Shown piece by piece: positions 1 to 49,648 of a DNA stretch of 49,648 nt. This DNA is from a virus. The stretch's first letter is position 1, and the number at the start of each line of letters is the position of its first letter. A program made the position numbers and the translations under genes. Under the pieces are notes generated by a model that had not been told where the DNA came from, searched no databases, and saw only the letters and a list, made by a program, of their open reading frames with translations. The stretch covers positions 1 to 49,648 of IMG/VR virus record IMGVR_UViG_3300042465_005627. The stretch is one strand, 5' to 3'.

Positions 1-129
1 CTCCAACCACCGGTCTTGACTCTTGTAACACTATGGATTCTACCCTAGGATCAGTCTCGTTTGAACCGTTTGAACCATTCTTCCACCATGGAATCAGCGT
101 TTTTAACTGGATACCGACTGGTATACAGT

Positions 130-140
130 GGCCCCGCTGC
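130..140 (+). repeat. GGCCCCGCTGC repeat, copy 1
   Basis: Exact 11-mer, also found at 337-347, 8384-8394 and 13464-13474, always outside genes. Here it is followed by AGGGG, so CCCC can pair with GGGG across GCTGCA. Confidence 0.6.
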
Positions 141-336
141 AGGGGTTATGGTGTCATAGTGCTAGACACTAGCTTGTAGTATGTGTGTATGATGTCATAT
201 ACAGCGGCGTGATCAACTCTGAGTCTACGTGCTACCATATCTATACAGTGGTCTTGCTGCCAGCTTTCTCTTACACTGAGATAGAACAGTCTATTCATAC
301 GCCAATAACGCTTGAGCTAGGTGATCTGTTGGCATA

Positions 337-347
337 GGCCCCGCTGC
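337..347 (+). repeat. GGCCCCGCTGC repeat, copy 2
   Basis: Second copy, 27 bases upstream of the -35 box of promoter 375-403. It shares the extension GGCCCCGCTGCTGTA with the copy at 13464. Confidence 0.6.
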
Positions 348-374
348 TGTATATACTAGAATAGCCAAAAACCA

Positions 375-403
375 TTGACACGCTGTTAAAAGTATCGTAT
401 AAT
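375..403 (+). promoter_or_regulatory. Early sigma70-type promoter
   Basis: TTGACA 375-380, 17-base spacer, TATAAT 398-403. An ATG (410) lies at the predicted +1, in frame with the SD-led start at 446. Confidence 0.85.
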
Positions 404-445
404 ATACACATGCTTAAGAAACGAGCACTAGCTAGGAGCAGAGAA

Positions 446-727
446 ATGACATTACCAGATGAAAGATATCGTGCAGTCAAGAATACCATGGAGTTTCTCA
501 TTAGGTTAAGTGCCGGAGAATACCCACGTGTGCCCAAGGCAGTTCGTGAAGAAGCACGATCATTGCTGCGACACTATCCCAACACCTGGGACATGCAACG
601 TGCAGCAGAGGGGGCACCAGAGATATTCCAGGAACGCATGGAGGATCTTCACAGGTTCGTAGCTGCGGGATCACGTCAAGCAGCAGACACCGAAGCGGAA
701 CTCTTGAGAGGATATCGAGAGTTGTAA
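446..727 (+). CDS. BPSL0761-like small protein
   Basis: A 93-residue protein starting MTLPDERYRAV. The start at 446 is chosen because AGGAG lies 7 bases upstream; an in-frame ATG at 410, exactly at the predicted transcription start, would add 12 residues. The opening (TLPDERYRAV, then a helix and a VPKAVREEARSLLRHYP segment) resembles the BPSL0761 family of short proteins known from Burkholderia-like bacteria and their phages; this is recalled similarity, not a search result. Function unknown. It is the first gene after promoter 375-403 and is followed within 10 bases by the tRNA pair. Confidence 0.7.
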   Translation: MTLPDERYRAVKNTMEFLIRLSAGEYPRVPKAVREEARSLLRHYPNTWDMQRAAEGAPEIFQERMEDLHRFVAAGSRQAADTEAELLRGYREL

Positions 728-735
728 CAAGTTTG

Positions 736-813
736 GGGCCTCTAGCTCATGTTGGTTAGAGCAGTGGACTCATAATCCATTGGTGCCGAGTTCGACTCTC
801 GGGGGGCCCACCA
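736..813 (+). tRNA. tRNA with CAT anticodon (Met or Ile2)
   Basis: The cloverleaf closes fully: acceptor GGGCCTC (736-742) with GGGGCCC (803-809, one G-T pair), D stem GCTC/GAGC, anticodon stem GTGGA/TCCAT around loop CTCATAA, T stem CCGAG/CTCGG with loop TTCGACT, discriminator A810 and encoded CCA 811-813. Anticodon CAT (771-773) fits elongator Met or lysidine-modified Ile2; sequence alone does not decide. Transcribed with the upstream gene from promoter 375-403. Confidence 0.93.
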
Positions 814-818
814 CACAG

Positions 819-895
819 CAGCCCTTAGCTCAGTTGGATAGAGCAACAGCCTTCTAAGCTGTAGGTCAGAGGTTCGAATCCTCTAGGGCTGGCCA
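819..895 (+). tRNA. tRNA-Arg (TCT)
   Basis: Acceptor CAGCCCT (819-825) pairs with AGGGCTG (885-891). The D stem is GCTC/GAGC, the anticodon stem ACAGC/GCTGT around CTTCTAA, the T stem AGAGG/CCTCT with loop TTCGAAT, and CCA is encoded at 893-895. Anticodon TCT (853-855) reads AGA. It lies five bases after the CAT tRNA. T4-like phages often carry tRNAs for codons they use more than the host. Confidence 0.95.
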
Positions 896-931
896 CGTTA
901 ACAGCTGCGCAGCAGCAGAGAGAGTAGTAGC

Positions 932-1078
932 ATGTATCAGCATCCGAACCCCATGGATCCCTTTGATGGCGTCAAACGTTGGTATCGCACACTGTGGCCT
1001 GCGCAGCGTGTGGGAGTGTGGCTGTGCTGCGCTGTAGCTGTATACCTAGCATTCCAGTGGGTCACCATGAACCCTTAG
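932..1078 (+). CDS. Small single-pass membrane protein
   Basis: A 48-residue frame, MYQHPNPMDPFDGVKRWYRTL..., with a hydrophobic segment at about residues 27-43 (VGVWLCCAVAVYLAF) and a charged, Trp/Arg-containing N-terminal part. It follows the tRNAs and precedes the next promoter. The SD (GAGAG) is weak. No family recognised; membrane location is inferred from hydrophobicity. Confidence 0.5.
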   Translation: MYQHPNPMDPFDGVKRWYRTLWPAQRVGVWLCCAVAVYLAFQWVTMNP

Positions 1079-1140
1079 ACCGCAGCGAGATACTGAGAAA
1101 CCCAGGAACCCTTAGGGTTATAGGGTCTTTTGCCTTTTGG

Positions 1141-1169
1141 TTGACATTTTGGCTCTGTGGCTGTATACT
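1141..1169 (+). promoter_or_regulatory. Early promoter
   Basis: TTGACA 1141-1146, 17 bases, TATACT 1164-1169, preceded by TTTTGG as at many other promoters here. A weak hairpin AACCC-TTA-GGGTT (1107-1119) lies upstream. Confidence 0.8.
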
Positions 1170-1193
1170 ATGCTTTTACTGAGAGGAGCAGCT

Positions 1194-1364
1194 ATGCCAG
1201 ACCTAGAGCAGAGAGTGCGACTGTTTGAACAGCAAGAACAATTCTTATCTTCCCTCACAGCAGCACAGAGACAGCAGCTGGCTGAGCTGCTCAGAGCAGA
1301 CCTTGTGAAGTTTGATGCTGGCCGTGTTGAGCTCTACATCTACAACACAGAAGATTTTGGTTGA
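1194..1364 (+). CDS. Small acidic helical protein
   Basis: A 56-residue protein (MPDLEQRVRLFEQQEQFL...), rich in Glu/Gln/Leu and probably helical. The ATG at 1194 has GAGAGGAG 7-14 bases upstream and follows its own promoter. The TGA stop lies inside the -35 box (TTGACA) of the next promoter, showing extreme compaction. No family recognised. Confidence 0.7.
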   Translation: MPDLEQRVRLFEQQEQFLSSLTAAQRQQLAELLRADLVKFDAGRVELYIYNTEDFG

Positions 1365-1389
1365 CACTTTGGTGAAAAGGTGCTATAAT
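1361..1389 (+). promoter_or_regulatory. Early promoter, leaderless output
   Basis: TTGACA 1361-1366, 17 bases, TATAAT 1384-1389. Six bases later comes ATG 1396, so the predicted +1 is the A of the start codon. Confidence 0.88.
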
Positions 1390-1395
1390 TATAAC

Positions 1396-1734
1396 ATGAA
1401 CTTAGAAAAGCCCACCCGCAAGAAACGTGTTGACCGCACTCATATCATCTATGAGCTACGTGTCAACGGAGACAACTACATAGGAGTCACTGCCAAAACA
1501 GAGACTACTATTAATAAGTCAGTTCTTGCTCGTGCAGCCAAGCACTTCTATCGTGCCAAACGTGAGAACAAGGACTGGCTGCTTTGCCGGGCCCTGCGTG
1601 GTCTCAACGACAAGAGCGAGATCGAAGTACTAGTTCACGAAACACTGCGAGGCAAGGCCGCTGCCCACAAGCGTGAGGTAGAACTACGTCGCGCAATTAA
1701 CCCTACGCTGAACACGGATGTTCGTGGGGACTGA
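1396..1734 (+). CDS. GIY-YIG-like small protein, possible nuclease
   Basis: A 112-residue protein. After a basic start (KPTRKKRVDR) comes IIYELRVNGDNYIGVTAKT, which resembles the first strands of GIY-YIG nucleases (YxL..G..YIGxT). The C-terminal stretch has E and then INPTLNTD, like the Glu and N-P-x-LN end of that fold. The canonical GIY tripeptide is not exact, so activity is uncertain. Start 1396 has no SD and lies at the predicted +1 of its promoter, implying a leaderless mRNA. Alternatives: a homing-type relic or a DNA-binding protein. Confidence 0.62.
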   Translation: MNLEKPTRKKRVDRTHIIYELRVNGDNYIGVTAKTETTINKSVLARAAKHFYRAKRENKDWLLCRALRGLNDKSEIEVLVHETLRGKAAAHKREVELRRAINPTLNTDVRGD

Positions 1735-1763
1735 TTGACAGAGTGGCAAAACACTGCTATAAT
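1735..1763 (+). promoter_or_regulatory. Early promoter
   Basis: TTGACA 1735-1740, 17 bases, TATAAT 1758-1763. ATG 1770 lies at the predicted +1, and a second in-frame, SD-led ATG at 1788 follows. Confidence 0.88.
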
Positions 1764-1787
1764 ACACACATGTTAACAAGGAGCGAT

Positions 1788-1958
1788 ATGATTACAGAAG
1801 ACATTAACGTTATCGAAGGCATCAAAGCCCGTTTGAATACAGGCATGCTGGAGACCATGATCTACATTGATGCTAACTCAGAAGAGTTCACCCTGGCAGA
1901 GCTTAGGGCCTACTTTAGAGTCAAAGCAGAATTCCAAAAATTGTTTGAACCAGCCTAA
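1788..1958 (+). CDS. Small acidic protein
   Basis: A 56-residue protein (MITEDINVIEGIKARL...). The start at 1788 has AAGGAG nine bases upstream. An in-frame leaderless ATG at 1770 would add MLTRSD, so two isoforms are possible. Predicted mostly helical and acidic; no family recognised. First gene of a unit with the next gene. Confidence 0.7.
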   Translation: MITEDINVIEGIKARLNTGMLETMIYIDANSEEFTLAELRAYFRVKAEFQKLFEPA

Positions 1959-1969
1959 GGAGACCCAGC

Positions 1970-2179
1970 ATGGCACAGGTAGAAGGCAGGACCGTCAAGG
2001 TTGGGGACTGGGTGGGCTTCAAGGCTGATGTTGAACAATGTGGGCAGATCATAGAGATCAAGAGCAGCTACATGGGGCACGCTCTGGTCCTAGAGAACAA
2101 GGCAGGGTTCCACGGTGACTACATTGGTGGGCAAACAATAACCACAGAGCAGGCCAGGGATTGTTGGCTGGAAGGTTGA
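1970..2179 (+). CDS. Small SH3-like/KOW-like protein of unknown role
   Basis: A 69-residue protein. The sequence GRTVKVGDWVGFKADVEQCGQI has the beta-strand pattern of small SH3-like barrels, followed by GDYIGGQTITTEQARDCW. The SD TAAGGAG precedes ATG 1970, 12 bases after the previous stop. Its stop overlaps the TTGACA box of the next promoter. The fold guess is weak. Confidence 0.68.
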   Translation: MAQVEGRTVKVGDWVGFKADVEQCGQIIEIKSSYMGHALVLENKAGFHGDYIGGQTITTEQARDCWLEG

Positions 2180-2204
2180 CAAAGCAGCAGCTTGATGCTA
2201 TAAT
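2176..2204 (+). promoter_or_regulatory. Early promoter
   Basis: TTGACA 2176-2181, 17 bases, TATAAT 2199-2204, then a leader ending TAGGAGCGAACT before ATG 2238. Confidence 0.88.
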
Positions 2205-2237
2205 AGACACTTACACTAACAAACATAGGAGCGAACT

Positions 2238-2507
2238 ATGAAAGCATTAGAGAAGTTTATAGAGCAGAAGAATCACTGGAACTCATTCTTCCAGGGCGAG
2301 CAATACGAGATCGCTACACGCCAAGGGCGTCAACGTGTAGCGGACATGATTGACTCTGCACTAAGTCCAGAAAACCTAACATGCGACGGAGAGCTGCCTA
2401 GAGCAGAGGTACAACGCCGCTACAAGGAATTGATGACAGCTGCCAAGCAGTTGAAGAAGTTGGATCCGTCAGTTACATTCTACGAATATTCAGAGGAGAT
2501 TGCATAA
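2238..2507 (+). CDS. Hypothetical helical protein
   Basis: An 89-residue protein, MKALEKFIEQKNHWNSFF..., predicted mainly helical, with charged residues spread along it. SD AGGAGCGA is well spaced. Its stop overlaps the next start (TAATG), so the two are translationally coupled. No family recognised. Confidence 0.75.
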   Translation: MKALEKFIEQKNHWNSFFQGEQYEIATRQGRQRVADMIDSALSPENLTCDGELPRAEVQRRYKELMTAAKQLKKLDPSVTFYEYSEEIA

Positions 2508-2941
2508 TGGGCACACGATCAAGAGTAGCAGTCATGCATGGCGATGTCTGCAAAAGCGTCTACTGTCACTATGATGGCTATCTAGACTACACAGGCCGCA
2601 TCCTGCAGGCCCACTATGATTCCACAGCAGCAAATGAGTTGATTGCACGTGGGGACAATTCGGGCGTCAAAGAGACTCTAGCTGAGATGAACTTCTACGA
2701 GGATCGGGAAGCTGAGGGTGAGGACGTTGAAGAGTTTGTTAACAGCACTCCCTGGGCAGTGGCACACTCATTCGAAGAGTTCCTTGATCAGGTCCAGGGT
2801 TGCTATGGTGAATACTACTATGTCATGCGGGATGGAGTATGGTATGCGGGTTGCGTATACGACACTGAGGGCTTGATCAAGAACGGTTTGGTTGCACTCA
2901 AAGACGCAATTGCTGCGATAGAAGCAGCAGATGTGGCATAA
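2507..2941 (+). CDS. Conserved phage protein (YCHxDGY family)
   Basis: A 144-residue protein starting MGTRSRVAVMHGDVCKSVYCHYDGYLDYTG. The RxRVAV...YCHYDGY pattern is a recurrent, functionally uncharacterised family in T4-like and other large phages (usually YCHWDGY). The middle is acidic and the C-terminus Ala-rich. Coupled to the previous gene by a one-base overlap. The conserved Cys-His pair could bind a metal; that is inference. Confidence 0.82.
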   Translation: MGTRSRVAVMHGDVCKSVYCHYDGYLDYTGRILQAHYDSTAANELIARGDNSGVKETLAEMNFYEDREAEGEDVEEFVNSTPWAVAHSFEEFLDQVQGCYGEYYYVMRDGVWYAGCVYDTEGLIKNGLVALKDAIAAIEAADVA

Positions 2942-2954
2942 AAACAACAGGCCA

Positions 2955-2983
2955 CAAACAGGGGTTGACAACTCCCCTGTTTG
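2955..2983. promoter_or_regulatory. Inverted repeat enclosing a -35 box
   Basis: CAAACAGGGG (2955-2964) and CCCCTGTTTG (2974-2983) are perfect 10-base arms around TTGACAACT, whose first six bases are the -35 box of promoter 2965-2993. This suggests an operator, or an extruded or transcribed hairpin; no T-run follows, so it is not a standard terminator. Confidence 0.7.
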
Positions 2984-2993
2984 AGTGCATAAT
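2965..2993 (+). promoter_or_regulatory. Early promoter with dyad at -35
   Basis: TTGACA 2965-2970, 17 bases, CATAAT 2988-2993. ATG 3001 lies about one base past the predicted +1 and is in frame with the SD-led start at 3031. Confidence 0.8.
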
Positions 2994-3030
2994 AGAGACT
3001 ATGTTAACAACACACACAGGAGCGAAATCC

Positions 3031-4131
3031 ATGCGTATCACACTAAGCCAAGGCCAATACGGCGCCAAAAGCAATCAGATCTATCCCGGCATTGAACTGG
3101 ATATGGTTGGGGACTTTGTCACAGAAGCCAACAACGGTTGGGAAGGCTACATCAAGGCTCGCTCAGGCTACAACATCAAGGGTGGCGGCGAGACCTGCAA
3201 GGTCTGGTGCAACCAAAGTGACATTGCTACCATGGCGGCTCCAGCAGGCGTTACCATGTTGCAGGCTCTGGCTAAACCCGCTAAGGCTGGCAAGAACGAT
3301 GCTACTGTTACAGACTTTACGCAGGTCAAAGTGCCAGACTCTGCTGTCGCAGACGAAACTGATGAGCAGATCATCGAGCGCACTAGACTGCGCTTTGAGA
3401 TCCTCAAGGACATGACCAAAGCAGTCAAGACTGGTGACGTTCGTGCTATGATCGTCACAGGCCCTCCAGGTGTGGGCAAGAGCTTTGGTGTTGAAGAAGT
3501 TCTAGCCAAAGATGACCTGTTCGATCTCATGGGACAGCGCAAGCCCAAGTATGAGATCGTCAAGGGTGCTATGAGTGCCATTGGCCTGTATAGCAAGCTC
3601 TACAAATACAGTGATCCCAAGAACATCATTGTGTTCGATGACTGCGACTCAATCCTTTTGGACGACGTTGCACTTAACATTCTCAAGGCCGCTTTGGACA
3701 CTTCAAAGAAGCGTACCATTTCGTGGAACACTGACAGCCGTGTGCTACGCTCAGAAGGAGTGCCTGACAAGTTTGATTTCAAGGGCGGTGCTATCTTTAT
3801 CACCAACTTGAAGTTTGAGAATGTTCGCTCTAAGAAACTGCAGGAGCACTTGGCGGCCCTAGAGTCACGCTGTCACTTCATCGATCTGCGCATGGACACA
3901 GACCGTGAGAAGGTTCTGCGTATCAAGCAGATCGTCAAAGACGGCATGTTGGACTCCTATGAGCTTGAGGATGTTGCCAAGGACGAGATCGTGGACTTCA
4001 TCCTTGAGAACCGTAGCCATATGCGAGAGCTGAGCCTGCGAACTGTTTTGAAGTGTGCAGACTTGAAGAAGAGCTTCCCTACTAACTGGCAGAACATGGC
4101 CAAGGTCACTGTTATGAAGGGCATGGCCTAA
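3031..4131 (+). CDS. AAA family ATPase
   Basis: A 366-residue ATPase. Walker A GPPGVGKS is at about residues 144-151, Walker B IIVFDDCD at about 199-206, and a sensor-like ITN lies in IFITNLKFE. The first ~100 residues form a separate, probably beta-rich domain. Start 3031 has AGGAG at spacing 8; an in-frame ATG at 3001 lies near the transcription start and would add 10 residues. It is likely an early-expressed remodelling ATPase. The target is unknown; it is not gene 44 (no RFC signature). Confidence 0.88.
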   Translation: MRITLSQGQYGAKSNQIYPGIELDMVGDFVTEANNGWEGYIKARSGYNIKGGGETCKVWCNQSDIATMAAPAGVTMLQALAKPAKAGKNDATVTDFTQVKVPDSAVADETDEQIIERTRLRFEILKDMTKAVKTGDVRAMIVTGPPGVGKSFGVEEVLAKDDLFDLMGQRKPKYEIVKGAMSAIGLYSKLYKYSDPKNIIVFDDCDSILLDDVALNILKAALDTSKKRTISWNTDSRVLRSEGVPDKFDFKGGAIFITNLKFENVRSKKLQEHLAALESRCHFIDLRMDTDREKVLRIKQIVKDGMLDSYELEDVAKDEIVDFILENRSHMRELSLRTVLKCADLKKSFPTNWQNMAKVTVMKGMA

Positions 4132-4132
4132 T

Positions 4133-4348
4133 ATGAGTGAGTGCCAATACATAGGGTCAGAGCAACGACAGTGGCCCTACACCATGTGTGGACAAAAGAA
4201 TCTTGAGGGCAAGAGCTATTGTGCAGATCACTATTGGGTGGTCTACAAGAAAGGAAGCTCTAACCTCAAGAACAACACCAAGGCCATTGATGCAGAGATC
4301 GCAGAGCTGAAACGGCTACAAGAACTCGAGGAGATTGAAAATGTTTGA
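4133..4348 (+). CDS. GcrA-like Cys/His zinc-binding protein
   Basis: A 71-residue protein. Cys4, Cys19, Cys30 and His33 form C-x14-C-x10-C-x2-H, with CGQ and SYCADH resembling the C-terminal zinc region of GcrA cell-cycle regulators (CG...YCxxH). The rest is a helical Lys/Glu tail. It follows the AAA ATPase by one base and overlaps the next gene by eight. It may regulate transcription or bind RNA polymerase; that is inference from the motif. Confidence 0.72.
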   Translation: MSECQYIGSEQRQWPYTMCGQKNLEGKSYCADHYWVVYKKGSSNLKNNTKAIDAEIAELKRLQELEEIENV

Positions 4349-4541
4349 TAGTATCGTAAAGGTCACCGTGGCCATAGCACTGATCATCCTGCTATTGGCC
4401 ATTGGACCCTGGTTGGTGATTTGGGCCCTGAATACTCTGTTCCCTGTGCTGGCTATCCAGTTCACATTTTGGACATGGTGTGCTGTGGTTATCTTGGGCA
4501 CGTTCTTTCGAGCGAATGTGTCTGTAAAACGGAAGGATTGA
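4341..4541 (+). CDS. Small two-segment membrane protein
   Basis: A 66-residue protein with hydrophobic stretches at about residues 7-28 (VTVAIALIILLLAIGPWLVIWAL) and 35-55, ending in basic NVSVKRKD. ATG 4341 has GAGGAG seven bases upstream, inside the previous gene. Likely an inner-membrane protein; no family recognised. Confidence 0.72.
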   Translation: MFDSIVKVTVAIALIILLLAIGPWLVIWALNTLFPVLAIQFTFWTWCAVVILGTFFRANVSVKRKD

Positions 4542-4543
4542 GC

Positions 4544-4572
4544 TTGACCTTAGATCAGCGTTCTGTTATTAT
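4544..4572 (+). promoter_or_regulatory. Probable promoter
   Basis: TTGACC 4544-4549, 17 bases, TATTAT 4567-4572; an overlapping TATAAT at 4570-4575 would give a 20-base spacer. The leader to ATG 4620 contains AAAGGAAA. Confidence 0.65.
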
Positions 4573-4619
4573 AATAAAACGCTGATGAAGTTCAGCTCAA
4601 CAACAAAGGAAACTTAAAC

Positions 4620-4889
4620 ATGAAACGTTTCAATCCAGAAACAAAGACTTTCAAGGTCTTCAACGCACTCTACAATGGTGCAGCTCTTACAGCAGCTCAA
4701 GCTCGTAAAATGGGTGTAGGCAACCTGTCAGCAGAAGTCAGCCGCATCAAGCAGAATGGTTATGCTGTTTATGCTAACCAACGCACAGCAGGCAATGGCG
4801 TGACTGTCACAGAATACGTCATGGGCCAGCCAAGCCGTGAAATCGTTGCTCTAGGCTACAAGGCCAAGGCATTGGGCATCACTCTTTAA
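4620..4889 (+). CDS. Winged-helix/HTH-like DNA-binding protein
   Basis: An 89-residue basic protein. The core FKVFNALYNGAALTAAQARKMGVGNLSAEVSRIKQNGYAVY has the layout of a winged helix: helix, ALTAAQARKMG turn, recognition helix NLSAEVSRIKQ, then the NGYAVYAN wing. Probably a transcriptional or replication regulator. Single-gene unit with its own promoter, a structured 3' element (4899-4933) and a strong terminator. Confidence 0.75.
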   Translation: MKRFNPETKTFKVFNALYNGAALTAAQARKMGVGNLSAEVSRIKQNGYAVYANQRTAGNGVTVTEYVMGQPSREIVALGYKAKALGITL

Positions 4890-4898
4890 TTAGGGTTT

Positions 4899-4933
4899 CA
4901 AAGACAAGCCGATTCGCTCCCGGGGCGTCTTTG
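4899..4933 (+). ncRNA. 3'-UTR two-stem RNA element A with anti-SD loop
   Basis: Outer stem CAAAGAC (4899-4905) / GTCTTTG (4927-4933), internal loop, inner stem CCG (4909-4911) / CGG (4921-4923), apical bases ATTCGCTCC. TTCGCTCC is the exact reverse complement of GGAGCGAA, the ribosome-binding leader of many genes in this window. Element B at 11877-11915 has the same architecture with a different outer stem. A terminator follows two bases later. Confidence 0.6.
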
Positions 4934-4935
4934 GA

Positions 4936-4964
4936 GGGTGTTGTAGAAATACAACACCCTTTTT
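4936..4964 (+). terminator. Strong intrinsic terminator
   Basis: Ten-base perfect stem GGGTGTTGTA / TACAACACCC with loop GAAA (4946-4949), followed by TTTTT. Confidence 0.93.
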
Positions 4965-4990
4965 CTTTGGCCGGCACTCTCCAAAAGAGG

Positions 4991-5019
4991 TTGACAGATT
5001 GGATACATAGTGCTATAAT
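4991..5019 (+). promoter_or_regulatory. Early promoter
   Basis: TTGACA 4991-4996, 17 bases, TATAAT 5014-5019. The leader has the common form ACACATAGTAACAAGGAGCG. Confidence 0.9.
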
Positions 5020-5047
5020 AGACACATAGTAACAAGGAGCGACGCAA

Positions 5048-5170
5048 ATGGCATTTAATTACGAAAAATACTACGCAACACTTTTCCGTAAGCGTGGCTA
5101 TTATCTAATCAACGGTGTTTGGTACTACGATGCAGAAGGCAAGTACCAAGTATACGACACTTCACGCTAA
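5048..5170 (+). CDS. Tyr-rich 40-residue protein
   Basis: Starts MAFNYEKYYATLF and has the pattern YYLINGVWYYDAEGKYQVYD. SD AAGGAG precedes ATG 5048 after a full consensus leader, which supports expression. Nine of 40 residues are Tyr. Function unknown. First gene of a two-gene unit; the next gene's SD begins at its stop codon. Confidence 0.72.
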   Translation: MAFNYEKYYATLFRKRGYYLINGVWYYDAEGKYQVYDTSR

Positions 5171-5179
5171 GGAGCGAAT

Positions 5180-5809
5180 ATGCAATTCACAGCAGATCAA
5201 GTATGGGGTGCCGCGGTAGCTGCAGATCGTATCAACGGGGGCTATCTCAAAGAGCCTGTATACGCTCAAAACCTAGATGTGATCGAGAAGCAGGCCAACA
5301 AGCAGATGGTCAAGGATTGGCTCCGCAGTAACACCTTCTCACTGATCACAGCTGCAGATATCGAAAGGGGTCGTGAGGTTCGCAACTACTTCAACGGCTT
5401 TCTACTCAAAGAGATCGCAGGCCAGATCAACGACTTCGAACGTCAGGCCCTGAAGATCGCCCAAAAGGATGAGTTCACAGGGCGCGATATGTATGATTTC
5501 GCTGTGGTCTCATGCTTGCCAGCTGCTATGCTGCGAGATCAATCCAAGAAAGAACTCACAACTGAGATCAGGTTCAGCACCCAGCTTGCTGCTGCTGTAG
5601 GTGATCGCATCCAGGGGGACATCGAAGTGGTCAAATGCTACTGGAACCAGAACTATGGCAAGTGGCGTGTCACGGCCCGTATGGGTGAGAGCTTTGTGGA
5701 CTTTTGGGCTTCTGAGGAGTTCAAGGGCACAGTCAGCATCAAGGCCAAGGTCAAAGCCCAGCGTGGCGATAATACAACACAGTTGAATTATGTGAAAATC
5801 ATAGGTTGA
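5180..5809 (+). CDS. Hypothetical protein, 209 residues
   Basis: MQFTADQVWGAAVAADRING..., with a mainly helical N-terminal two-thirds and a C-terminal part (DIEVVKCYWNQNYGKWRVTARM...FKGTVSIKAKVKAQ) that looks like beta strands. SD TAAGGAGCGA precedes ATG 5180. The stop overlaps the TTGACA of the next promoter. Family not recognised. An Asn/Lys/Gln-rich helical half plus a beta C-terminus could be a nucleic-acid-binding protein, but no motif proves it. Confidence 0.78.
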   Translation: MQFTADQVWGAAVAADRINGGYLKEPVYAQNLDVIEKQANKQMVKDWLRSNTFSLITAADIERGREVRNYFNGFLLKEIAGQINDFERQALKIAQKDEFTGRDMYDFAVVSCLPAAMLRDQSKKELTTEIRFSTQLAAAVGDRIQGDIEVVKCYWNQNYGKWRVTARMGESFVDFWASEEFKGTVSIKAKVKAQRGDNTTQLNYVKIIG

Positions 5810-5834
5810 CAACTGAGCAGATTGGTGTTATACT
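5806..5834 (+). promoter_or_regulatory. Early promoter
   Basis: TTGACA 5806-5811, 17 bases, TATACT 5829-5834. The leader to ATG 5886 is unusually long (about 45 bases) and contains GTTTTAACCGTTTTTAACT. Confidence 0.82.
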
Positions 5835-5885
5835 TATGATACTGAGAGATTAATTGTTTTAACCGTTTTTAACTAGCGAGGTCTT

Positions 5886-6971
5886 ATGTCAAAGCAAACT
5901 GATATTTCCGTCCGTCAAGTAGGCCCTAAGGGTGCTATGAAGGCGATCCGTAAGGCGATTCAAACTCGTCGTCCTACATTCCTTTGGGGCCCTCCCGGTA
6001 TTGGCAAGAGTGATGTTGTCAAGCAGATCGGCGAGCAGGCAGGCCGTGAAGTGGTTGACGTTCGCCTAGCCCTGTGGGAACCCACAGACATCAAGGGTAT
6101 CCCCTATTACAACGCTGATCAGGGCAAGATGGTCTGGGCTCCTCCCAGCGAACTGCCTACAGACCCAGAGTCTACTGCGATCATCTTCTTGGATGAGTTG
6201 AACTCTGCACCCCCAGCCGTGCAAGCCGCGGCCTATCAGTTGATCCTGAACCGTCGTGTAGGCACCTATGTATTGCCTAAGGGTGTTGACGTGGTCGCCG
6301 CTGGTAACCGCGAAGGTGACCGTGGTGTGACATATCGTATGCCAGCTCCGTTGGCTAACCGTTTCGTCCACTTGGAGATGAAGGTAGACTTTGATGACTT
6401 CCAAGACTGGGCTACGCTCAACAAGGTGCATCCAGAGGTCTTGGGTTATGTGGGTTTTGCCAAGCAAGACTTGTATGACTTTGATCCTAAGAGCCCTTCA
6501 AAGTCATTCGCAACTCCACGCTCTTGGGTGTTCGTCAGCGAACTCCTGCAGGACGATGACTGCGACAACGACACATTGGCTACCCTGATTGCGGGTGCCG
6601 TAGGCGATGGCTTGGCTACCAAGTTTATGGCTCATCGTAAGATTGCAGGACGCTTGCCTAAGGCAGAGGACATCCTCAGCGGTAAGGTCAAGGACCTGCA
6701 GATCAAAGAAGTGTCAGCCATGTATTCATTGACCGTGTCCTTGTGCTATGAGTTGAAAGACCAAGCAGAGAAGAAAGCCAAGGGCTGGGATGGTATGGCA
6801 GACTGCTTCTTCCGCTACATGATGGACAATTTCCCAACTGAGTTGGTTGTGATGGGTGCCAAGACTGCACTTACCAATTATGACTTGCCTTTGGATGCAA
6901 CGAAGATGAAATCCTTCGATGAGTTCCACAAGCGTTTTGGTAAGTATGTTTTGAGTGCTATGGAGAATTAA
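5886..6971 (+). CDS. MoxR-type AAA+ ATPase
   Basis: A 361-residue ATPase. Walker A GPPGIGKS at residues 35-42, Walker B IIFLDELN at 99-106, sensor-1 region VVAAGN near 141, and PLANRF with the arginine near 159. This pattern, with the ELN Walker B extension, is typical of MoxR ATPases, which act with VWA-domain partners as co-chaperones or remodelers. The next unit encodes such a partner (7083-8288). The pair is probably early-expressed. The target is unknown. Confidence 0.92.
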   Translation: MSKQTDISVRQVGPKGAMKAIRKAIQTRRPTFLWGPPGIGKSDVVKQIGEQAGREVVDVRLALWEPTDIKGIPYYNADQGKMVWAPPSELPTDPESTAIIFLDELNSAPPAVQAAAYQLILNRRVGTYVLPKGVDVVAAGNREGDRGVTYRMPAPLANRFVHLEMKVDFDDFQDWATLNKVHPEVLGYVGFAKQDLYDFDPKSPSKSFATPRSWVFVSELLQDDDCDNDTLATLIAGAVGDGLATKFMAHRKIAGRLPKAEDILSGKVKDLQIKEVSAMYSLTVSLCYELKDQAEKKAKGWDGMADCFFRYMMDNFPTELVVMGAKTALTNYDLPLDATKMKSFDEFHKRFGKYVLSAMEN

Positions 6972-6988
6972 GACCTCGCCCATAGCAA

Positions 6989-7026
6989 GGGCGGGAGCTT
7001 CTCAGAGTTGCCCGCCCACCTTTTTT
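6989..7026 (+). terminator. Intrinsic terminator
   Basis: Seven-base stem GGGCGGG (6989-6995) / CCCGCCC (7011-7017), then ACC and TTTTTT. The T-run continues into the GGTTGACA of the next promoter. Confidence 0.85.
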
Positions 7027-7028
7027 GG

Positions 7029-7057
7029 TTGACAGGTGTGTAAATAGATGCTATAAT
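7029..7057 (+). promoter_or_regulatory. Early promoter
   Basis: TTGACA 7029-7034, 17 bases, TATAAT 7052-7057; the leader contains AAGGAGAGCGAC before ATG 7083. Confidence 0.9.
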
Positions 7058-7082
7058 ATACACATACTAAGGAGAGCGACAC

Positions 7083-8288
7083 ATGGACCCAATCGTAGAG
7101 AAACTAACAACTGCACGAGTAGGACTGCTACTCAAAGCGCCTTTCTTTGGCAACATGGCCACTCGTATGCGTTTGATCCAAAGCGACGACTGGTGCCCGA
7201 CTGCGGCCACTAACGGTCGTGACTTTATGTATAACACAGAGTTCGTTAAGAAGCTCAGTGTTAAGAAACTAGAGTTCCTCTTTGCACATGAGATCTGTCA
7301 TGCTATCTTTGATCACTTTGGTCGTTGCGGTAGCAGAGATCGTATGCTGGCGAACATCGCACAAGACTACGCTGTCAACCAGATCCTTGTAGACGAACGC
7401 ATTGGTGAGAAGATCACTGAAGTTAAGATCTGCTATGATCCAAAGTATCGCGGCATGGCTTGGGAAGAGATCTACGATCAATTGTATGAGCAGGCAGAGA
7501 AGATCCCTATGGATCAATTGCTCAAGCAATTGGGCGATCTCTTAGACGAGCACATCAAAGAAGAAGAAGGTGCTGGTGCTGGCGGCGACAAGACCAAAGA
7601 CGGCAAGGGCAAGCCTAGCCTTACCAAAGAAGAAGCAGAGAAGATCAAGCAAGAGGTCAAAGACGCAATGATCCAAAGTGCCGCGGCGGCAGGTGCAGGC
7701 AAGACTCCTGCAGGCATCATGCGTATGATCAAGAACATGACTGAGCCCAAGATGGACTGGCGTCAGTTGGTGCAACAAGAGATCCAAAGCATTGTTCGCA
7801 ACGACTACTCCTTCCAGCGTGTGAATCGCAAGAGTATGCACAGTGGTGCGGTGCTTCCGGGCATGAAAGAAGCAACTACCATTGACGTGGCTATCAGCAT
7901 TGATATGTCAGGATCTATTGGTGACGAAGATGCAACTGCATTCTTGAGCGAGATCAAAGGCATCATGGATCAGTATGAGGACTTCCGCATTAACTTGTGG
8001 TGCTTTGACACAGACATCTACAACTGGAAGACCATCACACACGACGAAGGTCACGAGTTGGAAGAGTATGAGCCACAGGGTGGCGGTGGCACAGACTTTG
8101 AAGTCAATTGGACATTCATGGAAGAGAACGGTATCCAGCCCAAGAAGTTCATTATGTTCACAGACGGCTACCCATGCGGTGGTTGGGGTGACGAGGACTA
8201 CTGCGATACAATCTTTATCGTCAAAGGCAATACACAGGCCAACGCACCGTTTGGTCAGACTGTGATCTATGAGAAGGAGACTGCATGA
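7083..8288 (+). CDS. Metallopeptidase-like/VWA protein, MoxR partner
   Basis: A 401-residue protein. The N-terminal domain has HEICH at residues 69-73 (HEXXH zinc-protease motif) followed by NIAQDYAVN at about 91-99, as in DUF2201-type metallopeptidase-like proteins. A charged Gly/Lys/Glu linker (about 155-190) leads to a C-terminal VWA-like domain with MIDAS motif DMSGS (274-278), GGGGTDF (about 333-339) and FTDGYP (about 359-364). The MoxR ATPase just upstream makes a MoxR-VWA system likely. Proteolytic activity is possible because HEXXH is intact. Confidence 0.88.
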   Translation: MDPIVEKLTTARVGLLLKAPFFGNMATRMRLIQSDDWCPTAATNGRDFMYNTEFVKKLSVKKLEFLFAHEICHAIFDHFGRCGSRDRMLANIAQDYAVNQILVDERIGEKITEVKICYDPKYRGMAWEEIYDQLYEQAEKIPMDQLLKQLGDLLDEHIKEEEGAGAGGDKTKDGKGKPSLTKEEAEKIKQEVKDAMIQSAAAAGAGKTPAGIMRMIKNMTEPKMDWRQLVQQEIQSIVRNDYSFQRVNRKSMHSGAVLPGMKEATTIDVAISIDMSGSIGDEDATAFLSEIKGIMDQYEDFRINLWCFDTDIYNWKTITHDEGHELEEYEPQGGGGTDFEVNWTFMEENGIQPKKFIMFTDGYPCGGWGDEDYCDTIFIVKGNTQANAPFGQTVIYEKETA

Positions 8289-8353
8289 GCCCTACCACAC
8301 CTAGGTTCCCTAACGATCCTATGGACTATGATCTACCACCACACTCAGACTGA
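8285..8353 (+). CDS. Putative 22-residue protein
   Basis: MSPTTPRFPNDPMDYDLPPHSD, Pro/Asp-rich. ATG overlaps the previous stop (ATGA) and has AAGGAG upstream, which suggests real translation. Too short to assign; it could be a spurious coupled frame. Confidence 0.4.
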   Translation: MSPTTPRFPNDPMDYDLPPHSD

Positions 8354-8360
8354 AGTGCCA

Positions 8361-8394
8361 GGGGTTGTGGCACAAATGCCACAGGCCCCGCTGC
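8361..8394 (+). repeat. Hairpin plus GGCCCCGCTGC repeat, copy 3
   Basis: GTGGCA (8367-8372) pairs with TGCCAC (8377-8382) around CAAA, flanked by GGGG (8361-8364) and CCCC (8386-8389). GGCCCCGCTGC is 8384-8394. No T-run follows, so it is a structured intergenic element rather than a clear terminator. Confidence 0.6.
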
Positions 8395-8418
8395 TTACGT
8401 GTGCGTGTAATCTAGGTC

Positions 8419-8447
8419 TTGACATCTAGGCAGATTGGTGTTATAAT
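8419..8447 (+). promoter_or_regulatory. Early promoter
   Basis: TTGACA 8419-8424, 17 bases, TATAAT 8442-8447; drives the four overlapping genes 8477-9247. Confidence 0.9.
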
Positions 8448-8476
8448 ATAGACATATTAACAAGGAAGGAGCGGTA

Positions 8477-8626
8477 ATGATAGAACTGTTGTTAGCTTTT
8501 ATAGCAGGCATGATCGTAATGGACTTCATGTATGCTTGGCGCATGGGGATTCCACAGATGTTGTGGTATCGTTTCAAACATCGCAATGATCCTAAACCTA
8601 ACTTTCGTGAATGGAGAGAAGACTAA
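8477..8626 (+). CDS. Small N-terminally anchored membrane protein
   Basis: A 49-residue protein: hydrophobic start MIELLLAFIAGMIVMDFMYAW, then a basic cytoplasmic-type tail (WYRFKHRNDPKPNFREWRED). SD GGAAGGAG is strong. It overlaps the next gene by one base (TAATG). Unknown function. Confidence 0.72.
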   Translation: MIELLLAFIAGMIVMDFMYAWRMGIPQMLWYRFKHRNDPKPNFREWRED

Positions 8627-8751
8627 TGAAAATCATTTTGGCATTCATCGCTGGTATGTTCGTGGCCACAGTGGGAATCTCTGGTGTAGCATCTGCTGTA
8701 GATAAGGCCGTTGGTAAAACTCAAGAAGTAATGAAGGAGACTGTTAAATGA
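8626..8751 (+). CDS. Small membrane or exported protein
   Basis: A 41-residue protein with hydrophobic start MKIILAFIAGMFVATVGISGVASA, which could be a signal peptide ending ASA or a membrane anchor, then VDKAVGKTQEVMKETVK. Its first residues resemble the preceding protein (LAFIAGM in both), hinting at a local duplication. Overlaps the next gene by four bases. Confidence 0.68.
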   Translation: MKIILAFIAGMFVATVGISGVASAVDKAVGKTQEVMKETVK

Positions 8752-8927
8752 GCGCAATGAGTAATCTGGATTACGATATCCAAGAACTATACATCGAAGG
8801 CCACAGTGCCAAGATGATCGCTGCTTTGTTAGAGTGCCCTGTAGAGCTAGTCTTAGGTGCACTTGAGACCATGGGGGTTAAGGATGTAGAGGACGAAGAG
8901 ATCTATAGTCCCTACCAAGGAGCATGA
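8748..8927 (+). CDS. Small HTH-like protein
   Basis: A 59-residue protein. QELYIEGHSAKMIAALLECPVELVLGALETMGV has the helix-turn-helix spacing seen in sigma-region-4-like or resolvase-like repeats. Acidic C-terminus. Start by ATGA overlap with SD AAGGAG inside the previous gene. Likely a nucleic-acid-binding regulator, with low certainty. Confidence 0.68.
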   Translation: MSAMSNLDYDIQELYIEGHSAKMIAALLECPVELVLGALETMGVKDVEDEEIYSPYQGA

Positions 8928-9247
8928 GTAGATTAGAATACCTAGCAAGGCCCTTAGTGGCCTTTGATCCTTACAACAAAGATCACAGACGATACTACGC
9001 AGAGTTCCTAGAAAGTGGCGGTTGGGGTTCATGCCCTGTGCGTTTTATCTGCCCCGAGGACTCGGGCAGTGACCTTACTGTTATGATCAAGAACAGCTTG
9101 ATCTACTTTTACATTGAACGTGAGTTTGGTGGTGGGAAGCTGGCTAAAGCACGATCAGCTGACCTCAAGGAGCAGGCAGACCGCAGGTACAAGGAAGCGG
9201 GACAACTGCGCAAAGAGGCACAGGCTCTGATGAAACCCAGGCGCTAA
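8924..9247 (+). CDS. Hypothetical protein, 107 residues
   Basis: MSRLEYLARPLVAFDPYNKDHRRYYAEFLESGGWGSCPVRF..., followed by a charged helical C-terminus (ADLKEQADRRYKEAGQLRKEAQALM) likely to form a coiled coil. SD AAGGAG precedes ATG 8924, overlapping the previous stop. The N-terminal YNKDHRRYYAEFLESGGWG pattern recurs in large-phage proteins as I recall; no function is known to me. Confidence 0.75.
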   Translation: MSRLEYLARPLVAFDPYNKDHRRYYAEFLESGGWGSCPVRFICPEDSGSDLTVMIKNSLIYFYIEREFGGGKLAKARSADLKEQADRRYKEAGQLRKEAQALMKPRR

Positions 9248-9266
9248 TAGGGTCTTTCCAAAGTGG

Positions 9267-9295
9267 TTGACAATGTGATAAATTCTTGTTATACT
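9267..9295 (+). promoter_or_regulatory. Early promoter
   Basis: TTGACA 9267-9272, 17 bases, TATACT 9290-9295. Confidence 0.85.
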
Positions 9296-9324
9296 ATGTG
9301 CATAGTAAGAAATTAGGAACACAA

Positions 9325-9882
9325 ATGCACACACTGATCCAAGCTATCCAACAAGTCCTTCCTGCAGTAGTCAAAGAGATCAACGAGGTTAGGATTCCGG
9401 CGCTCGAAGCAGCATGGGGTAGGACATTCCAGGCTGAGATGGCTAACGAGAACCAAGTGACCGTTGAGATCGCCAAGAACTATGCCCGTCCAGTTAACAA
9501 CACCTTCCTACGTCACATTCAAGCAGTCCTACCTAGCTTCACTGAGCATACCACAGACGGTAGTGACTATGAGTTGAACGGTGTGTTGATTGAAGACAAG
9601 AACAGCTTCTCAGAGGGCAATGGTTGGGTAGGCAATGGCTTTCAAAAGACTCCTATGCACCTGCTGAAGAAGTTTAAGGTAGATGCTAACGGTCGTATCA
9701 CTCATGCGTTCATTGCATTGGTAGACTTGAGCAAATGCCAAAGCGGCTGGTCAGCTAAGACAGTCAACACCAACCGCTCAGTGATTGCTTTTGAGTTGGC
9801 AGACGAAGCACACATCCAGATTGTGTGTGGCACATTGAAGAAGAACAAGAAGTATATTAAACCTATTATGAAGGCGGTATGA
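9325..9882 (+). CDS. Possible PD-(D/E)XK-like nuclease
   Basis: A 185-residue protein. The centre reads DYELNGVLIEDKNSFSEGNGWVGNGF, in which E-D-K after a beta-hairpin resembles the E-x-K active site of restriction-type nucleases; FIALVDLSKC gives a following strand. The N-terminus is helical (IQAIQQVLPAVVKEINEVRIPALE). The start at 9325 is chosen because it follows AGGAAC and leaves a 23-base leader. Nuclease activity is inference from a short pattern; it may be an unrelated fold. Confidence 0.7.
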   Translation: MHTLIQAIQQVLPAVVKEINEVRIPALEAAWGRTFQAEMANENQVTVEIAKNYARPVNNTFLRHIQAVLPSFTEHTTDGSDYELNGVLIEDKNSFSEGNGWVGNGFQKTPMHLLKKFKVDANGRITHAFIALVDLSKCQSGWSAKTVNTNRSVIAFELADEAHIQIVCGTLKKNKKYIKPIMKAV

Positions 9883-9888
9883 TTTTGG

Positions 9889-9917
9889 TTGACAATTTAG
9901 TTGATTGATGTTATACT
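9889..9917 (+). promoter_or_regulatory. Early promoter
   Basis: TTGACA 9889-9894, 17 bases, TATACT 9912-9917. Confidence 0.87.
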
Positions 9918-9946
9918 ATAGGTATAGTGAATAACAAGGAGCGAAG

Positions 9947-10213
9947 ATGTATATCAAACTAGAGTCTGACACAGAACAAGAGCGTATCATAAAGATCCTC
10001 AAGGGGTGGCAATTCGATCGCAAGCAACACGGTTGCCTGTTTGATCGTGGCAGTGCCGATTCCTACTACGGTCGATCACGTGATCCACACTACGGCGGTG
10101 TGGGAGGCGACTCAGGTCTGCGTGTTGATCAGTTGTCTGAGGAAGAAGTAGCAGAGTATCAAAGAGGCTACACCCACAACGAACTCTACGGTGATAAGAA
10201 AGACTACCGATGA
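9947..10213 (+). CDS. Hypothetical protein, 88 residues
   Basis: MYIKLESDTEQERIIKILKGWQFDRKQHGCLFDRGSADSYYGRSRDPHYGG.... The C-terminal half is rich in Gly, Tyr, Asp and Arg (SYYGRSRDPHYGGVGGDSG) and probably disordered. SD AAGGAGCGA precedes ATG 9947. Overlaps the next gene by four bases. No family recognised. Confidence 0.75.
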   Translation: MYIKLESDTEQERIIKILKGWQFDRKQHGCLFDRGSADSYYGRSRDPHYGGVGGDSGLRVDQLSEEEVAEYQRGYTHNELYGDKKDYR

Positions 10214-10440
10214 AGAAGTTCACATTTTGGCGCAATGCCATCATATCGGAAATCTACGTGGTCGACGCAGCAACTGAAGAAGAAGCACGTGAGCAGCTTC
10301 AGGCAGGGGAAGTGGAAGTGTTCTCCGAAGAGTGGATGGATTGGGCCACAGACGATTTCGAGCTTGAGCACGTGGAGATCATCGATCCTTTGTACCGTAT
10401 GGTTAAAGACTACGAATCGGTTGACAAATTGAGCAACTGA
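10210..10440 (+). CDS. Small acidic protein
   Basis: A 76-residue protein. KFTFWRNAIISEIYVVDAATEEEAREQLQAGEVEVF resembles the short beta-alpha-beta proteins common in phages that open with a strand and then DAATEEEA. ATGA overlap with the previous gene. The final codons (VDKLSN) lie in the next promoter's TTGACA. Confidence 0.75.
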   Translation: MKKFTFWRNAIISEIYVVDAATEEEAREQLQAGEVEVFSEEWMDWATDDFELEHVEIIDPLYRMVKDYESVDKLSN

Positions 10441-10449
10441 TGCTATAAT
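10421..10449 (+). promoter_or_regulatory. Early promoter
   Basis: TTGACA 10421-10426, 17 bases, TATAAT 10444-10449; lies mostly inside the end of the preceding gene. Confidence 0.9.
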
Positions 10450-10472
10450 ATACACATACTAAGGAGAGCGGA

Positions 10473-10682
10473 ATGGGTTATAAGACATTTGAAGTTGATA
10501 CAATGCGTGACAAGTATGGTCCTCGCCCAGGTCTCGAAGGCCCATTCAACTTCCTTGGTAGGGTTTTGTATTACGATCCCAAAGAGGGCAAGTATTGGGA
10601 TCCCCGCACAGACTTCTATGTTGAGCAGAGTGAGATGGACACACTCAACCGGAACCTGCAGAATCTTTTAACAACATCTTAA
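10473..10682 (+). CDS. Hypothetical protein, 69 residues
   Basis: MGYKTFEVDTMRDKYGPRPGLEGPFNFLGRVLYYDPKEGKYWDPRTDFYV.... Aromatic and proline-rich, with repeated YYDP/YWDP elements that suggest a small beta domain. SD AAGGAGAGCG precedes ATG 10473. First gene of a three-gene unit with the DUF1281-type protein. Family not recognised. Confidence 0.75.
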   Translation: MGYKTFEVDTMRDKYGPRPGLEGPFNFLGRVLYYDPKEGKYWDPRTDFYVEQSEMDTLNRNLQNLLTTS

Positions 10683-10691
10683 GGAGCGACG

Positions 10692-11312
10692 ATGCCTAAT
10701 TGGTGCAATAACAATCTAACACTGGAACACGAAGACCCAGCAATGATCACTCGTGCCGCGGATGCACTGTTGCGTGGGGAGTTCTTGAATGAGTTCATTC
10801 CAGTGCCAGCGGATCTGCAGATCGTTGCGGGACGCTTGGGTGACGGTGACGAGCAGAGAGAACTGGAACGCAAGACCGCTGAGAATCTAGAGAAATACGG
10901 TTATGGCAACTGGTATGACTTCTGCGTAGGCGAGTGGGGAACCAAATGGGATGTAGGCTGTGAAGGAAGCACTGATGTGCATCCAGATGGCAAGATGCTA
11001 CACACCTACTTTGATTCAGCCTGGGCTCCCCCTGTGAATGCCTATGTGAAGTTGGAAGAGTTGGGCTTCAAGGTCAACGCCATGTATTACGAATCAGGCA
11101 TGTGCTACGCTGGTGCCTACGGTGATGGCAATGATGAAGAGATCAGCCTCGAAGGCATGAGTGCCGATGATATCGAACAGCACTATCCAGAGATCAACGA
11201 GGCTTTTGGTATCGCAGAAAGCATCCGTGAATACGAGGCTGAGAACGAAGAAGAGCTCACTGCTTGGATCAAAGATGGCGCTGAGAAAAAAGCTCAGTTG
11301 ATTGCAGAATGA
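10692..11312 (+). CDS. YubB/DUF1281 ferredoxin-like domain protein
   Basis: A 206-residue protein opening MPNWCNNNLTLEH, the hallmark start of the DUF1281/YubB (Api92-like) family of plasmid and phage proteins. It continues YGYGNWYDFCVGEWGTKWDVG and YFDSAWAPPVNAYVKL, also typical. The C-terminus is acidic. The family has a ferredoxin-like fold and no established biochemical role. SD AAGGAGCGA; ATGA overlap with the next gene. Confidence 0.9.
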   Translation: MPNWCNNNLTLEHEDPAMITRAADALLRGEFLNEFIPVPADLQIVAGRLGDGDEQRELERKTAENLEKYGYGNWYDFCVGEWGTKWDVGCEGSTDVHPDGKMLHTYFDSAWAPPVNAYVKLEELGFKVNAMYYESGMCYAGAYGDGNDEEISLEGMSADDIEQHYPEINEAFGIAESIREYEAENEEELTAWIKDGAEKKAQLIAE

Positions 11313-11488
11313 GTCGAGAGTATAAGTTTATATTCAACGTGGTTTGTGCTGGGAACGGCACACCCGATATGGCTAGGGTCGAAGAAATGATCGACCTTAG
11401 CATGCAGGATCTGGTCTTTGACGATGAGTTCATCACCGCCCTTGACGAGAAAGAGAGTGTCACTATTCAGGTTAATTTGGTAAAATGA
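11309..11488 (+). CDS. Small acidic protein
   Basis: A 59-residue protein, MSREYKFIFNVVCAGNGTPDMARVEEMIDLSMQDLVFDDEFITALDEKESVTIQVNLVK. The strand-helix-strand pattern with an acidic core fits a small alpha/beta domain. Coupled by ATGA to the DUF1281 gene, so possibly a functional partner. Family not recognised. Confidence 0.72.
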   Translation: MSREYKFIFNVVCAGNGTPDMARVEEMIDLSMQDLVFDDEFITALDEKESVTIQVNLVK

Positions 11489-11492
11489 ATGG

Positions 11493-11521
11493 TTGACTGT
11501 TTGAATTTGGTATGCTATACT
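11493..11521 (+). promoter_or_regulatory. Early promoter with leaderless mini-ORF
   Basis: TTGACT 11493-11498, 17 bases, TATACT 11516-11521. ATG 11528 at the predicted +1 opens a 14-codon frame (MLNDWHIFNTHRKR) ending 11572, just before the SD-led gene at 11577. Confidence 0.8.
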
Positions 11522-11576
11522 AATAACATGCTGAATGATTGGCATATTTTTAACACACACAGAAAGAGGTAACATC

Positions 11577-11888
11577 ATGGCAACAGATAAAAAGTTTGCA
11601 GTAGCAGGCGTTTCAACATACGAAGGCAAGACCAAGGTTCGTTTCGCCAACGACACCATGCGTGTCAAGATCCTGGCCAAGAACGGTCACACAGACGTGC
11701 AGCTCGTGGATCTTCCACATGAGATGACCAAAGCGGAGATCGGTCAGCACATGATCGCCACTGGCTTTGGCAAGGGCAACGCAGCTATCGAAGCTGCTGT
11801 AGCCTACGTAGTCAAGAAGAACCCTTCGGCCACAGCTGCCAAGGTAACTACAACTACTGTCGCGAAGGCAGAAGCTGTTGCTGAATAA
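11577..11888 (+). CDS. Small Ala/Thr-rich basic protein
   Basis: A 103-residue protein. MATDKKFAVAGVSTYEGKTKVRFANDTMRVKILAKNGHTDVQLVDLP is followed by a helix (KAEIGQHMIATGFGKGNAAIEAAVAYVVKK) and a low-complexity tail (SATAAKVTTTTVAKAEAVAE). The structure suggests a compact domain plus a flexible tail, possibly nucleic-acid binding. SD AAAGAGG precedes ATG 11577. Its stop codon lies inside RNA element B. Confidence 0.78.
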   Translation: MATDKKFAVAGVSTYEGKTKVRFANDTMRVKILAKNGHTDVQLVDLPHEMTKAEIGQHMIATGFGKGNAAIEAAVAYVVKKNPSATAAKVTTTTVAKAEAVAE

Positions 11889-11915
11889 CCCGATTCGCTC
11901 TCGGTAAGCAGCAAC
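11877..11915 (+). ncRNA. 3'-UTR two-stem RNA element B with anti-SD loop
   Basis: Outer stem GTTGCTG (11877-11883) / CAGCAAC (11909-11915), internal loop AATAAC/TAAG carrying the upstream stop codon, inner stem CCGA (11890-11893) / TCGG (11901-11904), and 7-base loop TTCGCTC complementary to GAGCGAA in the early leaders. Same plan as element A with an unrelated outer stem, which points to a selected RNA fold. Confidence 0.62.
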
Positions 11916-11922
11916 CTTGATA

Positions 11923-11955
11923 GAGACCCTACTAACACTAGGGTCTCTTTTTTTT
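11923..11955 (+). terminator. Strong intrinsic terminator
   Basis: Nine-base perfect stem GAGACCCTA / TAGGGTCTC, loop CTAACAC, then at least eight T, running into the next promoter. Confidence 0.93.
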
Positions 11956-11957
11956 GG

Positions 11958-11986
11958 TTGACATTTTGGACAAAGTGCGTTATAAT
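11958..11986 (+). promoter_or_regulatory. Early promoter of the YC-free island
   Basis: TTGACA 11958-11963, 17 bases, TATAAT 11981-11986. Its spacer (TTTTGGACAAA) matches the spacers of the two promoters at 12293 and 12521, which suggests a common origin. Confidence 0.9.
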
Positions 11987-12015
11987 AACAACTTACACAC
12001 ACAAAAGGACACAAA

Positions 12016-12267
12016 ATGTTAACACAATGCATAGCATACGCAAAGCTAGTTTACAACAAAAAACTTAACGCATACAAAATGCAAATTGCGTTTAACGTAC
12101 ACAAAGAGTTAGTAGGCACTAGCTATAAAATGCGCTTTCCTGTGCAAAGCAAATGCAACTACGTTAGTGGGGACTTACTTGCAGAAAATTTAGAAGCAGA
12201 AATGCAACGCACAATTATAACAGCAAGCAAGATGTTGCGCACAAACAACATTGTAGTAGTAGAGTAA
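12016..12267 (+). CDS. YC-free island protein 1
   Basis: An 83-residue basic protein (MLTQCIAYAKLVYNKKLNAYKMQIAFNVHKELVG...). It contains the only proline of the island's four proteins, encoded by the single TCC-containing site. Weak SD AAAGGAC precedes ATG 12016. The alternating pattern YKMQIAFNVHKEL and YKMRFPVQSK suggests beta strands. No family recognised. All serines are AGY and no codon ends in YC. Confidence 0.75.
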   Translation: MLTQCIAYAKLVYNKKLNAYKMQIAFNVHKELVGTSYKMRFPVQSKCNYVSGDLLAENLEAEMQRTIITASKMLRTNNIVVVE

Positions 12268-12280
12268 AGCGTAGGGTTAT

Positions 12281-12321
12281 TATAGCACACACTTGCATTT
12301 TGGACAAATGTGTGCTATAAT
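12281..12321 (+). promoter_or_regulatory. Dyad promoter, copy 1
   Basis: -35 TTGCAT 12293-12298, 17 bases, TATAAT 12316-12321. TATAGCACACA (12281-12291) and TGTGTGCTATA (12309-12319) are perfect 11-base inverted arms spanning the -35 to the -10. Likely an operator. Confidence 0.78.
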
Positions 12322-12344
12322 ATGTTTTTAACAGAAAGCAAACA

Positions 12345-12488
12345 ATGCAAAATACAAAAAGCAAATTAGACAGTTTAATGTTACAGTTACAAGCAGTGCT
12401 AGAAGAAGCAGAGCTAGACGAACACGTTGCAATACAAAACGCATTTAATGCGTTAGCATGTGCGCTAGACGACACAATTATAGCATAA
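12345..12488 (+). CDS. YC-free island protein 2 (47 residues)
   Basis: MQNTKSKLDSLMLQLQAVLEEAELDEHVAIQNAFNALACALDDTIIA: acidic and almost wholly helical, probably a small coiled coil or dimer. The first codons ATGCAAAATACA are identical to those of the gene at 12572, showing that the promoter duplication extended into coding sequence. No proline. Confidence 0.68.
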   Translation: MQNTKSKLDSLMLQLQAVLEEAELDEHVAIQNAFNALACALDDTIIA

Positions 12489-12512
12489 CACTACAGCGCA
12501 TAGGGTTATTGC

Positions 12513-12549
12513 GCACACACTTGCATTTTGGACAAATGTGTGCTATAAT
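12513..12549 (+). promoter_or_regulatory. Dyad promoter, copy 2
   Basis: -35 TTGCAT 12521-12526, 17 bases, TATAAT 12544-12549. Inverted arms GCACACA (12513-12519) and TGTGTGC (12537-12543). Near-identical to copy 1 from the -35 to the leader. Confidence 0.78.
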
Positions 12550-12571
12550 ATGTTTTTAACTAGGAGCAAAC

Positions 12572-13033
12572 ATGCAAAATACAACACAGTATATTACAGA
12601 AGCAGAAGGCGGCTACGAGCTGTGCATTACACTTGACAACGAGCAGTGTGCGGGCGTTAACGTTGAGAGCATTACTATGTTTATTAGCAATGTAAACGAC
12701 GCAGAAGACGGCGACGAAGCTTGCTATTACGATGGGGACTTAGCTGTTAACTACAACATAGACACTTTGCAAAACGATGAGACAGCGCAGACAATGGGAA
12801 CGCTGTTAGTGCGCAACATACACAGCGAAGACGAAGTTACTGCTGTTATGGGACAGTTTTATTGGGAGGGAGCATTTACACAACGTTTAAATGCTATACT
12901 TGTGGAACACGGCTTTACTGCTAACACAGTACACACTAGCGAGTGGGGCATGCAAGACGAGGGACGTGCAAGCTACGACGCTTGCGAGCTTGCGGACGAG
13001 ATACGCAATATAATGCAAACTGCTACAGCGTAA
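12572..13033 (+). CDS. YC-free island protein 3
   Basis: A 153-residue, strongly acidic, proline-free protein. The C-terminal part (FTQRLNAILVEHGFTANTVHTSEWGMQDEGRASYD) aligns with the next gene's FMRELKELLTAKGFDASDVSYSEQGMQGDTYVSCD, marking them as diverged paralogues. SD TAGGAG precedes ATG 12572. No family recognised. The acidic composition and lack of proline may mean a DNA-mimic or protein-binding role; that is speculation. Confidence 0.78.
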   Translation: MQNTTQYITEAEGGYELCITLDNEQCAGVNVESITMFISNVNDAEDGDEACYYDGDLAVNYNIDTLQNDETAQTMGTLLVRNIHSEDEVTAVMGQFYWEGAFTQRLNAILVEHGFTANTVHTSEWGMQDEGRASYDACELADEIRNIMQTATA

Positions 13034-13043
13034 AGGGTTATTA

Positions 13044-13082
13044 TATAGCACACTTGCAATTTGGACGCAAGTGTGCTATAAT
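13044..13082 (+). promoter_or_regulatory. Dyad promoter, copy 3
   Basis: -35 TTGCAA 13054-13059, 17 bases, TATAAT 13077-13082. TATAGCACACTTGC (13044-13057) and GCAAGTGTGCTATA (13067-13080) are perfect 14-base arms with a 9-base spacer. Both arms differ from copy 1 yet still pair. Confidence 0.8.
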
Positions 13083-13109
13083 ACATTTTTAAGCAACAAA
13101 GGAAACACA

Positions 13110-13448
13110 ATGTATAAAATTAACGCAACACTAAACACAAATGGCAACGGCTATTGGAGCAGCACTAAAGCGGCTGTAGAGATTACAGCATTGCAACTTG
13201 CATACACAAACGACGAGCTGGACTTTGGCGAACTACGTGTGCGCTTTAACACAGCAACTTGGGACACAAGCAAGCTGGGGCTTATATACACAGACAAACA
13301 GTTTATGCGAGAGCTTAAAGAGCTGTTAACTGCTAAGGGCTTTGACGCTAGCGATGTAAGCTACAGCGAGCAGGGCATGCAAGGGGACACTTATGTTAGC
13401 TGTGACGTGGGACAATGTTTTATTAACACGTTTATGCAACACGCATAA
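13110..13448 (+). CDS. YC-free island protein 4
   Basis: A 112-residue, proline-free paralogue of the preceding protein. The shared core is a helix, GFDASDVSYSEQGMQ and a final SCD segment. N-terminal MYKINATLNTNGNGYWSSTKAAVEITALQL looks like strands. SD AAAGGAAA precedes ATG 13110. Last gene of the island; normal dinucleotide use returns 15 bases after its stop. Confidence 0.78.
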   Translation: MYKINATLNTNGNGYWSSTKAAVEITALQLAYTNDELDFGELRVRFNTATWDTSKLGLIYTDKQFMRELKELLTAKGFDASDVSYSEQGMQGDTYVSCDVGQCFINTFMQHA

Positions 13449-13463
13449 CAGCACAGGGGCGGT

Positions 13464-13474
13464 GGCCCCGCTGC
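13464..13474 (+). repeat. GGCCCCGCTGC repeat, copy 4
   Basis: Fourth copy, preceded by GGGGCGGT so that GGGGC and GCCCC can form a hairpin, and followed eight bases later by a -35 box. It marks the right boundary of the YC-free island. Confidence 0.6.
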
Positions 13475-13482
13475 TGTAGGGG

Positions 13483-13511
13483 TTGACACTTTCTTCGTTT
13501 GGTTGTATAAT
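13483..13511 (+). promoter_or_regulatory. Early promoter, leaderless output
   Basis: TTGACA 13483-13488, 17 bases, TATAAT 13506-13511; ATG 13518 is six bases later, at the predicted +1. Confidence 0.88.
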
Positions 13512-13517
13512 ATAAAT

Positions 13518-13907
13518 ATGAACATGACAGAACTATTCATCGCAACTCTCCTAGGGATCTTGATAGGATGGCAGGCTGCCAAGCGTGTGCATCTACAGGG
13601 ATTCCGTGACCTACTACGAGCCTTGAAGGTCACGGAAGAGGATCTACTCCGAGCCATGATCAAGGTCCAATCAGGTGAATGGCAGCCGGATGAAGATGAG
13701 GGAGCCAAGGATGGCACAGTGGTTGATGTCAAACTTGAGCAACAGGGCACAGAGATCTTCGCTTATCGCAAGAGTGATAACCAGTTCCTGGCACAGGGAT
13801 CAAACGCAGACACGTTGATCGAGAGATTGACCCAAAACCTCACACCCTGTAAGGTGGTTGTGGCCCAAGAGGACGGCGCTGATCTGTTGCAGAAAAGCCA
13901 CACCTAA
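13518..13907 (+). CDS. N-terminally anchored membrane protein
   Basis: A 129-residue protein. Hydrophobic segment at about residues 4-18 (TELFIATLLGILIGW), then a basic and acidic cytoplasmic-type region and a C-terminal domain (VVDVKLEQQGTEIFAYRKSDNQFLAQGSNADTLIERLTQ). No SD exists; ATG 13518 lies at +1, so the mRNA is predicted leaderless (a second ATG at 13524 is also possible). Unknown family. Confidence 0.75.
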   Translation: MNMTELFIATLLGILIGWQAAKRVHLQGFRDLLRALKVTEEDLLRAMIKVQSGEWQPDEDEGAKDGTVVDVKLEQQGTEIFAYRKSDNQFLAQGSNADTLIERLTQNLTPCKVVVAQEDGADLLQKSHT

Positions 13908-13912
13908 TTTGG

Positions 13913-13941
13913 TTGACAATCTGGCTCATCAGTGTTATAAT
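13913..13941 (+). promoter_or_regulatory. Early promoter, leaderless output
   Basis: TTGACA 13913-13918, 17 bases, TATAAT 13936-13941, then ACACAC and ATG 13948. Confidence 0.9.
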
Positions 13942-13947
13942 ACACAC

Positions 13948-14178
13948 ATGAACAGAACAAATGACATCTTACAGTGGACCGGAGCAGCGGCCATTATCGC
14001 CATGCATGTGCTCAACGCCATGGGTCCTGAAGCATATCCCTGGAACATCATCGCAGCATTCATAGGCACAGTGGCATTCCTTGCATGGACCGTGCGTGTG
14101 CGTAACTTACCTCAGTTCACTGTCAACGTGGTAGCACTGCTGATAGGCTTTGTGGGACTATACAAGGCATTTGGATAA
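13948..14178 (+). CDS. Small multi-pass membrane protein
   Basis: A 76-residue protein with three hydrophobic segments at about residues 10-25, 34-50 and 59-75 (WTGAAAIIAMHVL, WNIIAAFIGTVAFLAWTV, VNVVALLIGFVGLY). No SD; the start coincides with the predicted +1. Followed by an SD-led gene in the same unit. Unknown function in the host membrane. Confidence 0.78.
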   Translation: MNRTNDILQWTGAAAIIAMHVLNAMGPEAYPWNIIAAFIGTVAFLAWTVRVRNLPQFTVNVVALLIGFVGLYKAFG

Positions 14179-14194
14179 CAACAAGGAGCAGATC

Positions 14195-14449
14195 ATGAAC
14201 AAATTCTTGGAATTCACTGTGCTGACCGCAGACGAACAAGCAATGATACAACAATATCGCAGTCCTGTCAACGAACTCAGCGTGGTCAAACAGGTTCCTA
14301 TAGCTGAGGCTGAATACTTCAGGGCCTTGGTCAAACGAGCCAGTCCCGGGCAGCGTGTTCGTGTGCGCTATCGTGGACCTAGATACGATCACATGCGCCA
14401 GACCACACTTCGCAGCAACGCGGTTCACGTTTCTATCTATGCGGACTAA
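14195..14449 (+). CDS. Hypothetical protein, 84 residues
   Basis: MNKFLEFTVLTADEQAMIQQYRSPVNELSVVKQVPIAEAEYF..., with a basic C-terminal half (GQRVRVRYRGPRYDHMRQ). SD AAGGAG precedes ATG 14195. The mixed beta and basic composition could fit nucleic-acid binding. Same unit as the membrane protein; family not recognised. Confidence 0.75.
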   Translation: MNKFLEFTVLTADEQAMIQQYRSPVNELSVVKQVPIAEAEYFRALVKRASPGQRVRVRYRGPRYDHMRQTTLRSNAVHVSIYAD

Positions 14450-14456
14450 CCCCACG

Positions 14457-14462
14457 TAAATA
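14457..14462 (+). promoter_or_regulatory. Late-type promoter box TAAATA
   Basis: GTAAATA followed by TCAC and ATG 14467. The spacing would place +1 at or next to the start codon of the methyltransferase gene, which lacks an SD. Confidence 0.6.
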
Positions 14463-14466
14463 TCAC

Positions 14467-15414
14467 ATGCAGACCAACATCATTCACCTACAAGACTGCG
14501 TGGCCGGCATGCTGTCCCTGCCCGCAGCCAGTGTGGACATGGTCACAACTTCCCCGCCCTACAACCTAGGCATTGACTACAGCACCTATCAGGACAACAA
14601 ACCCAGACAGGAATACCTAGAATGGTTGGACGGGGTGTTTGCTGCCGTCAAGCACTGCCTCAAAGACACAGGCCACTTTTGGTTGAACATGGGCTACAGC
14701 AACATCGATCCCTGGGTGGGCATGGATGTGGCCATGATCGCTCGCAGACATTTCGTCCTGCAGAACAACTTTGCCTGGGTCAAAAGCATCGCAGTCAATG
14801 ACGTGACTTCTGGGCATTTCAAACCCATCAACAGCACACGATTCGCTAATCCCACGTGGGAACATCTGTTTCACTTCACCAAAACCGGCGCTGTGGTCTG
14901 TGACAAGTTGGCGGTTGGAGTGCCTTACATGTGGGACTGCAACATTGACAACTCCGGTCGCGTTCGCGGGCGCTTGGCCAAGAAGATGGGATTCACAGAC
15001 ATCAAAGACTTCAATCGTCGAGCCACTGCTGCTGAACAGGCCAAACTCGCAGCTGATCTAGCACAGAAGATGGCTGCTCAGAAACCACGTCCAGATGTGC
15101 GATGCCGGGGCAACAGCTGGTATGTGCCCTATGATACCATAGCCAATCGAGAGCTACACAGGGGCAGTCATCCCGCCACGTTCCCCGTGGCCCTAATCGA
15201 ACAGTGCATACGGTTCAGCGGAGTCAAGTCGGGAGTGTTGGTGGATCCATTCATGGGATCAGGAACCAGTGCTGTGGCCGCGCAGCGTCAGGGCTTGGAC
15301 TACATTGGATTTGACATTGATGCAGACTACATCCAGTTTGCTGAAGATAGGATCCGTGATCAAGCCCAGGGATCTGCGCCATTGAATCCCCTGTTTTTCG
15401 AAGCTACGGAATAA
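14467..15414 (+). CDS. DNA methyltransferase, beta class (N6-A or N4-C)
   Basis: A 315-residue methyltransferase. Catalytic motif IV TSPPYN at residues 28-33 precedes the AdoMet-binding motif I DPFMGSGT at about 260-267. This IV-to-I order defines the beta class of amino-methyltransferases acting on exocyclic amines of adenine or cytosine. The middle part (about 125-225) is the likely target-recognition region. No restriction enzyme is adjacent, so it probably protects or marks phage DNA. The gene has a TAAATA box and no SD, suggesting late, leaderless expression. Confidence 0.92.
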   Translation: MQTNIIHLQDCVAGMLSLPAASVDMVTTSPPYNLGIDYSTYQDNKPRQEYLEWLDGVFAAVKHCLKDTGHFWLNMGYSNIDPWVGMDVAMIARRHFVLQNNFAWVKSIAVNDVTSGHFKPINSTRFANPTWEHLFHFTKTGAVVCDKLAVGVPYMWDCNIDNSGRVRGRLAKKMGFTDIKDFNRRATAAEQAKLAADLAQKMAAQKPRPDVRCRGNSWYVPYDTIANRELHRGSHPATFPVALIEQCIRFSGVKSGVLVDPFMGSGTSAVAAQRQGLDYIGFDIDADYIQFAEDRIRDQAQGSAPLNPLFFEATE

Positions 15415-15433
15415 CCCTACTCGATCTAGGGTT
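15413..15433 (+). terminator. Weak terminator hairpin
   Basis: AACCCTA (15413-15419) / TAGGGTT (15427-15433) with loop CTCGATC; only a short, interrupted T-run follows. Confidence 0.5.
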
Positions 15434-15447
15434 ATATTTGAATTTGG

Positions 15448-15476
15448 TTGACAACCCAGCCAATCTGTCATATAAT
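15448..15476 (+). promoter_or_regulatory. Early promoter
   Basis: TTGACA 15448-15453, 17 bases, TATAAT 15471-15476. Confidence 0.9.
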
Positions 15477-15514
15477 AGACACATAGCAACAAAGAAACAC
15501 AGAAGGAGCGATAT

Positions 15515-15721
15515 ATGACAATAACAGTAGCACAGATGATCCAGGCATTGCAGGCATTGCCTCAGGACGCAGAGTTGGTAGTAACCGAGAGTGGTTATTA
15601 CTGCTATGGCGAGTTTGCAACTATCATGTTGCCAGAAGCCTACACAGTAGAAGGTGAAGACGAAGACGTTGCCCGGGGCACACAAGTCTACCGCATTGGT
15701 CACAGTCACCAAAGCTACTAA
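15515..15721 (+). CDS. Small phage protein (QALQALPQDAELVV type)
   Basis: A 68-residue protein. MTITVAQMIQALQALPQDAELVVTESGYYCYGEF matches a widespread short phage/bacterial pattern, helix then LPQDAEVVV strand, with no known function. SD AAGGAGCGA precedes ATG 15515. Single-gene unit. Confidence 0.8.
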   Translation: MTITVAQMIQALQALPQDAELVVTESGYYCYGEFATIMLPEAYTVEGEDEDVARGTQVYRIGHSHQSY

Positions 15722-15733
15722 TAACCTGAGTGG

Positions 15734-15762
15734 TTGACAGGTTATCCAAAAGGTGTTATAAT
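15734..15762 (+). promoter_or_regulatory. Early promoter
   Basis: TTGACA 15734-15739, 17 bases, TATAAT 15757-15762. Confidence 0.9.
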
Positions 15763-15797
15763 ACACACATAGTAACAAAGCAATAGGAGCGAACCAA

Positions 15798-16190
15798 ATG
15801 GCTAAAGTAAATTATGACAACTTCGCCTCGTTTGATATCAACGAGTGCTGTGACCACTTTGACTCAGAGAAGCCCAGCAACTGGAAGAAGATCGGTAAGT
15901 TCATCGTAGCAGACGGACAGGACTACTTGCAGGTCCTGGAAGAGGGTTTTGACTACGATAGAGAAGACATTGGTGATGGCGAGTATGCGGCCTTTGACGC
16001 AGGCGTCAAGTATGCGCTGACAAAGATGAACATTGCCTTTGAAGCAGCCGGTTTGGACCTTCAGATCTGCTCTGTGGACCTGGTAGAAAGCATGGGATTC
16101 GTGTTAGTGCGCACTGACGATGAGCCCGAGGATTTCGTCAAGCGTGTGCTGAAAAAGCCCGTGATGATGGTAGAAAGCTGGGTGGACTAA
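15798..16190 (+). CDS. Hypothetical acidic protein, 130 residues
   Basis: MAKVNYDNFASFDINECCDHFDSEKPSNWKKIGKFIVADGQDYLQVLEE.... Many Asp/Glu; the C-terminus alternates strand and helix (LQICSVDLVESMGFVLVRTDDEPEDFVKRVLKK). SD TAGGAGCGA precedes ATG 15798. Single-gene unit. Family not recognised; the acidic character would suit an inhibitor that binds a host protein, but there is no direct evidence. Confidence 0.78.
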   Translation: MAKVNYDNFASFDINECCDHFDSEKPSNWKKIGKFIVADGQDYLQVLEEGFDYDREDIGDGEYAAFDAGVKYALTKMNIAFEAAGLDLQICSVDLVESMGFVLVRTDDEPEDFVKRVLKKPVMMVESWVD

Positions 16191-16198
16191 TTGCCAAA

Positions 16199-16255
16199 GT
16201 GTCAACCCTACCACTAGACCCTGCAACTCGCCTGGGCACTTCGTGGGGTTGACAC
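16199..16255. promoter_or_regulatory. Inverted repeat sharing a -35 box
   Basis: GTGTCAACCC (16199-16208) and GGGTTGACAC (16246-16255) are perfect 10-base arms 37 bases apart. The right arm contains the TTGACA of the next promoter. Possible looping operator. Confidence 0.5.
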
Positions 16256-16277
16256 AGAGGCTTTTTGGTTGTATAAT
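16249..16277 (+). promoter_or_regulatory. Early promoter
   Basis: TTGACA 16249-16254, 17 bases, TATAAT 16272-16277. Confidence 0.9.
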
Positions 16278-16303
16278 CAACACATAGCAACAAAGGAGCG
16301 GCA

Positions 16304-16507
16304 ATGATCAAGAACAAAGAATTAGCGTTTGAACTGTTTCTAAAAGACATGGAGCAACCTGTGTTTCAATTTGCCATCTATCGCAGTTTCAAAAGATGGG
16401 CAGACCTTAGAGATCAATTGGTAAAAGTCTATGTGGACAAGACCGGGATCCCTGCTAATGAGTTCCACTCTCAAATAGCCCTAAAGAACGCAGGGTTATT
16501 GGGTTGA
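16304..16507 (+). CDS. Hypothetical helical protein, 67 residues
   Basis: MIKNKELAFELFLKDMEQPVFQFAIYRSFKRWADLRDQLVKVYVDKTGI...: amphipathic and basic, largely helical. SD AAAGGAGCGG precedes ATG 16304. Its stop lies in the TTGACA of the next promoter. No family recognised. Confidence 0.72.
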   Translation: MIKNKELAFELFLKDMEQPVFQFAIYRSFKRWADLRDQLVKVYVDKTGIPANEFHSQIALKNAGLLG

Positions 16508-16532
16508 CAAATTGGCTGCTTGATCGTATAAT
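16504..16532 (+). promoter_or_regulatory. Early promoter
   Basis: TTGACA 16504-16509, 17 bases, TATAAT 16527-16532. Confidence 0.9.
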
Positions 16533-16560
16533 AAACACATACACACACAAAGGAGCAACA

Positions 16561-16908
16561 ATGACTATCACAGCAACCCCAGAGCAGATCCCCATGATCG
16601 TAGCCGAAGCTGAATTCGCTGCCCACGCCGCAGCTGATCAATACTTTCGCCAAGAGCTGGGCGGCAGGGATCAATTCGCATGCGGCTTTGCCTGGGTGAA
16701 GATCTACGGTGTCAAGGGCAACACCAAGTTGGGCCGGGCCTTGAAGGCCACCGGGATCCGTCCTTCATACTCAGGCGGCTTAGAGATGTGGAATCCATCC
16801 AAGTTTGGATGCCAGAACGTGGACACGCTGGAAGCAGGCGCCCGTGCCGCAGCCGGTGTGTTTGAGAAGTATGGCTTTGAGGCCTATGCGGGCAGCAGAC
16901 TTGATTAA
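16561..16908 (+). CDS. Conserved phage-type hypothetical protein
   Basis: A 115-residue protein. GGRDQFACGFAWVKIYGVKGNTKLGRALKATGIRPSYSGGLEMWNPSKFGCQNVDTLEAGARAAAGVFEKYGFEAYAGSRLD is a pattern I recall from several phage and plasmid proteins of unknown function. It has a C-terminal helix-strand unit typical of a compact alpha/beta domain. SD AAAGGAGCAA precedes ATG 16561. Confidence 0.8.
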   Translation: MTITATPEQIPMIVAEAEFAAHAAADQYFRQELGGRDQFACGFAWVKIYGVKGNTKLGRALKATGIRPSYSGGLEMWNPSKFGCQNVDTLEAGARAAAGVFEKYGFEAYAGSRLD

Positions 16909-16912
16909 CCCT

Positions 16913-16930
16913 AGACCCTGGAGGGTCTTT
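16913..16930 (+). terminator. Short terminator-like hairpin
   Basis: AGACCC / GGGTCT with loop TGGA, then TT GGTTGACA; overlaps the approach to the next promoter. Confidence 0.5.
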
Positions 16931-16932
16931 GG

Positions 16933-16961
16933 TTGACAGTTTGGCTAATCGGCGTTATAAT
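16933..16961 (+). promoter_or_regulatory. Early promoter
   Basis: TTGACA 16933-16938, 17 bases, TATAAT 16956-16961. Confidence 0.9.
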
Positions 16962-16995
16962 TAACACATACACAAACACTTACAGAAAGACACAA

Positions 16996-17181
16996 ATGAC
17001 AACTAATCAAGCAATGTTCGTATTCATAGCAGGACTGCTTCTCACACTGGGTGCAGTAGGTGGTGTAGAGGCCAGCGTAGATGCAGAGCAACTCACAGGT
17101 TCGTTGTTGTTGGCAGTGTTGGGCCTGTTAGGCATGTATGCGGGCACATTGGGTTTCCGTAACGCACACTACTTCGACTAA
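16996..17181 (+). CDS. Small two-segment membrane protein
   Basis: A 61-residue protein with hydrophobic segments at about residues 7-24 (FVFIAGLLLTLGAVGG) and 35-53 (GSLLLAVLGLLGMYAGTLGF). Weak SD AGAAAGA. One base separates its stop from the next start. Likely host inner membrane; no family recognised. Confidence 0.75.
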   Translation: MTTNQAMFVFIAGLLLTLGAVGGVEASVDAEQLTGSLLLAVLGLLGMYAGTLGFRNAHYFD

Positions 17182-17182
17182 C

Positions 17183-17497
17183 ATGGAAGCACTGAGAGAG
17201 ATCACAGGGGGCCAGTTCCCCGCCCACATATACCTTGTAGATGGCACGAATCTAGTATCGTATATCAAACAGGGCGAAACCGAAGCCTTCTACTTCAAGA
17301 ATCCCATCAAAGGATTTGACAAGAGAGGCCGTAAGTTTGAACCAGTAAAACCCAATCCATTCACAACGAAGAAAGAAACAAATGCAAAAACAGTCATTGG
17401 TAGTAGTGGGCAAGTATACACAGTCACAGAAGACTCGTGTAGCTGTCCCGGCTTCACGTATAGAGGTTCCTGCAAACACTTGGGCCAACATGATTGA
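17183..17497 (+). CDS. SWIM-type zinc-finger protein
   Basis: A 104-residue protein. The C-terminus has CSCPGFTYRGSCKH, a CxC-x8-CxH SWIM zinc finger; the upstream strand IGSSGQVYTVTEDS is typical of the domain. The N-terminal half, with FYFKNPIKGFDKRGRKFEPV, may be another small domain. SWIM fingers bind DNA or proteins. No SD is clear, so translation is probably coupled to the preceding membrane gene. Confidence 0.85.
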   Translation: MEALREITGGQFPAHIYLVDGTNLVSYIKQGETEAFYFKNPIKGFDKRGRKFEPVKPNPFTTKKETNAKTVIGSSGQVYTVTEDSCSCPGFTYRGSCKHLGQHD

Positions 17498-17515
17498 ATA
17501 CCTTAGAGGTGTGGC

Positions 17516-17740
17516 ATGATTCGGTTGGAAGGCTTATCCAAACAAGACGTGCAGATCTGCACACTGTTGTGGAACTGTGACACAGTAGAAGCAGTAGAGG
17601 TATTGGTCAACGCCATGCCCGCCGCATATAAACAACGTGCTGTTACCATGCGTGAGCTAATGACAGCAGCACAACTAGATACCATAGAGGACATTGATGA
17701 AAACATCACTGCTTATCTGCAGCATATTAGTAGCCGCTAG
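17516..17740 (+). CDS. Hypothetical protein, 74 residues
   Basis: MIRLEGLSKQDVQICTLLWNCDTVEAVEVLVNAMPAAYKQRAVTMRELMTAAQLDTIEDIDENITAYLQHISSR, all helical. I recall the opening L.GLSKQDVQICTLLW from short proteins of several large phages. Overlaps the next lipoprotein gene by 44 bases in another frame. Function unknown. Confidence 0.75.
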   Translation: MIRLEGLSKQDVQICTLLWNCDTVEAVEVLVNAMPAAYKQRAVTMRELMTAAQLDTIEDIDENITAYLQHISSR

Positions 17741-17909
17741 CACAGTAACGGGCTGCGCTACACACGATCGTAGAGACACTGCATATGATCCCAACCTGAG
17801 GCGGGGTCAGAGCCTGTTCGATCAGATCCCCAATTGGGAAGACTCAGCACAGAAGATATGTTGCGGACATCTTCGAAGCTGTGGTCCGGGACAATCGCCG
17901 AGGTGTTGA
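17697..17909 (+). CDS. Phage lipoprotein
   Basis: A 70-residue precursor. MKTSLLICSILVAASTVTGC is a lipoprotein signal peptide with lipobox TVTGC; cleavage would leave a Cys20-lipidated protein. The mature part has CATHDRRDTAYDPNLRRGQSLFDQIPNWE and two further Cys near the end. It starts inside the previous gene in another frame, with AGAGG upstream. Such small lipoproteins occur in many phages (exclusion, or spanin-like); no partner gene is nearby. Confidence 0.7.
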   Translation: MKTSLLICSILVAASTVTGCATHDRRDTAYDPNLRRGQSLFDQIPNWEDSAQKICCGHLRSCGPGQSPRC

Positions 17910-18066
17910 GAGGTCAGGTGGTGGCCATGGTGGGGTGGCCGGTTATGCATGTAGTGTTGTATAATAGCAACAGTAGTGGTAGCAAATCACCACCCTGAAA
18001 TGATAAGTAACTCACCCAAATTTTTTACGCAGCTGGTTTTTTTCAACTTCAAACTCTTTTTCTACT

Positions 18067-18336
18067 ATGAATCATACCTTACAACACAGAGACCTTGCAG
18101 GAGCCAATCTCTCACCCGGAGATCATTGCCTAGTCACTGAACACAATAGAATCATCCTAGCCCGTGTCTTAAAACTCTATGATGCCAGCAATCAACTACA
18201 GTTACAGCCATTAAGCAGTGATGCAGGTGGCCGTAGAAGCCGACCCAGTCAAAAACCCATTAGGCGAGAGTGCTACAATGTGTATAAGATCGCTGACACA
18301 GAAATCACCATGAGCATACTACGAGGGGCCATTTAA
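18067..18336 (+). CDS. Hypothetical protein, 89 residues
   Basis: MNHTLQHRDLAGANLSPGDHCLVTEHNRIILARVLKLYDASNQLQLQPLSS.... Strand-rich N-terminal half, basic linker (GGRRSRPSQKPIRREC), helical end. No SD; the region before ATG 18067 is pyrimidine-rich. A TATAAT at 17960-17965 lies upstream without a good -35. Family not recognised. Confidence 0.62.
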   Translation: MNHTLQHRDLAGANLSPGDHCLVTEHNRIILARVLKLYDASNQLQLQPLSSDAGGRRSRPSQKPIRRECYNVYKIADTEITMSILRGAI

Positions 18337-18381
18337 AAAACTGCGCCCAAAATTTTTAGGTGCATAGACCCATTTCAGCTG

Positions 18382-18387
18382 TAAATA
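18382..18387 (+). promoter_or_regulatory. Late-type promoter box TAAATA
   Basis: GTAAATA then CAAG and ATG 18392; the start codon is at or next to the predicted +1. Confidence 0.6.
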
Positions 18388-18391
18388 CAAG

Positions 18392-18586
18392 ATGCCTAAC
18401 ATCTATCACTTTCTATCACTGTCACCAGCTCCCTTGTTCTTGCTAGGGTTTATATACAGCATCTTCAATCCCATGCACATATGCAGTTCTTGGCCATATG
18501 AAATGAGTCTAATGTGGTTCGTAATGTTTCTAGCCCACTTAACACCGTGGTTCATATGGTTTCAACAACGCAACTCGACCAGGTAA
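18392..18586 (+). CDS. Small membrane protein
   Basis: A 64-residue protein with two hydrophobic segments (residues about 10-25, LSPAPLFLLGFIYSIF, and 38-56, MSLMWFVMFLAHLTPWFIWF) and a basic end. No SD; expression is probably from the TAAATA box four bases upstream. Confidence 0.65.
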   Translation: MPNIYHFLSLSPAPLFLLGFIYSIFNPMHICSSWPYEMSLMWFVMFLAHLTPWFIWFQQRNSTR

Positions 18587-18766
18587 ACTAAAACAGCAGT
18601 GATAAGCACCTTGTAGCACTGCGTAACTTTCCCAGTAGTAGATCTCCAGGATATCCGGTCTATTTGAAGGACACCATACAAGATCGTGTATTTCAATCAC
18701 ACCCATGGGACCTTCAATGGTCACTGTGGTGTTGTATTCACCTGTGCTGGTCAACAGTCTAAGCAT
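18539..18766 (-). CDS. Possible minus-strand hypothetical protein
   Basis: A 75-residue frame, MLRLLTSTGEYNTTVTIEGPMGVIEIHDLVWCPSNRPDILEIYYWESYAV.... The composition (strands, DLVWCP, EIYYWE) and codon use look protein-like, but it overlaps the end of the plus-strand gene 18392-18586 and lacks a clear promoter or SD. Confidence 0.42.
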   Translation of the reverse strand: MLRLLTSTGEYNTTVTIEGPMGVIEIHDLVWCPSNRPDILEIYYWESYAVLQGAYHCCFSLPGRVALLKPYEPRC

Positions 18767-18767
18767 G

Positions 18768-18773
18768 TAAATA
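18768..18773 (+). promoter_or_regulatory. Late-type promoter box TAAATA
   Basis: TAAATA, CTTAT, then GTG 18779; same spacing as the other late boxes with adjacent starts. Confidence 0.55.
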
Positions 18774-18778
18774 CTTAT

Positions 18779-19003
18779 GTGCTGATAGTGTATCTACAAC
18801 CATTTCACACACCGCAGACTGATCTGTTGATCACGTGGCGGCATGCAGTTTCCTATTGGCCCAGATCATATGCACACACAGAACTGTTCAATGCTGCCAT
18901 ACCCATGGATTGGTGGCTGCTGTTTTCAAACCCTGTATACGCTGACATATGGTTGATCAAGTATCCTGAACACAGTCGTATTATACGCACTTTATTCGAC
19001 TGA
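18779..19003 (+). CDS. Probable small protein with GTG start
   Basis: A 74-residue protein if started at GTG 18779, five bases after TAAATA. The C-terminal AIPMDWWLLFSNPVYADIWLIKYPEHSRIIRTLFD looks like a real domain. Choosing GTG rests only on its position relative to the late box; no SD. Confidence 0.5.
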   Translation: MLIVYLQPFHTPQTDLLITWRHAVSYWPRSYAHTELFNAAIPMDWWLLFSNPVYADIWLIKYPEHSRIIRTLFD

Positions 19004-19077
19004 AAAAATCTTGCGCTGTGTGCTTTGCACAAAAAATTTTGCGCTGCGCTTCGCCAGGAATAATCTCCTTGCCCACA

Positions 19078-19083
19078 TAAATA
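19078..19083 (+). promoter_or_regulatory. Late-type promoter box TAAATA
   Basis: CATAAATA, CTTGC, then ATG 19089, exactly the spacing expected if the start codon is +1. Confidence 0.65.
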
Positions 19084-19088
19084 CTTGC

Positions 19089-19298
19089 ATGAACCAACAA
19101 TTCCTATTACCCATGGCCCGTAATATGATCACAGGGCAAACAGTGAAAACCCAGGATCTCACTGGATCTAGATTCGCTCTGAATCAACGTAAACTAGCTG
19201 AAGACATGGCACAGCAATTGGCTGATAAAATGACAGCTCGCACTAGCCAAACATGGCAGGGCTTTGTGCAAACATACATGCCCAGCACACGACTCTAA
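19089..19298 (+). CDS. Small late protein
   Basis: A 69-residue protein, MNQQFLLPMARNMITGQTVKTQDLTGSRFALNQRKLAEDMAQQLADKMTARTSQ.... Helical C-terminal half. No SD; the start codon lies five bases after a TAAATA box, predicting a leaderless late mRNA. Function unknown. Confidence 0.68.
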   Translation: MNQQFLLPMARNMITGQTVKTQDLTGSRFALNQRKLAEDMAQQLADKMTARTSQTWQGFVQTYMPSTRL

Positions 19299-19364
19299 CT
19301 CCAGTCAAGAAACACCAGCATACCTGCTGTGGGTTTTAAATACTAGGATGAAAAATACCAGTGA

Positions 19365-19802
19365 TTATCTATACAGATAGTTCACGGTATCAGCGTTTTC
19401 TCTAAAAACTTCTGCACCATTTTTCAAGTGAAATCTACGAGCCATTTCGGTCTTGGGACTCAGAGTCACATAGGTATTGATCTCAGGCTGTTCACGTTGG
19501 ATTTCACGCTGTGCTTCTTCAATCAATCTACGTCCTGCACCTGCAGCATATGACCATATGGTGTAAAACACTGCGGTATTGGTGTTCACTGCAAGATCTG
19601 CCAGTTCCGTGACATCCTGTGGAATCTCACTGAGAAACTTCACGCAGGTCACTGCTAGGGGTTGTTGTGTTTGATCATCCCTCAGCACAAAAATTCGAGA
19701 ATTGTTGTTGACTCGAAACTCTGCAGGCAGTTCGGGTCTCACTGGATCGTCTTTGATTAGATCAAGCAGGTTGTCTCTAAGGTCTGTGATGATGTGTAGC
19801 AT
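19365..19802 (-). CDS. GNAT-like acetyltransferase
   Basis: A 145-residue protein. A strand (SRIFVLRDDQTQQPLAVTCVKFL), the region FYTIWSYAAGAGRRLIEEAQREIQ resembling the acetyl-CoA loop and helix, and TYVTLSPKTEMARRFHLKNGAEVF give the order of a GNAT fold. The acetyl-CoA motif is SYAAGAGRRL instead of the standard RGxGxG/A, so the substrate and activity are uncertain. A TAAATA box 24 bases upstream suggests late expression. Confidence 0.72.
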   Translation of the reverse strand: MLHIITDLRDNLLDLIKDDPVRPELPAEFRVNNNSRIFVLRDDQTQQPLAVTCVKFLSEIPQDVTELADLAVNTNTAVFYTIWSYAAGAGRRLIEEAQREIQREQPEINTYVTLSPKTEMARRFHLKNGAEVFRENADTVNYLYR

Positions 19803-19826
19803 GATGGGTGGTTCCTATTATATGCG

Positions 19827-19832
19827 TATTTA
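19827..19832 (-). promoter_or_regulatory. Late-type promoter box TAAATA
   Basis: Minus-strand AATAAATA about 24 bases upstream of the GNAT-like start at 19802. Confidence 0.6.
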
Positions 19833-19873
19833 TTGATATTGGTGTGATTTGGCGATTTTTGTCAAATCACGTG

Positions 19874-19902
19874 TTGACTGTTAGTATATTATACAGTATA
19901 AT
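19874..19902 (+). promoter_or_regulatory. Sigma70-type promoter
   Basis: TTGACT 19874-19879, 17 bases, TATAAT 19897-19902, upstream of the BI-1 gene. Confidence 0.85.
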
Positions 19903-19933
19903 TAAATATACAGCAACCACAAAGGAGTTCAAT

Positions 19934-20632
19934 ATGTTCGGAACAAATTACACAGGCGGGGACGTATTAAGTTACCGCTCAGCAGAACAAGTCAACGCAG
20001 CCATGGGCCGTGTCTACGGACACATGAGTCTAGCAGTCATAGTATCAATGTTGGTGAGTTTTTGGGTGGGCACCACACCTGAGCTGCTGGCATTCTTTTT
20101 CACAGGTGTGCTAAAATGGATCGTGATCTTTGCACCCTTGGCCGCTATATTTGGCGTCAGCTATGTGCTAGGTAACAATCCCAGCAAAGGTGTAGCGCAG
20201 TTATGCCTACATGGCTTTGCAGCCTTGATGGGCCTCAGCTTTGCAATGATTTTTGCAGTGTTTACCATGGGCAGCATTGTTAGTGCATTCATGGGAGCAG
20301 CTATCTTGTTTGCAGTAATGAGCGGTTATGGATACTTTACCAAGCAGAATCTAGACAGCATGGGCAAGTTCATGTTTGTGGGTTTGATAGCCATTGTCAT
20401 TGCCAGCATTGTTAATATCTTTATTGGTAGCACAGTCATGCAGATGGTGATCTCAGCATTGGCAATTGTCATCTTCCTTGGACTAACTGCCTACGACACA
20501 CAAAAGATACGTGAAATGGTTTCAGTGGATACCAGTGATGCGGTAGAAGTATCGGGTGCATTGACCCTTTACATGGACTTTATCAACCTGTTCCTAAATC
20601 TCTTGCAGTTGTTCGGCGATAGAAAAGACTAG
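19934..20632 (+). CDS. Bax inhibitor-1/YccA family membrane protein
   Basis: A 232-residue protein with about seven hydrophobic segments after the soluble start MFGTNYTGGDVLSYRSAEQVNAAMGRVYGHMSLAV. The N-terminal RxYxHM and the C-terminal LGLTAYDTQKIREM followed by GALTLYMDFINLFLNLLQLFG are hallmarks of the BI-1/YccA (TMBIM) family, in which YccA modulates the FtsH protease. SD AAAGGAG precedes ATG 19934. It has its own host-like promoter and stands alone on the plus strand, so early control of host membrane proteolysis is plausible. Confidence 0.92.
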   Translation: MFGTNYTGGDVLSYRSAEQVNAAMGRVYGHMSLAVIVSMLVSFWVGTTPELLAFFFTGVLKWIVIFAPLAAIFGVSYVLGNNPSKGVAQLCLHGFAALMGLSFAMIFAVFTMGSIVSAFMGAAILFAVMSGYGYFTKQNLDSMGKFMFVGLIAIVIASIVNIFIGSTVMQMVISALAIVIFLGLTAYDTQKIREMVSVDTSDAVEVSGALTLYMDFINLFLNLLQLFGDRKD

Positions 20633-20886
20633 TCCAGCCTGTGCCAATCGGGCCACGTTGAACGCCATATCAGAGCAAACTGGGTCAACATCGACCCAGT
20701 TTCAAAAACCACAGTAATGATATTATGTTGTCTGGTTTCTGTAAATCTAATCCAAGGATAACAGCGCCGTATAGATCTCAATCCTGACCTGATTCTCTTG
20801 ATCCTACTCCACCGTCGATGAGGCAAGATCAAGTCCGTGGTTCTAGGATTGAAAACTATTGATACTGAGTCCAAAATTGTATCCAA
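20629..20886 (-). CDS. Hypothetical basic protein, uncertain start
   Basis: A frame of up to 85 residues ending at 20629, with NPRTTDLILPHRRWSRIKRIRSGLRSIRRCYPWIRFTETRQHNIITVVFE. Very Arg-rich centre, then hydrophobic. The only far-upstream start is TTG 20886, inside the previous gene; the real start may be internal. Convergent with the BI-1 gene (4-base overlap). Confidence 0.5.
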   Translation of the reverse strand: MDTILDSVSIVFNPRTTDLILPHRRWSRIKRIRSGLRSIRRCYPWIRFTETRQHNIITVVFETGSMLTQFALIWRSTWPDWHRLD

Positions 20887-21053
20887 AAATACATGCCGAT
20901 GACTATCACAGCAAACTCTATACGCTCACGCCAATATCCTCTAGGACGCTGTGATTTTTCTACTGTCGCAGGTTGAGGTTCTGGACGTTGCTGCGCCAGC
21001 TTTAAGGGCTGGCTCTTAGTCCAAGGCGGTCTAGGTTTATCTGGAAAGATCAT
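20856..21053 (-). CDS. Small C-terminally anchored protein
   Basis: A 65-residue protein: Pro/Gln/Arg-rich start (FPDKPRPPWTKSQPLKLAQQRPEPQPATVEKSQRPRG), then a membrane segment IEFAVIVIGMYFWIQFW at the end. ATGA overlap with the preceding coiled-coil gene. Unknown role. Confidence 0.62.
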   Translation of the reverse strand: MIFPDKPRPPWTKSQPLKLAQQRPEPQPATVEKSQRPRGYWRERIEFAVIVIGMYFWIQFWTQYQ

Positions 21054-21913
21054 TTCCCGGGAGCGATACGATTAGCAATGCGCTTCTGTGTACCGTCTAC
21101 TTTTTCTCTGAGATTAATAACTTCGTCTCGGAGTTCATTGCCGTGATCCTGGCATTCTTGTAGATGATCACCTAGGCTGTCTGCTAGTCCTGCTAGAGCA
21201 CGGATTTCTAACTTGTTGATTTCTGCTGCTTTGAGTAGAATATCGGTTTCAGTTTCCGATGCGGTTACACGCTCTGCATTACCGTCTGCGGTAGATGCCT
21301 TCATCGTGCGATCTAGTTCGCCATCAAACCAGACTGCATTCTCGTTGCTGATGTCATCACAGTGTTCTACCATCAGCTCGTTGACAGCATAGAAACGCTC
21401 TGACACATCTCCAATAGCACGGATAGCTGCTGCCATTTCTTTGATGATCTCTACCATTTCTTGATTGACATGATTACGATGATGTAGATAATCCAGTTTG
21501 GTTTTGGTAATCATCGAATCCTGGAACAATGCCTGTTGTGGATTCTGTGGTTGTAGCTGTGTCAACATCATCATGCGATTACGATAGACATCGTCTGTGG
21601 TACGCATAATCAGCTCACGATTGCCGCCAGCATTGATGGTATAGCTCTGCATAGCATCAGTAACATTTTCTTCGACAATCGATCGTGCTACTTGTACCTG
21701 GGCTACATTGAACTGTACCAGAGCTTCTGAATCCCAGGCACGTCGAGTATTACGAGCAACCAGTTCTTGCTGTCTGCGGATCTGATCAGGATCCTGAGAA
21801 CGGCTTTCGCGCTCCATACGTAGGAATTTTAGTTCTTCTTGCAGCTCACGAATCGTGTCGTGATCCGTTTTGTTTTCTACAGGGGCTGCTTCCTGCTTTT
21901 TGATTCTGGCCAT
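21050..21913 (-). CDS. Coiled-coil protein, unknown function
   Basis: A 287-residue protein rich in Glu, Gln, Arg and Met, with heptad-like stretches at about residues 15-60 and 245-285. The middle includes SYTINAGGNRELIMRTTDDVYRNRMMMLTQLQPQ. SD AAAGGAG precedes ATG 21913, and a TAAATA box lies about 55 bases upstream, suggesting a late, possibly structural or scaffold-like protein. Not recognised. Confidence 0.75.
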   Translation of the reverse strand: MARIKKQEAAPVENKTDHDTIRELQEELKFLRMERESRSQDPDQIRRQQELVARNTRRAWDSEALVQFNVAQVQVARSIVEENVTDAMQSYTINAGGNRELIMRTTDDVYRNRMMMLTQLQPQNPQQALFQDSMITKTKLDYLHHRNHVNQEMVEIIKEMAAAIRAIGDVSERFYAVNELMVEHCDDISNENAVWFDGELDRTMKASTADGNAERVTASETETDILLKAAEINKLEIRALAGLADSLGDHLQECQDHGNELRDEVINLREKVDGTQKRIANRIAPGK

Positions 21914-21968
21914 CTAAATCTCCTTTGGGTTGATTTAGGCCTAGCTCAGATCGCCTCACACGCAGGGA

Positions 21969-21974
21969 TATTTA
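21969..21974 (-). promoter_or_regulatory. Late-type promoter box TAAATA
   Basis: Minus-strand CTAAATA overlapping the stop codon of the nucleotidyltransferase gene, upstream of the coiled-coil gene. Confidence 0.5.
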
Positions 21975-22682
21975 GTCGAGTATATTAGTCTGCTGTTCTA
22001 AACTGAGTTCTTGATCTTCCAATTCACGGATCTTGTCTGTGATTTGATCTATCAGTCCTAGATTGCGCAGGATCTTAAACACCACATTTTCCACCGAGTA
22101 TTCCCCAGCACGATCAAGCCCAGCTCGGCGCATGGTAGTAATCTTGTCTTTGACGGTTCTCAGCTTATCGAGATCTTTTGACAGCAGAGCCTGTTCTATC
22201 TGCGAGAGCATGCTGTCTTTTTTAGCTTCCACTGCTTGATCGTCTAGATCAGGTTTGGTCTTCTGAGGCTTGAGAATCCATGTGTTATTGACCACGCTGT
22301 AGACACCTGTGCTGTGATGTGTTTCTGATTCACCTTGCACATAACATTCCACAGGCAGGCCTTTGACAGTGATATCATGGTATTCTGCCCACAGTGCCTT
22401 TTTTGCTGAAAACAGCTCTCTTTGTGCATCTGAGACTTCACCTTCAATGATCACATGTAGATCAAGATCGCTGTATTTGCTCCAGGTATAATTGGCATTT
22501 GATCCAGTTATGGTGTAGTCTTTGACATCTAGATCTACACCCACAAAATCCACAAATGCACGAGCAATCTGCAAGAGTTTAAGACGAACTTCACCGTCCA
22601 GTCTCCCGCCTTGCCATAACTTGGGATTCAGCTCTGAGTTTACCGTGACAAAATCTGTTTGGGAAAATTCTCGCAGTCGCAT
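21972..22682 (-). CDS. Nucleotidyltransferase-fold protein
   Basis: A 236-residue protein. TITGSNANYTWSKYSDLDLHVIIE carries GS and, after ten residues, DLDLH, the GS-x(n)-DxD metal site of the pol-beta nucleotidyltransferase superfamily. A third acidic residue could be in GLPVECYVQ. The C-terminal part is helical. Similar proteins occur in marine T4-like phages. The N-terminus MRLREFSQTDF resembles the capsid-targeting peptides of T4 internal proteins, so it may be packaged and injected; that is inference. Confidence 0.8.
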   Translation of the reverse strand: MRLREFSQTDFVTVNSELNPKLWQGGRLDGEVRLKLLQIARAFVDFVGVDLDVKDYTITGSNANYTWSKYSDLDLHVIIEGEVSDAQRELFSAKKALWAEYHDITVKGLPVECYVQGESETHHSTGVYSVVNNTWILKPQKTKPDLDDQAVEAKKDSMLSQIEQALLSKDLDKLRTVKDKITTMRRAGLDRAGEYSVENVVFKILRNLGLIDQITDKIRELEDQELSLEQQTNILD

Positions 22683-22683
22683 A

Positions 22684-23025
22684 TCAAACTCCGTAACGAT
22701 TGCGTTTGGGTCGAGCCACAGGACTTTGAGTTTCTGTGGTTCTGGGCTCTTTGCTGCCGCGATCAGCTAGTATTCGTCCCTTATGACCAGTGGCTCGTTC
22801 AGCTGCATGGATGATCTCTTCTTCTTCGGGTGTGAACGCACTGATCACAGCATGTTGACCAGCAGGACCGTAGGGCGGTTCTTTATGATTGGCCATAGCA
22901 ACACCAAATCTATAGACTTGATACCCATCTGAGCTGGGCATGGTAGGAAACTCAAAGGCAAGATTCATTGCCCGACTCTTGCGTTCGGGCATTTCTCGCT
23001 CAGTTATAAACTCTTTTGCTCTCAT
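22684..23025 (-). CDS. Putative internal-head protein with targeting peptide
   Basis: A 113-residue protein starting MRAKEFITEREMPE. In T4 the capsid-targeting sequence is a short MKTYQEFIAE-like peptide cleaved after Glu by the prohead protease; MRAKEFITE fits it. The rest (FPTMPSSDGYQVYRFGVAMANHKEPP...AFTPEEEEIIHAAERATGHKGRIL) is a small conserved-looking domain. A TAAATA box is four bases upstream of the ATG, consistent with late expression. Confidence 0.75.
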   Translation of the reverse strand: MRAKEFITEREMPERKSRAMNLAFEFPTMPSSDGYQVYRFGVAMANHKEPPYGPAGQHAVISAFTPEEEEIIHAAERATGHKGRILADRGSKEPRTTETQSPVARPKRNRYGV

Positions 23026-23028
23026 CCA

Positions 23029-23265
23029 TTATTTAGCCCACATTAAGTGATAGTTAATCAATGCAGCATCATCATAGAATTCTGCCAATAAGCGGCAGAA
23101 CGTGCTGTTTCTTTCTAATACCAATTGGCATACATTATGCGGTTGATTCAACAGCCATTTAGTCTGATCTAGTCCTAGAGTTTTATGCACTTCGGGCCAA
23201 CTGATTTCAATGTATTCGTTGTTTTCGGGCGACCACTTCATCAACTCAACTACTTTATTCTTCAT
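23029..23265 (-). CDS. Hypothetical protein, 78 residues
   Basis: MKNKVVELMKWSPENNEYIEISWPEVHKTLGLDQTKWLLNQPHNVCQLVLE.... Compact alpha/beta composition. Overlaps the helicase gene end by 11 bases, so it is probably co-transcribed with it. Unknown role; a helicase accessory is possible by position only. Confidence 0.68.
   Translation of the reverse strand: MKNKVVELMKWSPENNEYIEISWPEVHKTLGLDQTKWLLNQPHNVCQLVLERNSTFCRLLAEFYDDAALINYHLMWAK
23030..23035 (-). promoter_or_regulatory. Late-type promoter box TAAATA
   Basis: Minus-strand TAAATA then ATGG and ATG 23025; it overlaps the stop of the preceding gene and would give a leaderless mRNA. Confidence 0.6.
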
Positions 23266-24712
23266 CTGTGTTCATGCTATTCAATATTTCACGCAGCTTT
23301 GTGCTTTCTACCTGTGCTCGCACCTTGGGTTTATCTAGGCTGAATCCGTCTTTGGGTTCAGCACGTTCCCAACCAGATTTGCTGTCACTGGGTTCTTCAC
23401 GTGCGGTAAGTTCAGTCTTGCGTTTGATCTGTTCAATGATGCTAGACCCCCCGCGAGCAGCCCCGTTGGTGCTTTCTTGCTCATCCTCAGGCAAATCGCT
23501 GATTTTCAAACTTTCTAGATTGAACTCTAGATCAATCTTCATGCCCACTCCACTCGAGCTACGAGTCTTCATTAACTGTAATTGATAGCGTCCACGTTCA
23601 CGCATGGCTCTGCTGGTGAAGATACCGAACACATTATCTGCTGTCTGAATCTTAGATAAACCACCTGAGATATGACTGTGATCAAACTCAACTTCTTCAA
23701 CAGCACCTCGATTCAACTGTGCCGCTGTTACAAACACACAGTTCTTTTCCACTGCTAGATTACGCAGTTCTTCTGATACATACTTGTCTTTGATGAACAA
23801 GTCTGCAGGACTAATCTTCTTGCTCAAGGGCATTAACAAGTCCAAATAGTCAACCAACAATACATCAACTTTCTTGCCTACTTTGATTTCATATTCTTTT
23901 AAGTATGCACGAATGTCATTAGCAGTCTTGCCACTGGGCATATATTTGACCTGTAACAGCCCAGATTTCTTGCCGATGATCTTGACTTTCATTTCAACAT
24001 CGTCTAAGTCCTTAAAGATGTCTTTGGTTGCAATACCTGTAAGCATTGCATCGATACGCATTGATACCAATGCTTCTGAAAGTTCTAGTGTTAGATAAAC
24101 TACGTTCAATCCTGCAAGTGCAAAGTTTACACCTAGATTGGCCAAGAACAAACTTTTACCTGCGCCTGAACCACCTGCAAAGATATTCAGTTCTCCTCGA
24201 TTAAAGCCTCCAAATAACTTACGATCCATGCTGGGCCAACCTGTGCTGACCTGACCGTTTTTGTCTTTGATGCCCATTAATCTTCCACGGGGATCAGCAA
24301 AATAGTCAGTGCCCATGTCGCGAGCCAGTCCAATTTGCACAGCTTCTTTGATCAATACTTCCACTGCACCGTAGTCATGTTTTTCTAATAGATCAGCTGA
24401 TTGTATAATTGCACGTTCAAGAGCCTTGTGTTGAGTAAACTTTTCAAATTCGTCCATGAACCAATCCATGTGACCGTCTTTGAGTTCTTCGGGTCGCTTG
24501 AGTTCAGTTCTACAAGTGGCATTGACCATTTCATAGTCTGGCAATACGTTATAGCCTTTGGCATATTCATGCATGAATTCTGCTGCGTCCTGTAATTTGC
24601 GATCAAATAGGCTGTGATCAAAAATACCTTGACAGCGAACAAACACTTCTGCATCCGCCAGCATGAGTTCAAGGTATAATTTTTGTACTTCGTAATCGTA
24701 TGTTTTTATCAT
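23255..24712 (-). CDS. 41: Replicative DnaB-type helicase (T4 gp41-like)
   Basis: A 485-residue helicase. Walker A GGSGAGKS at about residues 180-187, Walker B VDVLLVDYLDLL near 285, and the RecA-like LTLELSE and AAQLNRGAVEE motifs of DnaB/gp41. T4 gp41 is 475 residues, so the length fits. It unwinds DNA as a hexamer with the primase encoded at 25954-26973. ATG 24712 lies just after promoter 24720-24748 with no SD, predicting a leaderless or near-leaderless mRNA. Confidence 0.93.
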   Translation of the reverse strand: MIKTYDYEVQKLYLELMLADAEVFVRCQGIFDHSLFDRKLQDAAEFMHEYAKGYNVLPDYEMVNATCRTELKRPEELKDGHMDWFMDEFEKFTQHKALERAIIQSADLLEKHDYGAVEVLIKEAVQIGLARDMGTDYFADPRGRLMGIKDKNGQVSTGWPSMDRKLFGGFNRGELNIFAGGSGAGKSLFLANLGVNFALAGLNVVYLTLELSEALVSMRIDAMLTGIATKDIFKDLDDVEMKVKIIGKKSGLLQVKYMPSGKTANDIRAYLKEYEIKVGKKVDVLLVDYLDLLMPLSKKISPADLFIKDKYVSEELRNLAVEKNCVFVTAAQLNRGAVEEVEFDHSHISGGLSKIQTADNVFGIFTSRAMRERGRYQLQLMKTRSSSGVGMKIDLEFNLESLKISDLPEDEQESTNGAARGGSSIIEQIKRKTELTAREEPSDSKSGWERAEPKDGFSLDKPKVRAQVESTKLREILNSMNTDEE

Positions 24713-24719
24713 ATATTAT

Positions 24720-24748
24720 ATTATACACAGTTTTTAAGTAGATTGCAA
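24720..24748 (-). promoter_or_regulatory. Promoter of the helicase gene
   Basis: Minus strand: -35 TTGCAA (24748-24743), 17 bases, TATAAT (24725-24720), seven bases, ATG 24712. An overlapping TATAAT at 24720-24715 is also present. Confidence 0.7.
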
Positions 24749-24900
24749 CTTAGTTTAAGAGTCTTATTGTAAAAATCTGTGTTGTAAGTTGTTGATTCTG
24801 TTGATATTTTTTTACACATTTTTACAAATAGTTGTATTAAAGGCATATCTAAGGCACAATTACATTGCAGTGTTATTAAGTGACAATTAAGAACCATCTA

Positions 24901-25848
24901 TTAAATCTTTATAGAAATATGTTTTGCAACTCCAAAGTTGTATTTCCACTCTCTTTGTTTAGTGTGATACAAGACTGCACCAATCGAACTACTGGGATCA
25001 CCCGGATTAGGCAACGACCAAATATGTTTGAACATGGGGTCAACTACTATCTTATTGGCCTTGCTGTTCATAGCACATCCGCCCATATATACTAGGCAAT
25101 CGGAGCCAGTTAGTTCTTTAGCTTTTTTCATTACCAAATGCACTTGTTCTGTAAACACAGTCTGAACCGCTGCGGCAATGTCGTATTGATCGCTGATGTT
25201 ATTAATAGCATGCGGCCAATCTTGAATGCCCATATGCATATTTTTACGGGAGGTTACTAAGGTGTCCATATATTCTAATATGTCATAATAGTAACGCATA
25301 GGATCGCCTTGATCACTCATTTGTTGTAATAGGTATTCGTCTTTAATTGGAGTAAGTCCACAAAGTTGTGTGAATGCACTATAGAACAATCCCAAGCTAT
25401 GTGGATAACTTCTACTCCACACCTTCTTCATTTCGCCATGAACACAATTCCATATAGTTGCACACTCGAACTCGCCAATAGCGTCAAGCACAACAACTGC
25501 ACAATGATTGAACGGACTGGTGTAGTATCCGGCCGCGGCATGACTGCCATGATGGGGAGTGTAAGTAATAGGTGCATAATGTAATCTAGTTCTGTTTAAA
25601 TATTGACGAGGCAACACGCTCATATCAAAAGCTCGACTGTATTGGCCTGCATGTAGTTGCCTTGCTTTTTTAAGCCAAGGCTGTTCATACCAAAAGATTC
25701 GATCCGGAGCACCGCAAGCTAGTGCTTCAGTTATGTCCGAAGTATTTAATTCATCTTCTTTACCAAAGACGTTTGATACTAATTGCCCGTCCTTAAACAC
25801 AGCAAGGCTACTGCCGTGATTAAGAGCATTTATCCCCCAAGAAATCAT
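24901..25848 (-). CDS. Single-domain carbamoyltransferase (NodU/CmcH type)
   Basis: A 315-residue protein. ISWGINALNHGSSLAVF is the first beta motif; TPHHGSHAAAGYYTSPF carries the conserved HH...HAA site; VVVLDAIGEF and YMGGCAMNS complete the ASKHA-like N-terminal domain. Full NodU/CmcH enzymes are about 550-600 residues with a C-terminal YrdC-like domain that makes carbamoyl adenylate; that domain is missing. Either a host partner supplies it or the protein does related transfer. The target may be a sugar or DNA base. Confidence 0.86.
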   Translation of the reverse strand: MISWGINALNHGSSLAVFKDGQLVSNVFGKEDELNTSDITEALACGAPDRIFWYEQPWLKKARQLHAGQYSRAFDMSVLPRQYLNRTRLHYAPITYTPHHGSHAAAGYYTSPFNHCAVVVLDAIGEFECATIWNCVHGEMKKVWSRSYPHSLGLFYSAFTQLCGLTPIKDEYLLQQMSDQGDPMRYYYDILEYMDTLVTSRKNMHMGIQDWPHAINNISDQYDIAAAVQTVFTEQVHLVMKKAKELTGSDCLVYMGGCAMNSKANKIVVDPMFKHIWSLPNPGDPSSSIGAVLYHTKQREWKYNFGVAKHISIKI

Positions 25849-25961
25849 TTATAAATGAAAGGATCACGCTTCCGTAATTCTTCTAACCTGCGTTTAAATC
25901 TTCGATGTTCCGAATATTTGTGTAAGGGATACAATATAAAGTCTATGATTTTTTTAAACAT
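25845..25961 (-). CDS. Small basic protein, 38 residues
   Basis: MFKKIIDFILYPLHKYSEHRRFKRRLEELRKRDPFIYK. The amphipathic start and KRDPFIYK ending recall short proteins beside primase genes in T4-like marine phages. Overlaps primase by eight bases and the carbamoyltransferase start by four (ATGA), so it is tightly coupled to both. Confidence 0.72.
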   Translation of the reverse strand: MFKKIIDFILYPLHKYSEHRRFKRRLEELRKRDPFIYK

Positions 25962-26973
25962 TTTCTAACCTTTGTAATTTATGTTCTTGTTGCTTCTTGG
26001 CCATTATTATTTTTATTTCACCTTGCTGTGCTGTTTTTATTGCATCAACTATCACGAATAATTGACCATATCTCTGCACAGCATCTGCGGTATCTTTGAC
26101 ATCAGGATCCCAATTTGGCATGGCCACAGACCATCCAAGTTCTGCTGCACGATCAAACAATGTCAAACCTGCACTGTCTTGGTCAGGTATCACTATGACC
26201 TCTGCACCAAGACTATTAATAATTCGACTCTGTTGTTCAGCAATCTCGTTGGTAAGAAGAGCTACACCGTCGATAGCTAAGGCATCAAACGGTCCTTCAC
26301 ACACAAATATATACCGCTGATTATCTTTTTGTTGATCAAAGTTGAAAACAAAATGAGGATGTTGATCCGATAGATATTTAGGTTTACCGGCAGTTATTTT
26401 CCTTGCAGTATTACCTACGATGCGGCCTTCCCACCTAAACGGAACAATTACTCTATCAATGTATCCTGGTGTAGGACTCCAATAAAAGTTTTTGCTAGTA
26501 GGATCATACCCTCTACTGACTACATATTCAACCACTTCTATTAATTTTTGTTCTTCTTCAGTAGTTAATTTAGCGTCTAACCATTCTAATAAAGACATTG
26601 CACCTTCTGGCAATGGCTTGTCTTCAAATGTTAATTGAGTCTGATGTGTGGTAGGCTGATATTCATCACCTTCAGTTTTTAGTGCCTCAAACACAAGTTC
26701 TTTAATGGAGTCTTCACTGGCTCCTAACCATCTGCACAGCGTTTTCATTTTCTCGCCTATGCTACTGCCAGGTTGCCAACCAGTGGTAAATTTACAATTA
26801 AAACAGTTATAGACTATGCCATTACCGTCGAATCTTATACCAGCACGTTTGCGAGTGTCTGGACTATGACCTCTATGTTGACAACAGGGTGCGTTGAATG
26901 ATGTCCAACCAGATGGGCTTGATTTAGCACGAGGCGGGAGTAGTGTTCGAAATTTATCAACAACTAGAGTCAT
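25954..26973 (-). CDS. 61: DNA primase (T4 gp61-like)
   Basis: A 339-residue primase. The N-terminal zinc site uses Cys30/Cys31 and His33 with CFNC at about residues 57-60. The TOPRIM core has YIFVCEGPFDALAIDG (catalytic Glu) and VIVIPDQDSAG (Asp pair). T4 gp61 is 342 residues, a close match. It synthesises RNA primers with the gp41 helicase. ATG 26973 is six bases after TATACT with no SD, so the mRNA is predicted to be leaderless. Confidence 0.93.
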   Translation of the reverse strand: MTLVVDKFRTLLPPRAKSSPSGWTSFNAPCCQHRGHSPDTRKRAGIRFDGNGIVYNCFNCKFTTGWQPGSSIGEKMKTLCRWLGASEDSIKELVFEALKTEGDEYQPTTHQTQLTFEDKPLPEGAMSLLEWLDAKLTTEEEQKLIEVVEYVVSRGYDPTSKNFYWSPTPGYIDRVIVPFRWEGRIVGNTARKITAGKPKYLSDQHPHFVFNFDQQKDNQRYIFVCEGPFDALAIDGVALLTNEIAEQQSRIINSLGAEVIVIPDQDSAGLTLFDRAAELGWSVAMPNWDPDVKDTADAVQRYGQLFVIVDAIKTAQQGEIKIIMAKKQQEHKLQRLENV

Positions 26974-26979
26974 ACTACA

Positions 26980-27008
26980 AGTATACTATCTGTATAGTAT
27001 CTTGTCAA
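26980..27008 (-). promoter_or_regulatory. Promoter of the primase gene
   Basis: Minus strand: TTGACA (27008-27003), 17 bases, TATACT (26985-26980), TGTAGT, then ATG 26973 at the predicted +1. It lies within the end of the structural gene upstream. Confidence 0.82.
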
Positions 27009-28068
27009 CGGTTCCGACTGGAATATTAGAGTCATTTAACACAAATGTTTTGACTCCATTATATGAAAGGCCGGTATATGTGAATCCAGTAATACCTCCG
27101 TCTGCATCCACAGCAGAAACAGTGATGGTTAGATCGTTGGTTCCCAATTCTCCGCCCAATTTATTACCAGTGATTACTATGATATCCCCTATATCATAAC
27201 CTTTGCCAATCTCACCAATGGTAACGTTATATGTTAGTAGTAGAGTTTGAGCTATGGTAAATCTTGCAATGCTGGAAATACTACCCGGGGTGTGTTTGAT
27301 TCTAAACCAGTTATATTTGCCAGTTATATTTTTGTAATGTTCGATATCAAGATTCACAGTAGATACTGTGATCCATTTAGTCTCTCTTGGCGTGGCACCT
27401 TGATCGTCTAAACTGGCCTGTATCTCTACCGTGCCTTTGTAATTGGTAGAGTAAAATTGAAATGTGTGTATGGGATACGCAGGTGATGTTTTAGGACGAG
27501 CATCTATGATAGCACTGGTATAAAATGGTTGAGGATCTGTGGCACCTTGAGTGAAAGGATTGGTATAGTTAAATGTATCTACTACTACGCTGTCTGCTAC
27601 TCCGCCGTATACATCGCCGGTGATTTCTAAGGTGCCTATGGTATCATATTGGCTGTCCATATATAATGGCATTTTAGAAGTCACTGTGTAGTCTGTGCTG
27701 TCTACAGTAGATCGAACTTCCTTAACTATGCTGTAGTTATAGAATCCTGTATTAAGATCTAGCAGTTCGTCAGCAGTAACTATCATAGTAACCTTGCCAG
27801 TGGCGAGATCCATGGCTGCGAAGTCTTTCTGTAATACTAAATCTTTAGTGTCTTGGCTTACGAGATTAAATACCAAAGTGCTGCCTGCAATGTTGCTGGC
27901 CTTTTGATCACTGTTACGAACCTGAATGTCGATGCGATTATCAACACCACGGAATATTTTTAGATTTCTGTTATACACTCTGCGATACCTCTCAGTTGAC
28001 CAAGTGTCCGTTGGGGTGGTAAATACATCGAGTTTGTTGACATATAAATAAACAGGATTAAATTGCAT
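26986..28068 (-). CDS. Phage structural protein (tail/baseplate type)
   Basis: A 360-residue beta-rich protein. Residues about 35-110 (FRGVDNRIDIQVRNSDQKASNIAGSTLVFNLVS...) resemble N-terminal domains of baseplate/receptor-binding proteins. The C-terminal IGKGYDIGDIIVITGNKLGGELGTNDLTITVSAVDADGGIT is a repeat module common in virion proteins of marine T4-like phages. A TAAATA box and AAAGG precede ATG 28068, consistent with late structural expression. Confidence 0.82.
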   Translation of the reverse strand: MQFNPVYLYVNKLDVFTTPTDTWSTERYRRVYNRNLKIFRGVDNRIDIQVRNSDQKASNIAGSTLVFNLVSQDTKDLVLQKDFAAMDLATGKVTMIVTADELLDLNTGFYNYSIVKEVRSTVDSTDYTVTSKMPLYMDSQYDTIGTLEITGDVYGGVADSVVVDTFNYTNPFTQGATDPQPFYTSAIIDARPKTSPAYPIHTFQFYSTNYKGTVEIQASLDDQGATPRETKWITVSTVNLDIEHYKNITGKYNWFRIKHTPGSISSIARFTIAQTLLLTYNVTIGEIGKGYDIGDIIVITGNKLGGELGTNDLTITVSAVDADGGITGFTYTGLSYNGVKTFVLNDSNIPVGTVDKILYR

Positions 28069-28089
28069 ACACTAACGGACCTTTAGCAG

Positions 28090-28095
28090 TATTTA
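28090..28095 (-). promoter_or_regulatory. Late-type promoter box TAAATA
   Basis: Minus-strand GATAAATA 21 bases upstream of the structural gene start. Confidence 0.7.
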
Positions 28096-28099
28096 TCGA

Positions 28100-28471
28100 A
28101 TGAGAATAACAACTAACCTACAAGAAAATTTCCCCTTTATCAGCGTTATAGTGCATGTTAGCCATGAATATGTGGGCATCATTATCAACCAAGATGCCCA
28201 GGTCACTAGTATGTATGACTACTCTATGATAAAAACCGACGAGGAAAAACAACGATTCATAGAACTGGGCGAAGCCTGGTGGTGGGAGTCGAACAGGCAA
28301 ATTCCTATCAACATTTTCTTGGCTAAAGAAATCATTGAATTTCGATATGTGATTAGAAACTTTTCAACCAAAGATGTCAAACTCATGCACGGTCCTTGCA
28401 CCAGTCTTAATGACATCATTGTCAAACGAATCAAGCGTAAGTCGATTACTCTAGTTAGAAAGATCGGTTAA
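28100..28471 (+). CDS. Conserved marine T4-like phage protein
   Basis: A 123-residue protein. ENFPFISVIVHVSHEYVGIIINQDAQVTSMYDYSMI...RFIELGEAWWWESNRQIPINIFLAKEI is a pattern I recall from cyanophage hypothetical proteins. No SD is visible before ATG 28100. Divergent from the structural gene (31 bases apart) and convergent with the glycosyltransferase. Function unknown. Confidence 0.78.
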   Translation: MRITTNLQENFPFISVIVHVSHEYVGIIINQDAQVTSMYDYSMIKTDEEKQRFIELGEAWWWESNRQIPINIFLAKEIIEFRYVIRNFSTKDVKLMHGPCTSLNDIIVKRIKRKSITLVRKIG

Positions 28472-29216
28472 CGTGTTTTTCTAATAATTTTTTTATATCA
28501 GGATTCTTTTTCCAAGGACCTGTCAGAGACCAAATCTTGGAATCTTGCTTTTTAGTTACAAAATTTTCTAAATTGCACAAATTAAAAAAATTGTGTTCTT
28601 GAGTTATTAGTTCCGACATGCAGACCTGATCTAATCCATACATATTCGCTCTTTGCAGTTTTTTCATATTTTCGGTAATGGCTTCAAACGGAATATGTTG
28701 AATTTTTTCGTTGTATAAATTTACAATATTTTTTATAAAGTTTTTTCTTTTGTCGGTAACATAAAGAAAATTAGCTCCGGTTTTCTTCCACAAAGTATCA
28801 TAATGTGGATAATATAGAATACCCAACTCTACGCTGTTGTCAAAATTTATTCGTTCATTAAAAATAATATCTGCGTCTACTATGTATGCTTTAGAAATTA
28901 AATTTTGTTCGAACAATAGATTAGAAATAAAATATCTCGAACAAAAATAATAACTTTTTAGTTTATAAAAATTAATATTTGTAGTTGTTAACTTCTCTTT
29001 ACTAATTGAAAGATCGATTGATAATTTTAAATTTTTAATTTGCTCAAGTAGCGAATCGGAAGGATTTATTAAATGTAAATGAACGTCGTGACCGTGATTG
29101 TCGCAAGAAAATAAATTGTAAATTCCATAATTTATAAAATAATTCTCATCACATTGAAAAATTACTTTTTCTCTACCTTTTGGTCTAGAAATTAATTCTA
29201 CATCTTGAAAAAACAT
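28455..29216 (-). CDS. Glycosyltransferase-like protein (GT-A, DxD)
   Basis: A 253-residue AT-rich gene. SKAYIVDADIIFNERINF carries DAD, the metal-binding DxD of GT-A transferases, preceded by helix YYFCSRYFISNLLFEQN as in GT8-like enzymes. MYGLDQVCMSELI and WSLTGPWKKN are typical of later regions. Codon use is much more AT-rich than in the neighbouring replication genes, suggesting separate acquisition. The sugar donor cannot be read. Confidence 0.75.
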   Translation of the reverse strand: MFFQDVELISRPKGREKVIFQCDENYFINYGIYNLFSCDNHGHDVHLHLINPSDSLLEQIKNLKLSIDLSISKEKLTTTNINFYKLKSYYFCSRYFISNLLFEQNLISKAYIVDADIIFNERINFDNSVELGILYYPHYDTLWKKTGANFLYVTDKRKNFIKNIVNLYNEKIQHIPFEAITENMKKLQRANMYGLDQVCMSELITQEHNFFNLCNLENFVTKKQDSKIWSLTGPWKKNPDIKKLLEKHVNRSF

Positions 29217-29794
29217 TAACTATACCCATAACTGATCTGCTCACAGATCAAATTCATTTGCACCACAATGGCTACAGCATACGCAGTAGCATGCGATTGC
29301 TTGAAGAAATACTCATCATTCTCTGGTTTCGTCCATACTTCCGTCATCACCGTAGTCCAATCTTTCCCAATCAGATAACGCTTCGCGGGTCTGATCATCG
29401 CCAGCACCGCTGCCAACTGCTCTATAGATTCTGGTTTGCTTTGTCTCAGAATAGACCCATGTCCATTCACATGGAACAGGTTCTGGATAAAATCTTCGTC
29501 TTGTAGTAGATCCCATAATGGTTCAGTCTCCATGAGTTGAATGAGATGAGTTTCGTCTCTGACACCTTTGTAGATTCCAACATTTAAAAAATCAATCTTA
29601 AAATATGCTTCTGCTTCTGCATGATCATAAGGCACACTGCACACAGCTTTCTCAGCATTCATCGGAACACCATGTAAATACACACCGGTGTTGTGTTTGG
29701 TCAGAGTTTTGTTGTCAACACGGCTGGCAGGTATATATTTGAATAACTTCAGAGCATGATCTCTATCTACAAAGTCTATATCGATATCAGGCAT
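29216..29794 (-). CDS. Miniature DnaE/PolIII-alpha-like protein
   Basis: A 192-residue protein opening MPDIDIDFVDRDHALKLF, matching the catalytic PDIDxDF of C-family polymerases. It continues with HNTGVYLHG, AEAYFKIDFLNVGIYKGVRDE (like DnaE KxDFLGL) and YFFKQSHATAYAVAI (like the F-x-KSHAxAYA helix). The motif order matches DnaE, but the rest of the roughly 1,100-residue enzyme is absent. It may be a regulatory or structural derivative rather than an active polymerase. Confidence 0.8.
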   Translation of the reverse strand: MPDIDIDFVDRDHALKLFKYIPASRVDNKTLTKHNTGVYLHGVPMNAEKAVCSVPYDHAEAEAYFKIDFLNVGIYKGVRDETHLIQLMETEPLWDLLQDEDFIQNLFHVNGHGSILRQSKPESIEQLAAVLAMIRPAKRYLIGKDWTTVMTEVWTKPENDEYFFKQSHATAYAVAIVVQMNLICEQISYGYS

Positions 29795-29991
29795 TATTGC
29801 ATCCTTGTAGTTTCGAATAACAGCAGTGGCAGGGTTTCTGCAAGAAACTCTGCATATTCTTCTGCAGATTCTTCATCTGCAAAGTTTGAAAATTTAACAT
29901 ATACACAGTGTTCACTATCTTCTTCTGTAGTCATTACTTCTATATCTATGTCATCACTAGAAATTAATTCTTGTTTGTTTTCTTCAGTCAC
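29794..29991 (-). CDS. Small acidic phage protein
   Basis: A 65-residue protein, very acidic (MTEENKQELISSDDIDIEVMTTEEDSEHCVYVKFSNFADEESAEEYAEFLAE), ending LPLLLFETTRMQ. The VYVKFSNFADEESAEEYAEFL part looks like a small ferredoxin-like unit. Overlaps both neighbours by one to four bases, in the replication operon. Confidence 0.75.
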   Translation of the reverse strand: MTEENKQELISSDDIDIEVMTTEEDSEHCVYVKFSNFADEESAEEYAEFLAETLPLLLFETTRMQ

Positions 29992-30671
29992 AGTATTTTG
30001 GCCTCCTTGATGACATCTTTTACTAATTCATGATCTGCCGGCAGAGCTTTAAATCTACGCAACCAAAACTGAGGATCTATCATAGGCCCAATGATTTCTA
30101 ATTGTTCATCATTCATGCGAGTCAACATTTCTTTGCCTGACCGAGTATTCAATATCATCCAAGGACTTACTAATCCTTCTTTGATATCATGAGTGGCTCT
30201 GTTTAGATTTACATAGGCAAAATAATGTTCCCATGCTGCAGAGTTTGATTCCGCCCATGACATCATGGTCATGATACTGCGTTGTATGGCACCATCAGCA
30301 GGCTCTACTTTGATTAAATCTGCGATATAGCTTTGATACAATTCATCTCTGCACCAATGATCTAGTTTGACTCCGCTTTTGACCACATAGTCCACAAATC
30401 GTTCAGGATATATAGGCGCTGTATTAACCAAGAAACTGCCAAACTTCACAAAGGCTGTGTAGAAACTAGATGAAGCAAATTCTTCAAATGTCTTGGGCTG
30501 TTGTGCTTTTTGCGTGAGCTGATAGAATCTTTGGAAGGTCAACAATCCCATTAGCACATGTTTTTCATTACGACTGAGATGTCTGCGTTTTTGTTCGCAG
30601 ACATGCACCACCAAAGTCTTTTCCTTGGCAAATAATTTCTCGCAATGTTCACACTTAAAATTTAATTGCAT
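29988..30671 (-). CDS. Zinc-finger phage protein next to gene 62
   Basis: About 227 residues from ATG 30671. FKCEHCEKLFAKEKTLVVHVCEQKRRH is a C2H2/C2HC-like zinc finger at the N-terminus; the rest is helical (MTMMSWAESNSAAWEHYFAYVNLNRATHDIKEGLVSPWMIL). The start at 30671 overlaps gene 62 by 17 bases; an upstream in-frame start at 30752 would lie deep inside gene 62 and is less likely. A conserved neighbour of replication genes in related phages, as I recall; role unknown. Confidence 0.75.
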   Translation of the reverse strand: MQLNFKCEHCEKLFAKEKTLVVHVCEQKRRHLSRNEKHVLMGLLTFQRFYQLTQKAQQPKTFEEFASSSFYTAFVKFGSFLVNTAPIYPERFVDYVVKSGVKLDHWCRDELYQSYIADLIKVEPADGAIQRSIMTMMSWAESNSAAWEHYFAYVNLNRATHDIKEGLVSPWMILNTRSGKEMLTRMNDEQLEIIGPMIDPQFWLRRFKALPADHELVKDVIKEAKIL

Positions 30672-31134
30672 TGACTTCTTTTTTGTCCCATCCAAGATTT
30701 TGACAATAGTCTTTGATTTCTCGATCTGTGGTGATAACTGCAAGTGTAGCAATGTCTGCCCTTTTCATAGTTGGAAATAACGTGGCAAGGAATTCTTCTT
30801 TCTTGTTCTTTTCTTTTTTTAGAGGAATCCATTCATGGAACTGTTTGGCTTTAGATTCGTGACTGCAAGCCACTAATGTCAGCCATTGTAGTTTAGGGTG
30901 TTGGCTGATGTTGGCCCAGTTCTTGTTGTAGTATTGATTTACTGTGAGCAGATAGTGTTCTTGTATTTCTCTATCAGAGCCCGATACACTGCTGATATAT
31001 CTATTGAGATTCCATAGATCTCCTTTGATTTCTTTTCGGCCTTCTTCTGTGGCTGCATCCCAAAGTTCTTTGATGCCCTGATCAACACAGGGTATGATAT
31101 CTTTGAATAGGTCTACGTGTTTATTTTTGGCCAT
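30655..31134 (-). CDS. 62: Clamp loader small subunit (T4 gp62-like)
   Basis: A 159-residue protein. DIIPCVDQGIKELWDAATEEGRKEIKGDLWNLNRYISSV and YYNKNWANISQHPKLQWL are characteristic of gp62, which with gp44 loads the gp45 clamp. T4 gp62 is 187 residues. The gp44 gene is not in the window. Overlaps genes on both sides, in the minus-strand replication operon. Confidence 0.87.
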   Translation of the reverse strand: MAKNKHVDLFKDIIPCVDQGIKELWDAATEEGRKEIKGDLWNLNRYISSVSGSDREIQEHYLLTVNQYYNKNWANISQHPKLQWLTLVACSHESKAKQFHEWIPLKKEKNKKEEFLATLFPTMKRADIATLAVITTDREIKDYCQNLGWDKKEVNAIKF

Positions 31135-31381
31135 GGTCTTTGCTCAAGTGATATAGTATTTTAACACGTTCTAGAGCTTCTTGTAAAGTGGGATTCGTCC
31201 GAGATTCTTTTAATATATCTTTCCAAGTATTTTCTAATTCATAATTGATGGTTATATTTTCGTTAAATGGGTCGATGTATTTTCCAATCATCGTTCGTTT
31301 TGATTTTCCAAACTCTCTGGCATAGATTTCCTGACCATTGCGTTCGTAAATATAAGTTGCACCTGGAGTTAAAGAACCCAT
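31121..31381 (-). CDS. Conserved T4-like phage protein
   Basis: An 86-residue protein starting MGSLTPGATYIYERNGQEIYAREFGKSKRTMIG, a pattern I recall as recurrent in cyanophage-type T4-like genomes, then DPFNENITINYELENTWKDIL and a helical end. Overlaps gene 62 by 14 bases. Unknown function. Confidence 0.8.
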   Translation of the reverse strand: MGSLTPGATYIYERNGQEIYAREFGKSKRTMIGKYIDPFNENITINYELENTWKDILKESRTNPTLQEALERVKILYHLSKDHGQK

Positions 31382-31382
31382 A

Positions 31383-32045
31383 TCAACCTTTATGAATCAT
31401 AACACAGTCTTTTGGCCAACTCACTTCCATAGTATATCCCCAAGACAACAACAGATCAACTGCTAGATTTCCTTCTTCACCGTAGTATCTTTTTGAATAG
31501 TTTTTTTCTTCCATTAATATTACGGGTTTGTATTTCTTAATAGTTTGTTCAGCGCCTCGTAGAATGTACGGTTCATATCCTTCGCAGTCTAATTTTATAA
31601 ATCCAACTTCTGTTAATCCAAATGAATCCAAAGTTTTACAGATATGTGTCCCAGCAATTTCTTTATTGATATGAGTACTGAAAGTAGTTTTTTTGTGAGT
31701 TAACGAAACTAGTTCTTCTTTGTCACTTAGCCCACAATCACACACCACTACATTATCTAATTGAAATTTTTCTACATTTTTTATAAGACAATCTCGAACC
31801 GGAGTATCTACTTCGAATGCATAAATCTTAGAAAACTTGCTATTTAAATTGTAACTCATTATACCATAGTTAGCGCCTGCATCTATAGCTGTATCAAAAT
31901 TATTAACAAATTCTAATGCAGTATCGAGTTTACTTTTTTGATAATCAAGGACACAAGGTACCCGATCAATACTAATATCTGCTTTTTTAAGAGCCGATCT
32001 TATAGCCTTATCTCCCGGTATTACTATCCAGTCTTCGATATTCAT
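31383..32045 (-). CDS. FkbM-family methyltransferase 1
   Basis: A 220-residue protein. AIDAGANYGIMSYNL is the AdoMet-binding glycine motif, YAFEVDTP the acidic strand 2, and VGFIKLDCEGYEPYILRGAEQTIKKYKPVILME the FkbM signature (KxDxEGxE..ilrGA). The family O-methylates sugars or related metabolites. It follows the GMD gene by 13 bases and probably acts on a phage-made sugar. Confidence 0.88.
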   Translation of the reverse strand: MNIEDWIVIPGDKAIRSALKKADISIDRVPCVLDYQKSKLDTALEFVNNFDTAIDAGANYGIMSYNLNSKFSKIYAFEVDTPVRDCLIKNVEKFQLDNVVVCDCGLSDKEELVSLTHKKTTFSTHINKEIAGTHICKTLDSFGLTEVGFIKLDCEGYEPYILRGAEQTIKKYKPVILMEEKNYSKRYYGEEGNLAVDLLLSWGYTMEVSWPKDCVMIHKG

Positions 32046-32058
32046 ATCAGGTGTCCTG

Positions 32059-33039
32059 TTAAGTTTTATTTTTCTGCAATCTTTTTAAATCTGCATCTAC
32101 CATTTCTTTGATCAGTGTTTCAAAATTTGTTTTCGGTTGCCATCCTAACACTGTTTTAGCTTTAGAGCTGTTACCACAAAGGCTATGTAGTTCTGCAGGA
32201 CGTTTGAATCGAGGATCTGATTCAATGTGTTTTTTCCAATCTGTAATACCTACATGGTTAAACCCGATAGTTAACAGATCTGCAATGCTATGTTGAATGC
32301 CAGTGCTTACAACATAATCACCCGGTTCCTCTTGTTGCACCATCATCCACATGGCTTCGACAAAATCTCCGGCGTATCCCCAATCTCGTTTACTATCAAG
32401 ATTACCTAGGGTTATTTTATCCTGTAGTCCTAATTTTATTTTGGCAATGCCGTTGGTAACTTTTCTAGTTACAAATTCTATTCCTCTTAACGGACTTTCA
32501 TGATTAAACAAAATACCATTTGATGCATGTATGCTATAACTTTCTCTAAAATTAATAGTCATCCAGTATGCATATAATTTGCTAACTCCGTAAGGGCTTC
32601 GTGGTTTAAAAGTTGTGTTTTCATCCTGCATGCCGCCGTTGCTATTACCGTACATTTCACTGGTGCTTGCCTGATAATATCTAGACAACGGGCTGTGCAT
32701 TTTAATAGAATTTAAAATATTTAAAGGACCCATGCTGTTAACTTCAGTGGTTAATTTATTTAGATCCCAACTTGCTCCTACAAAACTCTGTGCTGCTAGA
32801 TTGTATATTTCATTAGGTTTCAAATTTTTAATAATATGATTCATAGAACCGTCGTCGGTGATATCTCCAGTTACCAACTCAACATCGTTTTCAATTCCTA
32901 AAAATTCAAGATTATTTAAATTTGGATTAGAATATCTTTTTATTAAACCGTATACTTTATAATCTTTTTCAAGAAGAAATTTTGCAAGATAAGGACCATC
33001 TTGTCCTGTCATTCCTGTGACAAACGCTACTTTTTTCAT
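32059..33039 (-). CDS. gmd: GDP-mannose 4,6-dehydratase
   Basis: A 326-residue short-chain dehydrogenase. Cofactor motif VTGMTGQDGPYLA at residues 7-19; active-site ASTSEMYG with SPYGVSKLYAYW (Tyr-x3-Lys); NHESPLRG and SKRDWGYAGDFVEAMW are GMD signatures. It makes GDP-4-keto-6-deoxymannose, precursor of fucose, rhamnose or perosamine. Overlaps the glycosyltransferase by four bases (ATGA). No downstream epimerase/reductase is seen in the window. Confidence 0.95.
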   Translation of the reverse strand: MKKVAFVTGMTGQDGPYLAKFLLEKDYKVYGLIKRYSNPNLNNLEFLGIENDVELVTGDITDDGSMNHIIKNLKPNEIYNLAAQSFVGASWDLNKLTTEVNSMGPLNILNSIKMHSPLSRYYQASTSEMYGNSNGGMQDENTTFKPRSPYGVSKLYAYWMTINFRESYSIHASNGILFNHESPLRGIEFVTRKVTNGIAKIKLGLQDKITLGNLDSKRDWGYAGDFVEAMWMMVQQEEPGDYVVSTGIQHSIADLLTIGFNHVGITDWKKHIESDPRFKRPAELHSLCGNSSKAKTVLGWQPKTNFETLIKEMVDADLKRLQKNKT

Positions 33040-33764
33040 TTTATTTTTTTCCTTAATTTTGCAATAGTTTCATCTCTTTTTTCTTTTCTGCCGCCTTTAA
33101 AATGTATCATGTAACCTTTAAATGTTTGATTAAAATGACTTTTTGTGATATTGGGTGTAAGATTGTAACCTGTTATCTTTTTAAGATTTTCTAATTCTTT
33201 TCTAGTAGCATCAAACACGTGACAGTCGGTGTATGCTTCTAGTGTGTATATTTTATCAGAATCGTAATAATTTTTAAAAACATCAAAAAATTCTTTGGTA
33301 TAAGGATTTCTTAAATCAAATGCAATAAATCCAGTTTCACTATACGTGTCTCTTCCTAAGTAGCTGGTAAAGTATCCATTTGGTAAAAACTTCTGTAAAT
33401 ATTCTGCCGATAACGGTTGAACTAATTCAGTATCAGCATCCAACCAAATTAATATATCTACACCGCTATGCATTGCAGCATGCCAAATAGCATAACTTTT
33501 GTGACTAAATCTTACTCCGTCGTTCATAAATGAATCGATAGGTTTGTTTTTATTCCTATTTTTAAATTGAGTCAAATCAGGAACTGCTTTTTCTAAATTT
33601 ATGATGTTTATATTATGATTTCTTTTAAATAATCTTTTATTATCATCTATATAAAGAAATACTTCAACAGATTTATCCAAATTATTGTTAAGACTGGTTA
33701 CGAAGTTTTTTGCATAATCTTCGTAACCTTGATCGCTGAAAGTTGATACTATTCCAATTTTCAT
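33036..33764 (-). CDS. DxD glycosyltransferase, paralogue of 39242-40078
   Basis: A 242-residue protein. IGIVSTFSDQGYEDYAKNF start, FSHKSYAIWHAAMHSGVDILIWLDADTELVQPL with DAD, YLGRDTYSETGFIAFDLRNP, and HFKGGRKEKRDETI near the end. These match the plus-strand gene at 39242 motif for motif. Cytoplasmic sugar transfer; acceptor unknown. Confidence 0.83.
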   Translation of the reverse strand: MKIGIVSTFSDQGYEDYAKNFVTSLNNNLDKSVEVFLYIDDNKRLFKRNHNINIINLEKAVPDLTQFKNRNKNKPIDSFMNDGVRFSHKSYAIWHAAMHSGVDILIWLDADTELVQPLSAEYLQKFLPNGYFTSYLGRDTYSETGFIAFDLRNPYTKEFFDVFKNYYDSDKIYTLEAYTDCHVFDATRKELENLKKITGYNLTPNITKSHFNQTFKGYMIHFKGGRKEKRDETIAKLRKKIK

Positions 33765-34439
33765 TTACAGACCCAGTTCTTTTTTAAAATCATTGATAAC
33801 AGATAACTTGTGTGTATCAATTTTTGCAAATAATAAATCTAATTGTATCGTTGTGCCGGATTTATCAGTATGCATGCCCACAATATCCTGAACAAAAAAA
33901 TTAAAATCTTCTAGGCGTCTCACAATAACATCTGCCAACGGTGCACCTTCGTTGTATGGAATTAGAGAAACTTCTACAATAACATACAACGCCTTGGATA
34001 AAGCCGATGTGCCTCCGTTGATAACATCTAATTCAGCTCCCTGAACATCAATCTTAATCACATCAAATGTGCTGTCAGGAAACAAGGTGTCAAGGGTGGT
34101 CACCGGGACTTTAATTTTTAAAATTTCTTCATCAGATAACTTATTAAAATTGATTTCTTTGTAAAATGATGCGCCTTTGGAATTTGATTTAGCTTTAGGT
34201 AAAATAAGTTCTAACTCTCCAATAGTATCTGATATACCGTACTGAAAATACTCAACTCCTATTTTTTTCAAATTCTTTTCGCAATAAGGATTTGGCTCGA
34301 TTGACGTTATTTTACATTTAGGAAATATTTTCCGCCACTCAACAGCAAACTGCCCGGTGTTTGCTCCGATGTCAAGACACGTGGTAGGTGTAAACGTATT
34401 AAACGCAGCTCTTAGTTGTTCGGCGGTCGGATTACTCAT
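33765..34439 (-). CDS. FkbM-family methyltransferase 2
   Basis: A 224-residue protein. TCLDIGANTGQFAVEW (motif I), SIEPNPYCEKNL, FDVIKIDVQGAELDVINGGTSAL (FkbM signature KxDxQGxE). It differs from the copies at 31383 and 40844, so at least three lineages are present. One base before the GT gene; probably one sugar operon. Confidence 0.88.
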   Translation of the reverse strand: MSNPTAEQLRAAFNTFTPTTCLDIGANTGQFAVEWRKIFPKCKITSIEPNPYCEKNLKKIGVEYFQYGISDTIGELELILPKAKSNSKGASFYKEINFNKLSDEEILKIKVPVTTLDTLFPDSTFDVIKIDVQGAELDVINGGTSALSKALYVIVEVSLIPYNEGAPLADVIVRRLEDFNFFVQDIVGMHTDKSGTTIQLDLLFAKIDTHKLSVINDFKKELGL

Positions 34440-34440
34440 T

Positions 34441-34785
34441 TTATTTTGAATATCCTACTGTTTCTCTTTCAATGTCGTCGTGATCAAACTCTGCCCAATA
34501 TAATTCAAAGGCAACACAATCTGTGACCGCTTCGAACTGATGATATTCACCGGGAGCGACCTTGGTATACTCACCAGCCCTGAGCAAGGTCTCGTCAACT
34601 AGATCGTAATTGCCTTTCCAAACACGGATAATCATCTCTCCAGATTCTACAAAAAATCCGTTCCATTTAAATTTATGGTTGTGCTTGGAACACACACCAC
34701 CGGCCTTGGCTTCAATTCGATGGAATTCTAACACACCGTTGGCTTCTAACAATTCTGTTTGTCCCCATACTTTTCCTGCTTTCAT
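34441..34785 (-). CDS. Cupin-domain protein (sugar-isomerase-like)
   Basis: A 114-residue single cupin. AGGVCSKHNHKFKWNGFFVESGEMIIRVW carries the HxH...E metal motif and YTKVAPGEYHQFEAV the second His. Such cupins resemble the C-terminal part of mannose-6-phosphate isomerase or sugar epimerases. SD TAAGGAG and a TAAATA box precede it. Related to the cupin fused to the nucleotidyltransferase at 46405-47166. Confidence 0.85.
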   Translation of the reverse strand: MKAGKVWGQTELLEANGVLEFHRIEAKAGGVCSKHNHKFKWNGFFVESGEMIIRVWKGNYDLVDETLLRAGEYTKVAPGEYHQFEAVTDCVAFELYWAEFDHDDIERETVGYSK

Positions 34786-34804
34786 GCTATCTCCTTAATA
34801 TGTG

Positions 34805-34810
34805 TATTTA
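34805..34810 (-). promoter_or_regulatory. Late-type promoter box TAAATA
   Basis: Minus-strand TTAAATA 19 bases upstream of the cupin start, followed by AAGGAG. Confidence 0.65.
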
Positions 34811-34811
34811 A

Positions 34812-35318
34812 TCAGATCAATTTGTGTAATTGTAAAACTTCGCTTTGTCTTGAAACTTCTTTGACAAAGAATACACAAGGTGGGTTGACCTCTTCACTGA
34901 GCGGCACCGTTAATAATTGTCCGTTTTTCATCTTAGGAAAATACCAACGCACATCCTGATAGATATTGACAATTTCTATAGGCATGTATTCTGCTCTAAA
35001 TCCCTTGATTGGATTAAACACTAGTGCATCAAATCCACGCTCATTGATACTAGTCAGGGGTAACACTTCTGGATCTAGACCACAATCTTTGTCTCCCACA
35101 ACCATGCACCAATCCAATGGCATTTGCACTTCATAGCCTCCGATGTTCAGCACTATAGCCGGTGAATTAAACGATTCTAAAAATATCAAAGGCATGAAAT
35201 AAAAATCTGGATCTTGAGGATTTGAATTATCCAGCACCGAAAATCTTGTATCTTCGTCTACTTGATCCGGTAATTCGTTCAGATCAAATGCTTGATTGTT
35301 TAATGTTAAAATTCTCAT
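34812..35318 (-). CDS. Conserved T4-like phage protein beside uvsW
   Basis: A 168-residue protein. FYFMPLIFLESFNSPAIVLNIGGYEVQMPLDWCMVVGDKDCG, FDALVFNPIKGFRAEYMPIEIVNIYQDVRWYFPKMKNGQLLTVPL and VFFVKEVSRQSEVL recall a conserved cyanophage protein located next to UvsW. Beta-rich; function unknown. ATGA overlap with uvsW. Confidence 0.82.
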   Translation of the reverse strand: MRILTLNNQAFDLNELPDQVDEDTRFSVLDNSNPQDPDFYFMPLIFLESFNSPAIVLNIGGYEVQMPLDWCMVVGDKDCGLDPEVLPLTSINERGFDALVFNPIKGFRAEYMPIEIVNIYQDVRWYFPKMKNGQLLTVPLSEEVNPPCVFFVKEVSRQSEVLQLHKLI

Positions 35319-36769
35319 ATGTTAACCTTGGTGATGGCAAAGGGGTACTTGGCCTCTTTGTAAAACTTTTTTCTTTCTGTTAGGTGTCGCTTGGCATATT
35401 TGCAGGTGCTGGTAATGTCCCAGATCTCTACATGATCTTTGTCTTCTGCTTTTCTAATGCCTCGCCCAATGCTTTGTATAACGCGGACAAAGCTCTTTCC
35501 GGGTTCAAGAAGAACCAAATTAAAAATACGTGGAATATTAATACCCACAGCGGCCACACCATAAGTCGCCAAAATAATCTTGCCATTACTTGTTTTAATT
35601 TCATCATATTCTTCCTTGCGGTCATCGAGTTTCATACCGCCGCTGACAAACACCGCCTCTGGTATTAGGTCAATTAATTTTTTTCCTGTGTCAATTCTGT
35701 TAATTAACACCAGGGTATTACCGGTAGCAGATAATGCCGTGATCTTACCGGCAATCCACTGCAATCGATTATCGTCTGTGACAAGAAATGAGTATTCGTC
35801 TTGGAATGAATTAAACACCTGCACATCTGTGGTCTGTAAAACATTGATATTCAATTGTGCCAGCACACCTTTTTCCTGTAAATCATACGCAGATACTTGA
35901 TTTATCACAGGACCTATACTGGCCAGTATGCCTTGAAATTCCCACTGTTCTTTAGGCACAGTTCCAGTGAGTCCCCAACGTATGGCACAGTTACGAAAGT
36001 TTTGTGTCAGTAGTTTGGTCAATACTTCTGCCTTGGCTTGGTGAACTTCGTCGACAATGATCGCGCAGACACCTTCACAGAATTCTGCCAATGTCATGGT
36101 GTCGTTGTCATAACTTTTCTTGTCTAACACATTCAAACTCTGCCAGGTGCATATGGTATGCGTCTTACCTAGTTCTTTTCTATCTCCGAAGTAAACACCG
36201 ACATCTAGTCCTAGATTTTTGTAATCTTCTTCAGTTTGAACCACAAGACTCTTGTTAGGAACAACTACCATTGTGCGGCCATAAGGTTCGCATAGATGAC
36301 TTAATGTTGCTGTGGTAATTGTTTTTCCAGCACCAGTAGCTACTTCCTGCAAGGCTTGGGGATTTTCTAAAAACTTGTTGATCACTTCATACTGATAGTC
36401 TCTCAGCACAATAGGTTCACCTGCCTGTTGATGTCCTTTAGGCCAAGTCTTGCCAAGGTCAGCCCAATAATTTTCATCAATGGCAGCAAATTTTAATTCC
36501 TGATGCGGTCTAAGATCTTCAACTTCAATGTCATAACCTTCATCTTCGATCACTGCTAGAATCACATCAAGGTGTGCAAGATATCCGCTGCCACCTATGT
36601 TAAAATAGGTTTTAGTTCCATCCCAACGACCTAGTTTGTATGCAGGCATGTGTCGAGCATAGGGCAAATCGAACTTTAATTTATTGACAATTTTTCGTCG
36701 TGTTTCAACTCGCAGTCCATCTACCTTGATGTTTACTTCGTCTTTGATTGTTAACTTACAATTCGACAA
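35315..36769 (-). CDS. uvsW: UvsW-type SF2 helicase
   Basis: A 484-residue helicase. VLRDYQYEVI (Q-motif region), ATGAGKT (motif I), IIVDEVHQAK (DEVH, motif II), WGLTGTVPKE (motif III), and QSIGRGIRKAED (motif VI). The N-terminal double-stranded-binding segment (YARHMPAYKLGRWDGTKTYF) is typical of UvsW. It unwinds branched DNA and R-loops and switches origin- to recombination-dependent replication. T4 UvsW is 503 residues. Confidence 0.95.
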   Translation of the reverse strand: MSNCKLTIKDEVNIKVDGLRVETRRKIVNKLKFDLPYARHMPAYKLGRWDGTKTYFNIGGSGYLAHLDVILAVIEDEGYDIEVEDLRPHQELKFAAIDENYWADLGKTWPKGHQQAGEPIVLRDYQYEVINKFLENPQALQEVATGAGKTITTATLSHLCEPYGRTMVVVPNKSLVVQTEEDYKNLGLDVGVYFGDRKELGKTHTICTWQSLNVLDKKSYDNDTMTLAEFCEGVCAIIVDEVHQAKAEVLTKLLTQNFRNCAIRWGLTGTVPKEQWEFQGILASIGPVINQVSAYDLQEKGVLAQLNINVLQTTDVQVFNSFQDEYSFLVTDDNRLQWIAGKITALSATGNTLVLINRIDTGKKLIDLIPEAVFVSGGMKLDDRKEEYDEIKTSNGKIILATYGVAAVGINIPRIFNLVLLEPGKSFVRVIQSIGRGIRKAEDKDHVEIWDITSTCKYAKRHLTERKKFYKEAKYPFAITKVNI

Positions 36770-37940
36770 TTTTTTGTCCTTTGGTTTCTGTTGGCTTTGT
36801 GTCGCCGAGATATATCACACAAGGATGACACATAAACCAATCCCGTGCCATGGTATTTGTTGGTGGGAAAATGTTATTTGTTACTATTAGTGTAACATCA
36901 TTGTCAGACTTAAACAACCACTTGGCTGGCTTTGATTCAAAAATTAATATCCGGCCGGTTTCAACTTTGCCGCCGACCCCTGCAATCTTGATCCAGTCAT
37001 TCAACCCCGTGGTAGATTCTTTATTATCTCTAAAACACACCTTGATTTCTTCACGACTAACACCACTTTTCTCAGCATCAGCAACGAAACTCTGTAGCCA
37101 TGGCAGTGTGGCACTGCTTCTATCTAACAGCACACATGTTCTTCCGGAAAAAGATTTAACTAATTCAAAAAACTCTTGATTGGATTTAATCCAGAAACTG
37201 TTTTCTTGGCTGGCCGCGATTTTTTCCACCATGCTTAGGGGTTTTTCTTGGTATAAAAATCCCATACTTTTGGCCAGTAACAAGTCTTTGTAAGGATCGT
37301 TGGTTCTATGATCTTCCCACCACTGTTGAGCTGACTCTCCGGCATTTTTTAAATCAACTCCATAAATGCTGACTTCACTGCGAGGTGCAGCATATTCAGA
37401 ATTTTGCCAAATTTCTTCAACATCCGACAACACATTCATAAAAGTGTCATCAATTTCAAAATTATGTTTACAGGCAAATTCATAGAGTGCGATTAGATTA
37501 TAATGATAAAAATCCAATCGTCTCACTTTGTCTGTCGGGTCCCAAAAACTGTGTGCTAACAGTGTTTCTCGACTTTCTATCTCGTCTTCAAACTCTTTTT
37601 TTAGCTGATAGGGGAATCTTAGACAAATTTCTAGTTTGTTTTCACGCAGTTCTACGTATATTTTTTTACTGAGATCTAAGACTCTAAATGACTTCTTCCA
37701 TTTAAGATCAACGAGCTGTTCTTTATAATCGAGCCCAGCCAAAGCTGCAACAGTCTTGTATTTTTCCAATAATTTTATGAGGAAATTTGCCTGATTTTTG
37801 GTCAACTCGCCGTCGTTGATAATTTTTTCATGAAAACTTGAGATAGGTGAAAAATCTTGACCTTGGATAGTGATTGCCTGTTGAGCAACAAGTCTATAAA
37901 ATTCAACAAATAGGTCTTCGGCAAATTCTGATGGTAACAT
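36756..37940 (-). CDS. Conserved hypothetical protein upstream of uvsW
   Basis: A 394-residue protein with no recognised catalytic motif. The N-terminal half is helical (ISSFHEKIINDGELTKNQANFLIKLLEKYKT). The C-terminal half (GRTCVLLDRSSATLPWLQSFVADAEKSGVSREEIKVCFRDN and VTLIVTNNIFPPTNTMARDWFMCHPCVIYLGD) has Rossmann-like strand-loop units, as if a degenerate helicase-like domain. Overlaps uvsW by 14 bases, so probably a recombination partner. Confidence 0.8.
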   Translation of the reverse strand: MLPSEFAEDLFVEFYRLVAQQAITIQGQDFSPISSFHEKIINDGELTKNQANFLIKLLEKYKTVAALAGLDYKEQLVDLKWKKSFRVLDLSKKIYVELRENKLEICLRFPYQLKKEFEDEIESRETLLAHSFWDPTDKVRRLDFYHYNLIALYEFACKHNFEIDDTFMNVLSDVEEIWQNSEYAAPRSEVSIYGVDLKNAGESAQQWWEDHRTNDPYKDLLLAKSMGFLYQEKPLSMVEKIAASQENSFWIKSNQEFFELVKSFSGRTCVLLDRSSATLPWLQSFVADAEKSGVSREEIKVCFRDNKESTTGLNDWIKIAGVGGKVETGRILIFESKPAKWLFKSDNDVTLIVTNNIFPPTNTMARDWFMCHPCVIYLGDTKPTETKGQKIVEL

Positions 37941-37971
37941 TATTCAAGTATACAGCCTTGATTTCTGGTTG

Positions 37972-38796
37972 TCAACTGAATAATCTAGAAATTGGTGTGC
38001 CTTGGCGTAGTTCGTCGACGGTCCACTCGGTATGACATAGTTTTAAAAACCATTCAGTTCTGTCTGGCATATAGGGACTATCTAATTCCGACCATTTGAT
38101 GCTGAGATCTGCAGCTAGACTAGATGAGTCACACATTACAGGAACACCATTTATGGCTGCTTGAATGGCTGGTCCGCTGTTATGGTTGATCACGCAATGA
38201 TAATTGTAAAAAATATCAAAACTGTCATAGGTATTGGGTATGAGTATAGGTCTTTCTACCTCCACTCCGGACTGCTTGAACGGAAATGCTGACCGAGGAT
38301 GATATCTCACACGAATTCTTCTATGAGTATGCTGTTTTATTTTTTCAATAGTCTCTGCTACCCAATCTTTCATGGCAGGCATGCCTTGCCATTGTAGACT
38401 TTCTTGATGCTGGCAGGCTATCAGTATTTCGCCACGACGTGTGGTGGCAATTGGTTGTAATTTAACACCTAATTTTTCAGGCCTAGTCGGGTCGAGGTTG
38501 ATATCGTTGCCGAATCTGCCAAGATTGTTGATATGGTCAAGACTGATGCGCCAAGTTTCACCTCTTTTCAGATTTCCTACTTCTATGATCATCACAGATT
38601 TGCCTGATTGTCGACGCTGTTCGTAGATTGTTTTATTTGAACGCATTCTACCGGCCCATAGCACAGACCAAATCACAGACACGTCTTCGTTGTCATTGAC
38701 AATGGTGTGCCCTAGTTGTTTTAAACCTTGTTCCACCGCGTCAAACACAGGAGGACTGTTTAACGCACCGTATTCTCGATATAATTTGAAGCGCAT
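37972..38796 (-). CDS. GT-B-like sugar transferase family, member 1
   Basis: A 274-residue protein. Shared family motifs: TIEKIKQHTHRRIRVRYHP, NYHCVINHNSGPAIQAAINGVPVMCD and a final WFLKLCHTEWTVDELRQGTPISRL. The HNSGPAIQAAxxGVPV block corresponds to the nucleotide-sugar-binding site of GT-B/capsule-type (KpsC/LpsZ-like) transferases. Divergent from the plus-strand gene 38847, with facing late boxes between. Confidence 0.75.
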   Translation of the reverse strand: MRFKLYREYGALNSPPVFDAVEQGLKQLGHTIVNDNEDVSVIWSVLWAGRMRSNKTIYEQRRQSGKSVMIIEVGNLKRGETWRISLDHINNLGRFGNDINLDPTRPEKLGVKLQPIATTRRGEILIACQHQESLQWQGMPAMKDWVAETIEKIKQHTHRRIRVRYHPRSAFPFKQSGVEVERPILIPNTYDSFDIFYNYHCVINHNSGPAIQAAINGVPVMCDSSSLAADLSIKWSELDSPYMPDRTEWFLKLCHTEWTVDELRQGTPISRLFS

Positions 38797-38804
38797 AATG
38801 TTGA

Positions 38805-38810
38805 TAAATA
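38805..38810 (+). promoter_or_regulatory. Late-type promoter box TAAATA (plus)
   Basis: TTGATAAATA 36 bases upstream of ATG 38847; half of a divergent pair. Confidence 0.55.
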
Positions 38811-38834
38811 ATCTACGTAGTTAATACTGCCATA

Positions 38835-38842
38835 TATTTATA
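38835..38842 (-). promoter_or_regulatory. Consensus late promoter TATAAATA (minus)
   Basis: A full T4-consensus TATAAATA on the minus strand, 38 bases upstream of the start at 38796. Confidence 0.7.
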
Positions 38843-38846
38843 GATC

Positions 38847-39245
38847 ATGAATAAGATTAAAAAAAGACTGAGTAAATTGTCAAAAAACGCAGACAATGCG
38901 TTGGTAATTGGCTCCGCATTTGGTCAATTAGAACAACTGTTAGACTTGTATTCAACAATTTTTATCGTGAACGAAGACAACACAGAACTAAAAGCAAAAA
39001 ATCTCATTTATAGACAAAGCATTGACAGATTAGATAGCATCGTAAATGTCGGAGCAGTATTTTTTGATATCAAACACATTTCTAAATTAGAAAGTCTACA
39101 AGCATTTTGGAAGAAAAATAATTCGTTGATATTCATCGAAGGCGGGGATGCCCTGCCTAGAGATCTGTCAATGCCGTTATACGATTCAGGATGGCGATGC
39201 ACCAGTCTCCAAGGAGCATTTCACGTATGGGAAAAACAACAATGA
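38847..39245 (+). CDS. Rossmann-like hypothetical protein
   Basis: A 132-residue protein. ADNALVIGSAFGQLEQLLDLYSTIFIVNEDN resembles the first two strands of a methyltransferase-like Rossmann fold; NSLIFIEGGDALPRDLSMPLYDSGWRCTSLQGAFHVWEK ends it. The AdoMet motif is not canonical. First gene of a plus-strand unit of three with the two transferases that follow (ATGA overlap). Confidence 0.72.
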   Translation: MNKIKKRLSKLSKNADNALVIGSAFGQLEQLLDLYSTIFIVNEDNTELKAKNLIYRQSIDRLDSIVNVGAVFFDIKHISKLESLQAFWKKNNSLIFIEGGDALPRDLSMPLYDSGWRCTSLQGAFHVWEKQQ

Positions 39246-40078
39246 AAATAGCAGTAGTAACAACCTTTCACGAAGACGGACTTAACAAATATGCACAGCG
39301 TATGATCAATACCTTCTGCGAGAACTGGCCTACTGAGGTCACGCTTCATTTGTATCCCGAAGAGTGCAACCCTGCGATCCGTGATCACAGTCATGTCACG
39401 CTGAAACGTCTAGAAGAAGTTGCAGAACTAATGACTTTTAAAAACACATGGAAAAATGTGCCTAAGGCCAACGGCGATGTGTCAGCTGATCCTGTGAGAT
39501 CTCTAAGAAAAGATTCAGGCAAAGGATTCAAATGGCATGCCGTGAGATTTGCGCACAAAGTTTATGCCATATTTGATTGTGCCAAAGAAACAGATGCGGA
39601 TATTTTAATATGGATGGATGCAGATACCATTTGTCACAGTCCTATCACCATGACCGATCTATACAAGATGATTCCCGCCGATAGTGAGCTGTGTTATCTG
39701 GGTCGAAGGGGCAAATATTCAGAGTGCGGTCTATATGCCATGAATCTACGATCACCTAACATCCAACTTTTTCTCAAAGAATTTCAACGAGTCTATGATC
39801 AAGCCGAACAGGGAATTTTTCAACTAGAAGAATGGCATGATAGTTTCGTGTTTGATGCTGTTAGAATAAAATTTCCCCAGATGCGGCAGCTAGATTGGGC
39901 TGCACATTTGCACGATCTTCGACCAGCCCCTGGCATGAGTTCAGGAGAAGGACACCCGCTGATCAATAGTCAATGGGGCGCATGGTTAGATCATCTCAAA
40001 GGCGGCCGTAAGAAAATAGGTCGCAGCAAGCCCGAAGATCTCAAAGTTCAAAGAACAGAAGCATACTGGCAGAGGTAA
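39242..40078 (+). CDS. DxD glycosyltransferase, paralogue of 33036-33764
   Basis: A 278-residue protein from ATG 39242. IAVVTTFHEDGLNKYAQRM, VRFAHKVYAIFDCAKETDADILIWMDADTICHSPI with DAD, YLGRRGKYSECGLYAMNLRSP, and LDHLKGGRKKIG. Longer than the paralogue through an insertion near HDLRPAPGMSSGEGHPL. Opposite strand to the paralogue and less AT-rich, so the duplication is old or one copy was acquired separately. Confidence 0.83.
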   Translation: MKIAVVTTFHEDGLNKYAQRMINTFCENWPTEVTLHLYPEECNPAIRDHSHVTLKRLEEVAELMTFKNTWKNVPKANGDVSADPVRSLRKDSGKGFKWHAVRFAHKVYAIFDCAKETDADILIWMDADTICHSPITMTDLYKMIPADSELCYLGRRGKYSECGLYAMNLRSPNIQLFLKEFQRVYDQAEQGIFQLEEWHDSFVFDAVRIKFPQMRQLDWAAHLHDLRPAPGMSSGEGHPLINSQWGAWLDHLKGGRKKIGRSKPEDLKVQRTEAYWQR

Positions 40079-40081
40079 TTC

Positions 40082-40858
40082 ATGTATAATTTTTTGTGCG
40101 TGGGCGGCGACAAATACGGATGTCTTCAATTTACTGAAGGCAGTAACGGAAAAATTGTCACTGTAGAAGAAGCATTAGAGTCTGATCCCTCTATTCCGCT
40201 GTGTTGGGCCGGTTCACACAAAGAAACATTATATCAACACTGTGTAGAAAACAACAGAAAATTTTATAATTTAGATACAGGCTATTTTGGCAATACAAAA
40301 ACAAAAGATATTGTTAGAGTAAGTATTAATGGTTTTCAAAACTGTGATCCTATAAAATCAAGACCCATCGATCGTTGGTCTAGTTTAAATATCCCAACTG
40401 TTTCTATATCAAGAGGTTCGTCAATAGTTGTAGTTCCACCTGATTCAAAAAAAATAAAAGCATTAAGACTTGGCACAGAAGATGAGTGGGTGGGTGCGAC
40501 GATATCCAACATTAAAAAGTATACCGATAGGCCGATACGTGTTAGATATAGGCCTTTAAGCAGAAGCGATAGGGTGGGAGGCGATTCATTTTTAAATTAT
40601 ATCAACGATACTTGGTGTGTTATAGGGCATTCATCGAACGCTCTATTAGAAGCAGCAATGGTTGATATCCCTGTCATTAGTTTGGGACATTCTTCTACTA
40701 ACAGTCTCTATACAACTTCACTAAGTGATATAGAATTAATTACACCTGTAGATCAAGAATTAAAACAGGCCTGGTTGAATCATCTATCGTATTGTCAATT
40801 TACTAAAAATGAATTAGCGTCCGGTGTAGCCTGGAAATTACTTTCAACCAAATCTTGA
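40082..40858 (+). CDS. GT-B-like sugar transferase family, member 2
   Basis: A 258-residue protein. FYNLDTGYFGNTKTKDIVRVSING (the N-terminal family motif Y-x-DTGYFGN), TISNIKKYTDRPIRVRYRP, WCVIGHSSNALLEAAMVDIPVISLG and WLNHLSYCQFTKNELASGVAWKLL. The only family member on the plus strand; its end overlaps the FkbM gene end by 15 bases. Confidence 0.78.
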   Translation: MYNFLCVGGDKYGCLQFTEGSNGKIVTVEEALESDPSIPLCWAGSHKETLYQHCVENNRKFYNLDTGYFGNTKTKDIVRVSINGFQNCDPIKSRPIDRWSSLNIPTVSISRGSSIVVVPPDSKKIKALRLGTEDEWVGATISNIKKYTDRPIRVRYRPLSRSDRVGGDSFLNYINDTWCVIGHSSNALLEAAMVDIPVISLGHSSTNSLYTTSLSDIELITPVDQELKQAWLNHLSYCQFTKNELASGVAWKLLSTKS

Positions 40859-41551
40859 TGCGTATGGTCCGGGGCCGAGGTATCTTCCGAACTGTTTAAC
40901 ATCAACAGGCGTGTTATGCCCAGATTTCGGAGCCCACAAAAATACTCGTTTACTTTTAGTAAAAATGGTTTCGTAGTTTAGATTCTGCATAAATTCGCAA
41001 CAGACATCTATGTCTTGATTTACTTCAAATATAACCCACGGCTGTTGTTGTTTAATAATTTGTTCAGCGCCTCGTAACACTTCTAGTTCCCAGCCCTGCA
41101 CATCAATTTTTATAAGATCAACGTCTAGTAAATTTTCGTTATCTAACTTGACAACTGGGACTGCGTATGATGCGCCAACTCCTTCTCTACATAGTTTTCC
41201 ATCACCACAATTTTTTCCTGCCTGATGAAAGTCGGCTGTGCCTTCGAAATCCGCCACAGCTTTGGTTCGAATGTCGATAGCAGTTCCAACATTTGCCTGT
41301 AGACATTCGATATTTTGCTTGGACGGCTCGTATCCGATAACACTTTTAAATTTTCCTATAAAAGGAAAACTCCAAATACCTACATTGGCTCCAACATCAA
41401 CAAATGTTCTTTTGTTAGGCAGATGTTCTAATATTTGATTCCTAAATTTACCTTCATACGACGGATTGGTTTTATCGGTATCGTTTTCTAACACGAAACT
41501 GATCTTCTTATCGTCGTCTGGCACATACCAACCGTTATGCATTAATCTCAT
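40844..41551 (-). CDS. FkbM-family methyltransferase 3
   Basis: A 235-residue protein. TFVDVGANVGIWSFPF (AdoMet site), VIGYEPSKQNIECL, VDLIKIDVQGWELEVLRGAEQIIKQQQPWVIFEV (FkbM signature). The C-terminal PVDVKQFGRYLGPGPYASRFG is unusual. Overlaps the following gene by four bases, within the glycan operon. Confidence 0.88.
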   Translation of the reverse strand: MRLMHNGWYVPDDDKKISFVLENDTDKTNPSYEGKFRNQILEHLPNKRTFVDVGANVGIWSFPFIGKFKSVIGYEPSKQNIECLQANVGTAIDIRTKAVADFEGTADFHQAGKNCGDGKLCREGVGASYAVPVVKLDNENLLDVDLIKIDVQGWELEVLRGAEQIIKQQQPWVIFEVNQDIDVCCEFMQNLNYETIFTKSKRVFLWAPKSGHNTPVDVKQFGRYLGPGPYASRFG

Positions 41552-42474
41552 ATATACCTCTTAAAAAAATTCCAAGCTTCACCGGAACGTAGTTCATTGA
41601 AATTCCAATGACACATTGCGATGCGTTCAATCCATGATTGTCTATCTGCCATCTCGGGATTTTCTAACAAACTGAGATCAGTATTGGCCACACCATAGGT
41701 CTGGCTGTGGTGTGGCACTGGATCTGTGATGAATGATGGAACCCCTTCAATCAAACTGGCTACACTAGGACTACTGTTATAGACCACGGTAGCCCATGCA
41801 TGTCTTAGATCATCAATCAATCTTTCATTTGTACTTAGTTGTACACCTTTGCCGTATATTTTCAATATTGATTTAATTTTTTTATCCCCAGGATGAGTTC
41901 GCACAATAATAGGACGTTTTATACTGTGTTGCCTAATCTGTGCAATAGTCTGATCTAACCATGTCTGCACACCGAGTCCGCCCATACTCCATCCACCATG
42001 TCTTTGCAGACAGATCAATATATGATTGCCCTGTGTCCTCCAAGGCTTCAAACTGATATTGAGATCCTGACTTATTTTACGCCAGCGGGTAGAATCGATG
42101 TCTCGATCAAAATAAAATCCTGTGGTTGGAAACACTCCGTCGAAACTGTATCTTAGATAGGTTTTGGTATTATTTGGATCTGCATATAGAAAAAGATTGC
42201 TGTCTACAATAAGGCTTCGACGATTGTTTTTCTTTTGTAAATTCACAGCATCTTGTCTCAATTGTAAATGAGGTGCAGATTTACCGTGTTCATGTACAAA
42301 TCCCTGTATCAATGCAACATCACAAGACACTGCATTCATTCCATGGTGTTGTATGGCAGTGTCACCGGCCGCATGAACTCCCTGACAGAAATTATCTAAA
42401 ATCTGAGGTTTCTCTGGGTTCCGGTTATTAGGCGGAATTCCAGCGTAATAGGCCACAGCGGTGAGATTAGACAC
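41548..42474 (-). CDS. GT-B-like sugar transferase family, member 3
   Basis: A 308-residue protein. WLDQTIAQIRQHSIKRPIIVRTHPGDKK, WATVVYNSSPSVASLIEGVPSFITDP and WIERIAMCHWNFNELRSGEAWNFF are the shared motifs. The N-terminal part (AVAYYAGIPPNNRNPEKPQILDNFCQGV) differs from the other members, which suggests a different acceptor. Overlaps member 4 by eight bases. Confidence 0.78.
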   Translation of the reverse strand: MSNLTAVAYYAGIPPNNRNPEKPQILDNFCQGVHAAGDTAIQHHGMNAVSCDVALIQGFVHEHGKSAPHLQLRQDAVNLQKKNNRRSLIVDSNLFLYADPNNTKTYLRYSFDGVFPTTGFYFDRDIDSTRWRKISQDLNISLKPWRTQGNHILICLQRHGGWSMGGLGVQTWLDQTIAQIRQHSIKRPIIVRTHPGDKKIKSILKIYGKGVQLSTNERLIDDLRHAWATVVYNSSPSVASLIEGVPSFITDPVPHHSQTYGVANTDLSLLENPEMADRQSWIERIAMCHWNFNELRSGEAWNFFKRYI

Positions 42475-43561
42475 TGTGATAACGCCTTACAATGTCCAGA
42501 GCTGTGCCGTCCATTAATTCATCAAAAGTAAATTGACAATAGCTGAGCCAGGCCAACCAATCTCCCAACGGTCCATAATATAGATCGTTGATCTCGCTTA
42601 GGTTACTCTTTGTCACAGGATTACTCACATGCTTGTTCAAGGTAATAGCAGGAACGCCTGCCCAGATAGATTCTACGGCACTATTGGAATTGATGCTAAC
42701 GGTACAGTAGTAATCGCCAGTTAATAACTGTTGATATAGGCTGGTTCTAGTTTTTTTATTTGTTTTCGACCTAAATTCAATAGGGCGATCTGTGTATTTT
42801 TTTAATTCTTCTGCTACCTGCCGACCCCAAGTTTTGGCCCCCACATGCATTATACCAGCAGCAAATTCTCCAGGTTCAACAATTAAAATTTTAGTTCCGT
42901 CACGTCGCCATGGTTGAGGAAAACTGGGGAAAATATCTAACCGATTGGCTGGGGCTACAAAATTTCGATTGAAGTGTAAATGATTTCTTACTAGTCTATG
43001 CCACTTCTTATTGGGTTCTATAAAATTAGTATATCCGCTATCGATGAACCAAAAAGGTAGATTGTGATCTATTTTATTAACCAGTATCTGTTCGTTACCT
43101 ACAGTATTGCGTAATAGACAATCTTCTTCCGCAGAATTAAAATGTCTGCGCCGCATCATTTCTGCGGCAGGATCAATTTGAAATCCCACGGTTTTAATAA
43201 AATTTTGTTTCGGATGGGATTTATAGAGTTGTAATATTTGCTCTTCTCCCAGTCTATCTATAAGAACATCTATGTGTCGGTGTATGTTTTTATAAAAATG
43301 TTCTTTGTGATTACTGATCTGTTGATTTACCAAATCTATCCATGCTTTAAGATCTTTACGAATTCCTTGAGTGATCTTTTGTTTGATTTTATCTCTATGT
43401 TTTTCTAGATTAAATCTGGGTTTATTTTTTGTTTCTATGATCCAATGAATCATTCCGGCGGTGTGACGCTCGTCTAATTCAATGTGTTTGCAGGCATCTG
43501 AGACATTGACTAATTCAATCAAGAATCTAGCTATTTCTTTGTCGTTAAGTAGTAGTTTCAT
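42467..43561 (-). CDS. GT-B-like sugar transferase family, member 4 with extra N-domain
   Basis: A 364-residue protein, the longest member. An extra helical, basic N-terminal domain of about 140 residues (NKPRFNLEKHRDKIKQKITQGIRKDLK...) precedes the family part: FWFIDSGYTNFIEPNKKWHRLVRNHLH, YCTVSINSNSAVESIWAGVPAITLNK and WLAWLSYCQFTFDELMDGTALDIV. Confidence 0.78.
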   Translation of the reverse strand: MKLLLNDKEIARFLIELVNVSDACKHIELDERHTAGMIHWIIETKNKPRFNLEKHRDKIKQKITQGIRKDLKAWIDLVNQQISNHKEHFYKNIHRHIDVLIDRLGEEQILQLYKSHPKQNFIKTVGFQIDPAAEMMRRRHFNSAEEDCLLRNTVGNEQILVNKIDHNLPFWFIDSGYTNFIEPNKKWHRLVRNHLHFNRNFVAPANRLDIFPSFPQPWRRDGTKILIVEPGEFAAGIMHVGAKTWGRQVAEELKKYTDRPIEFRSKTNKKTRTSLYQQLLTGDYYCTVSINSNSAVESIWAGVPAITLNKHVSNPVTKSNLSEINDLYYGPLGDWLAWLSYCQFTFDELMDGTALDIVRRYHSV

Positions 43562-44300
43562 TTAATATTTTCCATGCTGTGCCATTGGCAATTTCTTCGT
43601 GTGTAAATTGACCGTAGGCCAACGAGTGACAATGCTGTGCAACCAATGAAGAATCCGGATACCACGGGGTGGCAATTTTTGTAAAATCAGTTAGAGCTAG
43701 GGGACTTGCCGCACAAGGAACAGTAACGAACGCAGGCACTCCATAGGCAATAGATTCCATTGCGGCAATGCTGTTGAATGCAACTGTGGCAAAAATTTTC
43801 TGATCCAAAGCGTCATAGATGCTGTCACAGTTTCTAGCAGACCTCGATCCTTTGTGTCTAATTACAATTTGCATATCTGTGTGTTGTTTTATAGTAGCAA
43901 CAGTTTCATCTAGCCATTGAGGCATATCATATCCGAAATAATGACAGGACTTAGGATTAGATACAATTAATAAAATTTTATTGCCGTCTTTTTTCCACCC
44001 CGGCCAGGTAAGTCTATTATCACCTTTGACTAATGCTCGCCACCTATCTGCAGATTTTGATTCTATTTTAGATTTTTGTAATTCGTTTTTTACGATTCTA
44101 TGATAAATTTTCTTTCCGCTGGGATTTCCTGCGCTAGTAAAATTCCCAAAATATCCAGTATCCATATAATAGAAATCTTCACCTCGATTTAGACAATCAT
44201 GTATATGTTTTCTTTTTATTATTCCTCGAAATATAGCAGGTGATGATCCTGATATAGATTTTCTAAAGGTTCCTTCCCATGATGTATCATCAATTTCCAT
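43545..44300 (-). CDS. GT-B-like sugar transferase family, member 5
   Basis: A 251-residue protein. FYYMDTGYFGNFTSAGNPSGKKIYHRIVKN, WLDETVATIKQHTDMQIVIRHK, FATVAFNSIAAMESIAYGVPAFV, CHSLAYGQFTHEEIANGTAWKIL. Closest to member 6 (same TSAGNP..YHRIVKN block), so they are probably a recent tandem duplicate. Confidence 0.8.
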   Translation of the reverse strand: MEIDDTSWEGTFRKSISGSSPAIFRGIIKRKHIHDCLNRGEDFYYMDTGYFGNFTSAGNPSGKKIYHRIVKNELQKSKIESKSADRWRALVKGDNRLTWPGWKKDGNKILLIVSNPKSCHYFGYDMPQWLDETVATIKQHTDMQIVIRHKGSRSARNCDSIYDALDQKIFATVAFNSIAAMESIAYGVPAFVTVPCAASPLALTDFTKIATPWYPDSSLVAQHCHSLAYGQFTHEEIANGTAWKILNETTT

Positions 44301-45087
44301 TTAACAACATCTCCATGGCTTTGCCGTTGCGCAATTCACTGTTGTGAAATTGACCGTAGGCCAGATGACTGGCCCATTGATAAACTTCGTCACTGTCTGG
44401 ATAACGAGGAGTTTCTATCAGTGAAAGATCCTGCAACCCCATTGGTTCAGCTGCATTAGTTGGTGCTAGTGTAAACACAGGAATACCGTGAAACACAGAT
44501 TCTACAGCGGCCACACTGTTAAAAGTCACTAGTGCAAATACATCGTCATCTAATGCTTCTTGCAGTGTGTTGTGCTGTATTCTATCTATGCGTTTGGCTG
44601 CACGATCTCTAATCTCTATAGGTCTGTCAGTGTGTTCACGGATAGTGTCAACGGTATTCCGCAGCCATAGGTCCATGTCGTAGTCGTAAAATCTCATTGG
44701 CTTATCATCAGGCTTCGCTATTAATATTTTAGATCCTGTTTTTTTCCAAGGTGATATTGTTTTCTTAAAATTCTTAAATCTATCATCAGATCTTGGCACG
44801 ACATGTTTGTGTTGTAGATCGTTCTTTACGATTCTGTGCCAATACTTCCAACCATTAGGATTACCAGCAGTGATCTCATTGCCAAAATATCCTGTATCCA
44901 CATAATAAAATGTTCTACCGTCGGCCAAGCAACGATGTATGATTTTTTTCTTGAGTATGCCGCGCAGCACAATAGGTTCAGAACTGGCAGCATAATCAAA
45001 ATCGTTAGTATCAGTGATTTTTTTACCGCAGCCCTGTGCCAACATATCTATATAGGGATCCTGGCCGTCTTTGCTGAGAAAGATCAT
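44290..45087 (-). CDS. GT-B-like sugar transferase family, member 6
   Basis: A 265-residue protein. FYYVDTGYFGNEITAGNPNGWKYWHRIVKN, WLRNTVDTIREHTDRPIEIRD, FALVTFNSVAAVESVFHGIPVFTL, WASHLAYGQFHNSELRNGKAMEML. Overlaps member 5 by 11 bases and the TylF-like gene by four. Confidence 0.8.
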   Translation of the reverse strand: MIFLSKDGQDPYIDMLAQGCGKKITDTNDFDYAASSEPIVLRGILKKKIIHRCLADGRTFYYVDTGYFGNEITAGNPNGWKYWHRIVKNDLQHKHVVPRSDDRFKNFKKTISPWKKTGSKILIAKPDDKPMRFYDYDMDLWLRNTVDTIREHTDRPIEIRDRAAKRIDRIQHNTLQEALDDDVFALVTFNSVAAVESVFHGIPVFTLAPTNAAEPMGLQDLSLIETPRYPDSDEVYQWASHLAYGQFHNSELRNGKAMEMLLNGN

Positions 45088-45731
45088 TTTGTAATTCTAA
45101 TTGAACATTGCATGTGTCTGCTTCGCAGCAAGGGTTCGAATTCTCGATTGTATTCAATTACCCATTCTTTCAATGCTTTAAATTCACCGAGTTGCCATTC
45201 TAAATATATTTCGTGGCCGCCCCAAGGATATAATTCGTCGAAAAGTATAATTGTGCCTGGTACGATAACCGGATTTAACATAGTTAAAATATCCTTAGCA
45301 CTTGAATAAAGATCGCTGTCGATATGAATGAATTTTATTTCAGATTGATTATTCTGTATCCATTGAGGCAGTGTTTCTTTAAAAAATCCTTTTACTAATT
45401 TAACATTATTACCAAATTTAGGAAGCTCATCAATACGAAAATGGCCTTTTGGATGAGAGGGTTCTGTTTTAGAAATTGTAAACCAATCTTCAGGTAACCC
45501 CTCAAAGCTATCGAATCCCCATACAACTTCAGAGGGAAAATGATTTGATATCATTCTAAGGCTTTTTCCTTTCCATACACCAAATTCTAAAATTGATCCA
45601 TTTATCATTGGCAGATCTAAAACTTGATATAGGTGCCATTTTCTATCAATACTCACTCCTTCATACTCTTCATCTATAACTGTGAACTCATCTAGAAAAT
45701 TTTCTGAAAAATTAAATTTATTTGTAATCAT
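45084..45731 (-). CDS. TylF/macrocin-O-methyltransferase-like protein
   Basis: A 215-residue protein from ATG 45731 (ATGA overlap with the previous gene; a TTG at 45749 would add six residues). ILEFGVWKGKSLRMI (AdoMet site), VWGFDSFEGLPEDW (TylF signature), FIHIDSDLYSSAKDIL and IILFDELYPWGGHE (metal and sugar site). The family methylates sugar hydroxyls. Likely modifies the sugar built by neighbouring enzymes. Confidence 0.9.
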   Translation of the reverse strand: MITNKFNFSENFLDEFTVIDEEYEGVSIDRKWHLYQVLDLPMINGSILEFGVWKGKSLRMISNHFPSEVVWGFDSFEGLPEDWFTISKTEPSHPKGHFRIDELPKFGNNVKLVKGFFKETLPQWIQNNQSEIKFIHIDSDLYSSAKDILTMLNPVIVPGTIILFDELYPWGGHEIYLEWQLGEFKALKEWVIEYNREFEPLLRSRHMQCSIRITK

Positions 45732-46408
45732 AGTCCGTGCTGTAGACAATAATCTACATAAATTTTTTCTCTATGCCATTCGTCGGTAAAATCGCCCTTA
45801 TCAGCAAACTCGTGGAAGCAAGGTGTTCCTAGGGTATAGTGAACTAATTTTGCTGAAGGATTCCATTCGTATTCGATGTCTAACCAATTCCACTCTGCTG
45901 GCAATTCACCGACTAGCTCAGAGTCTAACCAAGTGAATCTATGTACCTGTGCTCCTGTGGCATTTTGTATAAACTCCGGAGTAACCACAGCATTGGCAGG
46001 GTGTCCACAGTTCCAAAGAATCACGCTTGACCAATTTTTACAGGGGTAATCTTCATTTTTAGAACCAAGATATTTTTCAGTCATCTTAGTTTTATAGTTG
46101 TGCTTGACAACCATAACTGCTTTTGACTCGTCTCGTAATGCCCACAGCTTTTCGATATCGTCTCGCAACAACATGTCACCGTCCATGAATATTGCCCAAC
46201 CTTTGTACTCCATGAGATGAGGAACAAGGAAACGACTATAGATAAAATGATTACTACCGTCGGTATGTTTCTCTTCGTAGTCTTTTAATATATTCAATGC
46301 CAATGGATTAATACTCACTGGATGACTAGAATGTCTAATGATACTATTTGTGCATACATGATATGCTATGGCTTCCCGGGGGTCGTACCCGATAAAAATT
46401 GGAATCAT
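45728..46408 (-). CDS. GT8-like glycosyltransferase
   Basis: A 226-residue protein from ATG 46408 (MIPIFIGYDPREAIAYHVCTNSIIRHSS). The GYDPRE start, YSRFLVPHLMEYKGWAIFMDGDMLLRDDI with DGD, and a late NPSAKLVHYTLGTPCFHEF are typical of phage GT8-like transferases. Overlaps its neighbours by four bases on each side. Confidence 0.88.
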   Translation of the reverse strand: MIPIFIGYDPREAIAYHVCTNSIIRHSSHPVSINPLALNILKDYEEKHTDGSNHFIYSRFLVPHLMEYKGWAIFMDGDMLLRDDIEKLWALRDESKAVMVVKHNYKTKMTEKYLGSKNEDYPCKNWSSVILWNCGHPANAVVTPEFIQNATGAQVHRFTWLDSELVGELPAEWNWLDIEYEWNPSAKLVHYTLGTPCFHEFADKGDFTDEWHREKIYVDYCLQHGL

Positions 46409-47166
46409 TTTCTTTCTATATCCTCTTCGACGCATTGTTCACCGTACTGTATCTCTACGATTTTTAATGGGTGTTCGTAGGGATTAGTAAGTTGATGCCA
46501 TTCTTGATTGACGATGTGTAATTGATCGTGTTTGTTTAGTTCTGCAGGCGGCAGTTCAAAATCCAACGGAGTTGCTCTATTAACAATGGCTTGCCCTTCA
46601 CTAACAATCCAATATTCAGCACGGTGATTATGTCGTTGCATGCTTAGACTTTTGCCGGGATCAACTGTTAACTCTTTGACTTTCATTCCAGGTACTTCAT
46701 GTAATACACGATAATAGCCCCATTGACGCTCTGTCCTAGGAGCCTTCCATTCTTCTAAGATCCATGAACTAGAATTAGCCTTATTAAATCCGCCAACTCC
46801 GAAATGAAATTCTAGATTGCGATCCTCAAACTCCATTTCCGGAATGTTGGCATCTGTGCGGTCTCCGCCGTTGGCAAATATAATTTTATGATCGGGCCAT
46901 GTCTGTCTGGCTAATTTTATTGCCTGTTTGGCGCTACCGTCATCATCATTGAATTCTAAAACAAAATCTACATCTTTGATATTTTTAACGATAGTCATTC
47001 GTTCATGCCAAGGCATAAATGCTCTGCCTTTTTTACGAACCAACCACGCATCAGAATTGATACCTACTACTAGAATATCTCCTAGTTGTTTTGCTGATCG
47101 GAAGTAGGCGATGTGCCCGGAATGTAAAGGATCAAATCCTCCAGTGACAAGTACAATAGTTTTCAT
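46405..47166 (-). CDS. Cytidylyltransferase-cupin fusion
   Basis: A 253-residue two-domain protein. Residues 1-140: TGGFDPLHSGHIAYFRSAKQLGD (HxGH nucleotidyltransferase motif as in RfaE/HldE and TagD), GINSDAWLVRKKGR and MPWHERMTIV. Residues 150-250: a cupin with MQRHNHRAEYWIVSEGQAIV and NQEWHQLTNP. The fusion suggests NDP-activation of a sugar coupled to isomerase/epimerase-like binding. A TAAATA box five bases before the ATG predicts a leaderless late mRNA. Confidence 0.9.
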   Translation of the reverse strand: MKTIVLVTGGFDPLHSGHIAYFRSAKQLGDILVVGINSDAWLVRKKGRAFMPWHERMTIVKNIKDVDFVLEFNDDDGSAKQAIKLARQTWPDHKIIFANGGDRTDANIPEMEFEDRNLEFHFGVGGFNKANSSSWILEEWKAPRTERQWGYYRVLHEVPGMKVKELTVDPGKSLSMQRHNHRAEYWIVSEGQAIVNRATPLDFELPPAELNKHDQLHIVNQEWHQLTNPYEHPLKIVEIQYGEQCVEEDIERK

Positions 47167-47171
47167 GCAGA

Positions 47172-47177
47172 TATTTA
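47172..47177 (-). promoter_or_regulatory. Late-type promoter box TAAATA
   Basis: Minus-strand GATAAATA, TCTGC, ATG 47166; part of the palindrome GCAGATAAATATCTGC. Confidence 0.6.
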
Positions 47178-47187
47178 TCTGCGTAGT

Positions 47188-47982
47188 TTATTCTTGGATT
47201 TTTCTGTGTTTTTTGTTGATATCTTCGACACGACTCAATAATTCAAGTTCCACGCCCAAATCTAACCCTTCCATTTGAATAGCTGCTATATCTTTAGGAA
47301 AGCATGCACCGCCCCAGCCGTATTGACCATCTGGACCCGGAACTTCCATGTGTGTTGTTCCAATACGATCATCGTGTTTTGCTAGATATGCTAAATCTTT
47401 AATGTCAACACCTTCTGCATCGGCAATTTTTTTAAAGTCGTTCATAAAGGTCACTTTAGCAGCAAGATAACTATTCATCATGTACTTGTATAGTGATGCA
47501 GTTTCGATAGGAACAATAATATGTTTGTCGTGGGTCAATGCTCGACCAAAACACAATACATTTCTTGCTTTAATTGCCCAATCATAATTGCCGCCGATAA
47601 CACAATAATCTGCATTGGCATAATCTGCATTGGCATTTGCCTGTGTCAAAAACTCCGGCACATGTACGAGATTTGGATATTCTTGTTGCAGTCGTTTATA
47701 CGTACTAGGGGATGCTGTTGATTTACTAATTAATATAACATCGGGATTTTGAATTGTTACAAATAACAATTCTTTTAATACCTGCTCAAGGATAGCTGTG
47801 TTGCAGTGGCCGTCTTCTGTACTTGGGCTAGGTACACAAATAAAGATAGCATCTCGATCTACAAATTTATCCAAACTTGCAGAGTCTTGCAACTTTGGAT
47901 CTCTAATAACGAGATCTGTATTTCTGTACGCCCAACCTATTGCACCACCTAAAAATCCAAAACCAACAATACCTATTTTCAT
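47188..47982 (-). CDS. UDP-glucose dehydrogenase-like protein, shortened
   Basis: A 264-residue protein. IGIVGFGFLGGAIGWAY (NAD site), FICVPSPSTEDGHCNT, HVPEFLTQANA, and the catalytic-cysteine motif GWGGACFPKD. Standard UDP-glucose/GDP-mannose dehydrogenases have about 400 residues with a C-terminal sugar-binding domain, absent here. A perfect 15-base tandem duplication (47605-47634) repeats ANADY. It may act as a shortened oxidase or need a partner. Overlaps uvsY by four bases. Confidence 0.88.
   Translation of the reverse strand: MKIGIVGFGFLGGAIGWAYRNTDLVIRDPKLQDSASLDKFVDRDAIFICVPSPSTEDGHCNTAILEQVLKELLFVTIQNPDVILISKSTASPSTYKRLQQEYPNLVHVPEFLTQANANADYANADYCVIGGNYDWAIKARNVLCFGRALTHDKHIIVPIETASLYKYMMNSYLAAKVTFMNDFKKIADAEGVDIKDLAYLAKHDDRIGTTHMEVPGPDGQYGWGGACFPKDIAAIQMEGLDLGVELELLSRVEDINKKHRKIQE
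47605..47634. repeat. 15-base in-frame tandem duplication
   Basis: ATAATCTGCATTGGC occurs twice in direct succession on the plus strand, adding five residues (ANADY) to the dehydrogenase near its PEFLTQ motif. Confidence 0.9.
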
Positions 47983-48434
47983 AGAGTAGCGTCTTCTAGT
48001 CCCGCAGTTCTAAGTTTAACAATATTACTCAACTGCCATTGTTTAATATCTAAGGCCTTGATAATGCCCAACCATTTGTTACGTAACAGAGCAAAATCAT
48101 TTATGATCTTTTCAAAGTCTACAACGTCAGCTTCACCTTCCACGAACTTTTCACAGTCCCTAGAACTGAGCTGACGTTGGTAGTTTTCAAGATACTTACG
48201 AAAATGTTGACTACGCAGTCTTCGAAGTTCGATATTGAGATATTCTAGGATACCTTCAATTTCTTGCAATTGATTGAATCGAGTTTCTACGATGCCAGGC
48301 ATCTGCGCAGAGGCTTTCTCGATGCTTCCCGTTACACGGACATCTTGTTTTGCTGAAAGTAATTCAGCTTCATAATAGGCCACGGCATCGGGAATATTCG
48401 AAATATCCTTGGAAACTCGATCATACCAATTCAT
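47979..48434 (-). CDS. uvsY: UvsY recombination mediator
   Basis: A 151-residue helical protein. FRKYLENYQRQLSSRDCEKFVEGEADVVDFEKIINDFALLRNKWLGIIKALDIKQWQLSNIVKLR matches the UvsY core of cyanophage-type T4-like phages (T4 UvsY is 137 residues). It loads UvsX on gp32-coated single strands. Just upstream of uvsX in transcription order, as in related genomes. Confidence 0.88.
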   Translation of the reverse strand: MNWYDRVSKDISNIPDAVAYYEAELLSAKQDVRVTGSIEKASAQMPGIVETRFNQLQEIEGILEYLNIELRRLRSQHFRKYLENYQRQLSSRDCEKFVEGEADVVDFEKIINDFALLRNKWLGIIKALDIKQWQLSNIVKLRTAGLEDATL

Positions 48435-48662
48435 TTATTCCTCGTCGTCTTCGTGTTCTTCTTCGATTTCCTCACCATCGATTGCATACTCGATGGCATC
48501 GTCTAGATAGGGATCTACTCCTTGCAGTGACTCTAACACAGAGTCTTTGATGCCGTGGTCTAACAGTGTGTTAACAAAATCAGCGGCAACATCAGCTCGT
48601 TGTTTCTCTGGGATATGACCAATCACTACATTCCATATATCGGCGATTAAATCTTCTTTCAT
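48435..48662 (-). CDS. Small acidic protein between uvsX and uvsY
   Basis: A 75-residue protein (MKEDLIADIWNVVIGHIPEKQRADVAADFVNTLLDHGI...) ending in a Glu/Asp-rich tail. A similar small helical acidic protein sits at this place in cyanophage-type genomes, as I recall. ATGA overlap with uvsX. Possibly a recombination accessory. Confidence 0.78.
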   Translation of the reverse strand: MKEDLIADIWNVVIGHIPEKQRADVAADFVNTLLDHGIKDSVLESLQGVDPYLDDAIEYAIDGEEIEEEHEDDEE

Positions 48663-49648
48663 TCGGCTTCCTCCAAGTCTGGTTCAACTGTAGTAGTTAT
48701 CTCTGAAGCGGAAATTTCGCCATGTTTTGAAATGTCTTCCATGGCAATGTCTAGTCCATTTTTCTCATTGCGTTCCCACGCCTTGCGAAACTGTTTGATG
48801 ATCTCACCGTCTTTGGTAGTGTATACAAGGCTGTTACCTTCTTTCTTGAGCATGCCTTTGGCTTCGAACAGGTCGACTAATCCACTATATGGACTCATAC
48901 CTGTTTCATAGGGAATCTCAACCTGCACACTTTCAAAGGGTTTGGCATAACGTGTTTTCATAATCTTACAAGCGGCACGAATACCTTGTACAGTTGTAGT
49001 CTTGTTGCCGTCTGCATCAAGTTTTAACTTCAGCTTACGCATAGCAACAACGATTGAACTAGCGTAGATAAAGCCTTGACCACCCGAAATTTTGTCATCT
49101 GGATCGAACATGTCTTGACTTGCATATGTATGATTGGTACATACCATACCAATATTATAGGCGCCAAACATATTAACACAATTACGAACCAGTGCTGTTA
49201 GTGCTTTAGGCTTACGACCCATGTCACCTTTCATATCCCCAGCCTGGAACTGGTTAACATCAGTGGGGGTCAGTAACATACCTAAAGAATCTATGATAAA
49301 CAAGATCTTAGGACGATCTGCTTCATCCATGGTTTTGTATTCTGCAATGAACTCTGTGATGGTCTTTGCCACATCGTCGATCATGGCCATGTTAAGTTTC
49401 AACAACTTGTCTGGACTTGTATCTACACCTAGTGCGTGTAACCATTTTTCGTCAAGTGCATTTTCTGTATCAATCAAGATAGGGTAGATGCCTTGTGCTT
49501 GTGCGTTCTTAACTAGGTTACCCGAACAGATAAATGATTTACCAGCACCGCTCTCACCCGCAAATACTGTGACTTTGCCCAATGGAATACCGCGATCAAA
49601 ATATCCGCTGATAAGATAGTTTAATGCGTAGTTGTTTGTACAGATCGG
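48659..49648 (-). CDS. uvsX: UvsX recombinase (partial, cut by window edge)
   Basis: 330 codons are visible; the frame stays open to the right edge, so the N-terminus lies outside. FAGESGAGKSFICSGN (Walker A), ILFIIDSLGMLL (Walker B), GMVCTNHTYASQDMFDPDDKISGGQGF (L2-like region), then a C-terminal lid and an acidic tail. UvsX is the T4 RecA homologue that drives strand exchange with UvsY and gp32. Reads in the minus-strand operon with uvsY and the sugar genes. Confidence 0.95.
   Translation of the reverse strand, partial: PICTNNYALNYLISGYFDRGIPLGKVTVFAGESGAGKSFICSGNLVKNAQAQGIYPILIDTENALDEKWLHALGVDTSPDKLLKLNMAMIDDVAKTITEFIAEYKTMDEADRPKILFIIDSLGMLLTPTDVNQFQAGDMKGDMGRKPKALTALVRNCVNMFGAYNIGMVCTNHTYASQDMFDPDDKISGGQGFIYASSIVVAMRKLKLKLDADGNKTTTVQGIRAACKIMKTRYAKPFESVQVEIPYETGMSPYSGLVDLFEAKGMLKKEGNSLVYTTKDGEIIKQFRKAWERNEKNGLDIAMEDISKHGEISASEITTTVEPDLEEAE

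Follow-up and report, generated by a model that had tools for sequence, protein, structure and literature searches.

KpsC-fold glycosyltransferase paralogues with altered catalytic residues and coupled allele switching in a putative glycan-assembly cassette from a large T4-like phage

What does a phage build with six related transferase genes gathered in one island, and what does the product decorate? The question is raised by a window of 49,648 nucleotides, the whole stretch of DNA analysed here, which is part of the genome of a freshwater T4-like large phage of the jumbo type. The island is flanked by genes for UvsX, UvsY, a UvsW-like helicase, a DnaB-like helicase and a primase. Its glycan cassette lies between uvsY and the uvsW-like helicase gene, among replication genes and not tail genes in this phage. 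Judged by a pair of core helicases, the jumbo phages Phosso, PA5oct and Atu_ph07 come closest among those in culture (49–55% identity), and no close nucleotide match was found among cultured phages. Related cassettes occur in many aquatic viral contigs, on IMG/VR contigs of up to ∼280 kb.

A first-pass annotation had placed six GT-B-like transferase genes in this island, with starts at 37972 (m1), 40082 (m2), 41548 (m3), 42467 (m4), 43545 (m5) and 44290 (m6). All six are intact open reading frames with exactly these starts, and one of them, m2, does lie on the opposite (plus) strand. From uvsY, the minus strand carries genes for a UDP-sugar dehydrogenase, an HldE-like nucleotidyltransferase with a cupin, a GT8 enzyme, a TylF methyltransferase, m6, m5, m4, m3 and an FkbM methyltransferase; the minus-strand cassette genes overlap or almost touch. 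They are opposed by m2, a GT2-like gene and orf132, and m1 comes next, before orf394 and uvsW. The sugar-related set in and near the island comprises the UDP-sugar dehydrogenase, the HldE-like enzyme with its sugar-isomerase cupin, the GT8 and GT2-like proteins, three FkbM and one TylF methyltransferases and a GDP-mannose dehydratase. By a simple hydrophobicity test, in which the control worked, none of the cassette proteins contains a membrane segment. The features are as follows.

32059..33039, minus strand: GDP-mannose 4,6-dehydratase family, a nearby sugar-nucleotide gene (PF16363, E=6e-118)
37972..38796, minus strand: m1, KpsC-fold glycosyltransferase (GT) of class QdH (retains Gln and the HP-motif His, with Ser at the site of the nucleophile Asp); adjoins orf394 and uvsW in relatives too
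38797..38846: intergenic stretch between two divergent genes; carries late-promoter-like octamers NATAAATA, directed towards m1 (TATAAATA, 38835-38842, minus strand) and towards orf132
38847..39245, plus strand: orf132; lies 5′ of the GT2-like gene in almost every cassette mapped
39191..40078, plus strand: GT2-like protein (PF00535, E=0.0019, below cut-off); kept in the cassettes mapped
40082..40858, plus strand: m2, KpsC-fold GT of class qdh (Arg at the HP-motif His site), optional member
40844..41551, minus strand: FkbM1 methyltransferase (PF05050, E=4.5e-17); co-occurs with m5 type I
41548..42474, minus strand: m3, KpsC-fold GT of class QdH (Gly at the site of the nucleophile Asp, RTHP retained); model pLDDT 94.7
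42467..43561, minus strand: m4, KpsC-fold GT of class qdh, N-terminal extension of ∼110 residues
43545..44300, minus strand: m5, KpsC-fold GT of class qdh; allele of type I here, with exchange of type I and type II between relatives
44290..45087, minus strand: m6, KpsC-fold GT of class qdh; model pLDDT 95.2
45084..45749, minus strand: TylF-like O-methyltransferase (PF05711, E=5.4e-16); optional in relatives
45728..46435, minus strand: GT8 glycosyltransferase (PF01501, E=2.3e-7)
46405..47166, minus strand: HldE-like nucleotidyltransferase fused to a mannose-6-P isomerase-type cupin (PF01467, E=1e-13; PF01050, E=1e-22); first conserved cassette gene
47167..47182, minus strand: perfect hairpin GCAGAT-AAAT-ATCTGC, abutting the ATG of the HldE-like gene
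47188..47982, minus strand: UDP-glucose/GDP-mannose dehydrogenase-like protein, matched in its N-terminal and central domains only

Homology among the six proteins is far above chance, since m6, used as query against the record, recovers the other five (E = 1e-63, 1e-26, 4e-26, 2e-12 and 3e-5) and a single profile retrieves all six. Their N-termini differ, as had been proposed: m4 has its extension, m1 and m3 carry another N-terminal domain, and in m5 and m6 this domain is shorter than in KpsC, WbbB and KrkA. The two motifs once thought common to all are less widely shared. NSxxAxESxxxGVPxF is literal, or nearly so, in m4–m6 only; m2 reads SSNALLEAAMVDIPVI, and m1 and m3 lack the Glu. The C-terminal W..hLsYxQFt..EL holds for m2 and m4–m6, its place being taken by CHTEWTVDEL in m1 and MCHWNFNEL in m3. 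Nor are the copies young. The supposed recent tandem pair, m5 and m6, shares 46% identity and falls into separate, well-supported sister clades (98/94). With orthologues of both spread over many phages, their duplication must be an old one, and it precedes the radiation of the cassette across aquatic viral contigs. The idea of a late expansion in this genome fails as well, relatives carrying five to six members in the same order. The six are thus old, distantly related copies of one unannotated family.

By sequence, they fall into no family of Pfam, PHROG or the PDB. Pfam gave no family at cut-off in any of 66 family members, and the PHROG scan of the six, like Pfam, returned sub-threshold noise only. 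Capsule_synth (PF05159) had no match above its curated cut-off in the 66 members, nor in the records of eight relatives. A profile-based sequence search of the PDB gave WbbB as best match (E=0.1), a lead and not proof. AlphaFold2 models of m6 (pLDDT 95.2) and m3 (pLDDT 94.7) are confident. In Foldseek searches of the PDB, ranks 1–23 for m6 are exclusively KpsC, WbbB and KrkA (best KpsC, E=3.3e-5, probability 1.00), and ranks 1–19 for m3 are exclusively KpsC and WbbB (best KpsC, E=1.8e-9, probability 1.00), with moderate TM-scores of 0.50–0.56 and ∼10–13% identity to KpsC. Both models show the modified GT-B fold of the retaining β-Kdo GTs (GT99/GT107/GT140), and KpsC (GT107), WbbB (GT99) and KrkA (GT140) make up their top fold matches. 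The KpsC lead therefore holds at the level of fold, and with it the early view of the six as GT-B-like transferases of KpsC-type kinship; of the profile search then suggested for KpsC-like families, the PF05159 part came back empty and the match came from the KpsC/WbbB/KrkA fold.

Beyond this circle, several paralogous capsule polysaccharide biosynthesis proteins of Tetraselmis virus 1 have the same predicted fold (Foldseek against BFVD, E down to 3e-14), although this is an algal giant virus and identity is 14–17%. Cellular homologues were absent from a scan with m3; one with the m5/m6 clade found a single 5.7-kb contig in an archaeal MAG, possibly misbinned phage. The six-row alignment was too divergent to serve as a query for the collection scan. 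The same sequence family is present in Pelagibacter phage Mosig and Caulobacter phages CcrColossus, CcrPW, CcrSC and CcrBL9, with one or two members found in each, compared with six here.

Retaining β-Kdo GTs are defined by QXXXD, in which Asp is the nucleophile, and by the CMP-binding (K/R)XHP motif (PMC10148158, PMC9587256, PMC12887879); the position of the Glu general base in the N-terminal domain varies among the known families (PMC12887879). Phage proteins and KpsC/WbbB/KrkA have in common the conserved Arg of (K/R)XHP and a Ser...G-P nucleotide-binding segment, yet the phage enzymes, encoded in sets of five or six, depart from these relatives elsewhere. The QXXXD Asp is replaced in m1–m6 by S, K, G, A, S and P, respectively, and the Gln is kept in m1 and m3 only. 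The same two keep the His of the HP motif (RYHP in m1, RTHP in m3), which is missing from m2 (RYRP), m4 (RSKT), m5 (RHKG) and m6 (RDRA). Two members are thus Gln+/Asp−/His+, and four have none of the three residues, with Lys or Arg at the His site. Gln and His are linked in all 66 family members: 30 have both, 36 have neither, and none has just one of the two. As the rows are related to one another, the p-value of a Fisher test on this linkage is not to be read at face value. The Asp occurs in 4/66, all from relatives L134, L116 and L117.

These four members, which sit in the same cassettes and retain QXXXD together with RXHP, agree, as do the fold matches of the m6 and m3 models, with a reading of the six as true retaining β-Kdo transferases of the KpsC/WbbB type that build a Kdo polymer. 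Such a reading is highly improbable given the missing nucleophile in all six, the missing Gln and His in four, and the failure to find either Capsule_synth (PF05159) or PF02348, the KdsB/NeuA family of CMP-sugar synthetases, in eight relatives. The six are KpsC-like in fold yet outside the β-Kdo family by catalytic definition. Enzyme decay is ruled out by dN/dS values of 0.03–0.15 for all six. Degenerate active sites had been named as an outcome that would speak against the first-pass annotation; the catalytic residues of Kdo transferases have indeed changed, but the sites have not decayed. Such strong purifying selection points to working enzymes with altered chemistry, which is what m1–m6 are predicted to be. 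From residue identity, we read the replacement of His by Lys or Arg as a putative change of donor, with nucleotide-diphosphate sugars taking over from CMP-sugars, the basic side chain being tied, we infer, to a diphosphate leaving group.

The island is probably a multi-step, modular glycan-assembly cassette with switchable glycotypes in a T4-like large phage. Its core would be the six old KpsC-fold paralogues, acting in sequence with the GT8 enzyme, the GT2-like protein, the sugar-nucleotide enzymes and the O-methyltransferases on an acceptor that would be cytoplasmic. The order of action is putative. Of the six, m1 and m3 retain the CMP-binding (K/R)XHP and the QXXXD Gln and have lost the nucleophile; m2, m4, m5 and m6 have lost Gln, Asp and His, and their donor may have moved to nucleotide-diphosphate sugars.

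The glycotypes come into view when relatives are compared. The order m6-m5-m4-m3-[FkbM1]-[m2, other strand]-GT2-m1 is conserved on contigs up to ∼280 kb. The flanks are also conserved, with median identities of 91% for uvsY and 86% for uvsW, and the cassette genes are variable (m5 64%, m2 54%, orf132 49%). Between contigs L014 and L016, m5 is 56% identical and all other genes compared are 81–100% identical; between L064 and L065 the largest differences fall at m5 (53%) and FkbM1 (32%). Single genes have therefore been replaced on otherwise near-identical backgrounds, by recombination between relatives. Variation had earlier been taken to suggest combinatorial glycan assembly from the copies of one genome. 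The glycan-assembly context stands, and the assembly line does vary between related phages; the variation lies between genomes, through allele exchange, and not among copies within one genome.

This exchange is coordinated. Two types of m5, I and II, exist among relatives, and the window carries type I. In 25 dereplicated loci, FkbM1 accompanies type I in 17/17 and type II in 0/8, and m2 occurs only with type I (15/17 versus 0/8). An out-of-sample set of 27 further dereplicated loci from fresh scans gave 12/12 versus 1/15 for FkbM1 and 7/12 versus 0/15 for m2, the L217 group being the sole exception to the m5–FkbM1 coupling. On the trees of m3, m4 and m6, the m5-type label needs five to six changes, at least two to four of which are forced by supported branches. 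Linked recombination could contribute to the co-switching; m4 and m3, placed between m5 and FkbM1, do not track the m5 type. Most simply, m5, FkbM1 and m2 would all work on one shared portion of a single glycan. We read the co-switching as glycotype switching of a sequential pathway: relatives would swap single genes by recombination, with m5 type, FkbM1 and m2 changing together, so that phages carry alternative glycotypes and coordinated swaps apparently change the sugar coat made during infection.

As to what bears this coat, a virion protein is the likeliest target, with about an even chance of being the right one. In CcrColossus, two homologues found by profile (gp127 and gp128) stand right after tail genes gp123-125 and before lysis genes; in Mosig the context differs, near ribonucleotide reductase. 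T4 late promoters read TATAAATA. In the cassettes this octamer lies 46–47 nt 5′ of m1 in 14 of 40 distinct upstream regions, and NATAAATA lies 5′ of orf132 in 37/39. The tail-gene context and the conserved late-promoter-like octamers of m1 and orf132 lean towards virion decoration; the position of the cassette among replication genes in the phage of the window counts against it.

Remodelling of the host envelope is a serious competitor, although rather doubtful: working from within the cytoplasm of the infected cell, the enzymes would extend or cap LPS or capsule, which would hide the cell or protect it from superinfection, and alleles would track host serotypes. GT clusters of cyanophages, pelagimyophages and jumbo phages have been published in this sense, those of jumbo phages and pelagiphages being interpreted in reviews as host O-antigen modification (PMC7824862, PMC7029224). 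KpsC-fold enzymes work on capsule and O-antigen (PMC10148158, PMC9587256), and an HldE-like enzyme with a GDP-mannose dehydratase is typical of LPS pathways. Yet the cassette encodes neither a flippase nor a polymerase, no initiator of lipid-linked synthesis and no membrane protein of any kind, and homologues stand behind tail genes in a Caulobacter phage.

Hypermodification of DNA, in which the transferases would assemble glycans on a modified base in phage DNA, is very unlikely. It would suit a cassette among replication genes, phage glycosyltransferases known to decorate DNA (work cited within PMC12619734) and a NodU-like carbamoyltransferase at 24901-25848. It is weakened by the absence of matches to PF00303 (thymidylate synthase/hydroxymethylase), the family of the pyrimidine hydroxymethylase that creates the acceptor base in T4-type DNA glucosylation: of eight relatives searched, two of them of ∼280 kb, 0/8 matched with positive controls, although the window is a fragment and relatives may be incomplete. 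In addition, no Tet/JBP match was obtained, in a search whose control was silent, and the DNA methylase at 14467 is of the N6/N4 type.

Phage-borne glycan clusters have been described before. The clusters of cyanophages, pelagimyophages and jumbo phages resemble this one in having GTs, a HIGH-type nucleotidyltransferase, a cupin isomerase, a dehydratase and methyltransferases in a variable island (PMC7824862, PMC7029224); here, in contrast, the core is one paralogous KpsC-fold family, in fixed order and with coupled allele switching. The literature searched yielded no account of the family in phages, and within it the coupled switching appears new, as does a KpsC-fold family that lacks the catalytic residues of Kdo transferases. 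A bolder, tentative scenario is that a GT lineage from double-displacement enzymes of the CMP-ulosonate (Kdo) type gave up both its nucleophile and the His specific for CMP, turned to NDP-sugars and diversified into a fixed phage assembly line, where coordinated exchange of non-adjacent genes may let the phages switch glycotype and so amount to a serotype-like system for particles.

A large unannotated family, present in hundreds of aquatic viral contigs, thereby gains a fold and residue-level hypotheses. The gradient from QDH through QdH to qdh within one cassette type could show how a rare double-displacement transferase changes donor and mechanism, and the m5–FkbM1–m2 coupling offers a testable serotype-like polymorphism in phages. 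The cultured relatives CcrColossus and Mosig open a route to a long-standing question, namely which structures the glycan clusters of phages serve to decorate.

Two further observations concern the uvsY side of the cassette. GT8 is fused to a member of the KpsC-fold family in three relatives, which speaks for the glycan-assembly reading. The NATAAATA sites 13 nt 5′ of the HldE-like gene belong to the hairpin GCAGAT-AAAT-ATCTGC and are not claimed as a promoter; the hairpin itself recurs as one exact copy in five of the eight long relatives searched.

Several members of the KpsC-fold family, which comprises the sugar-transferase paralogues of the window and their counterparts on related viral contigs (L-numbers), keep in full the QXXXD and RXHP motifs of retaining beta-Kdo transferases. 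On this sequence basis, those of L134, L116 and L117 are candidates for true retaining Kdo-type transferases in phages. Natural fusions to a GT8-like domain also occur.

L134:3285-4301, member with full QXXXD and RXHP
L134:5206-6180, member with full QXXXD and RXHP
L116:1866-2861, member with full QXXXD and RXHP
L117:1865-2884, member with full QXXXD and RXHP
L131:1555-3285, GT8-like domain fused to a member
L105:2909-4564, GT8-like domain fused to a member
L133:2047-3705, GT8-like domain fused to a member

Judging from predicted folds, the algal giant virus Tetraselmis virus 1 harbors an expansion parallel to that of the phage family, with at least four paralogues (A0A2P0VP54, A0A2P0VNK4, A0A2P0VP74 and A0A2P0VP72) predicted to share its fold.

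Two further elements lie in or beside the glycan-assembly cassette.

36756-37940, minus strand, orf394, without family match
47167-47182, minus strand, perfect 16-nt hairpin GCAGATAAATATCTGC, abutting the ATG of the HldE-like gene

The fast-evolving orf394 (32-85% identity) lies between the family member m1 and uvsW in nearly all relatives mapped. Exact copies of the hairpin are found in 74 of 143 loci, and those inspected occupy this cassette junction; L105 carries two, spaced by ~1 kb. The hairpin could serve as a recombination handle, a leader or a promoter element.

Elsewhere in the window, three genes were noted.

24901-25848, minus strand, NodU/CmcH-like carbamoyltransferase (sole match, the N-terminal domain model)
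19808-20632, plus strand, phage-encoded membrane protein of the Bax inhibitor-1 family (PF01027, E=2e-52)
29216-29794, minus strand, short protein of 192 aa matching phrog_11778 (PHROG label, DNA polymerase)

Phage cytosine modification has been reported for relatives of NodU/CmcH-like carbamoyltransferases. The 192-aa protein may represent one part of a polymerase that is split.
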